Source: Hermatobates lingyangjiaoensis
Lineage: Eukaryota; Arthropoda; Insecta; Hemiptera; Hermatobatidae
DNA length: 64,000 bases
Assembly (NCBI GenBank): GCA_026182355.1
Contig: JAPFBL010000310.1
Span: 291,501 to 355,500, forward strand
Direction: 5' to 3'
Below, piece by piece: positions 1 through 64,000 of this stretch. How positions within the stretch are numbered: position 1 is the stretch's first letter; every line of letters begins with the position of its first letter. The position numbers and the translations under genes are program-made. Below the pieces are notes generated by a model, which saw only the letters and a list, made by a program, of their open reading frames with translations, ran no database searches and was not told the DNA's origin.

Positions 1-180
1 ATTCACCGTCAAGTGTTTTTAGTGTTTTTAACCGCTACCCACCTATTGTTTTGTGCTTTGCTGAATGTCGATTGCTAACTAGTTTTAGCAATTGTCACCT
101 TCACAATTGAGTATCCTGAGAAAAATAGAAGCAATTCTTAAAAAAAGTCGTGAACGCAGAATCTGCTAAAAATGTTAACC

Positions 181-320
181 ATATATATATATATATATAT
201 ATATTAATATATATATATATATATATATATAACAAGTCTAAACCACAGTAAGAAATCTTGGTAATTTTTCTGATTTCCTACTGTGGTTTAGACGTTGATT
301 ATATATATATATATATATAA
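181..320. repeat. (TA)n microsatellite interrupted by a short hairpin
   Basis: Two TA-dinucleotide runs (about 181-230 and 299-319) flank a 58-base hairpin. Its arms at 236-250 and 279-293 are perfect 15-base inverted repeats (GTCTAAACCACAGTA and its complement). Either a tiny foldback element sits in a TA tract, or TA expanded on both sides of a TA-targeting insertion. Confidence 0.85.
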
Positions 321-329
321 ATCAAAACT

Positions 330-480
330 TGAAATGGTCCAACAGGACTACAAGTTAACACATGAAAGAGAAAAAAAACAAATAAAGATACACACAAAAG
401 ACTCACAACGATATTTCGACAGTCGTCGTCATCGGGTAGAAGTAGTCCCTTTGAGTAGCTGAAGCTAACTGAATATACTC
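330..480 (-). repeat. Penelope-like LTR fragment (degenerate)
   Basis: Read on the minus strand, this stretch has the pattern seen in other Penelope-like LTR pieces of the window: a GATGA-type core, a short GC-rich hairpin (CGACGACTGTCG) and a GAAA segment followed by an AT-rich tail. It is isolated and carries no coding part. The assignment rests on resemblance to the better copies at 40.7, 44.3 and 50.0 kb. Confidence 0.35.
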
Positions 481-654
481 GTATATTAGTATACTAATAT
501 ATATATATATTAGTATACTTTGGGAGCAGACCTTCCTTTAAACACATTTCGCTAAATGCCTCGCATATTTCTAACCTTGTATGTCTCCTATATATCTTCT
601 CTAATTGTCTTCCATTTCATTGAAAACATGTAAACCAGTTCACCTAATGATTTA

Positions 655-720
655 TTTTTTATGTTTAAAAAGGATCTGACGTTTCGGTATACAAAGACCA
701 TTATTAAGGAAAAACATAAA
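655..720 (-). repeat. Penelope-like LTR fragment
   Basis: On the minus strand a GGTCTTTGTATACC hairpin is followed at once by GAAACGTC, the signature that recurs in the window's other Penelope-type repeats (for example near 44.4 kb). It lies about 700 bases from the GIY-YIG remnant at 1.4-1.7 kb on the same strand, so both could come from one insertion later split by the hAT MITE at 785-1265. Confidence 0.45.
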
Positions 721-784
721 TCAACTTAATTCACAATAACATTAACTAATAACTATTATTTAAATAAGTTAAAACACTCTAAAA

Positions 785-1265
785 CAGGCATGGGCAACCT
801 GCGGCCCAGCACGTGTATTTGTGCGGCCCTCGGAGACTATCTGGAATTCTATCTTAATATTAAAAGTTCCTTTGTTTTGTGGTTATTAAAAAAAGTTAAC
901 CGTGACTTTTGGAAGGAAATTACAACATGAGAGAGAGAGAGAGAGAGAGAAAGAGCTCTATAGCAACAAATGTTTTAGTTTTTCATATATGACGCACTAA
1001 TCTTTTGGAGATTTTTTGTGATCATTTTTTATCGTAAGGAAATAATGAGATCTGAATTATAATTTTTCATTATAGGAACAATAAAAAGTGAAATAATTAT
1101 TGACACATTAATACAGCGCACAGTATGTATTTCTATATATTTATAAAAATACATTGTACATATAAGTTGCATATATCGAAATACCACAGAAATTACCATG
1201 CGGCCCGCGATCACTTGGAAATAATATAATGCGGCCCTCAGTTCACAAAAAGTTGCCCATACCTG
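785..1265. mobile_element. Non-autonomous hAT element (MITE), 481 bp
   Basis: Terminal inverted repeats CAGGCATGGGCAAC (start) and GTTGCCCATACCTG (end) differ at one base. The 8-bp target duplication CTCTAAAA is perfect at 777-784 and 1266-1273. GCGGCCC motifs lie just inside both ends. No transposase is encoded; the interior holds a GA microsatellite (about 929-950). TIR sequence and 8-bp duplication are diagnostic of the hAT superfamily. Confidence 0.93.
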
Positions 1266-1418
1266 CTCTAAAATTTACATCAAAACTAAACATAACTTTG
1301 TATCAACAGATTTGTTTTCATCAGGTTTACTTTAAACCACTTCTAATTATACTACATCAAACTTAACACGTCATTGTTTACATTATCTAGTTCTTATGTC
1401 CCTTTCACGTAGGTGACT

Positions 1419-1673
1419 TTAAAATTCTAGAAAAACAAATGACTGATCGTTTAGGTTTCGCTTCTTCTCTTCTATACTTAACAATTCAATAATATGTAGC
1501 TTCCTATAGTCATTTTCTTTATATAATATTCCAATGTTGTCTTCTAGTGTTTTCCTATTTAGCTTTATTTTACGGATATTCATTGCATGTTCTGTCAGTG
1601 CTCCGGCTGTGAGGTGCATTTGTAAGTCTACATGAAAGTTTTGTAGTCGCAGAACCAATATAGTTCTAAACAC
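1419..1673 (-). pseudogene. Penelope-like GIY-YIG endonuclease remnant
   Basis: The minus strand encodes the C-terminal part of a Penelope-type endonuclease. Just upstream, in a shifted frame, the DNA reads YIGSATTKLS, the YIG half of the GIY-YIG motif. The open frame then continues with a basic segment ending near IELLSIEEKKRNLND. The catalytic domain is frameshifted and the reverse transcriptase is absent. A second copy of the same segment lies in opposite orientation at 1926-2100. This is a decayed fragment, not a host gene. Confidence 0.6.
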
Positions 1674-1925
1674 TATAATCTATATATACTAATATATAGT
1701 TCTATATATACCAATAATAATTATTAGTATCTGTACTACTAATTAAAACAAAAAATATATGTGTTAACTCAGTAGACAAGCTAAATATTAGCATTTACTA
1801 TAGCAGTTACAGCACAGCAAATCTCATAATCAGGAACAAATTACAACAGAAAACACAACTACAGAAAACTAATGTAGCATAGAGATACAACTGCATCATA
1901 GGAGACTGTGAGGTCCTTAAATCAA

Positions 1926-2100
1926 GCTATATTGGTTCTGCGACTACAAAACTTTCACGTAGACTTATAAAGCACCTCGCAGCCGGAACACGAAAAAACA
2001 TACAATGAATATCGATAAAATAAAGCTAAAAAGGAAAACACTAAAAGAAAATATTGAAATATTAAATCAAGAAAATGACCACAGGAAGCTCTATATATAT
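1926..2100 (+). pseudogene. Inverted second copy of the Penelope-like endonuclease remnant
   Basis: The DNA from the YIGSATTKLS codons onward repeats the 1419-1673 segment in reverse orientation, including the KIKLKRKTLKENIEIL tail. Both copies have stops or shifts. The two form a divergent inverted pair with about 250 bases between them, which fits the head-to-head dimers typical of Penelope-like elements, or two independent insertions. Confidence 0.55.
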
Positions 2101-2109
2101 ATATTCTAC

Positions 2110-3390
2110 ATTTTAAATTAATTAATTTAAATATATCAAACTGTGGTTATTCAGTTTATTAGTAAATTTTAAAATGTTAACTTACATGTACTTGAACCAT
2201 CAGAGGAATAGAGAAGGATATCTATTTAAAACTGAAGACAGTATTTGCGAAATGATTGCGTGAAAGATAAAGAAGAGAGTGCGGTAACCCGCGCACGAAA
2301 GGACTGTAGTCACTGACTAACTGCCATTACGTTGCATGGGCGACCCCAACGCGCTCTGCTCACACACTCTCCAAGCTGCACTTTGACACATTCCTCGATG
2401 AATCCAATACAAAAACGTGTATTATATAATGTCTTTCAAAGTTATTTACTATCAGTGGTTTTATACATAAGAAAGTCATCCTGGTGTTTTCTTAATACTT
2501 TTGCTTGTATATAAAAAATGTAATTTAGTTTGGAATGTAAAATAAAAGTAAATATTATTGTATTAGAAATACAAAAAAAAATTTTAATGTGAATATTACT
2601 AAATATATTATATAAAACAAGCTCAGAGTATAAAACCATTTTATTAAGTCAAAATTTGTAATCAAATTTTAAACTAGAATGAAACTGGAATATCCGTTTC
2701 CTTATGTTTAAAATGATGTGGTAAATTTGTTTAGTTATTATTGAAAGAATGAATAAACGCTAATAAACACAATAAAACAATAATTAATTAAAAAACAGAG
2801 TTAATCGAACAATAATGAAGTTAAAAATAAAGAATCTATTGGTATTCACAATAGGGATTATTTTCAATTTTTTACTTCCACGAAATGAAATTCGATATAG
2901 TGGGTTTAGAAGCTAATTAGAAATAATAAGAGAAACACTTAAAGTGACCATCTAAGAATAATAAGCTCAAAAAGGTTAATAATAATTGTTGACTAATTAA
3001 CTGCAAATATTTTTAATAATTAGTATATAGCATTTAATTTTGTTTACCGCTGAATTTATTCTAAATAATAAAAACGGGAGTGGCCTATACTCAACTATAC
3101 TATAAGTAAACATAATATCAAACATCTTGAAGAATTGATTTCTGTTGTATTTTTATTTAGCTAAAGTTATGGATTAGATACATTGATTAGCTCCAATCAT
3201 TTCTGTGGAAATGGTTGATAATTGAACATCCTGTTCGAATCTGTCCAATATCACGTATATTGCTTTGGGATCAAATAAGCATGATTCATAAACTTCGTCT
3301 GTATGTATAGTTCTAGAATAATGACACCTAGTTGGTTATTTCTATTATTATTGATTAAAGATGCTGGGCGGTGGGCGAAAGAAGCAATGG
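2110..3390. other. AT-rich intergenic stretch without recognised feature
   Basis: Both strands were read. Only short frames of low complexity were found, with no splice-flanked exon, no repeat termini and no transposase motif. A GC-richer patch near 2280-2400 (the start of a 60-codon frame) matches nothing I recognise. Confidence 0.6.
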
Positions 3391-3394
3391 ACTG

Positions 3395-4745
3395 TGAGAG
3401 GAATAAGCTCGTGAAAAATAATATTGGAGACTACTGAATAAACCAGAAGGTGAGGAATTTCTAGATGTGAAATGGATGTTCAAAAGAAAACAGGCGATAT
3501 TTTTAAAGCCAGTATAGTGGCTTGAGGTTTCCAGTAGAAAGGCAGTATTGATGATACATACTTAAAATGCAATGTTTAAAGTTGTTACTTTCTTACTCGT
3601 GTCTGAATAGTTTAAACATACAATATTTTTCCGTTAAAACAGCTTCTTTTTGAGTGGTTAAGTGTTGTCTGAATTTTACGTAACCCAGCCACAAGGCAAT
3701 ATTGATAATAGAGCTTATAAATTAAACGAAGCTTGTATGGTTTAAAAGAGAGTTGACGAGCTTGATATTGATATTTTAATGATTACATTGAAAGTCTCGC
3801 TATCCGCCCAAATAAATATGATTATTGTCTTTATGTTAAAGATGGAAGAAATATAATTGTATATATCATCCTGTTTGTTTATGATTTGTGAATATTTTTA
3901 AAGATATTCAAGTAAATGGTGATATTAGTAAACAGCTACATGTTAAATTTAAAATGTAGGATTTAAATAATTTAAAAAGCTTCACTAGAACAGATATTGA
4001 TTATGATTATGAGAAATGTAGTAATACTTTTAACACTGAGTCAGAATAATTGTATAGATCACTAGTCAAACTATATAACATTGAAAACTCTCAAGTTTAT
4101 AATACAACAATTAAAATTATCTAAAACTGGTTTAATCAAATTTAAATGAGAATGTTAAGTATAGAAATTTGATAGGAGCATTTTCATGGTACTAGAAGAA
4201 ACTTATTCCTCAGTGTTAATTATTTAAACAGATTTCAAAATTGTTATGATGAGGCACATTTGAAATATGCATTGAGTTCTACAGTACTTGTATTTCACAA
4301 AAGTCATGAGGCAGATATGAATTGTAATGTTGATGCAGATTGAGTAAGAGATATTATTGATATAACATGAATTACTGGATTTGTATAAAAAATATTATAT
4401 AAATAAAAAAAAACTAAATTGTGTTACAAAGTCATCTACCTTTGCAGGGAATATTACATTATTTGAAACACTAACGGAAATAAATTTCCTAAGAAATAGT
4501 GTTAATGGTGTTTTTGTTGAAATTGTTCAACCTATTAAAATTTACGATGATAATTCTGGAGCTCTTGTTCTGGTTAAATAAGGAAACTTTACCAAAAATT
4601 CTGTTCATGAAAAATGGTGTTATTGAAATTATTAAGCTAGATTCAGTTTCAAGCAATGCTGATATTTTAACTAAGTCATTAGGAAGATTAATTTTTTTCT
4701 AAATTTAAAGAAATGTTGAAATTGTTACAAACTTTGTTTCTGTCA
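3395..4745 (+). pseudogene. Ty1/Copia retrotransposon pol remnant
   Basis: Pieces of Copia polymerase follow one another in the right order but in changing frames. Near 3450-3530 is the opening of the RT domain (EGEEFLDVKWMFKRK, then an ASIVA-GFQ region). Mid-RT fragments follow (VLLSYSC at about 3580; a segment near 4160-4330 corresponding to the NLIGA / SVNYL / ALR / DAD region). The RNase H end is near 4400-4690, with TKSSTFAG, IKIYDDNSGA and ADILTKSLG. Gag, protease and integrase are missing. Many stops show it is long dead. Confidence 0.85.
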
Positions 4746-4848
4746 GAAAATGTGTATAACACTTAAGTTTTGTTTCCTAAAAGATATATATAATCAGTAC
4801 TTATTTGTGTTATGTTTGAAGTCTGTAAACTATAAATGTAAGGAGATG

Positions 4849-4995
4849 TGTTGGCATATGAGTACATTATGGTTTACTATATTGGCTAAACTTGATAATT
4901 AAGGTTTACTTAGCAAAATGATTTCACTAGTACGTGAATTATTCTGTTAATAAACCCATTACGCTTTGTTATTAAATTAGTTCAGAAGATAATAG
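4849..4995 (+). repeat. Probable 3' LTR start of the Copia remnant
   Basis: About 100 bases after the pol remnant lies a polypurine tract (AAGGAGATG) immediately followed by TGTTGG, the usual junction of polypurine tract and 3' LTR in Copia elements. The right edge cannot be fixed because no second LTR copy was found; the end given is approximate. Confidence 0.45.
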
Positions 4996-6470
4996 AGTTG
5001 ACAAAACAACCCGTTATTGGCCGGTCTTCTCTGACCTGCAACTATCCTAAATGCAATTTTTCAATTTACTGTGCACAAGAATTTATACTTTAAAAAAAAT
5101 CCATTAAAGTGTGTGGAATGAAATAAAGAGATAAAATCAGTTATTTGATTAACTGATTAAGTTACTTGGTCAGTTAATTTGATTAACTAATTATGTTTGC
5201 CAATCAACTCCATGGTCATTTTGGTACGCCAGTTCTCATCAGCTGACCGAAGCTAATCACCGAGGTTAGTTTTTGGACTGCTGACCATGACGTTGGCAGC
5301 TCCGAATTTGGTTAACCCATGGGTAAGTGGAGACGGATCATTAATGAACCAGCCTTCCCACGGTTCAATAGGACAAACGGCATAAACCTGGATGACTTAA
5401 GAAAAAAACGGATTATATTGGCTATTATACGCGCTAAAATCACCTGTTCAGGCATCATTAAGGCAAATCATTCAGTGATCATATTGGAAAAGAATTTCAA
5501 CAGTCATATTCAAAAAGTAGTTCGTCGATTACTCTTCTGCTTATAAATTAATTAGTTTGCATTAGTATTAATTAATTAATTAATAAGTTTTGCAGTTTGC
5601 TGAAGCAGATACTGAGGTATTTCATTTCAGCCATACATTAGACTGAATGCATTACACATACCAGAAAAAGTGTGATTCTCTCGGGATAGTGCAATAGCCA
5701 TCAGAAATAGTCTTCATAATATTTTATATTTTTACAATTTTCAATACATATGAACTGACTTCTGTCACCTGCAGCAAGTTCAGATAATTTCAATTTCTCT
5801 GTTAGATCGTTTGCAGTGGCACAAGGGAACACGCATAGGCCGAACATTGGCCCTTTTTCATTTATTGCCCAATACCAATGTTATAAATGTGATAACTTTT
5901 TTCAATAAATATTGAAATGTATTACAGTGTTATTATAATTTCAAAATAGTGCTAATATTTCATTAAATCAATTAATTAAATTTATTAAATTAAATTAATT
6001 AAATTGTTATTACTTATGATTATTAATTAAATTAAACTTATAAAATTAAGTAGAACGTTGTTTAAATAATCTTTTTTACAATTTTTTAATGTGTAGTTAA
6101 ATTAGGTAAAAAAATGAGTTTATTCTTATAAACAAAAAAATTGTTTAATTCTTAATGAAATATTTGACAATGCACAACATTGACAAAATCTTTCAATTTT
6201 TTAACTGTTTTAAAAAAAACCGTTAATTTAGACCTGACTGACTTTCTTAGTACCAAAGTTTTGAAACGACTGACAAAATACCCTCACCGATGCCAAGCTT
6301 TTTTCAACCCTAATCCCTCTAAAGTGATTAGAAATTATGTTTTTACAATTTCTATAAAAAGTAAAAGTTTCAGAAACTTAAATCGACCTCTGCTTTAGGG
6401 ATTTGATCGATACATTATAACGACGTTGCATAGGGTAGGTTCTATCATTCAACGGGTTACCGGAATAATG
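4996..6470. other. Intergenic stretch upstream of the TREX gene
   Basis: Mostly AT-rich and repetitive (TTAATTAA runs near 5560-5585 and 5965-6035). A GC-richer block at about 5210-5545 contains a 75-codon open frame starting at 5319, with no recognisable domain and no splice context. The last few hundred bases presumably contain the TREX promoter, but no TATA box or initiator stands out. Confidence 0.5.
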
Positions 6471-6493
6471 TGATGAGATTTAGTTGGGTTACT

Positions 6494-9400
6494 ATGTCTG
6501 TTGTAAGGAGTTATATATTTTTTGATCTGGAAACAACTGGTTTACCATATTGCCATGTTGGTCCAATAAAGATTACAGAACTGACCATGATAGCAGTGGT
6601 GAAAGATCACTTTGCTTTGACTCCTTTTAAACCTCCAAGAGTGGTAAATAAAATAACTCTCTGCATGAATCCCATGAACCATATCTCTAAAGGAAGTTCA
6701 ACGATTACAGGTATATTCATTCACATTATGTAGTGGTAGCGGCTTTCCGTAGTAGCTTTTTACAATTACAAAAATTATGTGTATTGGAAGCATCCTTTTT
6801 AATTACATATTAAAGTGATATTGTGATCTATAATCGTATTTTAATAATTTTGTTTCAATTGCATTATTGCCTTACTGAAGAATTGATTGGAAAGCCAATT
6901 GATTTACTTGGTTGTATCCTATCTTCCATTTCTTGAATATATACGTTTCTGATTATTATTTTGCAATTTTAACTTCATTTTATCACAAAAAATACGATTT
7001 CCGATTTCTGTTATAAAATATGAGCCCACGTTGGTCTCAAAATAATGGATGTAACTACTGAATAATGCTAACTCTTCATTTTCAGGATTGAACAATGAAT
7101 TACTTGATGACTTGAAATCATTTAATGAACAAGTCTGTTTAATGCTGTCAAGTTTTGTTGAGCACCTTCCTCAACCTGCATGTCTTCTTGCTCACAATGG
7201 AGACAACTTTGACTTTCCAATTTTTAAATCTCATGTAAAACATGTTCGTCAGGTAAACAGAAGTTTTATAAATACTTATTTCTTTGATTATTACTGAAAC
7301 GTATGCTTTCATATTTGCTTTTACTTTACTTTCATATAAGCTGTACTCTGTTCTGGAAACTCGACAAAAAATGCAAATTCATTTAAATAGAATAATTTCA
7401 TTTAATAACTATTGGTTAAAAATAAAAAAAACGAGACTCTCGAAACTAAATTCATGATATGAATATATAAGTTGTCATTGACGTGAACGGTGTGATATGT
7501 CAGAATTGTCGTCTAATTTTTATCCAAATAACTTCGATTTCAATAATGATGGACCTTTAGTACAACAAACTTTTTTTTAATGAATTGTAGGTTTACAGTA
7601 TATAATGACTCATGAATGAGATACTGATATTGGAATGCGTCACTAATGTAACTTGGAGCAGTTGTACTCTGTACCCTTGAAGATTTGCAAATTATTTCTT
7701 CATTTACTTAGTGGTGATATTTGATTTGATAAGAAATATACGTGTATATAAGTTTGTACTATGGTTGGAATTGAAATTGGACCTAGGCCGGTGTTTTTGG
7801 TTCTAATTCTAAAATCTTGTATGTCGTTAATTATTACTGTTTAACGCATAACCCGTTCTGCTTCACTGTTATATTTAATTATTACAACGTGATTTTGAAC
7901 TTGCATTTTCATTAATGCATTCACTGTGTTTGAGCATTCAAGAAAGTAAGTTTTTGAGAACTATTTTTTACACTGTATAATTTAAGAAGCAATATTTTGG
8001 CGATAAAATTAGCGAATGAAAATTGTTGATTAATAATTCTTGCAATCATACTCTTTCTAAAGTATTTCCACAAACTTAGAATTTTCCGTGTTTGAAGTCT
8101 TCCCAAGGTTTTCTACCTTTTGTACTCTCTCCTATAATATTGGGCAATATTATTATTATTATTATTGTCATTATTATTACATCACATCTTTAATTGAATA
8201 AAGCAACCCAGACTTAGAAAAGACATAAAAATTTCAGGAGCTAAGCTTAAAGATTATTTTTTGTTTGTAGAAAGTTACTCCTCCCGGATTGACACCAAAC
8301 CTATGGTGATGTGACGCTACTAATATTCTAATAAAATGACAGAATTTAATCGTATTTCGTTTATATATAGTAGTATTTGATGTGGTAGGACAGAAAGCAG
8401 GGGGTATGGCCTTGTTTTATTTATTATTTGGTCTCTGGTTCCTTAATTGATAGATCCTTAAACTATAGCTTAATTCTTCGATTAAGATTATAGTTTCACA
8501 TGCTCTTTTAGTTAAACACTAAGCCAGTTGCCTGTTTTAATACGTAAATAGTTGACCCTTTTAAGTTTCTGTTCAAATGTGTTCAACTTATTTTTGACTT
8601 TACTGTAATAAGGTATAGGATATGATAAAAATATAATTTTTTTAAGGTTTTACGCGTTTTAAGGTCCTCTGAATTCATTTTTCTGCCATATATCTGTATC
8701 TAAAAATTTTGTTGCCATTTGGGTGTATATTCCAAAGTTTGTGAACATGCTACAGGTCACACCATTTTATGTATCATATAGATATTACACCAAATGTAGC
8801 CGTTGGACTTCAAGATTATGTACTTCTGCCATTATGGAGAAAATTGTGGACTTAGCCCACCTCCAGCGAGAAATTCGAAGGACAGTGAAGAAAACTATTT
8901 TTAACCTTTTAAAAAATTAAACTCAAGGATGAATAGTTGTACTAGGGGAGGATAAACACTCTATTGAGAAAGATCATCTGGTGGGTACTCATGTCACCAA
9001 GGGATGATATGGGTAAAGTATTTGAATTCAAAAAGAATTTCCAAGAATACCTTGTACCAAAGACGGAATTAGGAAAGGAAACAAAGAGGATATTGGAGGA
9101 AATGTGATCCGATGGTATACAGATGGATCAAGGACAGTGGAAGGTACACGAGCTACTGGAGTATTCGGGCCTAAGACTAGATACTCCGAATCTATGTACA
9201 CCACTATCTTCCAAGTTGAAATCCATACCATCGAAAGATGTGCACAATTTAATATGGATAAAGGATATAAGAACAGACATATAGCAATAATGTCTGATAG
9301 TCAAGCAGCAATTAAAGTATTGAGCTCAAACCTGAAATGAATGATGGTCCTGAACTGCAAAAATAAACTCAATCTCATGGGTATCAGAAACAGGATCTCT

Positions 9401-12400
9401 CTCTACTGGGTGCCAGGACATGCAGGAGTAGAGGGAAATGAACGAGCAGATGAACTTGCAGGGGTTGAGAATAGGTAAATCTTGTATTGTATGGAAAGGA
9501 GCAGGAATAATCTAAGGATTTTAACCGAATTTCTAACGGCTGAATGCAAACTTAATGGCCATCTGCGAAGAATGGTCATTATCAATGATGGTTTATGGAA
9601 ATTCTTCAATGAAAAGGAAGAAACACCGTTGCACCTACTAGCTGACTGTCAAGACACCCTGCTATACAGAAGCAGGTATTGAGACACTCAACGAAACTAT
9701 AGAAGAACGTTTACCGTTGGACCCAGGAAAAGTGCTGTACTTCTTGGAGGCGTTGAAGCTAACTGGAGCTCTATAGTACAGAAGGGGGGGAAGTACAATA
9801 GTTCTTAGGACGCAGTACTATAATCACCGTCAATAAATACATAAATGTGTACCCGGTTTAGTGAGAGTCTGATGTATAGTTATTAGTTAACATTAAATCA
9901 TGGGAAAGCTACTTATTCTTCATTATATAAATATAGGTCTCCTTTTTTTCTCCTGAGCTAAAACTCTAGAGCAGAGATTCTCAAAGTGGGTTCCATAACG
10001 GACTGTCCGGGGTTCCGCGAAAAAAATTTAGAGAAAAAATTTTTCTAAATTTTTTTCTTTAGTGGGTATGGATTTATTCTGTGTTTCTTGTGAATCCTGA
10101 AACTGAATAATACTTATACCCATAAGTAGAAGTGGCCAAAATGTTATTCATATTTAAGATGAATCACTAGTCAGTTTTTGGAGATATCTGAGTCCCGAAT
10201 TTCCTTCTATTGTAAAAATAGTAGTTCACACCTTGCTTCTACTTCCCACTACCTACTTATGTAAAACCGTTTTTTCCTTTTATGCTGCCATAAAAACTAA
10301 ATACCAAAGCAGACTTAATGCTCGGTCTGACATGAGAATCAAACTTTCAACTATAAAATCAAAAATGATTATAAAATAAATTTTGTGTAAAAGTTGCTAA
10401 TAATTCTGTTTCATGTGTTATGTACTTGTGGAAGATATGAAAATTTAAATCTTTTAGTTTTGAATTTTTCTTCGAAAAATTACACATTGCAGTAATATTA
10501 CTTTTTAATTGTTTTTAAACATACATACTATTTATAAAAGCATATGATAATATATATATATATTATGATTGTATAAAATCATTAGAATCTGGGGTTCCTA
10601 GGAAAATTACTAAAGCAAAAAGGGTTCCGCGTCGAAAAAAGTTTGAAAAACTCTGCTCTAGAGAATTTAAATGTAATAAGTATAGAGCTGATAATAGTAT
10701 TAATAGAAGAATAAAGCATACTTTTTTGAAGGTATTAAAGCTTAATTTTAATTACAGATTTGAACATTTTAACTGAATATTGAATTAGAAGATTGTGAAC
10801 TGGATGTTGGTCATACCGTTAAACAGATAGCTCATTATAGTATTAGAGCTGATTAGTTTTTTTTTTTTTTTTTTGTTGACATGGATCAAAGAAAAAGATT
10901 ATTATAATACATTTTGTGTATTAGAATTTTTTTCCCAAAATAACTCATTGTAGAATATTAAAATTTTTTTTATGAAGTGATAAAACTTTGAAGAATTTTG
11001 TCCAACTGTCCAAATATGATATATATTATATATATATATTATCAAATATGATATATGATACCACTGTCACTTATATGATAGTGAAAACGGATACTCAACC
11101 GTATAATCCCAACCTATTCCTACTACTTCGAGATAAAGTAATCAAAATTGAGCTAAATAGATTTATCAAATTTTATTAAATGGTTTGAAAAAAAAATTAA
11201 AGAATTGTTAGGGAGTTACTTAGTTGATAAGTAATACGTTTACTTATAGTAAAGTTAACAAAAGGACTCTATGTTTGTTTAAAGCATTTAGATTGGCAAT
11301 TTTTTGTGGCTTAAACTGGTAAATCTAGGTTTTTTGACGCCTAGTCTTAGTTTTAAATTCTTTAAGAACTTCCCTTGACCTGTATCTCGAACCAATTATA
11401 GTTACGTGAAATGACGTATTATAAATTAGAATTTAGTTCTCTAGTGGAATGTTTATTTACATTTCAAAATTGAACTGAAGACGTTAAAAAATAATAAGAT
11501 GACAGTCTAAGAAAGGTAAAAAACAGACCTCACGGATATTTAAATCAAGAAAAAAATTAAACCGTGTCTATTAGGATGTGTTGATTCATTAACTCCATTT
11601 ATATACCTATATTTATAAATTTTCTCTCCAAATATGGTTTGAGTTTAAATATATTAGTACATCTTAGGTTGTTTTTGATTATGCAAGTGAAGTCGTTCCC
11701 ACCTTTCCCTTTCATAGTTTTCAAAATTGCTTTAAACAAATTCTGTTTTAATGAACAAGTATAAATGATATCTGAACCTTTGGAAATACATTATTTGTTA
11801 CTATCATTGTTTGTTATAACAATCATTTGTTATTTCAGGCTCTTCCAGAAAGTTTACTCTGTGCTGATACGTTAAAAGCCTTTAGGGATTTAAATGTTAT
11901 GGTAATGGAACCTAATTACTGGAAAAAACCTGAGAGGTAAGATTTAACGATAGGTGAACTCGTAGGCATTTCATTTCTTAAAGCATCTGCTTCTTTCATT
12001 GCAGTTAATGAATATGACAAGGCGTTGCTCCAGCTAGAGGCTGGTTTATTTTGCACCCATTTTATTTATGGGCTCAGTAATGTTATTTAGTTACATTATT
12101 CTGTTGACTCTAATTCGTGTACCCTCAAATTTGTATCGACGATTCGCCCCCACATTGAGGGAGTGCTGGAATAACCATTAAGAAAAATAAACTCCTGCTT
12201 AGGGCATGAAGGGAAGTTGTGCACCACAAATTTATCATTCATGCATTGTTAGAGTAACCGTTAAATGTTGAGACTGATAGAAACAAATTCTATTTATGGA
12301 TACTGTACTGAAATTAGTAGGAAACTCATTTAAAGCCAGTTTTACTTTGGTACGGACAGAGGTGTTTTCAACTACAAGTCTCAACGTATCATAAAGAAAA

Positions 12401-13591
12401 TACCCAATGACTTAGATGCACCAGATGTAAATTTGATGCCAGAGATGAATTCCGTACCACCATAGTTTGCACGATTGTTTACTTGCTTAATGCTAAGAGA
12501 AAACAAGAGATGAGAAGCATATGTAGAGAAATTGTGTAGAGATTTTGGTTTTCCTCTTTTATTTTTCCTGACAACGATTCAAAACGAAACTTGCGCACTT
12601 AATTAAATCGTTTGTAATTAAACACACTTACAAACTGAAATTTTTGAGCGATGCGTCTTCAAGAGGAGGAGGAGAGAGAGAGAGAGAGGGGGAGACCAAG
12701 CACTAGTTACTTACCATTGCGTCTACAGCGTGCTTGGTCTCCCTCTCTCTTTTCTCCTGAAGACGGATTACCCGTAATTTAAAGTAAGTACGGTTAATAC
12801 ACATTACATATCATAGAGTTTAAAAAAAAATAGTGGAGTAAAAAGCAAATAATTTTACATTGTAATTAAAAGTCTTTTAATATTATAATTTTAGATTGAT
12901 ATACAAATATGAAAGGTTGCAATAAAACAGCTCAGACTTTGGTAGAGGGTGCACGAATACCGTACTAATCCCGTACTAAACTACTGATTGTTTGTGTTGT
13001 TTTAATTTAAGGAAGTTGCGAACGATACTAATTCATATTAAATTAGATAGTCATCATTTGTCTAAATTATTAATTTAGCATACTATAATGTCCATAACTT
13101 TTTTTTTGTTAACATATTTTGTTCTTTCTTGTAGTACTGAATGGGATTGTGAAATCGAATCAGAGGATTTAGTAACAATATTAGATGAAATCGAAGAGCA
13201 GCTATCAAATGCATGTCAAGAAACTCCAGTGAAAAATAAAATCCCTGCAGATTCGAATTTGTTGGCGTTAAAAACTCCGAAGAAAGAACTGAATGGAAGA
13301 AAAAACAACAAAGTTGAAACTACTCCAGAAATTTCAGTAAAAACTGAAAAGAGAGTTGCATCAAAAGCAAAAAGAATGTTGGATTATTCTCAAATTAAAG
13401 ACAAGCCGAAAGTATCTTACAAATTGAACTCCATTTACCATCATCTGTTTGGATGTGATATTAAAAATGCGCATTCATCCGAATCAGATGCCCAAGCGTT
13501 ACTAAATATTGTTTCATTAATAGGTTCACCCTTTCACGAATGGTTGCAAAATAATTCTAGACCTTTCATAAATGTGTCTAGATTATGGTAG
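6494..13591 (+). CDS. TREX: TREX-type three-prime repair exonuclease (DEDDh family)
   Basis: Exons: 6494-6710 (ATG at 6494 has a good context; an in-frame ATG at 6473 is possible), 7086-7252, 11839-11936 and 13135-13591, all with GT/AG junctions and matching phases; about 312 residues. Exo I is FFDLETTGLP (catalytic Asp and Glu) in exon 1. Exo II is LLAHNGDNFDFPIF (catalytic Asp) in exon 2. Exo III is HSSESDAQALL (His and Asp) in exon 4, preceded by YKLNSIYHHLFG, typical of TREX1/TREX2. The enzyme family removes nucleotides from DNA 3' ends and clears cytosolic DNA. All four acidic residues and the His are present, so it should be active. Exon 4 carries a lysine-rich insert between Exo II and III. 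No C-terminal membrane anchor like that of vertebrate TREX1 is seen, which favours a TREX2-like form. Intron 3 (4.6 kb) holds a LINE remnant and a hAT MITE. Confidence 0.9.
8141..8180. repeat. (ATT)n microsatellite
   Basis: A run of ATT trinucleotides in intron 3 of the TREX gene, with one interruption (GTC). No function inferred. Confidence 0.8.
8940..9790 (+). pseudogene. Non-LTR retrotransposon (LINE) RNase H and C-terminal remnant
   Basis: An RNase H domain opens with WYTDGSRT near 9110 (first Asp). It continues with a VEIHTIERC segment (Glu) and MSDSQAAIKVL near 9290 (Asp). After an in-frame stop at the end of the first block it goes on with YWVPGHAGVEGNERADELAG near 9410 (last Asp). 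The region beyond 9500 reads CKLNGHLRRM and EETPLHLLADC, the usual C-terminal tail of R1/Jockey-type LINEs, and then TLNETIEERLPLDPGKVLYF in another frame to about 9775. Reverse transcriptase and endonuclease are absent, consistent with 5' truncation. It lies in intron 3 of the TREX gene, in sense orientation. Confidence 0.85.
9972..10655. mobile_element. Non-autonomous hAT element (MITE), 684 bp
   Basis: The ends read CAGAGATTCTCAAAG and GTTTGAAAAACTCTG, imperfect inverted repeats. The perfect 8-bp duplication CTCTAGAG is at 9964-9971 and 10656-10663. Subterminal GGGGTTCCGCG and AGGGTTCCGCGTC motifs recur at both ends. There is no coding capacity. It lies in intron 3 of the TREX gene. Confidence 0.93.
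12654..12765. repeat. Foldback repeat with GA-rich arms
   Basis: The left arm (CGTCTTCAAGAG, a long GA run, then GGGAGACCAAGCA) is mirrored by the right arm (TGCTTGGTCTCCC, a CT run, CTCCTGAAGACG). The arms are nearly perfect apart from GA-run length, around a spacer of about 28 bases. A related but shorter hairpin sits at 22154-22209 and shares the CTCTTCTCCTGA end, suggesting one foldback family. Located in intron 3 of the TREX gene. Confidence 0.75.
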
Positions 13592-13601
13592 TTTCAACAA
13601 A

Positions 13602-13676
13602 AATAAAAACAATCTTACATACTCAGATCGACTTTTTTTCGTAATGTTCAAAAGTTTTATTTGAGTACAGAATAAA
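13602..13676 (+). promoter_or_regulatory. Candidate polyadenylation signals of the TREX gene
   Basis: AATAAA hexamers at 13602-13607 and 13671-13676 lie 11 and 80 bases after the TREX stop codon. The first is close for a 3' UTR; the second has GT- and T-rich sequence further downstream and looks the better candidate. Confidence 0.5.
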
Positions 13677-14420
13677 GAATCTCTAAAAAGACCTAAACAG
13701 GTTAAAGATATATAATATAACATGTACAGGAGATAATAATTTATGTCATAATTTGCCATCCATAAATTATTACAGAGTGGATTTGTTTATCCCTCAAAAT
13801 AACTGATTAGCTATATTATAATGGCTAATATCTATTTTTTAGTTAGAAATAACCGAAACTTTCTCTATAGTATTGAAAGTATTTATGTCAGGTGCTATTT
13901 TAAAATTATATATTTCTTTTAAGTATCTTTTTATACATTTTGGTACCAAAAATAACTGTGATTATAAATAAATTAAAAATATGCATAAATTGAATTCTTA
14001 AATTTCCAAAGAAAGATAGTTATCGACTAGATAATCTTTACGTGCCTTAGAAGTTTATTAGTTTTAATAAATTTGAAAGTATTAGTTTATGATTGAATAA
14101 AATGATTATGCATATTTTTATGTTGTATATTATGGATCATATAGTAAAAACTCCATAGATATAACGTTTGTAATGGGACCATCTAAAAATGTTGTCATAA
14201 AAATTCCCAATTAACGTAATAAGGAAAAGTTAAATTAAAGGGGGATTGAAATAAAAATGAATTACTTGTATTGTGAACAAGTATTTATTGACGAATGTGT
14301 ATCAATGAATGGATGTTTATGCAAAAAAATATAAGTTTATTAAATTTTAATAATTGCAACATTTGATGAGACTTATATGTATGGTATCTAAATGAGCGAA
14401 ATAAAAGAATGTCTCTGATC

Positions 14421-14522
14421 ACATACTTATGACATTACTTGTCATAAGTATAAGTCATGTGAACTGTAACTGTAGTCATGACTTATTACAGTTCACATGA
14501 ACTTATAATGTCATGTGTAAAT
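14421..14522. repeat. Nested palindromes inside the Tigger element
   Basis: ACTTATGAC at 14425-14433 pairs with GTCATAAGT at 14441-14449. The 14-base CATGTGAACTGTAA at 14456-14469 pairs exactly with its complement at 14486-14499. The outer sequences also pair partly. The whole block could fold into a cruciform. Confidence 0.8.
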
Positions 14523-14629
14523 TATAAGTTCAAATTTATTTTAAAAAATCAATTATTGGTTTTTGTTTTTTAAATGTACTAAAATTTCTAAAAACTAAAG
14601 CGTACTAAAAAATGTACTCTTCTATTTCT

Positions 14630-15860
14630 GCAAAGTTTCTTTTGGAAAATTGGAGTGACTGTTAGCTAATAAAACCTGCCACTGCTTCACTGAAATTTCT
14701 TAATATCTGAACGAGTTCTTTTTCAGCATCCTCTTCTTTTGCAGTTAAAATTTCGTCAGCTGTTTCATGGATGCCTTCATTTTCACTGGTAGAGATTTTT
14801 TGTTGCAGCTAAAGTAGCCCTGAAATTCCATCCCAGTGGCTATTTTTTTTCTCAATTTTCTTTATAAGTGCTTCATCGTCATCATCTTCTTCAGTAAATG
14901 AGAATCATTCTTAGATCCTACATTTTTAAAACTGTTAATTATGCGTATGTAAGTAACTCCATTTCATGCAGTAGATATTAAATTTTAATTAATATTTTTG
15001 TAGACGTTTCTATTTTTCTCTAAGACTAGTATTAGTTTCGTTAATAATATCTTTATGCATTTCGCCTTAAATAGATTTATTATTCCCAAATTCGGTGGTT
15101 GATGTATACTTGTACAGTTAGGTGTCAGGAATTCTACCTGCACAGTTGAAAGCTTTAAGTTCATCGGATGAGCAGGGTAACAATCGACAAAAAGTAAGAT
15201 ATTTCTTTTATCTTTCCTCATTCTACTATTTACGTTCACTAAAAAGTTTCAAAATAAACACTGCTGTCATCCACAATTCCTATTGTTTTTGTTTCTAAAG
15301 CATTGAAGCTTCTTGTATCATCCAATTACCAGTTTTTCAGATCCATCAGCATTAGATTACAATAGAATTCTAAGATGCACTTTTCTTTTTTCCCTATGGC
15401 AATTTCTATCTTTCATTACTAAAGTTATTTCTGGTAACAGGTTGTAAAATAGACTGGTATTAAAAATGTTTTCTCTTCATGATGTTTTAATTACAAAACA
15501 TGTCTAGTTGTTTTCCAAAATTAACCGTTTGTTCATCGACAACTTTGGACTAACACTAATAACTTTTGATGAAATTCCAAAACAAGTTTAAAAATTTGTA
15601 TTTCAACCTGGGATCCTATTTAATAAGGAATTTCTGAACAAGAACCGTAGCTTTTTCTGTTATTACTGGTCCTTAAATCAGAGGTTTGTCGCTGACAAAC
15701 TTTGTTGAACCATTTTAACAAAGCCTCTAATAAATCAGACAGTTTTTCTTTCCTCAGCCGCTTCTTCGTCACTGTGTTACAACCAACGGAGGCGACATAT
15801 TTTATCATTTCGTACTTATTTTTTAAAATCGTTAGTACTCTAGTCAAGGAATAGTTAATA
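14630..15860 (-). pseudogene. Tigger-type transposase pseudogene (DDE, CENP-B-like DNA-binding domain)
   Basis: Reading on the minus strand: at 15847-15620 a CENP-B/Tc5-type DNA-binding segment (TILKNKYEMIKYV, then KKRLRKEKLSDLLEALLKWF). At 15239-14985 the DDE core (NILLFVDCYPAHP, then VEFLTPNCTSIHQPPNLGII and NLFKAKCIKILL). At about 14930-14640 the acidic and helical C-terminal tail. Frames change between blocks. Most relatives read QP-x-D-QG where this copy reads QPPNLG, so the third catalytic Asp is lost. The gene is inactive. Confidence 0.85.
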
Positions 15861-16322
15861 TTTTGGAAATCTCTACTTTAGACACGAAAGAATTTCTATC
15901 TTCGGTATTAATAACTTTAATTTTTTTCCTCTATAAATAAGAATTTTCTTTTAAGAGTCATTGGGAATAAAAAAAAAGCCACTGGCGAAGGATACTGGCA
16001 CATTGACTGTAATTCAGACCTCTGACTGTAAACAGGTTCAGAGGGAAAAGTGGGGCAGGGTTATCCTATGTTTGGAGAATGTCGTTTTCTCACGGTTAGT
16101 CGTAGCTAAGATTCAAAAAATTGATGTTTTTCTTTCCCATTTGACAGAACTGTACCTTTAAAATAAGATTCCGTGTCACATGGCTAAATGTTAAAAAAAA
16201 ACCTTATACAGAGAAAAAATTAAAAAGCAATGCCTTTTTTTATGTTATATAAAGGACATCCTGTGTACAACGTTATATCGGGAAAAACATCTTAAAACAC
16301 GTTATATCAAGTTTCGATTGTA

Positions 16323-19180
16323 TATATGGCTAAAAGAATATATGTTTGGATGTATAAGATATGTAGTAATCAGAGGAATTGTATAGATTCTGAACGTCAA
16401 AATCACCTCATTGCAATCAGATGCAAAGTTTAAAAATTTGGTGAAAAAAATGCATCAAATATGGATATTATTTAGAAAAAATAAGCAAATTAATTAGTTG
16501 CTAAATTGCTAATTAATTGCGCAGAAATTGGAACTATAACATCTGTGTGATGAAATATTTTATCGTCTACTAATTAATTTGTATTTCGTGATTTTTTTAT
16601 TAAAATGTACATATAGATAGATGTACTTGGTTTACAAAAATCAAGTACTTCTAAGCAGTTGAATTTGACTTGCAAAAAGGTGAATTTGATTTTTGAAGGG
16701 CAAGTTGACTTTGTATTTATATTATAAAATGTTTTTGTAACAAAAATTATTATTGTTATTGTCATTATCATTACTTTGATAAAAAAAAGTATTATTTAGC
16801 TAACATAGTTATTATTTACTTATTGTTTAATTTGTAACAGTCAAAATTTAATTATATTTGAGTATATATATATATATATATTACGAAAGAAAGGTGACTA
16901 AAACATTTAAATATACATAATTATTTGGAAATTATTGTCAAATATATATCGGTTCTCACATAGAGTATATTAACTTTTTTGTTAATATTTGTTTTCAAAA
17001 TATTGAAAGAACATTGACAAGTTAGAATAGAGTTGCATGTTATAAAAAAATTGAAAAAGCCAAATATATTTAAAAAATAATATAATAATTTATTTTAAGA
17101 TTTCTATTATAAATTATTACATTTATAAAAGAAGTAGCTTCTAAGATCGTTGGTGACAATTAGTCAAACCAAAGATCTTTTTCTTTATGTTCCTCTTCCT
17201 TGTTTTTGTGATTTTTGTAATTTAGATGAAGTTTGTCATTCTATTGTTTTTTTTTGTTCAATTCCGTTGTAAGTTTAATTACATTTGTATAATTACTCAA
17301 CAAATAGCCCTTGAGGCATTTCGATTTAGAATCGTTGGAAAATTTGATTCTAATGTGAACAGTGTCTCTGTAATCAAACACTTAGGAAAAAATCATCTTT
17401 TGTATATGTACCTTTTTTTTAAAAGTACTTCGATAAGTGCACATTTATTTTTTGATTTTTTAATGCACATTTAATACATTTTACTATACAAATATTTAAT
17501 TTTCTATTCTTAATATGGACTTTAACTGAAATTAATAATTATTTATTTTTTTAAAATGCCGTTGATATTAAGTCTCCTTTCAATTAATGATGCTATAACT
17601 TAACGGTTAATTTATGTGATATCTGTTTTCTAAGGTTGATATTGGTCCCTTAGTGTCACTACTCTTTGTTCTTAGACAACAATTAACTACTCTTATGTTA
17701 TGAATTACGAACCGTGATTTTTGAACAATTTTGAAACACATTTTTGGATAAGAACATTATAATTGTTATAATTTTTTTTTAAGAATTAATTGAATTTGCT
17801 TAATGTTTACTTCCTGTCCTAATTATATACAAGCGAATTTATAAATCATTATAATTTATGGGTATATATAGAAGTAACTTGTCGGTACTTTGCTAATTTC
17901 AAAGTACTTTTTTATGAAAGTATGTACTGGTGTTAAACGTGTTTTTATAATGTATATTTAAAAGTCAATACAGTATTTTTTGTGTTACTTGTTTTATATA
18001 TCCTACTGTAAATTTACTAACTTAAAATGTAAAACCTGTAGATTATTAGTCACAGCACGGATAATGTATTTATTTGCTGCACGTCAAATATAGATATCAT
18101 TAGAAAATTATGATTTTTGAGATTCTGAGAGAACTTCATATCCACTCTAACCTTTTAATCGAGTGGACAGTATGCTTGTCATTACTGATTCGTAGTTTTT
18201 TACTATGACTCCACAAATTTCACGTGTGAGATAAAAATATCATGGGCATCTTTCTTGTGCAAGGAACCTTTTGTCTGGACTCTATATGGTGGCAGGTACT
18301 TACTAAAGATCATGACTGTATATTTAGAACCTTCAAGTCTAGAATTAGAACTGTAATGATGTACGTTCCTTCCTTTTTATAACGACTGATTTAACTTTAA
18401 GTATGCTATATGCAGGTGTATGGGAGAGGGTTTAAAACTTATTGATAGTGCTACAGGGGTGCCAAACCAAATGTGACCCACGAGGTTTCAACTCGAGTTA
18501 CAAAAATTGTTTGAACTGAGGAAAATGTAACTAACTGTTAAAAAATTTTTACTTTTACAATTATTTATTAATTTATTTCATATTATAATTACTAGCAATA
18601 ACGCTCTTTACTAAAAAAAAATTAAATAAGTCATAAGAGGGCCTGGGCAGTTATGACGAACTCTCCGACTGACCAGCTTGTATAGGCCTTGCATTCAATC
18701 AGCTTGCTTTCATTGGTCTATAATTGCATCACTCATGCCTGTGCATCAAGTCTACACCGCTATATATCAGTTCAAACGTACTTATTCATTTAAGTTTTAC
18801 CACGGCCTTCGAGACCATAACCAAGTGAATAATTGACCCTTGAAAGGATTTCAGCTTGACCCCCCTGGGTTATGCATAGGTTGTGAGGGATCAATGTTAA
18901 ATAGTTACAACTATTTTTGGTTAATTTTTAAAAAGAAATAAATGGTTAGAACAGATTTTAAGACAATATATTTTTGATTTATTTTGCTTTAGATGCAATT
19001 ATCAGTCCGATACATCTTTTAAGGGGTTTATTTTTTCTAAATATTTCATAAATATAAATTTATAATATCACGTTTAAAAGTCTGAATAATATATCTTTAG
19101 AAAATTAAGTGCAACCTTCTAACCCCGAGTAGACTATAAAGGTTTAGGATTGTAAATTAACTTTTAACAATCATATTCTT
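16323..19180. other. AT-rich intergenic stretch, no gene seen
   Basis: Long poly-T/poly-A runs and a TA microsatellite (16863-16881). The 82-codon open frame from 17226 is low-complexity and hydrophobic with no family resemblance. Near 18452 the sequence CAGGGGTGCCAAACC resembles a hAT end and is followed by a GC-richer block (to about 18880), but no matching right end or target duplication was found. Confidence 0.5.
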
Positions 19181-19189
19181 TTTTTAAAA

Positions 19190-19830
19190 AGCTGTAGCAT
19201 GGAAATGCTGGCATTACAAGAAATTATTTAATTTTGAAGATACCATTACTTTCGTTGCTCTTTATAACTCTGTTCTTCTTCCAATTGTAGAGTATGCCTT
19301 AGCTATTTAGAATTCGCATTACAACCATTATCAAAATTTACTTCAATACGTCCTTTGCAAAGTCTTTAAGAAGCTTTCGCATAAGTCCAGTTATCTTAAA
19401 GATTAATCATATTATCCATTCCGTTTGTGGCCAATTTCGTATTCCTGATCTGCTTTCCGTAAAACCTATTATGACATTTTAACATAAATTATTAAATGGT
19501 TTAATTGATTGTCCTTACTTAATGTCCCAACTACATTTCTAAGTCGCATAATGTATTTTAAAAACGCCCAAATTATTCTATATTCCAAGTCATAAAAAAA
19601 AAATTATTTCCTTTATTCCCCACTGTCTCATAAGTCTGCATAACAGTGTAAATTTTGTTAGTTGCGACTTAAGGAAATTTAAAATTGTAATTAAACATTT
19701 AATATAGTTACCTACCATTAAGTTAAAGTTTGCATAACTATTATTATAATCATTATTACTATTATGTGTAATGGTGCTTATTGGTTTAGTATGTATTCAT
19801 TAATGTAAACCTAAATAAATAAAGACCCTA
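19190..19830 (+). pseudogene. LINE reverse transcriptase C-terminal remnant
   Basis: Translation gives the end of a Jockey-type RT: ALYNSVLLPIVEYALAI, a Trp position turned into a stop, then NSHYNHYQNLLQYV and a VFKKLSHKSS segment. Further on, another frame gives a Tyr-Asp-Ile-Leu segment and LLNGLIDCPYL, the usual thumb/connection of animal LINEs. The copy ends in TAAATAAATAAA near 19815, consistent with a LINE tail. Several stops and shifts make it non-functional. Confidence 0.7.
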
Positions 19831-19834
19831 AAAA

Positions 19835-22150
19835 AGAATTTTAATACGTGTGTCAATAAATAAGTAAATATCGAAATATAAGAGAAGTAAGGGCTGATAG
19901 TTTACATCAACATGGAAATGCTAGGTTTTCTATAAAGCGTATCGTGATTCAATAGGTTATACACTGGATTTAAGATATTATTCTGGTGTAATGTATTGTA
20001 TGGGAAGAATTAGTAGAGTAGTAAAAAGAACAATTATGAACTTATACCTGACATTCTAGCATATGTTTACTTCAAATAATTTACAAAATATATTTCTGAA
20101 GAGGTATCACAAATACTATAAATGTGAAGTCGTTTGAATCAGTTTTATTTGATTTCATTGGTGACTAGTAGGAGTACCTGATAATGAACAGAAGTGTTAT
20201 TAAATGGAATGAAATCTGTAAGAGTAAGGTATGAAATAATTTCAATTTTCTGTGGTTACAGGTTAATCATATGAAATAAGAGATAATAAAAAGAATAACG
20301 TCCAAAACGACAAATAACTCTAGGAAAACAAGAAAGTTCATAGCTTAATATTGAAAATAATATAGGCATTCCCTAAAAACAGCTTCCAAGTAATACATTG
20401 TTTTTTTTACATGATATAGAAAGTGGGATGGGACTATACAAAACAAAATAAAAAAGAAATAATGCTTTTAAATAGGAATTATAATAAAATGCTTATCGAT
20501 CAATACAATTGGAAATTATTCCCCACAGAAGATAGTTTTCATTGTTTCACTAATTATGAAGTAATCTAATTACACAACTAATAAAAAACAATGATGGCTG
20601 TATTATCTATTATTTTTTTGCCATATCACCTTAATAAATGAATTTTAATACATGTATACAAAGTTTAAACAAAGTTAGAAACACTTGTTCATTTGGATTT
20701 TGTTTGTGTCCTAAAACTCATAAAACTTATAAGCTGTATGCCTCAAGGGTGGGAAGTATGGTTAAATTATTATTTGCCACCATTGTTAGCCAGGGCAAAA
20801 CGCATTACTGGGTTTATTCTTCATCAAGAGTCCAATATTTTGCCTTACTCAAGTGTATTTAAAGACTCTTTGAAATCGTACAAGCTCTCTCCGACAGCTT
20901 TATAGCTTCTATAGTGTTTCAAGATTTTCATAAACACTTATAAAAAAAATTGAAAACAGAATACATCTAGTCATTGACAGATGATGAATGTCATGATACA
21001 AACAACTGGCAAGTTTTCCCTTGAAGTTAAGAAAAGGGTTGACAAACTATCTTGAGGAAGTATGCAGAGATTGACGAAATGTTACTGTCTTCCTCGTAAC
21101 TTCTTACATAAGACAACACTTTTAACTGCTACGTGACCTTCTCTTCTATAGGAGGAGAACATACACACTGGTATTGACTTTTCTATTAATAGATCATATT
21201 CGTAATTTTATTAAAGTAATATTTGTAAAGTGATAAAGGGATATCTCTTTGTTTTAATATTGTATATACAATTTGTTTCTCTTTGTATATACATATTTTT
21301 ATTTTTGATCTCATCAATAGTTCTTTTACTTCTCAAAACTTTTACTGTCAAAGCTCAATAGTATATTTTATTTATGCTAATGAATTATGTACTCCTACTT
21401 TTAAAGTATATTTAGCTTTGTTTTGATACAGTTCAATAAATTAACATAATAATTATTCTTTTTCTGTAAATCTCGACCCTTGATGTACATGACAGGCGCA
21501 AAAATGATACAATAAACATAAGTGACGACAATTATTGTATTCACCACAGTATCAATAAAACATGAAATCCTGTTCGATGATTCCTTCATTGCCACAGAAA
21601 CGTTCTTGTCAATAAACAATCGAAAAGGATCAGAACTTTTTCATTTTTCTGTTGATATTGTTGTGGTTTCTTTTGTTGCTATATTTTTGTGTAGTTCCGA
21701 AACACCAAGCTATCAATTTACACTAACAGTAAATTAAGTTTAACTTAAGTAAAACATTAATATCAAAACTAAAATGATAACCGTAGGTACTGATCATACC
21801 ATATACTTCAAAACAATTATGTTGTGAACCATTCTATTAAATTCATTAACCTAAATAATACTGCAGTCTACCTATACTTTACCTAGGAAAGTGCTTGTAA
21901 TATTGTCAAGTAAAAGGCTCTTTGAGATTTATCAGAATATATTCCGCAAGGCTCATCACAACAACGTTTTCATAAACTTAATTCCCATTAAATAATTAAT
22001 CGTAAGTTTGTTTCTGTTAAAAGTGAGTCACCAAAATCACTAAAATATCCATAACGTATTAGTATTTGCGTCCACTTAAAATTATTTACTCAATTTATTA
22101 TTTAGTATCGGAGAATGCGTACTTATATTGTATTTTTAGGTACAAGTAAG
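19835..22150. other. Intergenic stretch, no gene recognised
   Basis: Small open frames occur (20638-20905 in two frames; 21401-21619 minus with a possible membrane segment), but none has a recognisable domain or convincing splice sites. No transposon termini were found. Confidence 0.5.
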
Positions 22151-22153
22151 TAA

Positions 22154-22209
22154 CAGGAGAACAAGAGACAGTCTCTTCTTGCTATTAGACCTTGTCTCTT
22201 CTTCTCCTG
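22154..22209. repeat. Short foldback repeat
   Basis: CAGGAGAACAAGAGACA at 22154-22170 pairs with TGTCTCTTCTTCTCCTG at 22193-22209 (16 of 17 positions), with an inner GAGACAGTCTC palindrome. It shares its outer arm with the longer foldback at 12654-12765. Confidence 0.8.
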
Positions 22210-22214
22210 ATAAT

Positions 22215-23990
22215 GGCTGACTCGATATATATTTAGTACCAGGGACTGTGCATTAGCTTCCCAAACTCTAGTAAATCTATTAAACAATTATCTTGTGATA
22301 GGATTGTATATTATACAAAACTACTAAAAATGGTGGAAATATTAAAGAACCATGACCGTTTCTTCGTAAACTAATTAAAGAATTTTCTCTACTCGTATTG
22401 AAAATTAAAAAAATGAAATATGAAACAAAATAATCAGATATATAAAGTAATGAATATTTAAACATTGTTTATTTAGGATTCTCGACGACAATATTGATAA
22501 ACAGATGTGGATCATAATTAAGGTTTTTGTGTATAAAATGAATTATATATACATAGTTCATTATAGTTTTAAAATTTTGTCTAATTTATTTACCATCGTC
22601 ATGGTTGAGAAAAAATTAAAACAACTATTAATATAAAACAAAGAAACATCTACTAACTACTTCGATATTAAACTCTACATCTAACTATTTACATTTTAAA
22701 TTTCAAAAAAGGTGGTATAATGATTTTGTTATATATTAATTGTTGCAACTGCTCTTGATAATTTAAATAAATTTGACATAACTGTATTACTAATATTACC
22801 TGAGTATATTTGTTATTTAAACAAAATGATCGATAAATACTTATCTCATAACAATATATTTATGTAAAAACATAACTATGGAAGATGGAAATAATAAGTC
22901 AATAAAGGTAGATGCAATTAAAATTGAATGTTTTTACTGTAATAAAATTGAATAAGTTGTAATGTTTATTTGTTTCCGAGTTGTTAATTAAAGATAAAAG
23001 CAAGTTATTATAAGTATGAGGTAATGTTTTATAGAGAAAAAATAGAATAAAGACAAGTGATTTCTAATTGGAATTTAATTAACATGGAGAATAAAACGTC
23101 AATTTTGTCTTTAATTTGTAAACTTTGACAGAATTAACAAAAAGTATCAAAGTTAACTGAAAAGTATAGAACAGAATTAAATTAATATATAAATCAATGG
23201 GATACAGATTTTAACTGAAAAATACTTGATATTAAATAATTTTGTTACGTATTTGAAAAAATTGTTTCTTTTATGATATTAGGTATAATTATTTTGAATG
23301 AATGAAATTAAATAATATTTGAATATGTGTATAGTTTGAATATATAGTACATTATAGTTCTATATTACGCAAAGGTAATAATGTAAGAAAAATAAAATTG
23401 AACAATATGTCTACTAACCTCTTAGATCTTCTTTTTTTCTTGTTGTTAAGTCTCATGCATTTATAGGAACTCGAAAGAACGTTAAAGTATGACCAAAAAC
23501 TAAATAATTTCATTGCTACTATCACTTTTTATGTTGTACAAATATTAAGAACATACCAAATGTGAAAAGAAGAAAACCGACGCCGAGAAGATAGAAACAG
23601 AAAGTCATGAACGCTTCAAGGACGCCATAATGGATTTGAACAAATAAATGAAGACCAATGATTGGTCGAAATGAATGCATATTTCATTGTTGCTGAATTT
23701 ATTTATATTTGGTTGTTTCCTTAACAAATACTTTGGAGAATTCTAAATTAAATAAATTATTTTTTTGATTTCAGTGCATTACATAAAACAAAAAAAAAAG
23801 AAAACTTTCCTTTACAAAAAAAATCTCAAATAAAACCTATTATATAAAATCTCAGAGTGAATGTCAATATGAATAAGGTGTTCAGAGTACCCCATGGACA
23901 CTTAATTTCATAAAAATCATGAATTTTACTAGTGTGTCTAACTCTCTTTTACAATATTTTAGTAATTCAAGCATTACTATATTAGTAAGA
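22215..23990. other. AT-rich intergenic stretch with one GC-richer patch
   Basis: No complete gene is visible. The patch at about 23575-23655 stands out in composition and is open on both strands. Plus reads a charged segment (EKKKTDAEKIETESHERFKD, then a stop a few codons later). Minus reads a hydrophobic segment (FYLLGVGFLLFTFG) ending at a strong splice donor GTATGT. I cannot decide which, if either, is coding. Confidence 0.35.
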
Positions 23991-23994
23991 AATG

Positions 23995-24420
23995 GTGATA
24001 TTGGAGAGGTTAGAAAAAAAATTAATCGTGATTTCTTTAGATATCCAATCTCTTCTTACTAACGTACTAATAGATTTAACTTTTGATTTAATAAATAAGC
24101 AATCAGATTGAACCACATGTTGCGATCACAAAACAGAAATTCTTATCCATTCTAAATCTTATTTGTGAAGCCTGATTTTTTATATTTGATGGAGTTTTAC
24201 GTAAACAAAAGTTTGGATTACCTATGCGCTTTTTATGTATGTTTGATTTTTGAATGAATTATTTTTGAATTATTTGTTATACCTCCTCTGTTTTGTAAGC
24301 CTACGGAAAAGGTTTTAATAACTATTCTTTTTAAGAACTTTTGAATTGCAAGATGGTGGGAGGTTCCTTCCTCTACTTATTAACCAAGGATTGCACAACT
24401 AGTGAAGTAAAACTTCTTTG
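23995..24420 (+). pseudogene. Penelope-like reverse transcriptase remnant
   Basis: One frame reads VISLDIQSLLTNVLIDLTF, the first catalytic-Asp motif of Penelope-type RT. About 100 bases later another frame reads FDGVLRKQKFGLPM, its FxQ-x-GxPMG-type motif. Then come MNYFELFVIPPL- and ILFKNF-like pieces. Order and spacing fit a Penelope-like RT palm with frameshifts. No YxDD motif or endonuclease follows. Confidence 0.7.
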
Positions 24421-24483
24421 TTATACCTCTAACCATTAAACTTTATAGTTGCTAGAAAAAGAATAATTGGTCTGAATGATTTA

Positions 24484-24575
24484 ACTCATCATCATCATCG
24501 TCGTCGTCGTCGTCGTAACCACCACCACCCCATCATCATCATATCATTATCATATTATCATCATCAACAATCATC
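24484..24575. repeat. (CAT)/(CGT)/(CAC) trinucleotide microsatellite
   Basis: A compound run of CAT, CGT and CAC triplets decaying into ATCATTATCAT. Compositionally unlike its AT-rich surroundings. No coding role is supported. Confidence 0.9.
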
Positions 24576-24579
24576 AACG

Positions 24580-27500
24580 TAACAGCCTCTTATAGTAAAA
24601 CTGGAACATTTTCATCACTTGCTATGCCATGTTTGAAAAAATCATTTAGATCAATTGATTATTCGTGATTGTCATAATACATTTACTTATGGTAGAGTAT
24701 AGCATAGACCAAGCCAAATTGTTTTTTTAAAGAAATAACTTTAAAAAAATTAACTTACAGTCTTAATTTTCAGTTGAAGAAAAATCTATTATTTTCCTTA
24801 AAAAGGAAGAGAAGAAATATGGTCACCAAAGGCACTTCATAAAGCGAAGGTTAGAAATAAGAAAATTAAAAACTGTAAGAGTTTTTTCTATTTACTGTGT
24901 AACTATAGTTTAAAATGAAACGTTTGTTGTCCTTTTTGCATCGTATTCTTCAAGAAACTTTTATAATGGAAATAATTTTTACTTTAAGAAAGATATTAGT
25001 AAAACAAAACTATGTCAGCCATTATTGTCTAAATAGGTGTTAGGCGTTTAGGGCGTGTCTTTACATAAAATTTTTATTATTTAGAAGTGGTATTTCATAC
25101 AATAATAACCTCAAATAGTAAGTACGATTTTCGTACGAACTTATTTATGATGTATAATAACTACTTAAATAGTTTAATATAAGGGTATATGAAAATAATT
25201 AATTACTTTTAATTAATATGTTTGGTTTAACTTTAAATTATCATTTTATGTTTTGATTAGCAATATCATATCTTTTTGCCAAAATACAATTGGGTGACAC
25301 AAGCATCACTGAAATATATTTTTGATATACATCTTGTTAGAGATGTACATATGTTTATAACTAATTGATAACATAGTATTATACATTGTATATTACATAG
25401 AGGAAGCATATTTATGACTTAGATGTCCTAAAAATGGCATGATATTAATTCATGATTTACGATAAATTAAGTAAAGTGTACTTATTACCAACTATGTTAG
25501 TAAATTTTATAAGTGGATTTTATACTGCAATTGCAATTGAAAATAAGAAAGACATTCTGCATTGTAATGGGTATTGATATGTTTAATAATGTTTACTTTA
25601 CAAAATTATAGTATTAAGTTCGTACAATTTTATATTGACTGTATTGATATTTCTGCCTGTTATTGATTAATTTATAAGATTTATTTCTTATGTCTTCATT
25701 TTAAACATACAAATTTTGAACCTATTAAGTTAAATTGCTACAATTTACGATTTAAAAAAAAATTAGTTAGTTTGAACTCTTCCATTTATATTTCTTGGTT
25801 AAAATACCAGCTAAAGAACTGATCTTTTTTTGTTTCTCGACACAGTACTACAATCTACGGCAGTCATTTGATGACTTTTTTGCATACATCCTTCAATATT
25901 TTCTTCTTGGAGTCTCTTCAACATAAAGGAGAATTTTTTAAACAAATCCTGTTATTTATCTAAAGTATTATTTATTTTTGTTTAAAATACAAATTTCAAC
26001 TTCTAGTTCACATATTCCTAATATGCCTTATTCATAGTAAAGCAAATAAATCATCCAACGTTTCGACAAATAAAATGATTCTGTGGTCATTATTTCTTCT
26101 AGGACAGACGTGGTACAAGCGTAATTAATTTGGTTAATTACTAAGGGTTTAAAAAATGTAAGAAAACAGTGATATTACAGAATAACTCTGCGAGGACGCC
26201 ATGGCTGAATCTTTAAGGGAACAGAAAACAAAACACACAATAAGAAATAATACAAACAATTTTATTAAGCAGACTCTAAACCAACACAAAGCAAAAGAAA
26301 TTACAAAGCTGTTATGATTTTGAAGGAATATTTTTACCACAATTAGAACATATCTTCTTTTCTTGTAATTTATTTTGATATAAATTTATTTTTGTCAATA
26401 TAGAAAAAAAAGAAGAAGAGATGTGCTACTATATGCGGTAAATAATTTCGTTCCGAAAGGCAATTGTTTTGGTTTGTCTTTTTTTATAGTTTGTTTAATT
26501 GTATTCCATACTTATTTTGTCCTTTGTTTTCTGATTCCTTGAATATCCTGTGTGAACATTGTAGAAGAGTTATTGTGTAGTGACACTAATATTTTAATTT
26601 GTTATTTAACCTATGCAATTATTATAAATAATTATGCTTGAAACACATGCATTCTGTAAAAAAAATAATGATACTGCCAAGTTTTGGTTAGTTTTACTTT
26701 CTTTGTTTGTTGCTTATTTTGACTTTGTTTACAGTTTAGTTGATATTCTGTGGAAGTATTTTATTTCTTGAGAGCTATAGCTATGCTTATCTTAGTAATT
26801 ACTTTGTCAATAAATTGTTTTTAACTTTGAGAGTGACAGCAAAGTTTCGCCAAAACCTGTCATCTAGAGTTAATAATTTTTGGACCTAGTTCTCATAACC
26901 TATTTGGTATTGAATAGTTAAATCTCATAAATATATCTATGGCTTAAATGGTCTTTTTTAGAAAGTCTATACAGTTTGTGGTTATTCTTTTTATCTTTAA
27001 CAAGTAAAGGTTAAACATTTCTTATATTTTTACCTAAGAGTTTTATAATTCATTTTTTCAATAATGACATGGTGTTTTCGTTTTGACATAATTTTGTCAA
27101 ATATTTTGTTATTTACAATTGTTTTAAATAGTTTCAGCAATGTTTATTTTTTTCTAATTATACAATTATTATGAATTTGTAGTATTATGAGTTTATTTGG
27201 ATCTGATAACAGCATTATTATTGGTAACCAGTGAAGCTTGGTGGTTACTGGTACATTGTTAACAAAGTTGTATTCAATCTATATTCTACTTATATTATAT
27301 TGTAGTTTTCATTTGTTAAGTTGTTATGTTTAATTTTGTTGTAATATAATATATTTTTTTGAGTCTGAAAAACCAATCTTTCTTTAATAAAATCCATATT
27401 ATTGATTAATTGTGCTTAAACAGCTTAAGATATTATTATAGTTTAGAAATTATGGTGTAATGTAATGAAAAATTCTGCAAAAACAAAATATCCATTTGGG

Positions 27501-27800
27501 GGGCGAAGAATTTTCGTGGCAATACTTAAATTTTTATTTGTTTACTTAATCCTAACAATGTACCTATTGTTGATAATTAATACTTGTTCAAAGTACAGAA
27601 GTATTATAGCAGCTAAGTCTATTTAAGTGCATCTGTAGTCCGTCAAAGTGAAGTGTGAATCACAAATCATTATATTATAGCAGTCATGATGCGGTTTTTA
27701 TTTATTTTCAACTATATTCCTTCCGTATAAGCAGGTAGGAATAAAACGTGTTGAAAGTGCAATAGAAATGTACTAAGATTATTTGAATTCAACACTATTT
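24580..27800. other. AT-rich intergenic stretch, no gene seen
   Basis: Read on both strands without finding exons or transposase motifs. The only repeat-like item is a Penelope-type LTR fragment near 26050-26110. Confidence 0.55.
26045..26112 (-). repeat. Penelope-like LTR fragment
   Basis: On the minus strand AGAAGAAATAATGACCACAG is followed by a hairpin-like stretch and TGTCGAAACGTTGG, the GAAACGTY signature shared with the other Penelope-type repeats here. Solitary and degenerate. Confidence 0.4.
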
Positions 27801-27824
27801 TTACACAATTAATCTGGGACTATA

Positions 27825-28162
27825 TTGCAAGTTAATATGAATTGTGGAATTAAGCGTAAAAGAGTTATTGTCTGTTTCGCAATGACGGTAAATAAGTCGC
27901 AAGGTCAAACTCTGTCTACAGCAGGAACTAAAGTGAGACCATGTTTTTCTCACATGGTCAACTGTATGTTGTTGCTCAAGACTCAGAGGTTCCGACTTAG
28001 TTCTTCCATGAAGCTGAAGGACAGACAGCTATTGTGGTCTGCACAATTACACTTACTGAACACTGTGCAAATAAATATATTTTTTTAAATAATATTTTGA
28101 AATGCCACGTATTATCTCTGATAATGTGTAAAATACCCGTCAAAGATGGGCACGCCTGCTAA
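27825..28162 (+). mobile_element. Helitron 3' end with Pif1-type helicase C-terminus
   Basis: The frame from 27825 reads VCFAMTVNKSQGQTLSTAGT, the conserved C-terminal motif of Helitron Pif1 helicases, followed by a CFSH segment. The element ends in a hairpin (28136-28150, six pairs including one G-T, AAA loop), nine bases, then CTAA at 28159-28162 followed by T. A 3' hairpin plus CTRR next to a host T is diagnostic of Helitrons. The upstream helicase, Rep domain and 5' TC end were not found, so this is a truncated copy. Confidence 0.85.
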
Positions 28163-28164
28163 TA

Positions 28165-29640
28165 TTAAAGGTTATTAGCTATATGCTATAAATTTGATTG
28201 GGGTTTAAAGACAGGAATAAAGAGTTGGCCTTATTTACATCGGACAGATGGTGAAATCAAAATTCGGTTTGATATAAATAGTGGTGGGAAACATGAGTCA
28301 TTAAAACTGAAATAGACATCCACGATTCATATCCTAATTACATCATTTCAAAGAATTAAAATGAAATCAGCTTATATAACACTTGGTTCAGAAAAACAAT
28401 GGAACGTGTTGGACACTTTTCTGAACACCAACTGCTTAAAGAGTACGTCAAATTAATCGCGATATATTTGTATTTGTCATATGCCATTGGTTGTGGTTAT
28501 TCTGTGTTCTTTATATACACTTCGAAGAGATGTCAGGTACCTTTCGGATTATTCGTAACATAAGAAGAACCCTGCCAGCAGACGCTGAATATCAGCTGAA
28601 ATCACAAGAAACTCAAAGTTGTCCACAAATCAATTTTGTAATGAGCCCATTTTCACAACTCACTGAAATGAATTCCAAAACCTGTTGACTTCCGTGTTTG
28701 ATAGTCCAAATCCCAATTACATAGAATCTATAATCATATTTATTACCAACAAAGAATTATATGTTGATCCTGGACTAATTGTTTAGTTGCTATGTTGTCG
28801 TATTTGTTTACATTTATTAATGTTTATTCTTTACATTAACTTAGACATTTTTTGAGTGAATTTCCCGATATAAAATTGATTTTTAGAGGTTTAATGAAAA
28901 ATGTTAAAATAATTTAAGAACTTTATATGAGATGTATAAATATATAATTCTTACATGTAAACAATCAAAGCCAATCAGATATATAATTTCTGATGCCTCC
29001 CATGTTATGATGGAATTGTCTAACAAAATGCTCTAATCTAGATAAATAAAAGGAAGGGTTTGTCTGTACATTGCTTAAAACTGACTCATTTCAAGTTATC
29101 TTTATGTTTCGTACAGTAGAGAAACCGAATCCACCCTTAGACAAATTTCTCTCTGTCGGTTTGTCCGCAAAATTTATGTCTGACTGAATTAATGGTATAT
29201 CTAACTTAAAATCTACGCTATGAATGGATTCGAAATTCAACGTAGAAGCAAAGTTAGGGACCTTTAAAACACAAATTTTGTCACAAGTAAACTCAGCCAC
29301 CATGAGACATAATGAGCTGAAACTTTGATACTAGATTTGTGTAAGTCTAACTGAAAATCTTTAGGATCGTTAAGTTTTGAATGGATTGAAAATTCAACGC
29401 AGAAGCAAAGTAATGAACTTTTAAGCAGTATTTGGCTAGCTACACAGACATGTTTATTTTAGAAGTATATATGTGTGTGCCAAGTAGGTATTGTTAGTTG
29501 ATTTTAATTTCATTTGAGTTTAAGCTCCCAACAAGAGCTTATTAATAAGGTGTTTCCCAGAGTTCAAGATCTGCTATCTATTCAGAATAAATGACTTTGT
29601 AAACGAGCAATTCCCAACCCTTACAAATGAATAGACAGGA
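28165..29640. other. Stretch between two Helitron ends, content unclear
   Basis: Contains GC-richer patches and short frames (28491-28688 plus, 29091-29303 minus) that match nothing I can name. Parts may be Helitron interior belonging to the downstream copy. No exon structure was recognised. Confidence 0.4.
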
Positions 29641-30267
29641 AAAATCAGCGACAAGTCCTTACGCTATATCAAGCTCAAGAAAGAACTTTCAAGTCAGTAA
29701 ACCGAGTGATTAGTGATGAGGAAGCAGTTCATTATCCAACTGAATTTCTTGACTCCATGACTGCCTGCTATAAGTAAAAACTGAAGTAGGGCACCAATTA
29801 TGCTGCGATTTAGTAGCAGTAACAAATTTCATGTTACGAAACTTGAGTGCCTCAAAAATGTGCAACGAGACACTACCCTGAGTTCGTACTCTGCACAGAT
29901 ACGCCATACAGACATCATGACTGGGTGTCTGTGTGTACACCATGCATACCATTTACTCCGATCCACTATCCGTTTCCATTCAAACGATTGCAATGTCCCG
30001 TCAGTATCTGCTTCGAAATGATGGTAACTAAGTCGCAAGGGGAAACTCTATCAACCGCAGGAATTGAAGTGAGAAAGAACAAGTTTTTCTCACATGGTCA
30101 ACTGTAGTTTGCTTACTCATGAATCAGAGGTTCCAACTCATATTCTTTCATAAACCTTAAGGACGCACTTCTAATGTGGTGTATACAAAGGCATTTACTT
30201 AACACTGTACATGGCATTATCTCCGAATTTTTGAAATAGTACCGTCAAAGACGGGCACGTTTGCTAG
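29640..30267 (+). mobile_element. Second Helitron 3' end with decayed Pif1-type helicase
   Basis: Pieces of Helitron helicase run in order: a VISDEEAVHYPTEFLDSM segment near 29710, ITKLECLKNV-like codons near 29830, IHYPFPFKRLQCPVSICFEM near 29960 and VTKSQGETLSTAGIEV near 30020, then FFSHGQL. The 3' terminus is a perfect hairpin (CCGTC at 30242-30246, GACGG at 30250-30254, AAA loop), nine bases, then CTAG at 30264-30267 followed by T. It shares this terminus with the copy ending at 28162, so both belong to one family. Stops and shifts inactivate it. Confidence 0.85.
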
Positions 30268-30269
30268 TC

Positions 30270-31335
30270 AATCTGTATGTTACACCCTTGAACAAAGCTT
30301 AATTTTTAGTTTATTAATCATATTAACTTTGGGTAATATTGATGTGTGAGGAATGGACTCTTTTCTATTACGTTCTTGAAAAATATCCAGGTTTTTTACT
30401 ATACTAGTCTAATAGTTCATATCTATTATTTTCAAAAATTTCAAGCTTGCACCTAAAAAAGTTTTAAATTAACTGAAAAGCCGGCTTTGAATTTGATTTG
30501 AGTATGAAAAACTGGCTAATTTTATAAAAGGCCAAAATTGAAAACATAATTTGAAAAATAATAAATTAAATTATCCTACATCTTTATTAAAAATTATCTT
30601 AATATGACATTTTTCAGACGAAATAGGAATATTTTCAAGTTTTAAATGGGAAACTTTGTCTTAAATCTTTAATGTAGGAGGTCAGATAAACTGTGTAAGA
30701 GATCCACTGGGTATTGGAACAAAAGCTATGTTCTCTTGTAGATTATTTCATGAGAGAAAATTTTCACTTTGGCTTTTCAAAAATGTTATTACTGCAGTTA
30801 TACTAATGATGTTATATGCATCAGTGGTGTGATATACAAAAATAAGCGTATATATTGATAAGTGGATCAATCACTATCTGCATTAAAGACTAATAAACCT
30901 CTCCTATTTAGACATTTATACTATGCCTAATGGGACATTACGAGTATATATTATATACCCAAGAAGTTTGATATTAAGTTTACTTATAGTTAAGTTGAGT
31001 GTAGGCCACTCCTGATTTTTTTTAAAGAAATCATTCTCATGGCTCTTTTGGTACAGGGTTCATTTAGAAAACATCAGGAAAGCGTATTTACAACTAAATA
31101 AGACAACTGCATGTTTACATTTCACACCATTATTGATATTCAAGATTACTTAGTATTCGTACTCTTTTTACTCAATATACCTCTCAAACACAATCGACTC
31201 ATCTGTTGATTCAGAGTAATGAAAGGAAAAATTAACCACGCATTATTGATTCAATAATTACTTAAAACAAAAACAATACATACAAATTCATATAAATATC
31301 CTTATCCACACAACACTGGAAGAGATAAAATAGCA
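30270..31335. other. Intergenic stretch, no feature seen
   Basis: AT-rich spacer between the second Helitron end and the 3' end of the FNTA gene. Short frames only. Confidence 0.6.
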
Positions 31336-31336
31336 C

Positions 31337-31342
31337 TTTATT
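31337..31342 (-). promoter_or_regulatory. Polyadenylation signal of FNTA
   Basis: AATAAA on the minus strand only six bases after the FNTA stop codon. The close spacing implies a very short 3' UTR, or use of a further downstream signal. Confidence 0.55.
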
Positions 31343-31348
31343 AGTAGC

Positions 31349-34300
31349 TTAAACATTGGTTTCAACTTTATCAGAACTTTTTTTAATCTTTTCTATGTAC
31401 TTAGTTTCAAGTCTTTTCAATATAAAATTCCAATATTTTTTTCTAATGACATCGTACTTATCAGCAAGTTCCATACAGATCTGAAAAAAAAAATCGAAAA
31501 TTCATTAAATAAATTAATTTTATTTAATTTTTAATAAGAGATTATTATTATAATCTCTTATAATAATATAGAAATTATTTAATTTCTCTTAATTGTGTTT
31601 AAGAGAAATAATAAAACCTGAGAAGTAACAATTATATTGATTGAAATTTGATTTTTTTTGCAGTAGTTTGATTTTATATAAGAAATTTGTACAGATCTAA
31701 ATAAGAAAAGTGGCCGCCACCAGTGCCAGGTCATCTGCTCCGTCATAGATCCGTGGGTTCGACTCGCTTAACTTTTTGTTATTTGCAAAATCGAGAACAA
31801 AACAGATGTTTGAAGATTGGCAAATGACTTTTAACTTGCCGATTCTACTATTATTAATGACAAGTGGTTCTTGTAATAAATGTTGACGATCACTAGTGTG
31901 GTAATAATTGGTAATTGGTAACTATTGTGATAATCACTAGTGGTAATCAGTAAACTGGTAACAATTTCCATCACAGTAATTCAAATTAACAGGATTTTCA
32001 ACAGTTTGCCGACTCTGCAGCCTTGATAGCCATCAAATAATTCAATAGCACATTTCACTAATAAAATTCAATGATTCCGATTTTACACCAGATTTCAGTT
32101 CCATTATTTTATAAATATTATTTATGTGAAAACTTCTGTAATGAGTCGGATTTTGACAAATTTCACACAGAATGGAGTAGCAATGGGGGGCCGCCCCGAG
32201 CGACTTTTCGAGGGTGTAAAAATAGAAAATATCATAATCAGATAACAAAAAATCTTAAATTTTATACTAAAATGAGTTTTTAAGGCCGTAATTGTTTTTG
32301 TGTTATATTTGTGTAATACTGTTTCTAAACGGATTTTTCAACTGTAATATTTGCAAATTAAAAATAAATGTATTTTAAAGTTTTCAAAACTATTTATTTT
32401 AAGCGGCTAAAAGTTTATTATTTTTGTTTGCGTTTCCAGTTATTTAATATAACTATTTTTTATGATTTGAATTACACGTTTTTGTTTTGAAAAATCTTTG
32501 GTCTTCTTTGATGATGACTATATATGTATACGAGAGTATTGTAATAAGATGAAATTGTGGGACTAATAACAACAGTCTAGAATTAGGTCATTGATTGTAA
32601 ATCCATAAAGGGGAGCAAATCTAACGACTACTCCGGGAGGCAAAAATGGTTTGTTACGAAACTGTTCACACATTGATAATTTAGGAAATATTCATTTAAA
32701 CTAAATCATCAGAACTTTAAACTAGAATGACTTAGTCCAAACTTTAAATTTGTTATTTGAACAGAAAGTTACAGATTAAAGTAAGTATTTTCTGTTCGAG
32801 AACTTTATTATTTTGGGGGATATAAATACAAAGAAATTACCTCCTGCAACTGCTCGAAAGAATCCTTGGAGTCAGAATTACTTCTAAGGACCTTCAATGC
32901 GAGCGCGTCCACCATAAATGCCAATAGATAAGGCGACTTGCAGCCTTTATTATAAAGGTCTTCCACAAATGACATAACCACAGGCTTCAACAGGTTTTCG
33001 TCAGTGTGTCTCAATATTCTACAAAACACCATACATGTTCTATAAACAATTCATATATTCCTTTTTTTTCTGAATAAAATAAAATATTTAAGAATCATGA
33101 AGTAAATTATTAGTTTAAAAATTTGATGAAACAAATATAATATTTTTGATTCAAGAGAAGTTTTTTAGTACATGTTTCAACTTCATGATAAAGAAAACTA
33201 GAGATTTACTAACTATTTACTGGTAATTAATTCCTAAATAGCTTTTCAATTTACTTGGAAACAAATAATCACCTCTGCACCTCATAATGCAGAATAACTT
33301 GCATACGCAAAAACGTTGCAGTTTTGCTTCCCTTTAATTTAAGCCGTGCTAAAAGCAAACTTTAAATTACAGTCATAATAGCTACGTTTTCGTTTTTCAT
33401 ATTCATTCAGACAGGTGAGGTGATTATCAATCCCCAACCACACTTCACAGCTCCCCCATAAGGTAACTTAAAAAACTACGAGCCCTGGGGTACTCAATAT
33501 TCCCCCAGAGATGGACATAAATCTAATGACTAGTAAGGAAAACTATGACTATAATATCTAGAGCAGTGGTTCCCAACCTGTGGGTCGCGACCCCAAACGG
33601 GGTCGTGACACCAATGCCATGGGGTCGCCAATTGATTTTGACCCGAACGTGAATATTATATAAAACACGGTAAAAATAGAAGACAGTTAAATAAATAACA
33701 TTATAAAATAAAATTAAGACAATTATTTAAAATTCACACTACGAAACTAAATGTAACAGTTCATTAAGTCACTGAACATAACGTCCGAGACATGTATTGA
33801 ACATGTTTCGTTCCACTTGAAAGACCTTAGTCTTCTTTCTCTTTTCTTATGTGGTTTGGACGTAAAAAAAACACAACTTAAAAAGTTATGCAAAAATATA
33901 CAGGCATGATCTAGTTATGCTAGAAATATTACGCACCCTTTTGATGTTAAACAACCAATGTAGACAATAGATCGAAAAAAATATCTGATTAAACTGCAGA
34001 CCGAAATAAATTAGATGTGGAACACGACTTGAGGTGTGCCATATCGACAACGGAGCCCAGGATAGAATTGCTAGCTAAAAAGCTACAATACCAGCCATCT
34101 CATTAAGGTCAGTTCATAAACATACTTTAGTAAAGTTACATAACGGTATGAAATTTGTTTGTTTGAATACTTTGAAATTGATTTGCAATTAATTAATATT
34201 TTGTAGGAGCTTTGAGATTAATGAATAAATTCTATATTAATCATATATTTAAGGAATATACAGTTACTTCACTAATAAATTGCAATATATGCCAGTTTCT

Positions 34301-37097
34301 TATAGAAAAAATAAATGTATAAAAGATATTTGAACGATTGGGGTCGCTTCCTGATTGCTTGTTCTAAAATGGGTCGCTATATTTGAAAGGTTGGGAACCG
34401 CTGATCTAGAGGTACTGGTACATTTCCTCTAGGAAAAAACTTAATAGTAATACTAAAGACCCTGGGGTACCTAATATTCCCCAAGGAGTAAAATTAAACC
34501 TAAGGACTAGAAGGGACTAAGAACTAAAACTATAGATCCTAGGGGTACTAGGATATTCCCCCTAGGAAAGAACGTAGGGCATATAAATAGACACAAAGGA
34601 CTTACATGTTAAAACTAGAACATGGATTTACAAGATACAAACATATAAAATTACAAAAACCAAAACTCTAAATAAAGGATACTATAATAAAAGGGTAAAT
34701 AATAAATAAAAGAGCAGACCGGGTAAGGTAGGGTAGGAGGGGAGGCGACATTAATTATAGGAGAACCAGTGTCCTCTTGGCTTTGCCAATACCAGGAATG
34801 AATTTTAGAAAGCCAAAGTAATATTTCCTGCACACGACTGCCCTGCACAAGGTGGCAATGATCCGTGAGCTATTTGGTAACCAAACCTTATTCGACTATA
34901 GACTTCACAGAGCTCTCAAGGATGTGTGCAACGGACTCCACAGAGTTGGTAGTACCCATTGTGCAACAGTGGTATGTGGCATTGTCTCAGAGGTGAAATC
35001 GATGTGGATACTCTCCAAAATCTCCATGGCCAGTCAAAATCTGAGTTAACCAAAAAGAAGAAATGCTTCATACGGAGTCTATCTCGAACCAAGTAAGTCC
35101 ATCGCCCACTGGTGCTGCTTGCCCATCTGTGCTGCCACATGACTAAGGCTCAGTCATCAAGCTGGCTCTCCTGATCAACAGTACTATTTACATCATAAGT
35201 TACCCACAAGAGGACGTTAAACCGTCAGTCCCGATGTCAAGTACTCGCTAAGATTTCTAATTTAAATACACTTGAGTTAGGTAAAGTTTAGGGCTCTCTA
35301 AAAAAAATGTAGAATAATTGGGAGATGCAATACTCCATCAAAGAATCAGCATCGAAGGCCTGACTTTGTCAGCCCCTCTATAAAAAAAAAAACCTGTATC
35401 AGTGAGATATTCGTTAAATATCCCTACTCTACAAGACCTGAGCTATGGCAAATTCAGGACTTCCGATATAGAATCAAACTGGACATATGGTTTCTTCATG
35501 ACAAACTTTGGTTTAAAAGAAGTTTGGAATCCTGGAATAAAACAGTGTATAGCCAATAAATGTGGGGGAACAAGCTTATATGTCCAAATGATTCAATAGA
35601 ACTTCAATTTTATAAACATCTGATTACAAACTCACCCTCGTAAATAGTTCCAAGGACTTTCGTTCTTTTTTGCAATTGAAATAGCAACCAAGCAAAAGGT
35701 TATTTCTCGTTCAACAATTTCAGGAGTAAATCCAGTAGTATTTTCAATTACGAAATATCTCTGGTTCCAGGCAGAGTTGTTTCTGATATCTTCCTTTAAT
35801 AATTCTTCCACATAATTTAACTCATTTTCAAAAACACTAAAAAAAAAATATTTCATTAATCAATTTCAACTACTCATTACTTAAATGAAATCAACTCACT
35901 TAAAAGTTCTCAAAACCCATTGTCTATATTGCCAAGCATGGTAATTTTTTGCATCCTTCTCAAGCATACTTGAAATAAAATTTAATTCATCACCAGGACT
36001 TCCAATTTTCTCTACAATCATTTGCCTGTGGTGCCTGAAAAATCGAACTATACAGTTAAGAAAAAAGAAAGGAAAATGTTTATCTATTTATATTATGATT
36101 ACCAAACTTGATAGTTTTTTGGAGACTCTTCTATAATTGCGTCTAAAAATAGTAGTTCATTTTTCAAATTACTACCCAAGTGATACAGTATCTGTCGCCT
36201 GAAATTTAAGACAGATGTGACATACAACTTATCATTACTTCAAGGGGAGATTTTTTACGTCTTTAGAAAAATTAATAAAGTATTAATTAGTAAAAAAAAA
36301 TTACTAATCACAAAATGTTGAACACCATTAGTTTAATATATAACCAAAGTCAAAATGTGTCCTAGGACTTTAAAGATGTTAATTATTAATATTCATAACC
36401 GCAACGACACTTCTTCCTTGAAACTGTGAATTATCTTTAATTAAAAACTACAGAAAAAAAAATTGTAACAAGACGAATTACATTAAATTAATAATAACAT
36501 GGGAAAGCCATAACATGTCCTCCATATATCAATTATTATTACTTTATCAATTATTACAGCAGTTACAGAATTAAACAACAAAAACATGAAAACTCCACTT
36601 CTCTAGCATAAACTTTTGGGGTTCTTCACGAAACATCAATAATAGACTTAGTTAAAAATGTTGTAATTAAGAGTGTGTTGACTTTGACATTTTTATAGTT
36701 AAAATTTATCTACATTGCTCATCATCCTATTCTCTGTAAATTACTTTCTGTAGTATTAAGCCTACCACACTGCTTACCTGTACTCCCATACTGTATAATT
36801 AGCAGGATTAAGGGTTACAGCATCATCTGTAAGTTTCAAACTTCTCTCAGATTTTTCATTTAGATGAATAACAGCTCTGAGATAGTCGTAGACATCTTTG
36901 ACTAAAAGATAATTCCTGATCAGTATTTAGATTACAATCTTAACAATTTAACTGATTTTGTTCAAAGAATGAATACACTGTTCGGAATAGAGTATGGAAA
37001 CTACTGGAAACTCTCCATCATCCTGGGGTAAAGGTGTAACGTCAGCCCATTCCGTCCTATCCCGATAAAACATCCATTTATCGCTCGAAATAGACAT
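31349..37097 (-). CDS. FNTA: Protein farnesyltransferase/geranylgeranyltransferase type I, alpha subunit
   Basis: Seven exons in transcript order: 37097-36977, 36901-36778, 36198-36103, 36034-35900, 35836-35636, 33018-32841 and 31480-31349. All have GT/AG junctions and compatible phases; 328 residues, slightly shorter than the human protein. The start reads [11 protein letters not shown], the family's N-terminal signature. Prenyltransferase-alpha repeats follow, with the expected [28 protein letters not shown] and [10 protein letters not shown] motifs. The last exon ends [16 protein letters not shown]. The subunit pairs with FNTB or PGGT1B in the cytosol; it supplies the Lys and Tyr residues used in attaching farnesyl or geranylgeranyl groups to CaaX proteins such as Ras and Rho. 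It starts head-to-head with UQCRQ. Intron 5 (2.6 kb) holds a hAT MITE, a tandem hairpin repeat and other repeats. Confidence 0.95.
31712..31775 (+). repeat. Possible tRNA-derived SINE fragment
   Basis: GGGTTCGACTC near 31752 matches the RNA polymerase III B box (GGTTCGANTC), and a CACCAGTGCCAGG-like segment about 35 bases upstream could be a degraded A box. The flanks cannot pair into an acceptor stem, so it is not a tRNA gene. It lies in FNTA intron 6. Confidence 0.4.
33480..34570. repeat. Tandem hairpin repeat (four units), split by a hAT MITE
   Basis: Four units share a small palindromic pattern, CCTNGGGGTAC followed by ATATTCCCCNAGG. They start near 33484, 33556 (split by the MITE), 34460 and 34537; without the insertion they are spaced about 55-80 bases apart. 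Between the hairpins a variable AACTAAAACTATAGATC-like linker recurs. All lie in FNTA intron 5. Confidence 0.65.
33564..34403. mobile_element. Non-autonomous hAT element (MITE), 840 bp
   Basis: Ends CAGTGGTTCCCAACCT and AGGTTGGGAACCGCTG are inverted repeats with one mismatch. The perfect 8-bp duplication ATCTAGAG is at 33556-33563 and 34404-34411. GGGTCGCGACCCC and GGGTCGC motifs are subterminal. The interior is AT-rich and non-coding. CAGNGGTTCCCAACC is a widespread hAT-Charlie-type end. It interrupts one unit of the tandem hairpin repeat. Confidence 0.95.
34700..35270. repeat. GC-richer repeat-like block in FNTA intron 5
   Basis: Compositionally distinct from the surrounding intron and partly open in several frames, with no recognised domain. 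Its right part (GACGTTAAACCGTCAGTCCC, then GATGTCAAGTACTCGC) resembles a segment near 49270-49325, so the two probably share a dispersed repeat, perhaps a SINE or LINE 3' end. Class undetermined. Confidence 0.4.
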
Positions 37098-37859
37098 ACT
37101 GTTGAGTACAAAAAGACAATGTCAGACATGAATCCCTCAACATATCTTAAAAGTAGATTAATGTATAATGAACCCAGTCCAAACCTGGATGCAAAAGAAC
37201 CACTAAGTCTAAGGAGAATGACTACTTTAAAATAGCTTCAACACTTTCATCCAAAACTAATAGGCACGTAAACTTGTTATAAATATATTTTTAAATATAT
37301 TATTGCATGTTCATTTCTATTACTCATCATACGGCTTTACAACATCCAAACAATGTTCCAGATTTGAACAGTGTACTTAACAAGCGAGCAGTGTTGTAAC
37401 GGAGATTTTCAAGAGTAGTGACTAGAATAGTTTGTATTTGCATTTTTTGAGATTATAAATAACTCTGTAAAATTAAATTTTACGTGTAACACATGTTATA
37501 CTGCCTGACAATTTAAAATGTCAGGAATGGTTATTAGTATATCTATTAAATTTATTATTTATTATTAACCATAAAGAACTAAACATGGAATATAATAAAT
37601 ATTTATTTTAAAAATAAATGTTAATTCCTTCCTGCAATTAATATTTCTTAATTTTAGGATTGCCTTTTCATAATATATGAAATTCCTTAGCACACCTGCA
37701 TTAGATTTGCACACCTGCAGTCAGCTGACTGGTTACTCTTTTGTGGAAGGAGTTTTAGAATTTTTGAAAAGTGAGTTTATATACCTTTGCCTTATTTAAA
37801 TTTTTGAATTTTAAGTTTGTAATTTATCATCTATTGTTGGCTTTTTTGTTGAAGCTAAA
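37098..37859. promoter_or_regulatory. Shared intergenic region between FNTA and UQCRQ
   Basis: The start codons of FNTA (37097, minus) and UQCRQ (37860, plus) are 762 bases apart and diverge, so their promoters lie here, possibly as one bidirectional promoter. On the UQCRQ side an untranslated exon probably ends at 37770 (donor GTGAGT). A matching acceptor (a pyrimidine tract then AG) ends at 37854, five bases before the ATG. No TATA box is evident. Confidence 0.6.
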
Positions 37860-38724
37860 ATGGGTAAGGGCTTTGGTGAACTTGCTTATATTAGAGGTCT
37901 GGTGACATTTAGGATCAGCCCATTTGAGCAAAGAGCGTTTGCTGGATTTACGGAATCAATTCCTCGAACACTTTATAGGTTAAGGAGTAACTTTCTTAGA
38001 GTTGTACCTCGTAAGTATAACTGCCAAATAACATAAAACAATAATTTTATCAGTACAATAATTCTGAAAAATGAGATTTATTAAATGAAAATGCATATTA
38101 TTTATTGTTGAAATCATAGTACTATTTCGATCAAAGTAGTATACTTATTTTTTCTATTGCCTTTTAGGTTTTTATAAGGTCTGATGAAACACAATATTTA
38201 TCAGGCTTGTGATGTATCAGGTTGTGAAATACACACTTAGATGGGTAGAACATTCTTGAGTAGCGATTGTGCGAAAAACCAAGAAGTTCATATCTTGCTA
38301 TATGTCCATGGAAATGTTGTGGGCTATATTTTCAATTTGTTTTTTTAGTTTATTAAAATAGTGCTTGATAATAATGATTTCTTCAAATATACATTTGTAT
38401 TTTATTAAGAGGAGGAAATAGTTTTTGTAATTCACGTAGTGAATAAATAGTAGTAAAATTTTGTATTAATTTTGTTTCATGCAATTGAATTCTTCTGTCT
38501 CATTTGGTTTAATTTCCTTAACTATTAATTTACATACTTAATTGCATATATGAATACTATTATTATTTTACCTCCAAAATAATATTAATTTTAACAACTC
38601 TTTTGAAGTTTTACAAATCTGTGTTTCAGCTTTTGCCTTGGGCTACTTAATTTTCAGTGAAACTGAGAAAGAATTCGTTAGAATCAACCGTAAGAACCCA
38701 GCAGACTTTGCCAATGATAAGTAG
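37860..38724 (+). CDS. UQCRQ: Cytochrome b-c1 complex subunit 8 (ubiquinone-binding protein QP-C)
   Basis: Two coding exons, 37860-38010 and 38630-38724, joined within a Pro codon; 81 residues against 82 in mammals. Recognisable segments are the MGKGFGELAYIRG start, SPFEQRAFAGF, the VVPP / GYLIFSETEKEF membrane-spanning part and the basic RKNPADFANDK end; the family closes with a closely similar NPA--ENDK motif. The protein is a small single-helix subunit of mitochondrial complex III in the inner membrane, next to cytochrome b. It should be constitutively expressed. It is complete and intact. Confidence 0.97.
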
Positions 38725-40634
38725 TAACCTTTGTAAAATTTTAAGATCACAATATTTAGTTCAGAGATATTTATTGCCTGTAAATTTATATTCTATGTAA
38801 ATAAGGTCTTTCATTAATAGATTACTTAAAACAACTTGGTATACTTTTATTTCTACCAGTTATTTTTACCAGTTTTTTAAATGAGATCGTACTAGAAAAT
38901 TAAGTAAAAATCAGTTAATAACTATGTATATGAAGAAATAATGGAAACGCCATCCATTGCTTTTATCATTTTATCACATTACATAATTTAAATTTTTTTC
39001 ATAAGTTGGACAAGCGAACTTCGGCTAATAAAAGGAACAATGAGAGAAAGTTTAAAGAATAAGACAACAGAAAGCAATTAAGTAGGTTGTTTACTAGAAC
39101 GATTGTCATTTTATAAGATAAGGTTTTGAAGGAAAGTACAGTTGATGATTTAAAAATATAATAGCAACATTGTAGGATAAATTTGAAGATTTGTTGCAGA
39201 ATATGATCTATTCATTATAAATAATTGTATGAGTGTTAATGAATTACTAACTGGTTACCATAACTATGTGATCAGAAAACAAACCCCTAACTTAGCTTTC
39301 TTAATTTTACAAGTGTAATAAAGTGTAAACGAATGAAACATGCTTCCTTCAACTAAAAAGAAAAAAGAATATAAAACTTGCTCGATACGGTCACCTGAAT
39401 CACTCAAAGATTAATGTAAAAATCTGTACAAATGAAAACACCAATTTTACATTTTTCCATATTTTGTAATTTTGAAACATTAAATGATATTTTAATCGAC
39501 TATTTGTTTTCAGTTTTCTTTAAAGTTTTTTGTTTTTAAACTATTGTAATCTGAATATTTTGCTATCAATTTTTTGTAAGTTTTATAGCTTAAAATTGTC
39601 AAGAGGTTTCGCCGTTGATATGTTCTTAAAATTGATTCAGATAGAACATAGACGTATTAACGATACAACTTTAGTTAAATAGCTTTCACAGAGGTAGTAC
39701 AACCCGTTTAACTGCTTCGAACGCTACTTTTTTTTTAGTTATGTATGAACTATTTTTTTTTTAAATTTTACCTCTAAACTTGGCCAACAAAATTAGATGT
39801 CTCCAATTCGAATTGGATCTCTTTTGGCCATTCGAACAAACACATAATCATAAAATTTATTTTTTTATTCATAGATTTATAGTTATGTATAAGGCCTTTG
39901 GCGGTTTAAAACGAAAATTAAGATTCCAAAGGAGTCGCATTAATATGAAGGACTCCTTGACCTTTCAGATGGACCTGTGTACAGACTATGACCGAACACA
40001 AATTGAAATTATATGAAGGATTGCAGGAAGTGTTGAATTTTAGAAATTGCTATTGAAATAGGTAGGTTAAGAAAAACATTAAGGAGAATTGTCGATATTT
40101 GAAATTCATAACGAGAATATAAGGAATGAAATGTTGAACATCCTTTAAAACAACTGAAGTCGTCTGACCGGACCAAGTTTTTTGAAAATGAGTTAATGGC
40201 TGATAGTATCGTAAAATAATTATTATAATAAAATAATTTCCTGGAAGTTTAACGTTTCTACGTCTGGGAAGCGTATGCCCGAACAGTCAAACACCATGAG
40301 CGTCCTACAATCATTAAAGAACATATATTTTCTGATGTTCTCAAATGAATCATTAATAGTTCGACCTATGTTAGATAAAATGCCTAAATATATTATTTTA
40401 CAGGGCGTCAAAGTAAATACAAATGATCATCTGGATTGAATGCTTTTTTATTTGAATAAAAAGGCTCTGGTCTGATATTTATGGGTCATAAATTAATAAT
40501 AAAAACAGTGTAAATAGTTATCTTCATTTGAATGCCTCAAAACAAGGGAATACCTGGGAATTAGTTGGTAAACAATTGGGAAGTGTTTGGGAACTTAAAA
40601 CTATCCTGCAGACTCGAGCATAATATTTACTAAT
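38725..40634. other. Intergenic stretch downstream of UQCRQ
   Basis: AT-rich. A 78-codon open frame (39780-40016) and short minus-strand frames lack recognisable motifs. No transposon ends found. Confidence 0.55.
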
Positions 40635-40745
40635 ATTAGTCAATATTAAATCATTAGTTGTGCAATCCGTAATTGTGTGGTATTTACTCATTCTGAGGTA
40701 AAATGGATAAACCAACAAAAGTCTCCACACAAATGAAGTTTTATT

Positions 40746-40780
40746 CAACGCGTTTCGAACACTTTGTGTTCATCATCAGG
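40746..40780 (-). ncRNA. Hammerhead-ribozyme-like motif, left arm of the Penelope-like element
   Basis: Mirror copy of the motif at 41756-41788, on the minus strand: CTGATGA core, GAACAC/GTGTTC stem, GAAAC core and GCGTT. Same caveats apply. Activity is not shown by sequence alone. Confidence 0.5.
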
Positions 40781-41037
40781 AAAACACTATAATACAAATT
40801 AAATCTAATTAGTTACAAAAAGTTAGAGTGAAATAACAAAAAATAAAAGTTCAATTAAGAGAATTCAAGACATACTCAAGGAAGTGGTACTGACGGGTTG
40901 GTCAAGTGAAAACAACTAGTAGGAAACTGATCCCTTGCGAAAGAGGATAGGCAGGCATATAGGAGATAAGGTGACAAAGGTATCGGGTATGCTTGAAAGC
41001 CGTTAACTGAAATAGAGAAGGCCAGAACCAATAATTT

Positions 41038-41457
41038 AGTTCCAATAATTTAACCCCTAAATCAAGTTTTTATCCTAGTTCATTGAGTGGAGTATATAAG
41101 TTGTCCTGTAACAATTGTCAATGTTTTTACATTGGCATGACTGTGCGCTCCTTTGAGAAAAGAACCCGGGAACATTTTAATGAATACTTGCAAAGGAAAA
41201 ATGACAATAAGAATAATAAAGAATTTTTTTCACATTTTGCGAAACACCTTGTCACACAAAATCACAGCTTTGATCCAAACTTGAACCTTACCATCCTACA
41301 TGTGAATAGAAAGTTTAAAGAAATTTGTAATTTGGAAGCTTTTCAAATGAACAAGGCCGTACTTAATAATCCTTCTGCCTCTCTATGCCTTAATGATCAA
41401 ATTCCAAGGTGTCCAAAATTTCTTAAGCTGTTCCTATATTCACAAAGAATAAATTAA
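41038..41457 (+). CDS. GIY-YIG endonuclease of the Penelope-like element (partial ORF)
   Basis: The open frame (no clear ATG; open upstream into the left arm) reads SGVYKLSCNNCQCFYIGMT, then SFEKRTREHF. This gives the GVY and YIG motifs, the CxxC zinc-finger-like pair typical of Penelope nucleases, the catalytic Arg and His. An LVTQNHSFDP segment and a helical tail with LEAFQMNKA (conserved Glu) follow. About 125-140 residues are intact. In complete elements this domain follows the reverse transcriptase and nicks target DNA for insertion. Here it is alone, yet has no stop, suggesting a young or recently mobile copy. Confidence 0.85.
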   Translation, partial: SSNNLTPKSSFYPSSLSGVYKLSCNNCQCFYIGMTVRSFEKRTREHFNEYLQRKNDNKNNKEFFSHFAKHLVTQNHSFDPNLNLTILHVNRKFKEICNLEAFQMNKAVLNNPSASLCLNDQIPRCPKFLKLFLYSQRIN

Positions 41458-41755
41458 AAAAAAATAAATTTATAAAAAAAAAAAAGTTTCTTTCCTCTAA
41501 ATTATTGGTTCTGGCCTTCTCTATTTCAGTTAACGGCTTTCAAGCATACCCGATACCTTTGTCACCTTATCTCCTAAATGCCTGCCTATCCTCTTTCGCA
41601 AGTGATCAGTTTCCTACTAGTTGTTTTAACTTGACCAACCCGTCAGTACCACTTCCTTGGGTATGTCTTGAATTCTCTTAATTGAACTTTTATTTTTTGT
41701 TATTTCACTCTAATTTTTTGTAACTAATAGATTTAATTTGTATTATAGTGTTTTC

Positions 41756-41788
41756 CTGATGATGAACACAAAGTGTTCGAAACGCGTT
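41756..41788 (+). ncRNA. Hammerhead-ribozyme-like motif, right arm of the Penelope-like element
   Basis: CTGATGA at 41756-41762 and GAAAC at 41779-41783 bracket a perfect six-pair stem II (GAACAC 41764-41769, GTGTTC 41773-41778, AAA loop). After GAAA, the C-GC-G and TT permit the minimal two-pair stem III plus a GTT cleavage triplet (41786-41788), as in hammerheads reported from Penelope-like LTRs. Departures: one extra T (41763) between core and stem II, and a weak stem I. Function is inferred only. Confidence 0.5.
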
Positions 41789-41957
41789 GAATAAAACTTC
41801 ATTTGTGTGGAGACTTTTGTTGGTTTATCCATTTTACCTCAGAATAGTCAATATTACTAACATTGCCTGCTGTCGTTCAAAATAATGAATGTCAATTGTG
41901 ACAAGTAAAGAGAAATCAGTTATTATTAGGAAAGTCTGTCACGTATTAGATTATGGG

Positions 41958-41993
41958 TATAAACGATTCTGCAGTCACTAAGTGAAATCAGTT
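41958..41993 (+). promoter_or_regulatory. TATA box and initiator upstream of the densovirus-like element
   Basis: TATAAA at 41958-41963 and TCAGTT at 41988-41993 are spaced so that the initiator A falls 32 bases after the first T of the TATA box, the arthropod core-promoter arrangement. The first ATG of the following frames is at 42038. It may be the remnant of the viral non-structural gene promoter. Confidence 0.4.
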
Positions 41994-42037
41994 AGAGTTC
42001 AAGTTGCGACAGTTAGCAAGTAGAGGTCGAGCATCAT

Positions 42038-42728
42038 ATGCAGTCACCACAGGACTTAACAATGAAGAGTTATGTTTTCCGATTCATTTGTCGAAGAAGT
42101 GGCGAACAGCAGTTACCAGATGAAGATGGAGAATCCTCTGTATGTGAACGGAGATCAGAAAGCAGTAGTAAAATTCTTCACACACATCTGATGCAATTTG
42201 TGACGACGATAAGTTGCCCAGGATGAAGGAGAGGGTGATGGAGAAATTGCCATCGAGCAAGTGGTTGGTGACCATAGAAACTCGTTTTCGACTTGTTTAC
42301 TTTCAGCCGAGTCCCAAGAGGTTTCACGGGACGCTCTCCTAAGATTCACTAAGTGTAGATGCACTCCACAATCATTTCGACACGTTGGGAGGCGATACTT
42401 TAAGAAGAATAAGTCAGATGAACCAATCTGTGTCGGAACAACTGTCATCAAGTATTTGGACCAGGACTCCGGATGGGTCTGTTACATCCAAGAAAAAAAC
42501 ATCGGATGGTTTAATGTACCTAGAGGGAATGGTTATCGGAAGAAGACATCATGAGCACCATGCCGTTCGCCAGATGGTCAAAAGCGTTGATCAGGCTAAA
42601 GCTCTTCTTCGACGAGGACAGTCAAATTCACTCACTCTACCTTGGAGGAGCTGATAGATCAGGCCACAGAGGTAGTCAGCAGGGATCCCACCGTAGAGGT
42701 AAAATTCTTCCGGCTGAAATGGCTGTTA
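42038..42728 (+). pseudogene. GC-richer overlapping reading frames, probably 5' part of the densovirus-like insertion
   Basis: This block has clearly higher GC than its flanks and several overlapping plus-strand frames (42038-42226, 42261-42554, 42385-42654, 42551-42841, and a third frame ending near 42728 with LEELIDQATEVVSRDPTVEV). It lies between a TATA/initiator pair and the recognisable helicase, all in one direction. That position suggests the N-terminal part of the non-structural genes, where densovirus frames overlap. I do not recognise a specific domain, so host or transposon origin is not excluded. Confidence 0.4.
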
Positions 42729-42871
42729 TTTTAACACATTGTGTTGTCCTTGAAATAAAACAATTGATACTTTTATATTTAATAGAATTAAAAGGTATAT
42801 GTTTATTAAAGCTGGTGATGGGTGTTGGAAGAGGAGGGTAGGCATAGTGTAGAGGTAGAATCAGCACTTGG

Positions 42872-43533
42872 TCAACTAAAGAATTTTCAAAATTTTATAT
42901 TGGAAAGAAACCTTTATTTAGAAGTCATCATGGGATGTTTGAAGAAACTTATTTTGATATTTCATAGCTTTTGAAATATGCAAAAGATTATTGATGCTTC
43001 AGTGTACAGCGAATGATGAATGAGAATCAGTAAGAATTGAAAGTGTAAAAAAAATTGTTTCAGATTTGTTAAATATATTAGATAAAAAAGATTTCGAAAA
43101 AAAAACGGTTTGAAGTTGTTAGTGAACCAAGTACTGGTAAAACAAAATTTTTTATGTGGTCACTGACTTTTATTTAAATGTGGGATATATTGGTAATTTT
43201 AATAGAAATGAAAGATTTCCTTTTCAGAATTGTATTAGTAAACGAGTGAATGTATGAGAATAAATTGTGGAGAAGCAGGTTATGACAGATGTAAAATGTT
43301 ATTTGGTGGAGATTTATTGAATTGTAAAATAAAATGTGAGAGTGATGGTATTATTGCGAGAACCCTGTAATTGTATCATCAAACACCACTTGCGTTTAAT
43401 GACAGAATGTATAGATACAGGTGAAGGAGAGGTAGTTTTTTAAAAGATTACAAAAAATTATTGCACCCACTTTGTTAGCCTATAATAATAATAATAGTCA
43501 GTTATCTAATATTAATGAAATTGTCCCAGATTG
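42872..43533 (+). pseudogene. Endogenous densovirus-like NS1 helicase remnant
   Basis: Conserved parts of a parvoviral superfamily 3 helicase occur in order but in different frames. A Walker A-like segment (EPSTGKTKFF) is at 43124-43153. A GYIGNFNR / FPFQNC / SKRVNV stretch lies at 43174-43254 in a second frame. A KMLFGGD motif is at 43293-43313 in a third, and PVIVSSN (motif C) at 43364-43384 in another. An upstream piece (KKPLFRSHHGMFEETYFDI) lies near 42907. At least four frame changes and several stops show the gene is dead. NS1 is the replication initiator and helicase of parvoviruses. The pattern identifies an old germline insertion from the Densovirinae-type lineage. Confidence 0.85.
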
Positions 43534-43693
43534 AGATAAATGTTTGTTTTAAGTAAATATGTGTAGTTTATATATTATTGTATAATAAATGGTTGATGTT
43601 ATCTGTGTTTGCCATTACCCTTACTGTTTTTAAATTCTAATCAGTACATTGGCCTAGGGCTTCTACTTATTCAGTCAGTTGCAGTGGATGTGA

Positions 43694-43879
43694 ATGTTAT
43701 TTCCTGGTCATAGATACCTAGGGCCAGATAATTCTTTAAATAATGGTGAACCAGTTGATACAGATGATAGAATAGCTCAAGTTCATGACACAGAGTATAG
43801 TGAGGCAAATAGTGTTGAAAATATAAGAGTAGCAGACAAAAAACCTATTAAATCTTTAAGTACAGGAAATTGGCATTAG
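43694..43879 (+). pseudogene. Endogenous densovirus-like VP1 phospholipase A2 region, truncated
   Basis: A 61-codon open frame encodes the signature of the parvoviral VP1 unique region: the calcium-binding loop (HRYLGPDNSLNNGEPVD) and the catalytic helix with HD (RIAQVHDTEYSEA), then ADKKPI. In the family the enzyme lets the capsid leave endosomes. The loop reads GPD where GPG is usual, so the calcium site is altered. The frame is cut at 43877-43879, where a direct repeat begins, so the rest of the capsid gene is missing. NS-like and VP-like parts have the same orientation, as in monosense densoviruses. Confidence 0.85.
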
Positions 43880-43896
43880 TCAATATTACTAATATT
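43875..43896. repeat. Right copy of a 22-bp direct repeat flanking the densovirus-like insertion
   Basis: ATTAGTCAATATTACTAA plus TATT here matches, with one mismatch, the left copy at 40635-40648 joined to 41857-41864 once the Penelope-like element and its duplication are removed. It supplies the stop codon of the truncated VP1 frame. Confidence 0.65.
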
Positions 43897-44186
43897 TGTC
43901 AGGAGCCGCGAACTGACAAATAAAGGACGGCAAGAACAACCGGGTCGAATTTAGTTTAAAACGTTCACTCCAACTGTATTTACATTTGTAAAGATCGCTT
44001 TATCTTCTAAGGGAGATTTTAAAAATATATAATAATAATATAAAAAATACATATAGGACATGTATTAGTAATTTGTTTGTTTTTGTTAAAATTTTGTTAA
44101 TTTAACTGCTGTAGCTGACATCATACAAAACCTTTGAAAGTTTTCAAAAAAAAAATATATATATATATACCACTATTTTCCTTTTT

Positions 44187-44454
44187 TATCGAGGTTTGGT
44201 CTAGCTTCAATAATTCAACACCTTTAAGTCGACGTTTCGTCTATATTTGTAGACATGTTCAGGGCTTGATATTTTTCTATTGTGAGGAAGCAACTACATA
44301 AGGCTTATGTTCAAATCAGCTGGTGTACACACAAACCGTTATGTAGTTGCTTCCTCAAAATAGAAAAATATCAAGCCCTGAACATGTCTACAAATATAGA
44401 CGAAACGTCAGCTTAAAGGTGTTGAATTATTGAAGCTAGACCAAACCTCGATAG
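44187..44454. repeat. Penelope-like LTR inverted pair (foldback)
   Basis: Arms of about 115 bases run from TATCGAGGTTTGGTC to the complementary GACCAAACCTCGATA, with a spacer of about 35 bases. Each arm carries an ACAT / GTCTA-loop-TAGAC hairpin followed by GAAACGTC (plus strand near 44370-44410), the signature of Penelope-type LTRs. The sequence differs from the family at 40.7 and 50.0 kb, so this is a second family. No coding part remains. Confidence 0.7.
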
Positions 44455-44459
44455 GACTC

Positions 44460-47155
44460 ATTTCTACAAAAAAGAACTATAAATCCAGAAAAATTAATTA
44501 AATATGTCACAAGTGTGACTTGCAGAATCTTGTAAACACAGCCACCCACCCACAATCATTCAGACATCGTCCTATCTATTAAAGCTGTTTTCAGATGACC
44601 ACGAAACGTGTAAATCTATCAAGTTCTTTTTCCTTGTTCGCTGTAAATTACTTAAGTAAAGGAAAAATGTACTTATTTATTATTAAATTAAGAAGCAGAA
44701 GAACACTTTAAAAACCACTCTTCATTTTAAAAATAAAGTAGCTGAATTAACCTAGCCTTCCAATAAAATGATATATGTCAGTCAAATTCGTTTACTTGTT
44801 AGTTGAAATTAGGTGTCGTCATACATTTTCACAAGTAGGGAAATTTGCTGATACAGTTCATTAATGATACACTTTTACTGTGAGCAAACACAAAATTATT
44901 CTTTTAATATTGTCAATCAGTAAGTAACAACGATATATATGTACATTTCAAAATGAGATTTGATCCTCTATAAAAGCCTGATATACACTTTATCTTTAAT
45001 ACAATCATTTTAACATTACATAAATATCAAATTTTTAAAAACAAAAAGCTTCATTTTTTTATTTAACAAAAAATATATTCAAATTAAAAAGAATGATATA
45101 AGTAGTTTTTTTTCTTCAATTATAAACCAAACGTTTCAGTTCTTAGCGTAAAAAGCTTTAAGCAATTTGAAAAACTTCACAATTTATTGAAAATATAAAA
45201 ATATGAGATTGTAACAAAAATGGTGTCCATTTATAATACTGAACATTTTTTTAAAAAAATAATGTAGATAAAAGAAGAGTACGGTGAGATACAAAGGACT
45301 TCGTAAGTAAAGAAAACTTATTTACTAAATAACAGAGTTTTGGTGGCTGAATGTCACTTTTATTTTGGTAATCAGTCTTTTTTTTCATTTTTTAATCTGA
45401 AAAAAAATGCAATATGATGTTTTAAACAATGAAGTCAGAGGTAGGAAATATTATGCGAGTTCTTTATTTAATAATCAAAATATACGCAAAGGTAAAATAT
45501 TCTACGATCTATTAACCAGTAAAGGTCTCATTAGAAGATACGAATTTAAATTGATGTTTGGGAGGATGTTTCCTGTTTCAAAGACCTTATCAATTTTATA
45601 ATTTGTTACTGCTGCACATACGTCAATTTTTATAGCACATGTCTTTCCCTGGTATCTAGACTCAGTGGTATTTACTAATAAAGAAATAATTTTTCCCTAA
45701 CGAGGTTAGTAAAATGTATGAAATTAACTAACTACGTAATTTGAATTTTAACGGCTGGTGTTATCTCATCGATGCAGTTTGAATGAACAAAAGTGTATGT
45801 CACTGCTGCGCCATCTGGAAACTCGTACGCGAAACACATATTAGGTGTTGAGTAAAATTCATTGCTTTAATAAAAGTTTTTATTTTTCATTTCTTAAAAA
45901 ATTACTTCTTTCAATCCTAACAATTAAATTTCCTATGAGTTTTGGACTTCAAAGAATGATTGAAACCTTGCTATTTTGATTATCACCTATATCAAGAATT
46001 GAAAACTTTTCATTGCGGAGGCTTGAAAATACAATACAATCTACTTTTATGCTAAAGGTTTTAAGTATATCACAAATAAATTTTGTGATATACTTATAAT
46101 ATCACAACTTAAGGCGACGCCTTAACTACGTGGCATCTGATGAAACACACAAACGAAAGTCAATAAAGTTTGTGGGCTCTTAGTTATATGTTTGAACCAC
46201 ACTTTTCTCTGGTGCCCTATGGCACTTTTTTAAAATTTACTACAATTTAATCCTTCAAGGAACACTATTTAACAAGAATTTGAGGCCACATAGTCCATAG
46301 TATGTATGCCCACTCCTGATCTATGTCGTGATAAGAATTTTTTTAACTTAAAAATATAAGTACCAGGCAGACATACAGACTAGACTATACAATGTAGTAA
46401 GTTTTAATGGTGAAGACGGACTACTTTCGAAGCGTTAGATCCTAAGGTAGCCACTAATATGCAGTAATCCCTATTACTCAGCAAATGTTGTCCCTAAACT
46501 CTAAACTAAACCATCCAGATGATAAGAACACATTTCATTCAATTTCAAATGAAATGGCTTCTCTTTTGAAATATGACTTGCATAATGCTGTTACTACAAT
46601 CTGATTCATATCTCACTCATTCGCAAGAAAGAACTTGGCAAAGGAGTGAATAAACAAATTCTTTCAATTCAATGTCTAGAGAATTTCTTTGCAAGTCAAT
46701 AGGATTAAAACGAGATGTATTATATATTTAGCTGAAACAAACTTTTTATTTGACAGTGGAATGGAAGCTAAGGGAACTAAAAAACAATTTAATGAAGGAC
46801 TTATGAAAGGTTCTTTACTTTAAATAAAAATCTAAACAAATGGAAAGAAACAATCAAACGCACTTGTTTGGGACTGTTGAATTTGAAAATGATGATGAAA
46901 CATCACTTTATGAAGTGAAGTAAATTGAGCTATTACTCATCTATTTGTTTTATTGTGCCCAAGATTTTTCTGTAATATAGGGTTATTTCGAGGCCAAATT
47001 GTAGAAAAATCTAAAAAATTGAATGACAGTCTCCTAACTATTCTTCAATCATTAGGTCAGATCTGAATAATGTACTATTGATTTACAATAAACTCTCATT
47101 AAACAATTATTTAGCACAAAAAGATCCATAAATATTTGACTTAAATAATTAAATC
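44460..47155. other. Intergenic stretch, no gene recognised
   Basis: Two weak Penelope-LTR-like bits occur (TCAGATGACCACGAAACGTG near 44595; TTTCGAAGCGTTAG near 46430). The 64-codon frame from 45407 has no recognisable domain. A minus-strand AATAAA at 46949-46954 may serve the zinc-finger gene. Confidence 0.5.
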
Positions 47156-47160
47156 AACAA

Positions 47161-50100
47161 TTAAAGTAAATAAATATTACCCTTAGGAACATCAACTTTT
47201 TCATTAGTTCTGGGCAAAACTAGTCCATCAGGAATTTCGCTTTGACTAATATTTTCAATGGCATGAGAATACTTCAAGTCTTCATCTGACGTGTAGGAAT
47301 CAGCTAAGCCATCCTTAGAATCAAAATCAGTCGATGATTTAGAATCATCGGCATCCATCAATGGAATCTCACTTGACGCATTAACTTCTTCTATTAATTT
47401 ATTTAACAAGAACGAAGGTAAGTCCGACGCCTCTCCAGTCTGGTTGTTTAACAACCTTCTGTTGAATTCATCAGGAAGTTGAACATTGCTTAGAACAGAA
47501 GCGATGCTTTGCTTGGGACCTTTTTTGATGAACTTGTCCTTCCTTTCCTTCTTTACCTTAGGAAGCATCGCCTTTGAAAGTCTTCTGATTTCTTTCAATC
47601 TGGGATCCATTTCGTGCATAACTCTTACATGTCTTTGCAGAGAAGCCTGCAACATTAAAACAGTTCCGCTTCATTCACTAAACTATTTAATAATTAATTG
47701 TTCTCTTCCTAAGAATAAAAGTGTTCCTAAACAGCAGATAGGTAAAACTTTTTTTCGAGCTTAAAATTAAAGTTTTGTTCCCTTAATAATACATACAACA
47801 AATATATCTGAAAGACATGAAAAAATATTTTTTAAATTTTTCCAGTAGATTTTAGGCTTTTCAGTCAGGTTATTATAATATAAATGGTTATAAAATTTAA
47901 TTATATTGATATAAAATTATTTGGAATAATAATTAAGATTTATTATAATTTTAAACTTTTTTTAAAAAAAATTACTTTGGGATTTTAATAAAATTAAGAC
48001 AAACAAACTCGACACGTGACTAATAGTGAACTTAATAGTCGGCCTTTTTAGCATTATATTTTCTCTTCAAATAATCCAGAATTAATGTATGTAATTGTTA
48101 TCCTGGATTGCCAACACGAAGACGACACTGAATAAAACCTTGGAAGTATCTAAAATAACCAGAAGAACTGCAAATAATTACTACTTGTTTTCCTGTTAAG
48201 TACTTTTCTTGAAACAATTTTAAACAAGGATGCCGATAATTTATATTACAAAAATTCTACGAGTAATGAGTAAAGCAAAAAAAATAATTAGATTACAATT
48301 CTTATTAGAATGGAAATATTAGAATTTCCGTCTTTTTCCGAAAATAAGACATTGTCTTACTTTATTTTTAGGTCAAAATCCGTGCTAGGGCTGGGGAGGG
48401 CTTCAAGTACATTAAGTAGATTTAGATATTTTTGTTAATATTTATTTTTATACAGAAATTTAAATTTATTCGATTACAGTCATGTCATCTTCTGGAACAT
48501 CGTCATAAATTATCAAAATTTTGAATTCCGTTCTGATTTAATAATGAATTAATACTTCTTGTCTAAGTAGCCTCCTTGAAATGAACTTTAGAGGTAAACA
48601 AGGAATTTCTTGGAATATTTTTTTCCAAAGAATTCTCTGAAATATTACGACAGCTAGAGATACCTACTACATTCAACAGCAATTTTTTAACAAATTAAAT
48701 TTTTCACATTATCTTAACTAGGGCCTATTTTCAGGGGAGGGCTTATAGTCCAAAACGTCCCGAAATCACGCTAGGACTTATTTTCGGGGGATGTCTTATT
48801 TTCGGAAAAAGACGGTAGCAAAAATCAAATAAAATTTCAAAATAATTTCCTGGATTCAAAAAATTTATACCATTTTAAATTAATAAATATTAGTAGTTTT
48901 TTTTAAATCGTTTAATTTTCAATGAAATATACATAAATCATCTTTCCAAATCTAGATTTTTATATAGTTATTTATAATTTTACATTTATCCTTTCAAAGC
49001 CAGCTAAATCCTTACCAGATAACATATAAGGAAGCAAGGAAAGATTAAAACAAATATACAGTCACACTAAGGAAATGCCCCTTAAAGTAAATTAACTCAA
49101 AAATAATCGTGGCCAATCAACTAAAAGCGCCTCGAACTTGATTCAGTTAGTAAAATATAAGATTCTAACAGGGTACAAGTGTAGTTAGCCTATAGTAGTT
49201 AATTCAAGCCTGGCAATGACTCTAGGAATATTTAGGAAGATTTAAAATCTTCTCAAACTGTGGCTAGGAGAAGTTGAAACGCCGTCGGCCCCGAGCCAGT
49301 ACGATGTCAGGTACTCACTCGTTAAAGATCTTTATTGTAATAAACTGCAGTTGATTTTTAATTATAACCAAAGCCACAATGATAATGAATACCCCAGTTC
49401 TCATTAGAAGTTAAGTAACATTGTGCATTCTTCAAACTTGGATTGGTGACCCACATACCATGACTACTCCCAGTAATGTGGCTCGGACATTGCTTAAAAG
49501 GGTGACAAATCAAAAATGAGCCTGAACTTTTGAAAAAATGAACTTTTATTCCTTATACATTCAGAAAAGCACTAGGACTGAAGAAAAAGATATTTTATTG
49601 TATAATTTTACAGGAGTTCAATAAATTATTTTTAAACTAAAAAGACAAAAAAACCTGGTTTTTACATTTACAGTTTCATTTCGGACACCTCTAAACTAAA
49701 TTATTACCAATAACGTGAAATGCGACAGCCACCATAAATACAAAATCTACATTTCCATGTCTATTGTTAAACACCTCATGTCATCACATAGGAAAGAAAA
49801 AACTTGAATTACTTTTCTGAGGTAAAATGGATAAACAAACAGAAGTCTCCACACAAATGAAGTTTTATTCAATAACAACAACTCGTTTCGAACACTTTGT
49901 GTTCATCATCAGGAAGACAACAAAGATGTGGTGCTGAAGGGTTGGTCCAGTGAAAACAACTCAGTTTTGTTGTTTTCACTGGACCAACCCTTCAGCACCA
50001 CATCCTTGGTGTCTTCCTGATGATGAACACAAAGTGTTCGAAACGCGTTGTTGTTATTGTATAAAACTTCATTTCTGTGGAGACTTTTATTTGTTTATCA

Positions 50101-53100
50101 ATTTTACCTCAGAATGAGTAAATACCACACAATTACGGATTGCACAACCAATGATTTGAATTACTTTCAATAAAATGAAAGGATGTAACTACTAATTAGA
50201 TAAACTTATCTCCTACCTTTTTAGTTAGAACCTGAGGACACAAAGTGCACTGAAAACTAAGTTTGGGCGGAGGTTTTCTTTTTGGTATCAAGCCACTTAT
50301 GATTTTCATATGCCTATCAATATGGTTAACAAGAGCTTCTTTTCTCCTTAAACCTTTTCCACAATAATGGCAATAATAATCTACAAACAAAAAATTATAT
50401 AAATTATTAAAAAAAAATATAGCACTTAATTGATACTTCAATTATACACTAAGTAAAATATATATTGTGGAAGTAAATGATTAGGACTGGAGTCTGAACC
50501 TGGTGGGTGACCAGTAGCCATGTGTACCCGAAGTAGCTTATAGTCAGCGTACGCCTCCGTGCAGTCGCTGAAGGGGCAGATGTGGATCTTGTGACACCTA
50601 ATGTGTCTGTTATACAGATTAAGGCACATAAAGCCTGTGCCGCATTGTTCGCACCTGTCAATTTGTACATAGATTAGTGTTTATACAGATTTTATCATAC
50701 ATCCAAATAATACTCGAGTGTTTCAATACACTTTTTAACCTTTCTACACCAAGTGGTCAAAACATTCCCCTTTTTAGTATATAGTATTAATATTATTTTT
50801 GTATTACGAATTGCTTGCATAGATACAAAATAAAAAAAAATAAATACAAAATTTGAAATCTCCACAACAAAAGAAGAGCGAGAAAAAATTAGTATTTTTT
50901 TCTTAACATAAAGTACAATAAAACACCTTTCTCATGATCTAATATTTCTCAAAAAACAAATAACTATATATTTAGCAAATTTCATTAAGGCCTACCAAAC
51001 GGTGGAACTGGTAGAGTGATTATAAAATGTTTGATACACAATCGCATTTAATTTTCCAAAGATAATTAATTAGACAACCCAATAGACTTCTTAAACAACA
51101 ATAATAAACCGGTTGCATGTATCAGCCAGTGGAGCAAACATTCTGTCAAGCAGTAATTTTTCGAGAACCCTAACGATGATTTCTTAATAAATAAATTTAG
51201 AAAAAGGTATTTCAGGTAATAAATATTGACCTAAATCTTGAAAAAATAATGAAATTTTTATCAATCAAAAAGAAGTAAAAGAAAGAAGTATCATCAAGTA
51301 TCATAGAAGTAATATTACTTTGATACTTTCAAGATATGTAATATTAAATAGACGTAAATAATCTTTGCAGAGTACATTCTGTTTTCAAATTAATACACTT
51401 TTTAAACTGCTACTATCCGACTAGACACCAACTACAGTTGTCAGTTTTAAGCATCTTATAAGTCTGTCATCACCCCAAATGCCAAACCCAAGTTCTGTTT
51501 TCCAACAATGCAAGGCTTCCTCGTCAGTGAGTATCTGTTTTGATTTGTAATCATGTCTATCAACCTTTCAGCTATTCCATGAAGAAAGCACAACAGATCG
51601 ATGGTTTTTAACGTGAGACCCTTTAGCCACATCTGAAGGCCCACTACAACCATCCTGAAGGAGAGATGCGTTACCTCGCCGAGGCAGGTCCCACGACACC
51701 ACATCACAGTTAAAAAAAAATATATATTAATAATTAACACTAGGCTACTCGTTCCGTAAGTCCATGCACTTTCTTTCTTTTTCCGATGTAATTCACAAAA
51801 TTCAAGAGGTGCTGACTACTGAAGAGCCTTCTGTACAACTGATCTATGGACCTTCCTCAATTGAACACATATAGAACACTCAAACCCAACATACAAATCC
51901 CCGATATAGTACTCCAACTAACACCTGTTGCTCTTCACCTGTTGAATGGCACCAGGAACGGTACTGGTTCTCTGCCCAGTGATAGGGGACTACTGCCTTC
52001 CATCATGAAACTATAAGAGCTTGATACTGAATTTGTCACGCCTACTCCGATGTGAGTAGTTTTAAGTAATTTCAGAGAGAAGTAAACACTTACTTGAATG
52101 GAGGGGATTCCACATGTTCCGAGTTGTGTTCATCTAACTGACTTTGAGTCCAAAACAGTTCATGGCATCGTGTACATTTCAGTCGTGTTCTAGTATGAAA
52201 TCTATCTATATGTTTCTGCAAATTCTGTTTTGTTTTCAATATTTTTACACAACCGGAATACGTGCATCTGTGGAAATAAAAATCATTAATATTTTCAAAT
52301 TCAATTTAGAACTTCGCTTTCTAAATCTAAATTAAAATTAACAGATTCATGTATCCCACATCATGAATAATACTATTATATATCTTAAAAAGTGATTCGA
52401 AACGTAATGTTTCAATAAAGCAAAAATTCCACTAATTATCAATATCACTTAAAATGAAATTTTTATAAGATGTATTTAATGACTAAAGTTCAAAGACTGG
52501 AAAGTACTCATGAATGGAAAAGCAAGCAGTGAATATACTTACGGGAACGTTGTGGCGTTTATAGGCTCCGAGGAATGGGACACCTTCTCATGCCTTCGTA
52601 AATGAGAGATGTTAGTGTATCCTTTACCACATTTAGGAAATTCACACTTGAATGGCCTCTAAAACGACAATTGATTGAATGTATCTAAAAAAATAACAAC
52701 TGACAAAATATTCAGTTAAACTTAAACTACTGGTCCGCTTCATCCAACTGGAATTTTTGAATTTGCCGAGTTCCAACAAGCCTAAACAAACTTGAAAACT
52801 TTGTTTCTAACTACTTATTTGGCTATTGAGATCAGTTATAATGGTTTTGACAAACATATAATGCGTAATCGTTGATAGAACGAATTTCCATGTCAATTCT
52901 ATTCATTTTTGACAATATGTATAGCAAAAAGAAGAGTTGTGGATAATGCGTTTAATAGTTCCTTCAATAGGCCTTGAGAATGCCAAACAAATTTCGGTGA
53001 AACGTCTGTTTGTAATCAGAAATTATTAATTTTCGACCTAGTCTTCAATAGCCAAATTAGTAGGTTCTTAATCTTTGGATATATGAACTGAATGGCTGCA

Positions 53101-55258
53101 AAGCAATTATATATATCATAGTTTATCTCTACAAGGTCTATTCTACTAGGATGACACTATGGAAATCGTTTTACATTAGTTTTATATATATATATATCTT
53201 AATTTCATTAAGATTTTCCAACAGTACGTTTATTATGAAATTTTAGAAACACACCAACCTGCCCAAACTACATCCAGATAATATCCTAAAAATATAAAAA
53301 ATGGATACAGAGGACCTCAAAACTTGTGAATTCGCCACAATCTCAAAGTCAAATTATTCATTATCGCAACAATTTACTCAGAGTAAAGTAATGGGCATTC
53401 ATCAAGCAATAAACATTTGTGGGTGGCAACTATTTATTAACACTACATCTATTAACTATATGTTAACATTATTAACACTAACCTCACCAGTATGCATCCT
53501 ATTATGAGCTTCTAATTTCCATAATCTGGAAAATGATTTTTCACAGCCCAACAGCGAACAGGTGTAGATTTTCCTCTCCACTTGTTTAGCTGAAAATTGA
53601 CATATCAAGAAATTAATAAATTAGTGGATTAATACAATACCTATTAATATAAGAGTTGACAAATATAGTGAAGGCTAAGCCACCACCCTGCTGCTGGCGT
53701 GTTTAAGTTCTACGCATGAAATTAATCAAATATTCATTCTAGTTTCATATTTCCAGAAATATCAAGTATTTTCAATATCAAGTCCTTTAAATTTTTGTAA
53801 CTGGAAAGTTTCAGCTCTTCAATTTTCTGCTATGGATTTGAATATGAGTTCAACTTGTGTTTCAAATCAATTATTTTGGAGTTCAATCCATTTTTTTTTT
53901 GTTAGTAAAATATAATTTATACACCTTGTATATGAAATATAAAAAAGGTTTGTATAAAGTTACCTTAACTTTATGCAAGTTTTTTCTCTCCTTTTATACA
54001 TGTTCCTTAGATTACGGTTTTTTAAAGAGGATATGTTTCTCATGACTTTGTAGAAATAACATTGAAGTTATACAGGATTAACAAATTAATAATACATACC
54101 CATTTAAAGGTGTATATATTGAGAATTTAGATTTTTCTTCAATCACCGATATCAGGTTTCCTAACAAAACTAAAAAAATTATGAATCTTAATATCTAAAC
54201 TGTTATCAATAACAAGAAATTATCTAACATAATATTTGTTTCTGACTGTTTAAAAGGACAAACCACTTTTAAAAGCTTGCATTCATAACTTGCTGATTAG
54301 TACTTTGTCGTTATATAACACGAAAGATTGAAACACACAATTACCTACTATCCAAAACCAACGTCACAGCTATAAACTGGAATTCCTGGTAGATTTTATC
54401 AATGCGGCTCAACTTAGACTTATAATCGATTGAAGTTCAACTTTCTGATGGTTGATTCTTTTCAGCTCATGCTTCATTTTCGACTCGAGTTTCGAAAAAG
54501 GTTTAGCCAATCAAATTTCTAGATTCGAGTTTGAAAAAATATATTGATATTAGAGTTTCATTGATTAAAATTCAATTTTCTTTCCCAGCCACTCTGATCA
54601 CGGTTTTTAAAGGCTTAAAATTTATTATTTTTTATATTATTATTACTTATAAATTATAGTTTTTAAAACTACAAATTATAATTATTGTAATATTATTATT
54701 ATTTTAACTATTTAAGATAGATGAAAAATATAAGAATAAACAAAAAACAAAAAACAACAGATTTAGTTTTTAGAAAATCTAATCTTTGAAACATTTTCTC
54801 TTTATTATACACAATCAAATTTCAAACGAGGATTTTTAAATCTAGAATTCTCTTCATTGAAATGAAGATGAGCTAGGTTCAACAACAGTTAAGAATATTG
54901 TCCTCAGCCACAAAGTTTTTCTTGAACAGACTGAATGGTGGTAACCTTAAATAATATTTTTGACTTACACACATATGATTATCACAAAATTCAGATATTT
55001 ACCATAGTGACAACTTACTACTATAGAAATTAATAATTAAAAATAGTCACATTTGTGTAATTTAATTTTTATATTTCAAAACAATCACCTAATTACTAAC
55101 TGTTATTTCTTACTTTTTCTGGTATTCTTCTTAGGGCTATTTTTGACTGCATCTTCGGTATTTTCTTGAGATTCTATTCCAGTTTCTTTTTCAATACTAA
55201 CTACCTCTGACTTAGAGTTATTTTCTTCGATTTCTTCATCACAATGAATGCTGTTCAT
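47161..55258 (-). CDS. GTF3A: C2H2 zinc-finger protein, probable transcription factor IIIA
   Basis: Seven exons in transcript order: 55258-55114, 53589-53483, 52658-52543, 52267-52094, 50654-50500, 50380-50217 and 47646-47161. Junctions are GT/AG with matching phases; 448 residues. After an acidic then Lys-rich N-terminus come eight C2H2 fingers. They start with CSLLGCEKSFSRLWKLEAH and the HTGERPFKC linker, which resemble TFIIIA finger 1; fingers 4, 5, 7 and 8 have two-residue CxxC spacing, and finger 6 is C-x4-C. The tail has KKGPKQSIASVLSN, close to the conserved (K)RSLASxLSG motif after the TFIIIA fingers, then an acidic region. TFIIIA binds the internal 5S rRNA gene promoter and 5S RNA in the nucleus. 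Vertebrate TFIIIA has nine fingers; one is missing or degenerate here. Starts head-to-head with the mARC gene. Confidence 0.8.
48328..48815. mobile_element. MITE with 24-bp terminal inverted repeats, 488 bp
   Basis: CCGTCTTTTTCCGAAAATAA at the left end is the exact complement of the right end (TTATTTTCGGAAAAAGACGG), and the match continues for GACA/TGTC. Inside are GGGGAGGGCTT motifs at both sides. It has no coding potential. The target duplication is unclear, so the superfamily is not assigned. It lies in intron 6 of the zinc-finger gene. Confidence 0.8.
49370..49515 (+). repeat. 5S rRNA-derived SINE, degenerate copy
   Basis: GTTCTCATTAGAAGTTAAGT, AACATTG and a few bases on AAACTTGGATTGGTGACC align in order with the internal promoter half of 5S rRNA (box A and box C regions). 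The rest departs from 5S, as in SINE3-type retroposons. A better copy is at 63805-63960. It lies in an intron of the gene I identify as TFIIIA, the factor that binds 5S promoters; this is probably coincidence. Confidence 0.6.
49816..50155 (-). mobile_element. Non-autonomous Penelope-like foldback (inverted LTR pair), 340 bp
   Basis: Two LTR arms of about 150 bases face each other almost without spacer, followed on the right by the same 42-base tail that precedes the larger copy at 40649. The perfect 12-bp duplication TTGAATTACTTT borders it at 49804-49815 and 50156-50167. Each arm contains the hammerhead-like core. There is no coding sequence at all, yet the insertion boundaries are clean, so a coding-free LTR dimer was mobilised in trans. 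Located in intron 6 of the zinc-finger gene. Confidence 0.85.
50017..50049 (+). ncRNA. Hammerhead-ribozyme-like motif, right arm of the 49.8 kb foldback
   Basis: CTGATGA at 50017-50023, stem GAACAC/GTGTTC with AAA loop, GAAAC and GCGTT, identical to the copy at 41756-41788. The mirrored left-arm copy (about 49881-49914, minus) has one change in the GCGTT part. Confidence 0.5.
51420..52060. repeat. GC-richer block in intron 4 of the zinc-finger gene, probable repeat
   Basis: Its composition differs from the AT-rich intron and it holds a 94-codon minus-strand frame (51456-51740) with no recognised domain. Likely a retroposed fragment (SINE or LINE 3' end), but no internal promoter, target duplication or partner copy was found. 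Confidence 0.3.
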
Positions 55259-56535
55259 TGTAATACGTCAAACCTATTTCTTCATTAATTCATGTGGGAC
55301 TATGGCTAAAAAATACATACATTTATAAGAACAAATAACTTCCACATTAATGAATGTTGATATATAATGTAGTCTTTATTCTTAATACAACCAATTTAAA
55401 TGATAATGAACATTTTTTATTACTGTTAAGAACTAAATTACAAAATTTCAACATTATTTCAGAAAGAAATCATAAGGTTCTCATCTCACCTAAATCTCAA
55501 TCAACTATATTGTTTTCGTAGGATTGAGTAATCATTTGATATATCACAATTTTCGAAGTGATAACATATAGAACTTGGTATTTGCCCTTTTTCGTACAGC
55601 ATTTTCTTAACCAATATACAAAATTTATGATATTTTTCTCAAACCATTTTTATTTAAGATATTGCCCATAAAGCATAGGTGTATTCTAAAGTATAATGAC
55701 TATCTGTCGGTATAATTGCTATCTATTCGATCAAGTGTTGCGACTTGTTAAGTTAACAAACTTTTGTATGTACCTATACCTACCCATCCACATTGACATC
55801 ATCAAAAAAACTTTATAAGTTGACTCAGAGGACCTCGAAACCTTGACTCAATTATTTTGAGACCATTGATTCCAATATTAAGTTTGAGAATATGTCTACT
55901 TGTAATGCTAACTGCACTACCTCTTTTTTTGTAAATATATCATTGAACTTATATCTTCCTTTTAGAAGTTTCAAGTCATTTCATTTACATTGATATCCAT
56001 AACATAAATAATGAAATGAAATTTCATCATCGACATATTTCATATATATGATATAGATATTTCATGTATATAATATATATTTCTGTGAGAGATATTTCAT
56101 CATCTAATTTTTGAGTATAATTACTCAGTATATTATATTAATAAATAGAATGATAAACTAATTATAAAAATATTATTTTTAAAAATCATAAATACGTTTA
56201 TTGTTAATGATTTAAATCATTCCAAATTAGGCAGTACCACCTTAATGGAAAAATATAGACCTACAGTTCGGTATTTGGAATGCAATATGACTTAAATAAA
56301 ATAACAGGGTAAGTTGTGGTGAAATTTTTTTCCAGTTTTATCCATGACCGAAGCAACTACATTCCCCACTGATAAGGTTTATCATAATTACAGAACCTAT
56401 CGCGCCGGGTAGCAGAAGGAACGTAATTAGTTCGGCTAATAGTTTCGTGTTTCTGTTGGAGTAAAGTAGAAAACATCTTCTGTATCTTTATGCAAAGTAG
56501 TTTGTACTTTTGAATTAGAAATTAAACGAAAATCG
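55259..56535. promoter_or_regulatory. Intergenic region between the divergent TFIIIA-like and mARC-like genes
   Basis: The two start codons diverge across 1277 bases, so both promoters should lie here. The sequence is AT-rich with TA-rich runs near 56030-56090; GC rises near 56330-56470, closer to the mARC start. No TATA/initiator pair stands out. Confidence 0.5.
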
Positions 56536-59500
56536 ATGACATTTAAAAGGATTGGAGTGGTAAAAAATATATATATTTACCCACTTAAATCTGGGAAATA
56601 TATAGAACTTAAAGAAGCAGAATGTACAGAAAGAGGACTTTCCCAAAATAATGGCACTTTCACGTTGCTCGACAGGTTAGTAACTATTATTCACGGAATT
56701 TGAGAGCTATTTATAATGTTATCAAGGGGCTCTAAACCAGCGAAATGAAGCCTCCAGCTCATTTGTTTCCAATCATGTTTTAGTCCAAATGAACGTATAG
56801 TCAACTCATTATTCGGCCAGAGTGTATGTAGTTTAAGACCTCCAAAGTTTTGAAGGAGAGAGTTAAAAAGCTTAAAGAGGCATGTACCGACTTGTCTACA
56901 TACAAATTATTTGAGTACTGCATATAAATAGTACTAGAATAGAAATTTTCGTCTAACAATAATAATAATATCTGCTAAAACAAAAATAATTGTGAATTCC
57001 AATTTGTAAAATCCCTATCTGTTTAACTATACTTTTATAATTTTTAAGATATCCTCAGGGCTACAACAAAATTGTATTCTAAACATAAATTATTTCTAGT
57101 AGGCACCGTGATACTACTGACAAATTTGACATGACTTTTCTTTCTAATCTATACCGTTTCTAATATTTAGATCCCTAAACAATTTTGTGATTTATGTATA
57201 GTCCTGAAGACCCCTTAAAAACGAAATGTTAGCATAGGTGTTGAAATGTCATGTCCCTGGAAAACCCGATGAATGGAATCATTCATAAGTTTTTTTATAT
57301 AAAATAAAAAATATAAAATATATTCTTTAAAATTTATGTGGTTGAGAAACAATACTACTATCAGTGATAAGTATTATACAAATGGTTATAGGCTGCGTGA
57401 TTGATATGATGGAAGTACCTTGTTACAGTACATTGTACAAGTTACTTAAAGAAAATAAAGTACATAACTTAAAGTACATAAAGGAAATAATGTTAAGTAA
57501 TATTTATAATCTTGTGAAGCTAAGTTCATTATTAAGACTTTTATTTTTTGTATGTTCATGAGTAACCACATCACAAAGTTAAGTGATTTCAAAACCTATA
57601 AGTATTATGTAAATTATTTTCATAGTAATTTTCAGAATGATTTTGGATAAATTAGAATCAATCAAGTTTGTTTAATATCTTTACATTAGTAAAATTGATT
57701 TAGGACTACTACAACCTTTTTAAATGAGAATTCATTATACTCGTTCGAATTTTCCATTTTAATGTTTCTAATTCATTCCATTTACATATATATTTGTATT
57801 AGGTCCTGTTATGTTATCGTAAAGGTGAACATAAAATCAAGCCGTAAATTGAGGTTTATTATGCATTCATATAAAAAGAATGTTGACCCCATATAAAATA
57901 ATTATTTTTAATATGACGTCCGTTTGTTTAGTTCTTCATGATTTCAAAAGTTCTAGAGTTTATCATTAAGATTAGTATTATGGCAAGCTTTGAAGCCATC
58001 GAACTCTTTCCGGTAGGCCTCAGGAAGATAATTTGTCTTGGTTGAATAATAGAGGGATAATCCGTGGTTCAACAGAATAGTAATTAACAGGCTATGTTCT
58101 AATAATAATTAGTTTCTCTTACACTGAACATTTGAAATTTATTGAAGTCATCCTCAATATAGAATCATGTAAAATAATAACTGATCCTTGTCATTGCTAA
58201 TCCAATTTTTTTTTTATCAAGGCAATTTGTAATACACAGGAAGGATAATGGCGAAAAAGTAACTGCAAGAACTTATCATCAAATTCTTCAAATAAGAGTT
58301 GAATCAAGAATAAAAGGTGAAGTAATCTTTAAGTTCCCTGACACAGAAGATCTGGTAGTAAATATAACGTCCTTAAACGAACACAAAGGAAAAGTAAGGT
58401 AAACTATTGTATTATTAAAAAATTTGAATGTTTAATTTGTGCCAAATTATTTTTAAAACAATTCCGATGTCCATTCTTTCGTAAATTATTGGTATTTAGG
58501 TTTGTTTTAAGTAGCCTTTTTATACAAATTTGGTGTAGCCCAAATGTTAAAAATAAATTTGCAAACCATAAGGAATAAAGACATGCGCATCAGAACAGTT
58601 ATTTAACTATACTACACAAAGAGTATAAAAACTAGTGATGGGACGGAAATCGGAAATATCGGAGCTTTTCTATGTATCGGAACGGGAGAATTTTAATCAA
58701 ATCTCCGATTCTGAAAACGATTCTTTGAAATAAATACAGACATTCTGTAATTGATACTTGTTTAACGGAGATGTCAGTTTTATACAGAGTGCCAGCGTGG
58801 CTGTTGTCCAGCTGGATTATTTGTTTTTATTAATTCTTAGCTAGTAAAATTTGAAATTTTAATGTACACACACAGACACACAACACACCAATGATTTTGA
58901 GCAAAAAAGCATGATTCTAAGAATTTGACCTTCAGAAGTATCACACACTGGAGGAAACATAAGTGAATGTACCAGAGAGACAGTACAACAATTTAATATT
59001 TTTCATAATAAAATTCACGTCCTCTTAAGAGATAATGCAGCTAATATGGCTGTAGCAGCTGTACATGTTGATTATGAGCCATTTCCTTGTTTCCTACACA
59101 CCTTGCAGTTATCCACTAATGATGTATTTACACAAAGGTATTACAGGATATACTATCTATTTGTAAACAAATAGTTGGGCACTTTAATCACTCACCAGCA
59201 GCTTTTACAAATTACAAAGAATATCAGAAAACAATAATTTACCAGATCATAAGTGTATTCAGGATATATAGACAAGATGGAACAGTCATTATTACATGAT
59301 ATGCAAAATATTTGAACAAAAAAATGTTCTTATCTCATACTGCAGTGACCATGCAAAACCACATTGCTTAGAATCCAACCAAATGACGATTTTAGAGAGA
59401 ATTGTTGATTGTACAAATTTATTATGCACCAGGGAAACGACTGCCTCTCTTATCATACTACACAAAGTCATACTCGTATGTTACTTCTTTGATAAGGGAC

Positions 59501-61678
59501 TATTTGGGGGCAAGGTTTAACACTGACAGCATGGAAAGCCGCATTCAATGCTAGATTTTGCAGTTACCTAAAGAACAAAAACTTAATACTGGCCAGATAT
59601 CTTGATCCAAGGTTCAAGACTAGTTTCCTAGACAGTAACTACCAAGGACTGCCTAATGAAGAGGCCACTGCAGTCTGGATCACCCAAGAAAGTCAAGATA
59701 TCTGCAGTATAACTAAAGAAGCTTTTGACGCCTCTCCTGCTCGTGAAGTACGACAAGGCATAGACTCATCTGATGTATTTAAACAGAAAGATGAAAACGA
59801 AAGTGACTATACTTTTAGTTTTGAAAAATGCTTCTCCAAATTAAAGAAAAAACAATAAGAAAAAAAATGGAACTAATGCAAGACGAAGAATGTGATAAAA
59901 TAAGTAGCGAGATCAGGAATAAAAGAATTTCAATAGAACATAAAATGACCAAATATATTGCTTTGAAGAATATAGGAAATGATGAGAATCCTTTGCAGTA
60001 GTGGAGATTGAATAAAAACCAAATTTCCCATCATGACATCTTGTGCCAGGAGGTATTTGTCTGCACCGCCCTACTCACCTTAAAGGAATCGCCTAAAAGA
60101 TGAAACCGAAGAGATGCCAACGTTCTTACATTACAATCTAAGAATATTGGCACTTGAATATGAATAGATACTGCAATTTCAAGGATATTACAAAGATTTT
60201 TTTGTCGAAACTTTTACCCTTTGTATTTCATATCAGAAGATTTTTATATATTTTTTTTTGTTTTATTATAACAAAATTATTTGTGCACATTCTCAATACA
60301 TGATTAATACATGTACTTTGTCTATATAGCATTTGTTTTTTCAACCTGCTTCAGGGTCTGAAAATAAGCATTATTAAATGATTATATTAAGCATTAACAA
60401 GCAAAATAAGCATTAATTGCAGGTATGGAATCGAAAGTGTAATGAAGTATCGGGACTCGTATCGGAATTGTTAAAAACTTTGGTATCGTCCCATCACTAA
60501 TAAAAACATAATGGTTTTTACAAACTTCATTTGAATTGAAGTTTCCTGACCCTTTCTGTCTAATTGTAATCGATTATTATGGTATACCCTTCTAATACCC
60601 TATTCAAGTATAATACCATTCAGGACAGCATTTCTTTTTAGTGATCTTCACAACTTCCAGTACAACATTAAGACAGAAGAACTCAATAAAAATAATATAA
60701 CTTTAAAAGCACTCAAACTTTTATTTTAAAAGTTTATAAGCATGAATATTAAATTTAATGGTTCTTATTTCATTTCTATAAAACGTTGGAATATAAGATA
60801 ATAGGTTAGGTAAAAAACGGAAGGTTATATAGATTTGTAAGGGTATATCAAGGCTCTTAAGGACTCTAGTTCATTGAAAACTGAAGTACTCAATTGAATG
60901 GTTTAACTGGTACTTTCTGCACAGGTTGGTTGGTGTCCGAACTACCAGTAATCTGAATTTAGTCTTGAACAATGCATATTTCAAACGACTCAATGTGTTA
61001 ATATTTAAATTTATCCTTTATAAATTGAAATAGGTGTAATTTGGATGTTAATAACCGCTCTAACAAATTTACAATATGCAAGAAGAAAAGAAACATTTTT
61101 TCAAAGATAAGGTTTTGACAATACTGAAAATAAATGCAGTAAAGGCAACGAAAGAGATTCATTTCCCAGTGCTGATATGAATGATTTTTTTTTTATAAAT
61201 GAAAGTGGGCCTTATTATTAACGATTCTCATTTTATTAAGAAGCCTATTCCTACCATTCTCAATTTTTTTTAAATGTTTGCTCTGAATTCTTCAACAGTC
61301 GATTATAAGGTATATAACTGACTCTTGTTTCCTGCAAGTTTTATTATTTATAAAAATCTGTAAAATAGAAAATGATTTGATAATTTCATTTAAAATGCTG
61401 ATTTTATCATTAAATGACCTTTGTGATATGTAATAAATGTGTATTAAGCAAAGCGAGATATTAACCTTAGAAATAACTTCAGGTTATGGGGTGCGGATGA
61501 GGCAGCAAGTGTTGATTGTGGAGACGAAGCGTCCCTTTGGTTGGGAAAAATTATATATAAAGAAAAAGATGGTCCAGAAATCAGATTGGCTATGTGGATT
61601 AAGGACCCAGAACGTGACATTACCAAGGCTTTCCCAGAAATGACCCAGGCTTTTCCACGACTCTCAGCCGATGATTCG
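56536..61678 (+). CDS. mARC: mARC-type MOSC protein (amidoxime-reducing component), 5' part
   Basis: Three exons: 56536-56675, 58222-58398 and 61483-61678, with GT/AG junctions and matching phases, giving 171 residues. The reading matches the MOSC N-terminal beta-barrel domain: VVKNIYIYPLKSGK, AECTERGL, then DR joined across the splice, a G-EKVTARTYHQI segment, then LWGADEAASVDCGDEASLWL and AFPRLSADDS. Family members bind molybdenum cofactor at the outer mitochondrial membrane and reduce N-hydroxylated compounds. The C-terminal MOSC domain with the Mo-binding Cys is not found before the window ends, so the gene is partial. The N-terminal membrane helix of vertebrate mARC is also absent, so an upstream exon may exist. 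Intron 2 carries a 1.87 kb hAT element. Confidence 0.82.
57175..57265 (+). repeat. Penelope-like LTR fragment in mARC intron 1
   Basis: TCCTGAAGACCCCTTAAAAA followed by CGAAATGTTAGC has the order CTGA-GA, hairpin, CGAAA seen in Penelope-type LTRs. Degenerate and solitary. Confidence 0.35.
58633..60499 (+). mobile_element. hAT transposon with decayed transposase, 1867 bp
   Basis: Perfect 13-bp inverted ends TAGTGATGGGACG and CGTCCCATCACTA, with the 8-bp duplication ATAAAAAC at 58625-58632 and 60500-60507. Subterminal TATCGGA-type motifs recur at both ends. The interior encodes pieces of a ZBED-like hAT transposase (separate entry). The element lies in intron 2 of the mARC gene in sense orientation. 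Confidence 0.95.
58970..60110 (+). pseudogene. hAT transposase pseudogene
   Basis: In order: LLRDNAANMAVAAV near 59025, FPCFLHTLQLSTND near 59080, TRWNSHYYM near 59275 and an open block 59296-59520. A further open segment follows with ILARYLDPRFKTSF near 59600, and the C-terminal dimerisation part near 59990-60100 (PLQ-stop-WRLNKNQ, then CQEVFVCTA). The N-terminal BED finger is not visible. Stops and frame changes make it inactive, but long open blocks suggest moderate age. Confidence 0.85.
60510..60600. repeat. Dispersed repeat, first copy (partner at 62235-62315)
   Basis: GGTTTTTACAAACTTCATTT, then GAATTGA, a CCTTTCTGT segment and an ATTGATTATTAT-like part recur in the same order and direction at 62235-62315. 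The copies are about 1.7 kb apart in the mARC region. Element class unknown. Confidence 0.7.
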
Positions 61679-62234
61679 GTATTGTGTTTGTTTTTAAGCA
61701 TTCATCAGAATAATCATCAGTCTTTGTATTAACACCAACAAGAAATAGTATTACTTTTTGTCGTATTTTTTTTTCCAGTGGCACTGGAAATTAGTACCGT
61801 GGAACTTGTTTAATTCGAAGATGAAAAATGTTCGAAGTATCCATTAAATTGATTCACGCAAGTTGTGTGCTGTATAGATAAAAACAACAGAAAAGACTGA
61901 TTGAGTAAAAGTCAGTAATATATTATATCTATATACAAAAGAGTTCTTTAGAAAATGTCGATATTTCAATTCCTTTTTCGAGGTTATTAGTTTAAAATTG
62001 TGAATTCTTGAATTTTGTTCACAGCATTTTTAATAGAACTAGTGACATTGATCTCCCCTTCAAAAAACTCATGTAATTCCTGTAGGTAAATTAGTGCCTC
62101 TGAACTGGTCGGAATTGACTTTTCTTTTTCAAATTAACCGAAAAACAATATCTGAATCGAGCACCATTTTGTTTACATTATCTTCATCGGAAGTTCAAGA
62201 GAAAAGTTCGAATTACACAAGTTCGACTGAACTT

Positions 62235-62315
62235 AACGGTTTTTACAAACTTCATTTGAATTGACGTTTGTTGACCCTTTCTGTAATGGTAATTGATTAT
62301 TATTCTTAAATACCC
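62235..62315. repeat. Dispersed repeat, second copy
   Basis: Second copy of the 60510-60600 sequence, with scattered substitutions and small gaps. No terminal repeats or target duplication could be assigned. Confidence 0.7.
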
Positions 62316-63013
62316 TTCGTGTTATTTAATAGAATTCATTCCTTATGAAAGTTCGCAGCGTCCACATACGAGTATGCTATTAGCCGTTTATGTTAGTTCG
62401 TGTTATTCTTTAAGTACCTTCCAATTTTGTGTTGTTCATTTCATAAACAGTAGTAAACAATGTTTACTGCTGAGCGAGTAGGTTTCAAAAAGTTTCAGTG
62501 CAGATCCAGCTAGTATTCTAAACCTCTTTTTCTTTTGAGAATGTTTTTCCGTTGTATTACTGATTTGAGCATACTAGGCAGACGTTATCTTCTTTATTTT
62601 CGTCTATTCTTGTTACTAGTTCAAATTATTTGATTCTATTTATACTCCTACCCTTTGATAAAAGTAATCCAAAACGAAGATATCAACCATTGTTTCTTTG
62701 CTTTTATGAATTATTCGGTGTTTATCAATCTTTGTTTTTGAACGCTACTTTATCATTGTGTAAGTTGATTTTCTGTTCATATCCTACTTTGTTTCGTATT
62801 TAATTGCAGTTAAAGCTTCCAAACCAACTAAAGAAAGAAGTATCTGAGCTTATTTCTTAATATAAGAACAAATTATTTTCCTACCACAGTATTTTTGCGC
62901 GGGCTTATTTTTCTGAAGTATCGTGGACTTCAGTGGAGTAGGACCTCCACTGAAACTTTTAACATTGTTTAAAAGTGTTTACAGGTTTGCTCAAATTTTG
63001 TACTTTTTTAATG

Positions 63014-63312
63014 GAAATTTCAGCTTAGGAAAGAGATAGAAGTCGCACGGTGCAATACATCGACGAATAAGGCGGAATGGTCTAAAACTGGAATGCTGTT
63101 CTTTGCTAGAAACTTACTGACAAACAATGCGGAATCAGCCGTCGCATTGGCTTGGTGGAAACCCATGACTTGTTCTTCCACTATTCGGGTCGTTTTCTCC
63201 TTACTCTTTCATAGAGTTGAGCAAGAGAGTGAACAAGCAGAAATATTTATTAATAGTTTGACCTTCAGGAACCCAGTGAAGGTGCACAATCCCATTGATA
63301 TCGATAAAATTA
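63014..63312 (-). pseudogene. mariner transposase remnant
   Basis: The minus strand reads DINGIVHLHWVPEGQTINKYF, interrupted here as DINGIVH and VPEGQTINKYF around 63305-63245. Then follow shifted pieces (FLAKNSIPVLDHS near 63085) and IAPCDFYLFPKLKF near 63060-63015, which contains the third catalytic Asp of the DD34D triad. The order matches the C-terminal half of mariner transposase. Frameshifts and a lost middle section make it inactive. Confidence 0.8.
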
Positions 63313-63489
63313 AATATTGCTAAGATTGAAATAGGAATCTTCAACTAACTATACTACGAATTAGTTATGCATTCAGTATGTGGCATTACCCCTACTTGAA
63401 TATTATACAAAAAGTCTCTACCCAAACCAAGTTTGATTATAAAAGTACTCGTTTTGAACAAGTGGTGATTCCACTTCTATTTTCTCGTT

Positions 63490-63715
63490 ACAAGCGTATA
63501 AACTTAGAAACAACATTTCGTGTTCGAAACGCGTTGTTTTGTTATAAAACTATGTGTTTCTGAATATTTTCCATAGTTTATAAGTATGAGTAAAAACGAC
63601 ATAGTATTAATGATGATTCCCATTTCAACCTCCTCAGTATAAGTTGATAATCTTGAAGTAGAGCACTGTGCGTTCGAAATACTTTGTTTTATAATCAACG
63701 TTTATATGTAGACCC
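63490..63715 (+). repeat. Penelope-like LTR fragments, two degenerate copies
   Basis: GTGTTCGAAACGCGTTG near 63520 with a following TATAAAACT-like tail matches the right half of the hammerhead-like motif of the 41.7 and 50.0 kb copies. A second, weaker version (GCGTTCGAAATACTTTG, then TTTTATAATC) occurs about 150 bases later. Together they look like tandem LTR remnants. Confidence 0.5.
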
Positions 63716-63804
63716 TTCGAGAATTTCCAAGTATGAACAAATATCACAAAGATCTATCGAAATAGAAAAAGCTTTGATAGGTTTGACATAACATTCTTTA
63801 TTTG

Positions 63805-63960
63805 ACTGCCAGCAGTCATAGCCCTGTAGAGTACACTGGTTCCTGTTATGTCACCGAAGTTAAACAACATTGGGAGTGGTCAGAACTTGGATGGGGGACA
63901 CCACGAGCCTTTGTTTGGAGAGAGCCAGTCACATTCTTGTAAGGTGTTGACCCTCGATAA
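63805..63960 (+). repeat. 5S rRNA-derived SINE or 5S pseudogene
   Basis: CACCGAAGTTAAACAACATT, GGGAGTGGTCAGAACTTGGA and TGGGGGAC follow one another and match the internal control region of animal 5S rRNA closely. The flanking CAGTCATAGCCCTGTAGAGT segment also resembles the 5S 5' half. The 3' end departs from 5S and ends in a short A-rich tail (after 63976), as expected for a 5S-headed SINE. It is not a functional 5S gene because the terminal stem is not conserved. Confidence 0.7.
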
Positions 63961-64000
63961 GGGTCAGCGTAGGACAAAAAAAAACCCTAATAGATTTGGT

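Follow-up and report, generated by a model that had tools for sequence, protein, structure and literature searches.

Relics of parvoviruses are well known from animal genomes. One survey recovered 463 sequences related to parvoviruses, covering 118 species of animals, with at least 41 likely integrated, and the available part of that report describes 31 elements with truncation by stop codons and/or neighbouring transposons (PMC5013282). Nine tick genomes yielded 135 parvoviral elements, VP1 and NS1 pieces among them (PMC10675110), and a crustacean survey lists 21 parvovirus-like elements, those of Daphnia being related to Densovirus, Pefudensovirus and Iteravirus (PMC4573495). Old NS1 copies are described from flatworms as well, again by the accessible portions of these reports (PMC13055364). 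The locus described here resembles the arthropod elements (PMC5013282, PMC4573495, PMC10675110), which in the accessible text of those papers are NS and/or VP fragments, some of them broken by stop codons and lying beside transposons. It differs from them in that a short piece across the NS-to-VP junction appears to have been kept, with its gene order readable. Though real, the locus is an unremarkable case of a familiar class of relics.

We consider it very probable that a segment of the window (the whole 64-kb stretch of DNA that was analysed) is an endogenous densovirus fragment, truncated, integrated and decayed without function. The initial annotation had called the segment an endogenous densovirus-like element, and this holds: a parvoviral VP1 piece, a relative of it that carries a Denso_VP4 domain, and superfamily 3 (SF3) helicase motifs upstream on the same strand are found in 64 kb of gap-free sequence. 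The viral DNA would amount to about 1.0-1.1 kb, running from the NS1 helicase core through the end of NS1 into the first 61 codons of VP1. The fragment is present in the assembly; its capture by an animal chromosome and its subsequent decay without function are what we infer. At least three frame changes and many stops would have broken up NS1, and VP1 seems to end abruptly at about 43876, where non-viral DNA would begin. The features are the following.

42740..43023, + strand: probable left portion of the viral DNA, or else flanking sequence, marked by a composition break; the pieces scanned were without viral Pfam match

43024..43110, + strand: possible NS1 piece in frame 1, by position only, from translation; no Pfam match

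43082..43174, + strand: NS1-like piece in frame 2 with a degenerate Walker A motif (PSTGKT at 43127), from motif search; no Pfam match

43141..43254, + strand: NS1-like piece in frame 1 (FNRN...FPFQ), recognised by eye in translation; an irrelevant Pfam match at E=0.14, no PDB match

43242..43367, + strand: NS1-like piece in frame 0 with putative motif B' (KMLFGG at 43293), from motif search; no Pfam, PDB or protein-database match

43367..43384, + strand: putative SF3 motif C (VIVSSN) in frame 2, from motif search; its stop-free piece is shorter than 20 residues and was searched only inside a frame with X at the stops

43694..43879, + strand: N-terminal 61 codons of VP1 with a PLA2 domain, as predicted from PF08398, P0003 and PDB capsids; stop at 43877-43879, inside the junction repeat

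43877..43896, + strand: 20-nt sequence, candidate junction or target-site duplication; second copy at 41845-41864 with one mismatch

The open frame at 43694-43879 (+) encodes 61 residues and then TAG, just as the initial annotation had reported for an intact VP frame. Its match to the Pfam family PF08398 (Phospholip_A2_4) has E=1.7e-8 and scores 35 bits, the cut-off being 23.9, and places the phospholipase A2 (PLA2) domain at residues 3-53. In the PDB the 61-residue piece matches parvovirus capsid chains at E=1.6e-6. Since non-capsid phospholipases A2 enter its PDB list only from E=0.022, the match is of the parvoviral PLA2 kind. Judged by homology, the frame is identified as the N-terminal start of the densovirus capsid protein VP1; with the above-cut-off PF08398 match, the PDB capsids and the relative described below (E=1e-15), the proposed VP1 phospholipase core is borne out. 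The calcium-loop sequence of the piece differs from that of this relative. Folded alone, the VP piece reaches a pLDDT of 59, and the resulting predicted structure gave 0 Foldseek matches in the viral library.

The relative, P0003 (552 aa), came from a protein database of 5.77 billion proteins, where the VP piece had nine word-sharing candidates and only this one scored up to E=10. It aligns with the VP piece at 65% identity over all 61 residues, and the initial Met is common to both. P0003 was found with the VP piece placed inside a 600-residue frame; the bare piece gave no match in the same database, candidates then being restricted to proteins of similar length. P0003 derives from a source with the tag 'lgn' and two contigs, the longest of 1855 bases, and folded alone it has a pLDDT of 28. 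It also carries Denso_VP4 (PF02336, E=1.5e-25), which places the lineage among the densoviruses. Indirectly, through this domain of the only relative found, the fragment would represent a densovirus rather than a vertebrate parvovirus capsid lineage. The body of P0003 matches 4mgu, which we take to come from an ambisense densovirus, at E=2.9e-5, and 1dnv at E=0.0025, and the other 17 of the 19 PDB chains listed for it match its PLA2 part. Up to E=10 no densovirus chain besides these two appears in the list from the PDB copy searched. According to the accessible text of PMC6521121, 1dnv is Galleria mellonella densovirus, an Ambidensovirus, and an Iteradensovirus capsid structure exists. P0003 is a full-length frame with Denso_VP4, whereas the window keeps only what corresponds to its residues 1 to about 66, and it stands as evidence of a full-length capsid relative in public sequence data.

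Viral contigs in IMG/VR were searched as well. The VP piece gave 18 pattern stretches there and P0003 gave two, none of them confirmed. Degenerate patterns gave 9, 3, 0 and 7 loci, and 0 of these 19 looked parvoviral by eye in the translations around the matches. As no parvoviral locus was among the matches, the collection gave no yardstick for comparison.

The right edge of the fragment is seen in a tblastn search of P0003 against the whole window. Residues 1-82 align at 43694-43924, with good agreement to 43876 and poor agreement after it, and the next-best match in the window has E=1.3. About 88% of P0003's VP is without a match in the window, and its Denso_VP4 part likewise finds none within the 64 kb. 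The 20-nt sequence that starts at 43877 has two sites in 64 kb at up to three mismatches, one being the query itself; in 100 shuffles there were on average 0.07 matches and no shuffle with two. The pair has E=0.021 when the region is compared by blast with the whole window, where an AT-repeat pair elsewhere does better (E=5e-4), and E=4.4e-4 when two local stretches are compared. As a junction the pair appears suggestive rather than firm: it may either bound an insert of about 2 kb that includes the viral piece or reflect an older host duplication. The stop codon of the VP frame consists of the first three bases of the repeat at 43877, which suggests that the frame stops there for want of further viral DNA.

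On the left, GC content drops from 0.467 (42590-42739) to 0.327 (42740-42889), where GC skew rises to 0.510. In 42740-43339, limits chosen after looking, the G-over-C skew is 0.51; over 1233 overlapping 600-nt windows placed outside the fragment, its magnitude never goes above 0.41. The stretch 41990-42739, immediately to the left of the viral piece, has a GC content of 0.43-0.47 and overlapping long open frames. We rejected this stretch as viral, for six-frame Pfam searches gave only ANAPC8 at E=0.032, below the cut-off; it is possibly a decayed host pseudogene or transposon. Next to the junction repeat, on its right, is a hairpin with a 10-bp stem (43893-43922). It was likewise rejected as a viral terminal repeat: its z is -2.18, 5 of 200 shuffles were as good, and it lies outside the viral homology. 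The Iteradensovirus genome has inverted terminal repeats with J-shaped hairpins; in the window no such repeat was identified, and an internal fragment would not be expected to include the genome ends.

What makes the locus readable is the NS-VP junction piece, apparently kept: it lets the gene order of an old densovirus be seen directly. From the end of motif C (43384) to the VP start (43694) there are 309 nt, both being on the + strand, in agreement with the 300 bases and common orientation noted initially. The monosense genome of the monarch iteradensovirus has its NS1 end at nt 2618 and its VP start at nt 2677 (PMC3990755), and in the itera-like HaDV2 the PLA2 is placed at VP residues 2-56 by the available text of PMC5296992. 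If the motifs are NS, the window has the same arrangement, the motifs preceding VP on one strand at a short distance, and the PLA2 stands at the extreme N-terminus of VP here too (residues 3-53). A difference is that P0003, with 552 aa, is shorter than the VPs of 659-681 aa in the corresponding passages of PMC3990755 and PMC5296992. The likeness to Iteradensovirus is one of layout, without a sequence tie to a member of that genus. The presence of a PLA2 in the window further excludes brevi-, hepan- and penstyldensoviruses and chapparvoviruses, whose VP has no PLA2 according to the accessible part of PMC6631224; one mite ambidensovirus is also without it, by the accessible text of PMC6466187. 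In our opinion, a monosense source virus, with NS followed by VP and a PLA2 at the start of VP1, is the most likely, while membership in the genus Iteradensovirus is unproven. The initial annotation's monosense assignment is therefore reasonable as far as the Iteradensovirus-like layout goes; it is unproven, since fragments can rearrange and the capsid of P0003 matches 4mgu and 1dnv.

One alternative is that the source densovirus was ambisense and that deletion and inversion, in the course of integration or later, brought NS and VP together on one strand. In its favour, 4mgu and 1dnv (E=2.9e-5 and 0.0025) are the only densovirus chains listed for P0003's capsid up to E=10, and rearrangement is possible in fragments that lie among transposons. 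However, itera- and ambidensoviruses form one lineage in the accessible text of PMC6521121 and PMC6631224; the capsid similarity is thus indecisive, and the matches of P0003 neither confirm nor refute a monosense origin. Moreover, the NS1 end and the VP1 start adjoin in monosense genomes (PMC3990755), whereas an ambisense source needs extra rearrangements. We regard an ambisense source as unlikely. Decidedly unlikely, in our view, is an undescribed densovirus lineage that would combine an ambidensovirus-like capsid, of the kind suggested by P0003, with the monosense NS-VP order, its remains having arrived as one insert of about 2 kb between the 20-nt direct repeats at 41845 and 43877.

The preferred reading of an NS1 end joined to a VP1 start depends on what the upstream motifs are. 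PSTGKT (43127), KMLFGG (43293) and VIVSSN (43367), all on the + strand, are arranged as motifs A, B' and C are in SF3 helicases. This ordered trio occurs once in the real window, both strands considered, and in 0 of 600 windows simulated with a first-order Markov model, by patterns that were written after seeing the sequence and that partly follow the SF3 consensus. The earlier claim of an SF3 helicase stands as to the motifs and their order; for the NS pieces and frames searched, neither Pfam nor the PDB nor the protein database adds a helicase match. Between 42790 and 43960 there are 19 stop-free pieces of at least 20 residues, and 10 of the 19 were scanned with Pfam. The nine of these other than VP gave no viral family: seven had no match and two had weak irrelevant ones (Tf2-1_C at E=0.14 and LSM12_LSM at E=0.047). 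Three frames with X at the stops matched 0 Pfam families. A PDB search with two NS pieces and these three frames returned no helicase (the best match, unrelated, at E=0.17, came from the frames), and one NS piece found no match in the protein database. A best match to a non-parvoviral SF3 helicase was thus not seen, but neither was an NS match of any kind. Judging from motifs and position alone, the upstream pieces are likely to represent a densovirus NS1 helicase.

The absence of a viral Pfam family from all nine non-VP pieces and all three frames, and of any helicase from the PDB or protein-database results, would fit the idea that the VP piece alone is viral and that the motifs upstream are a chance assembly or belong to another SF3 helicase. 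We find this highly improbable: the trio has the right order and spacing, which none of the 600 simulated windows reproduced, it directly precedes the VP1 start on the same strand, and the composition of the segment differs from that of its flank.

With the upstream pieces read as NS1, the frames (position modulo 3) are 1 for the piece at 43024, 2 for motif A, 1 for the FNRN piece, 0 for motif B' and 2 for motif C. Three frame changes therefore separate motif A from motif C, and the fourth of the "at least four" counted in the initial annotation applies only if the piece at 43024 is NS. The same annotation held that NS and VP decayed unequally, and this is not supported. NS shows 3 frame changes over 258 nt, or 4 over 361 nt; at such a density, the 183 nt of VP would escape any with a probability of 0.06-0.22, which is not significant, and so the intact VP frame needs no selection. 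Frames of at least 61 codons are found in 145 of the 9211 stop-to-stop frames of the window. Most simply, the 61-codon frame is a piece that, being short, has so far escaped a hit.

Selection could nevertheless be proposed: the PLA2 frame might have been kept as a co-opted peptide, or the locus might serve as a source of antiviral small RNAs, a role described for arthropod elements in the accessible text of PMC10675110. The VP frame is open while NS is broken, and its first Met is common to P0003. Against this, so short a stretch escapes frame changes with the probability just given, as many as 145 frames of the window reach 61 codons, the stop codon is supplied by the repeat at the junction, the calcium loop differs from that of P0003, and most of VP1 is absent. 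We hold both forms of this proposal to be very improbable. With about 88% of VP unmatched and a departing calcium loop, no working helicase, capsid or phospholipase is expected, and to judge from the sequence the locus is most likely dead.

The surroundings are consistent with an integrated relic. The 64-kb window contains 0 N and is AT-rich, with a GC content of 0.25-0.36 in 2-kb steps. Twenty of its 39 stop-free frames of at least 80 codons were scanned with Pfam. Above the cut-off in the window are a C2H2 zinc finger (frames at 50199-50680), a piece of DDE_1 transposase and a GIY-YIG domain; below it are a piece resembling hAT and others resembling exonuclease and RNase H. By content, the window looks like animal DNA, and as far as the assembly goes the viral segment is joined to host DNA, being flanked left and right by transposon and gene-like frames in gap-free sequence. 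An assembly artefact or a contaminating exogenous virus, for which we found no supporting point, is extremely improbable, because the segment lies inside 64 gap-free kb between such frames and its frame changes and truncation are unlike a circulating virus.

Several neighbouring elements deserve a record of their own. At 40637-41856 there is a Penelope-like element with a GIY-YIG domain (41035-41454; PF01541, E=2.9e-5), inverted arms at 40690-41039 and 41497-41845, and a 12-nt flanking repeat, TAGTCAATATTA, at 40637-40648 and 41845-41856, which looks like a target-site duplication. The left copy of the 20-nt sequence discussed above (41845-41864) adjoins this element. A core CTGATGA-16 nt-GAAAC, presumably that of a hammerhead ribozyme, is present in four identical copies against 0.01 expected, at 40752-40779 (-), 41756-41783 (+), 49885-49912 (-) and 50017-50044 (+); the same search with a 17-nt spacer gave 0. 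At gathering level Rfam listed no hammerhead anywhere in the window, and a search of 40500-44700 that went up to E=5 gave none either. Two of the cores lie in the arms of the Penelope-like element and two near 50 kb, which suggests a second element there. The tail of the Penelope-like element, at 40649-40689, is about 41 nt long, for comparison with the 30-40 bp given in the accessible text of PMC11167929.

To the right of the fragment, 44187-44453 holds a 120-nt inverted repeat, 96% complementary, with a 27-nt spacer. The four Rfam matches at 44263-44377 were rejected as microRNAs, being all far below gathering scores and reflecting this inverted repeat. Frames at 6434-13588 resemble by eye a TREX-type 3' exonuclease gene; in Pfam, the matches of the piece at 7055-7294 to exonuclease and RNase H families are all sub-threshold, and those at 6434 and 13079 are unmatched pieces. 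Two short frames, at 27813-28085 and 29847-30104, share similar 'TKSQGxTLSTAG'-like stretches and look Pif1/Helitron helicase-like by eye, without Pfam support.

The fragment adds one record of a past densovirus infection in the host lineage to a class of fossils that is frequent in arthropods and known in flatworms.
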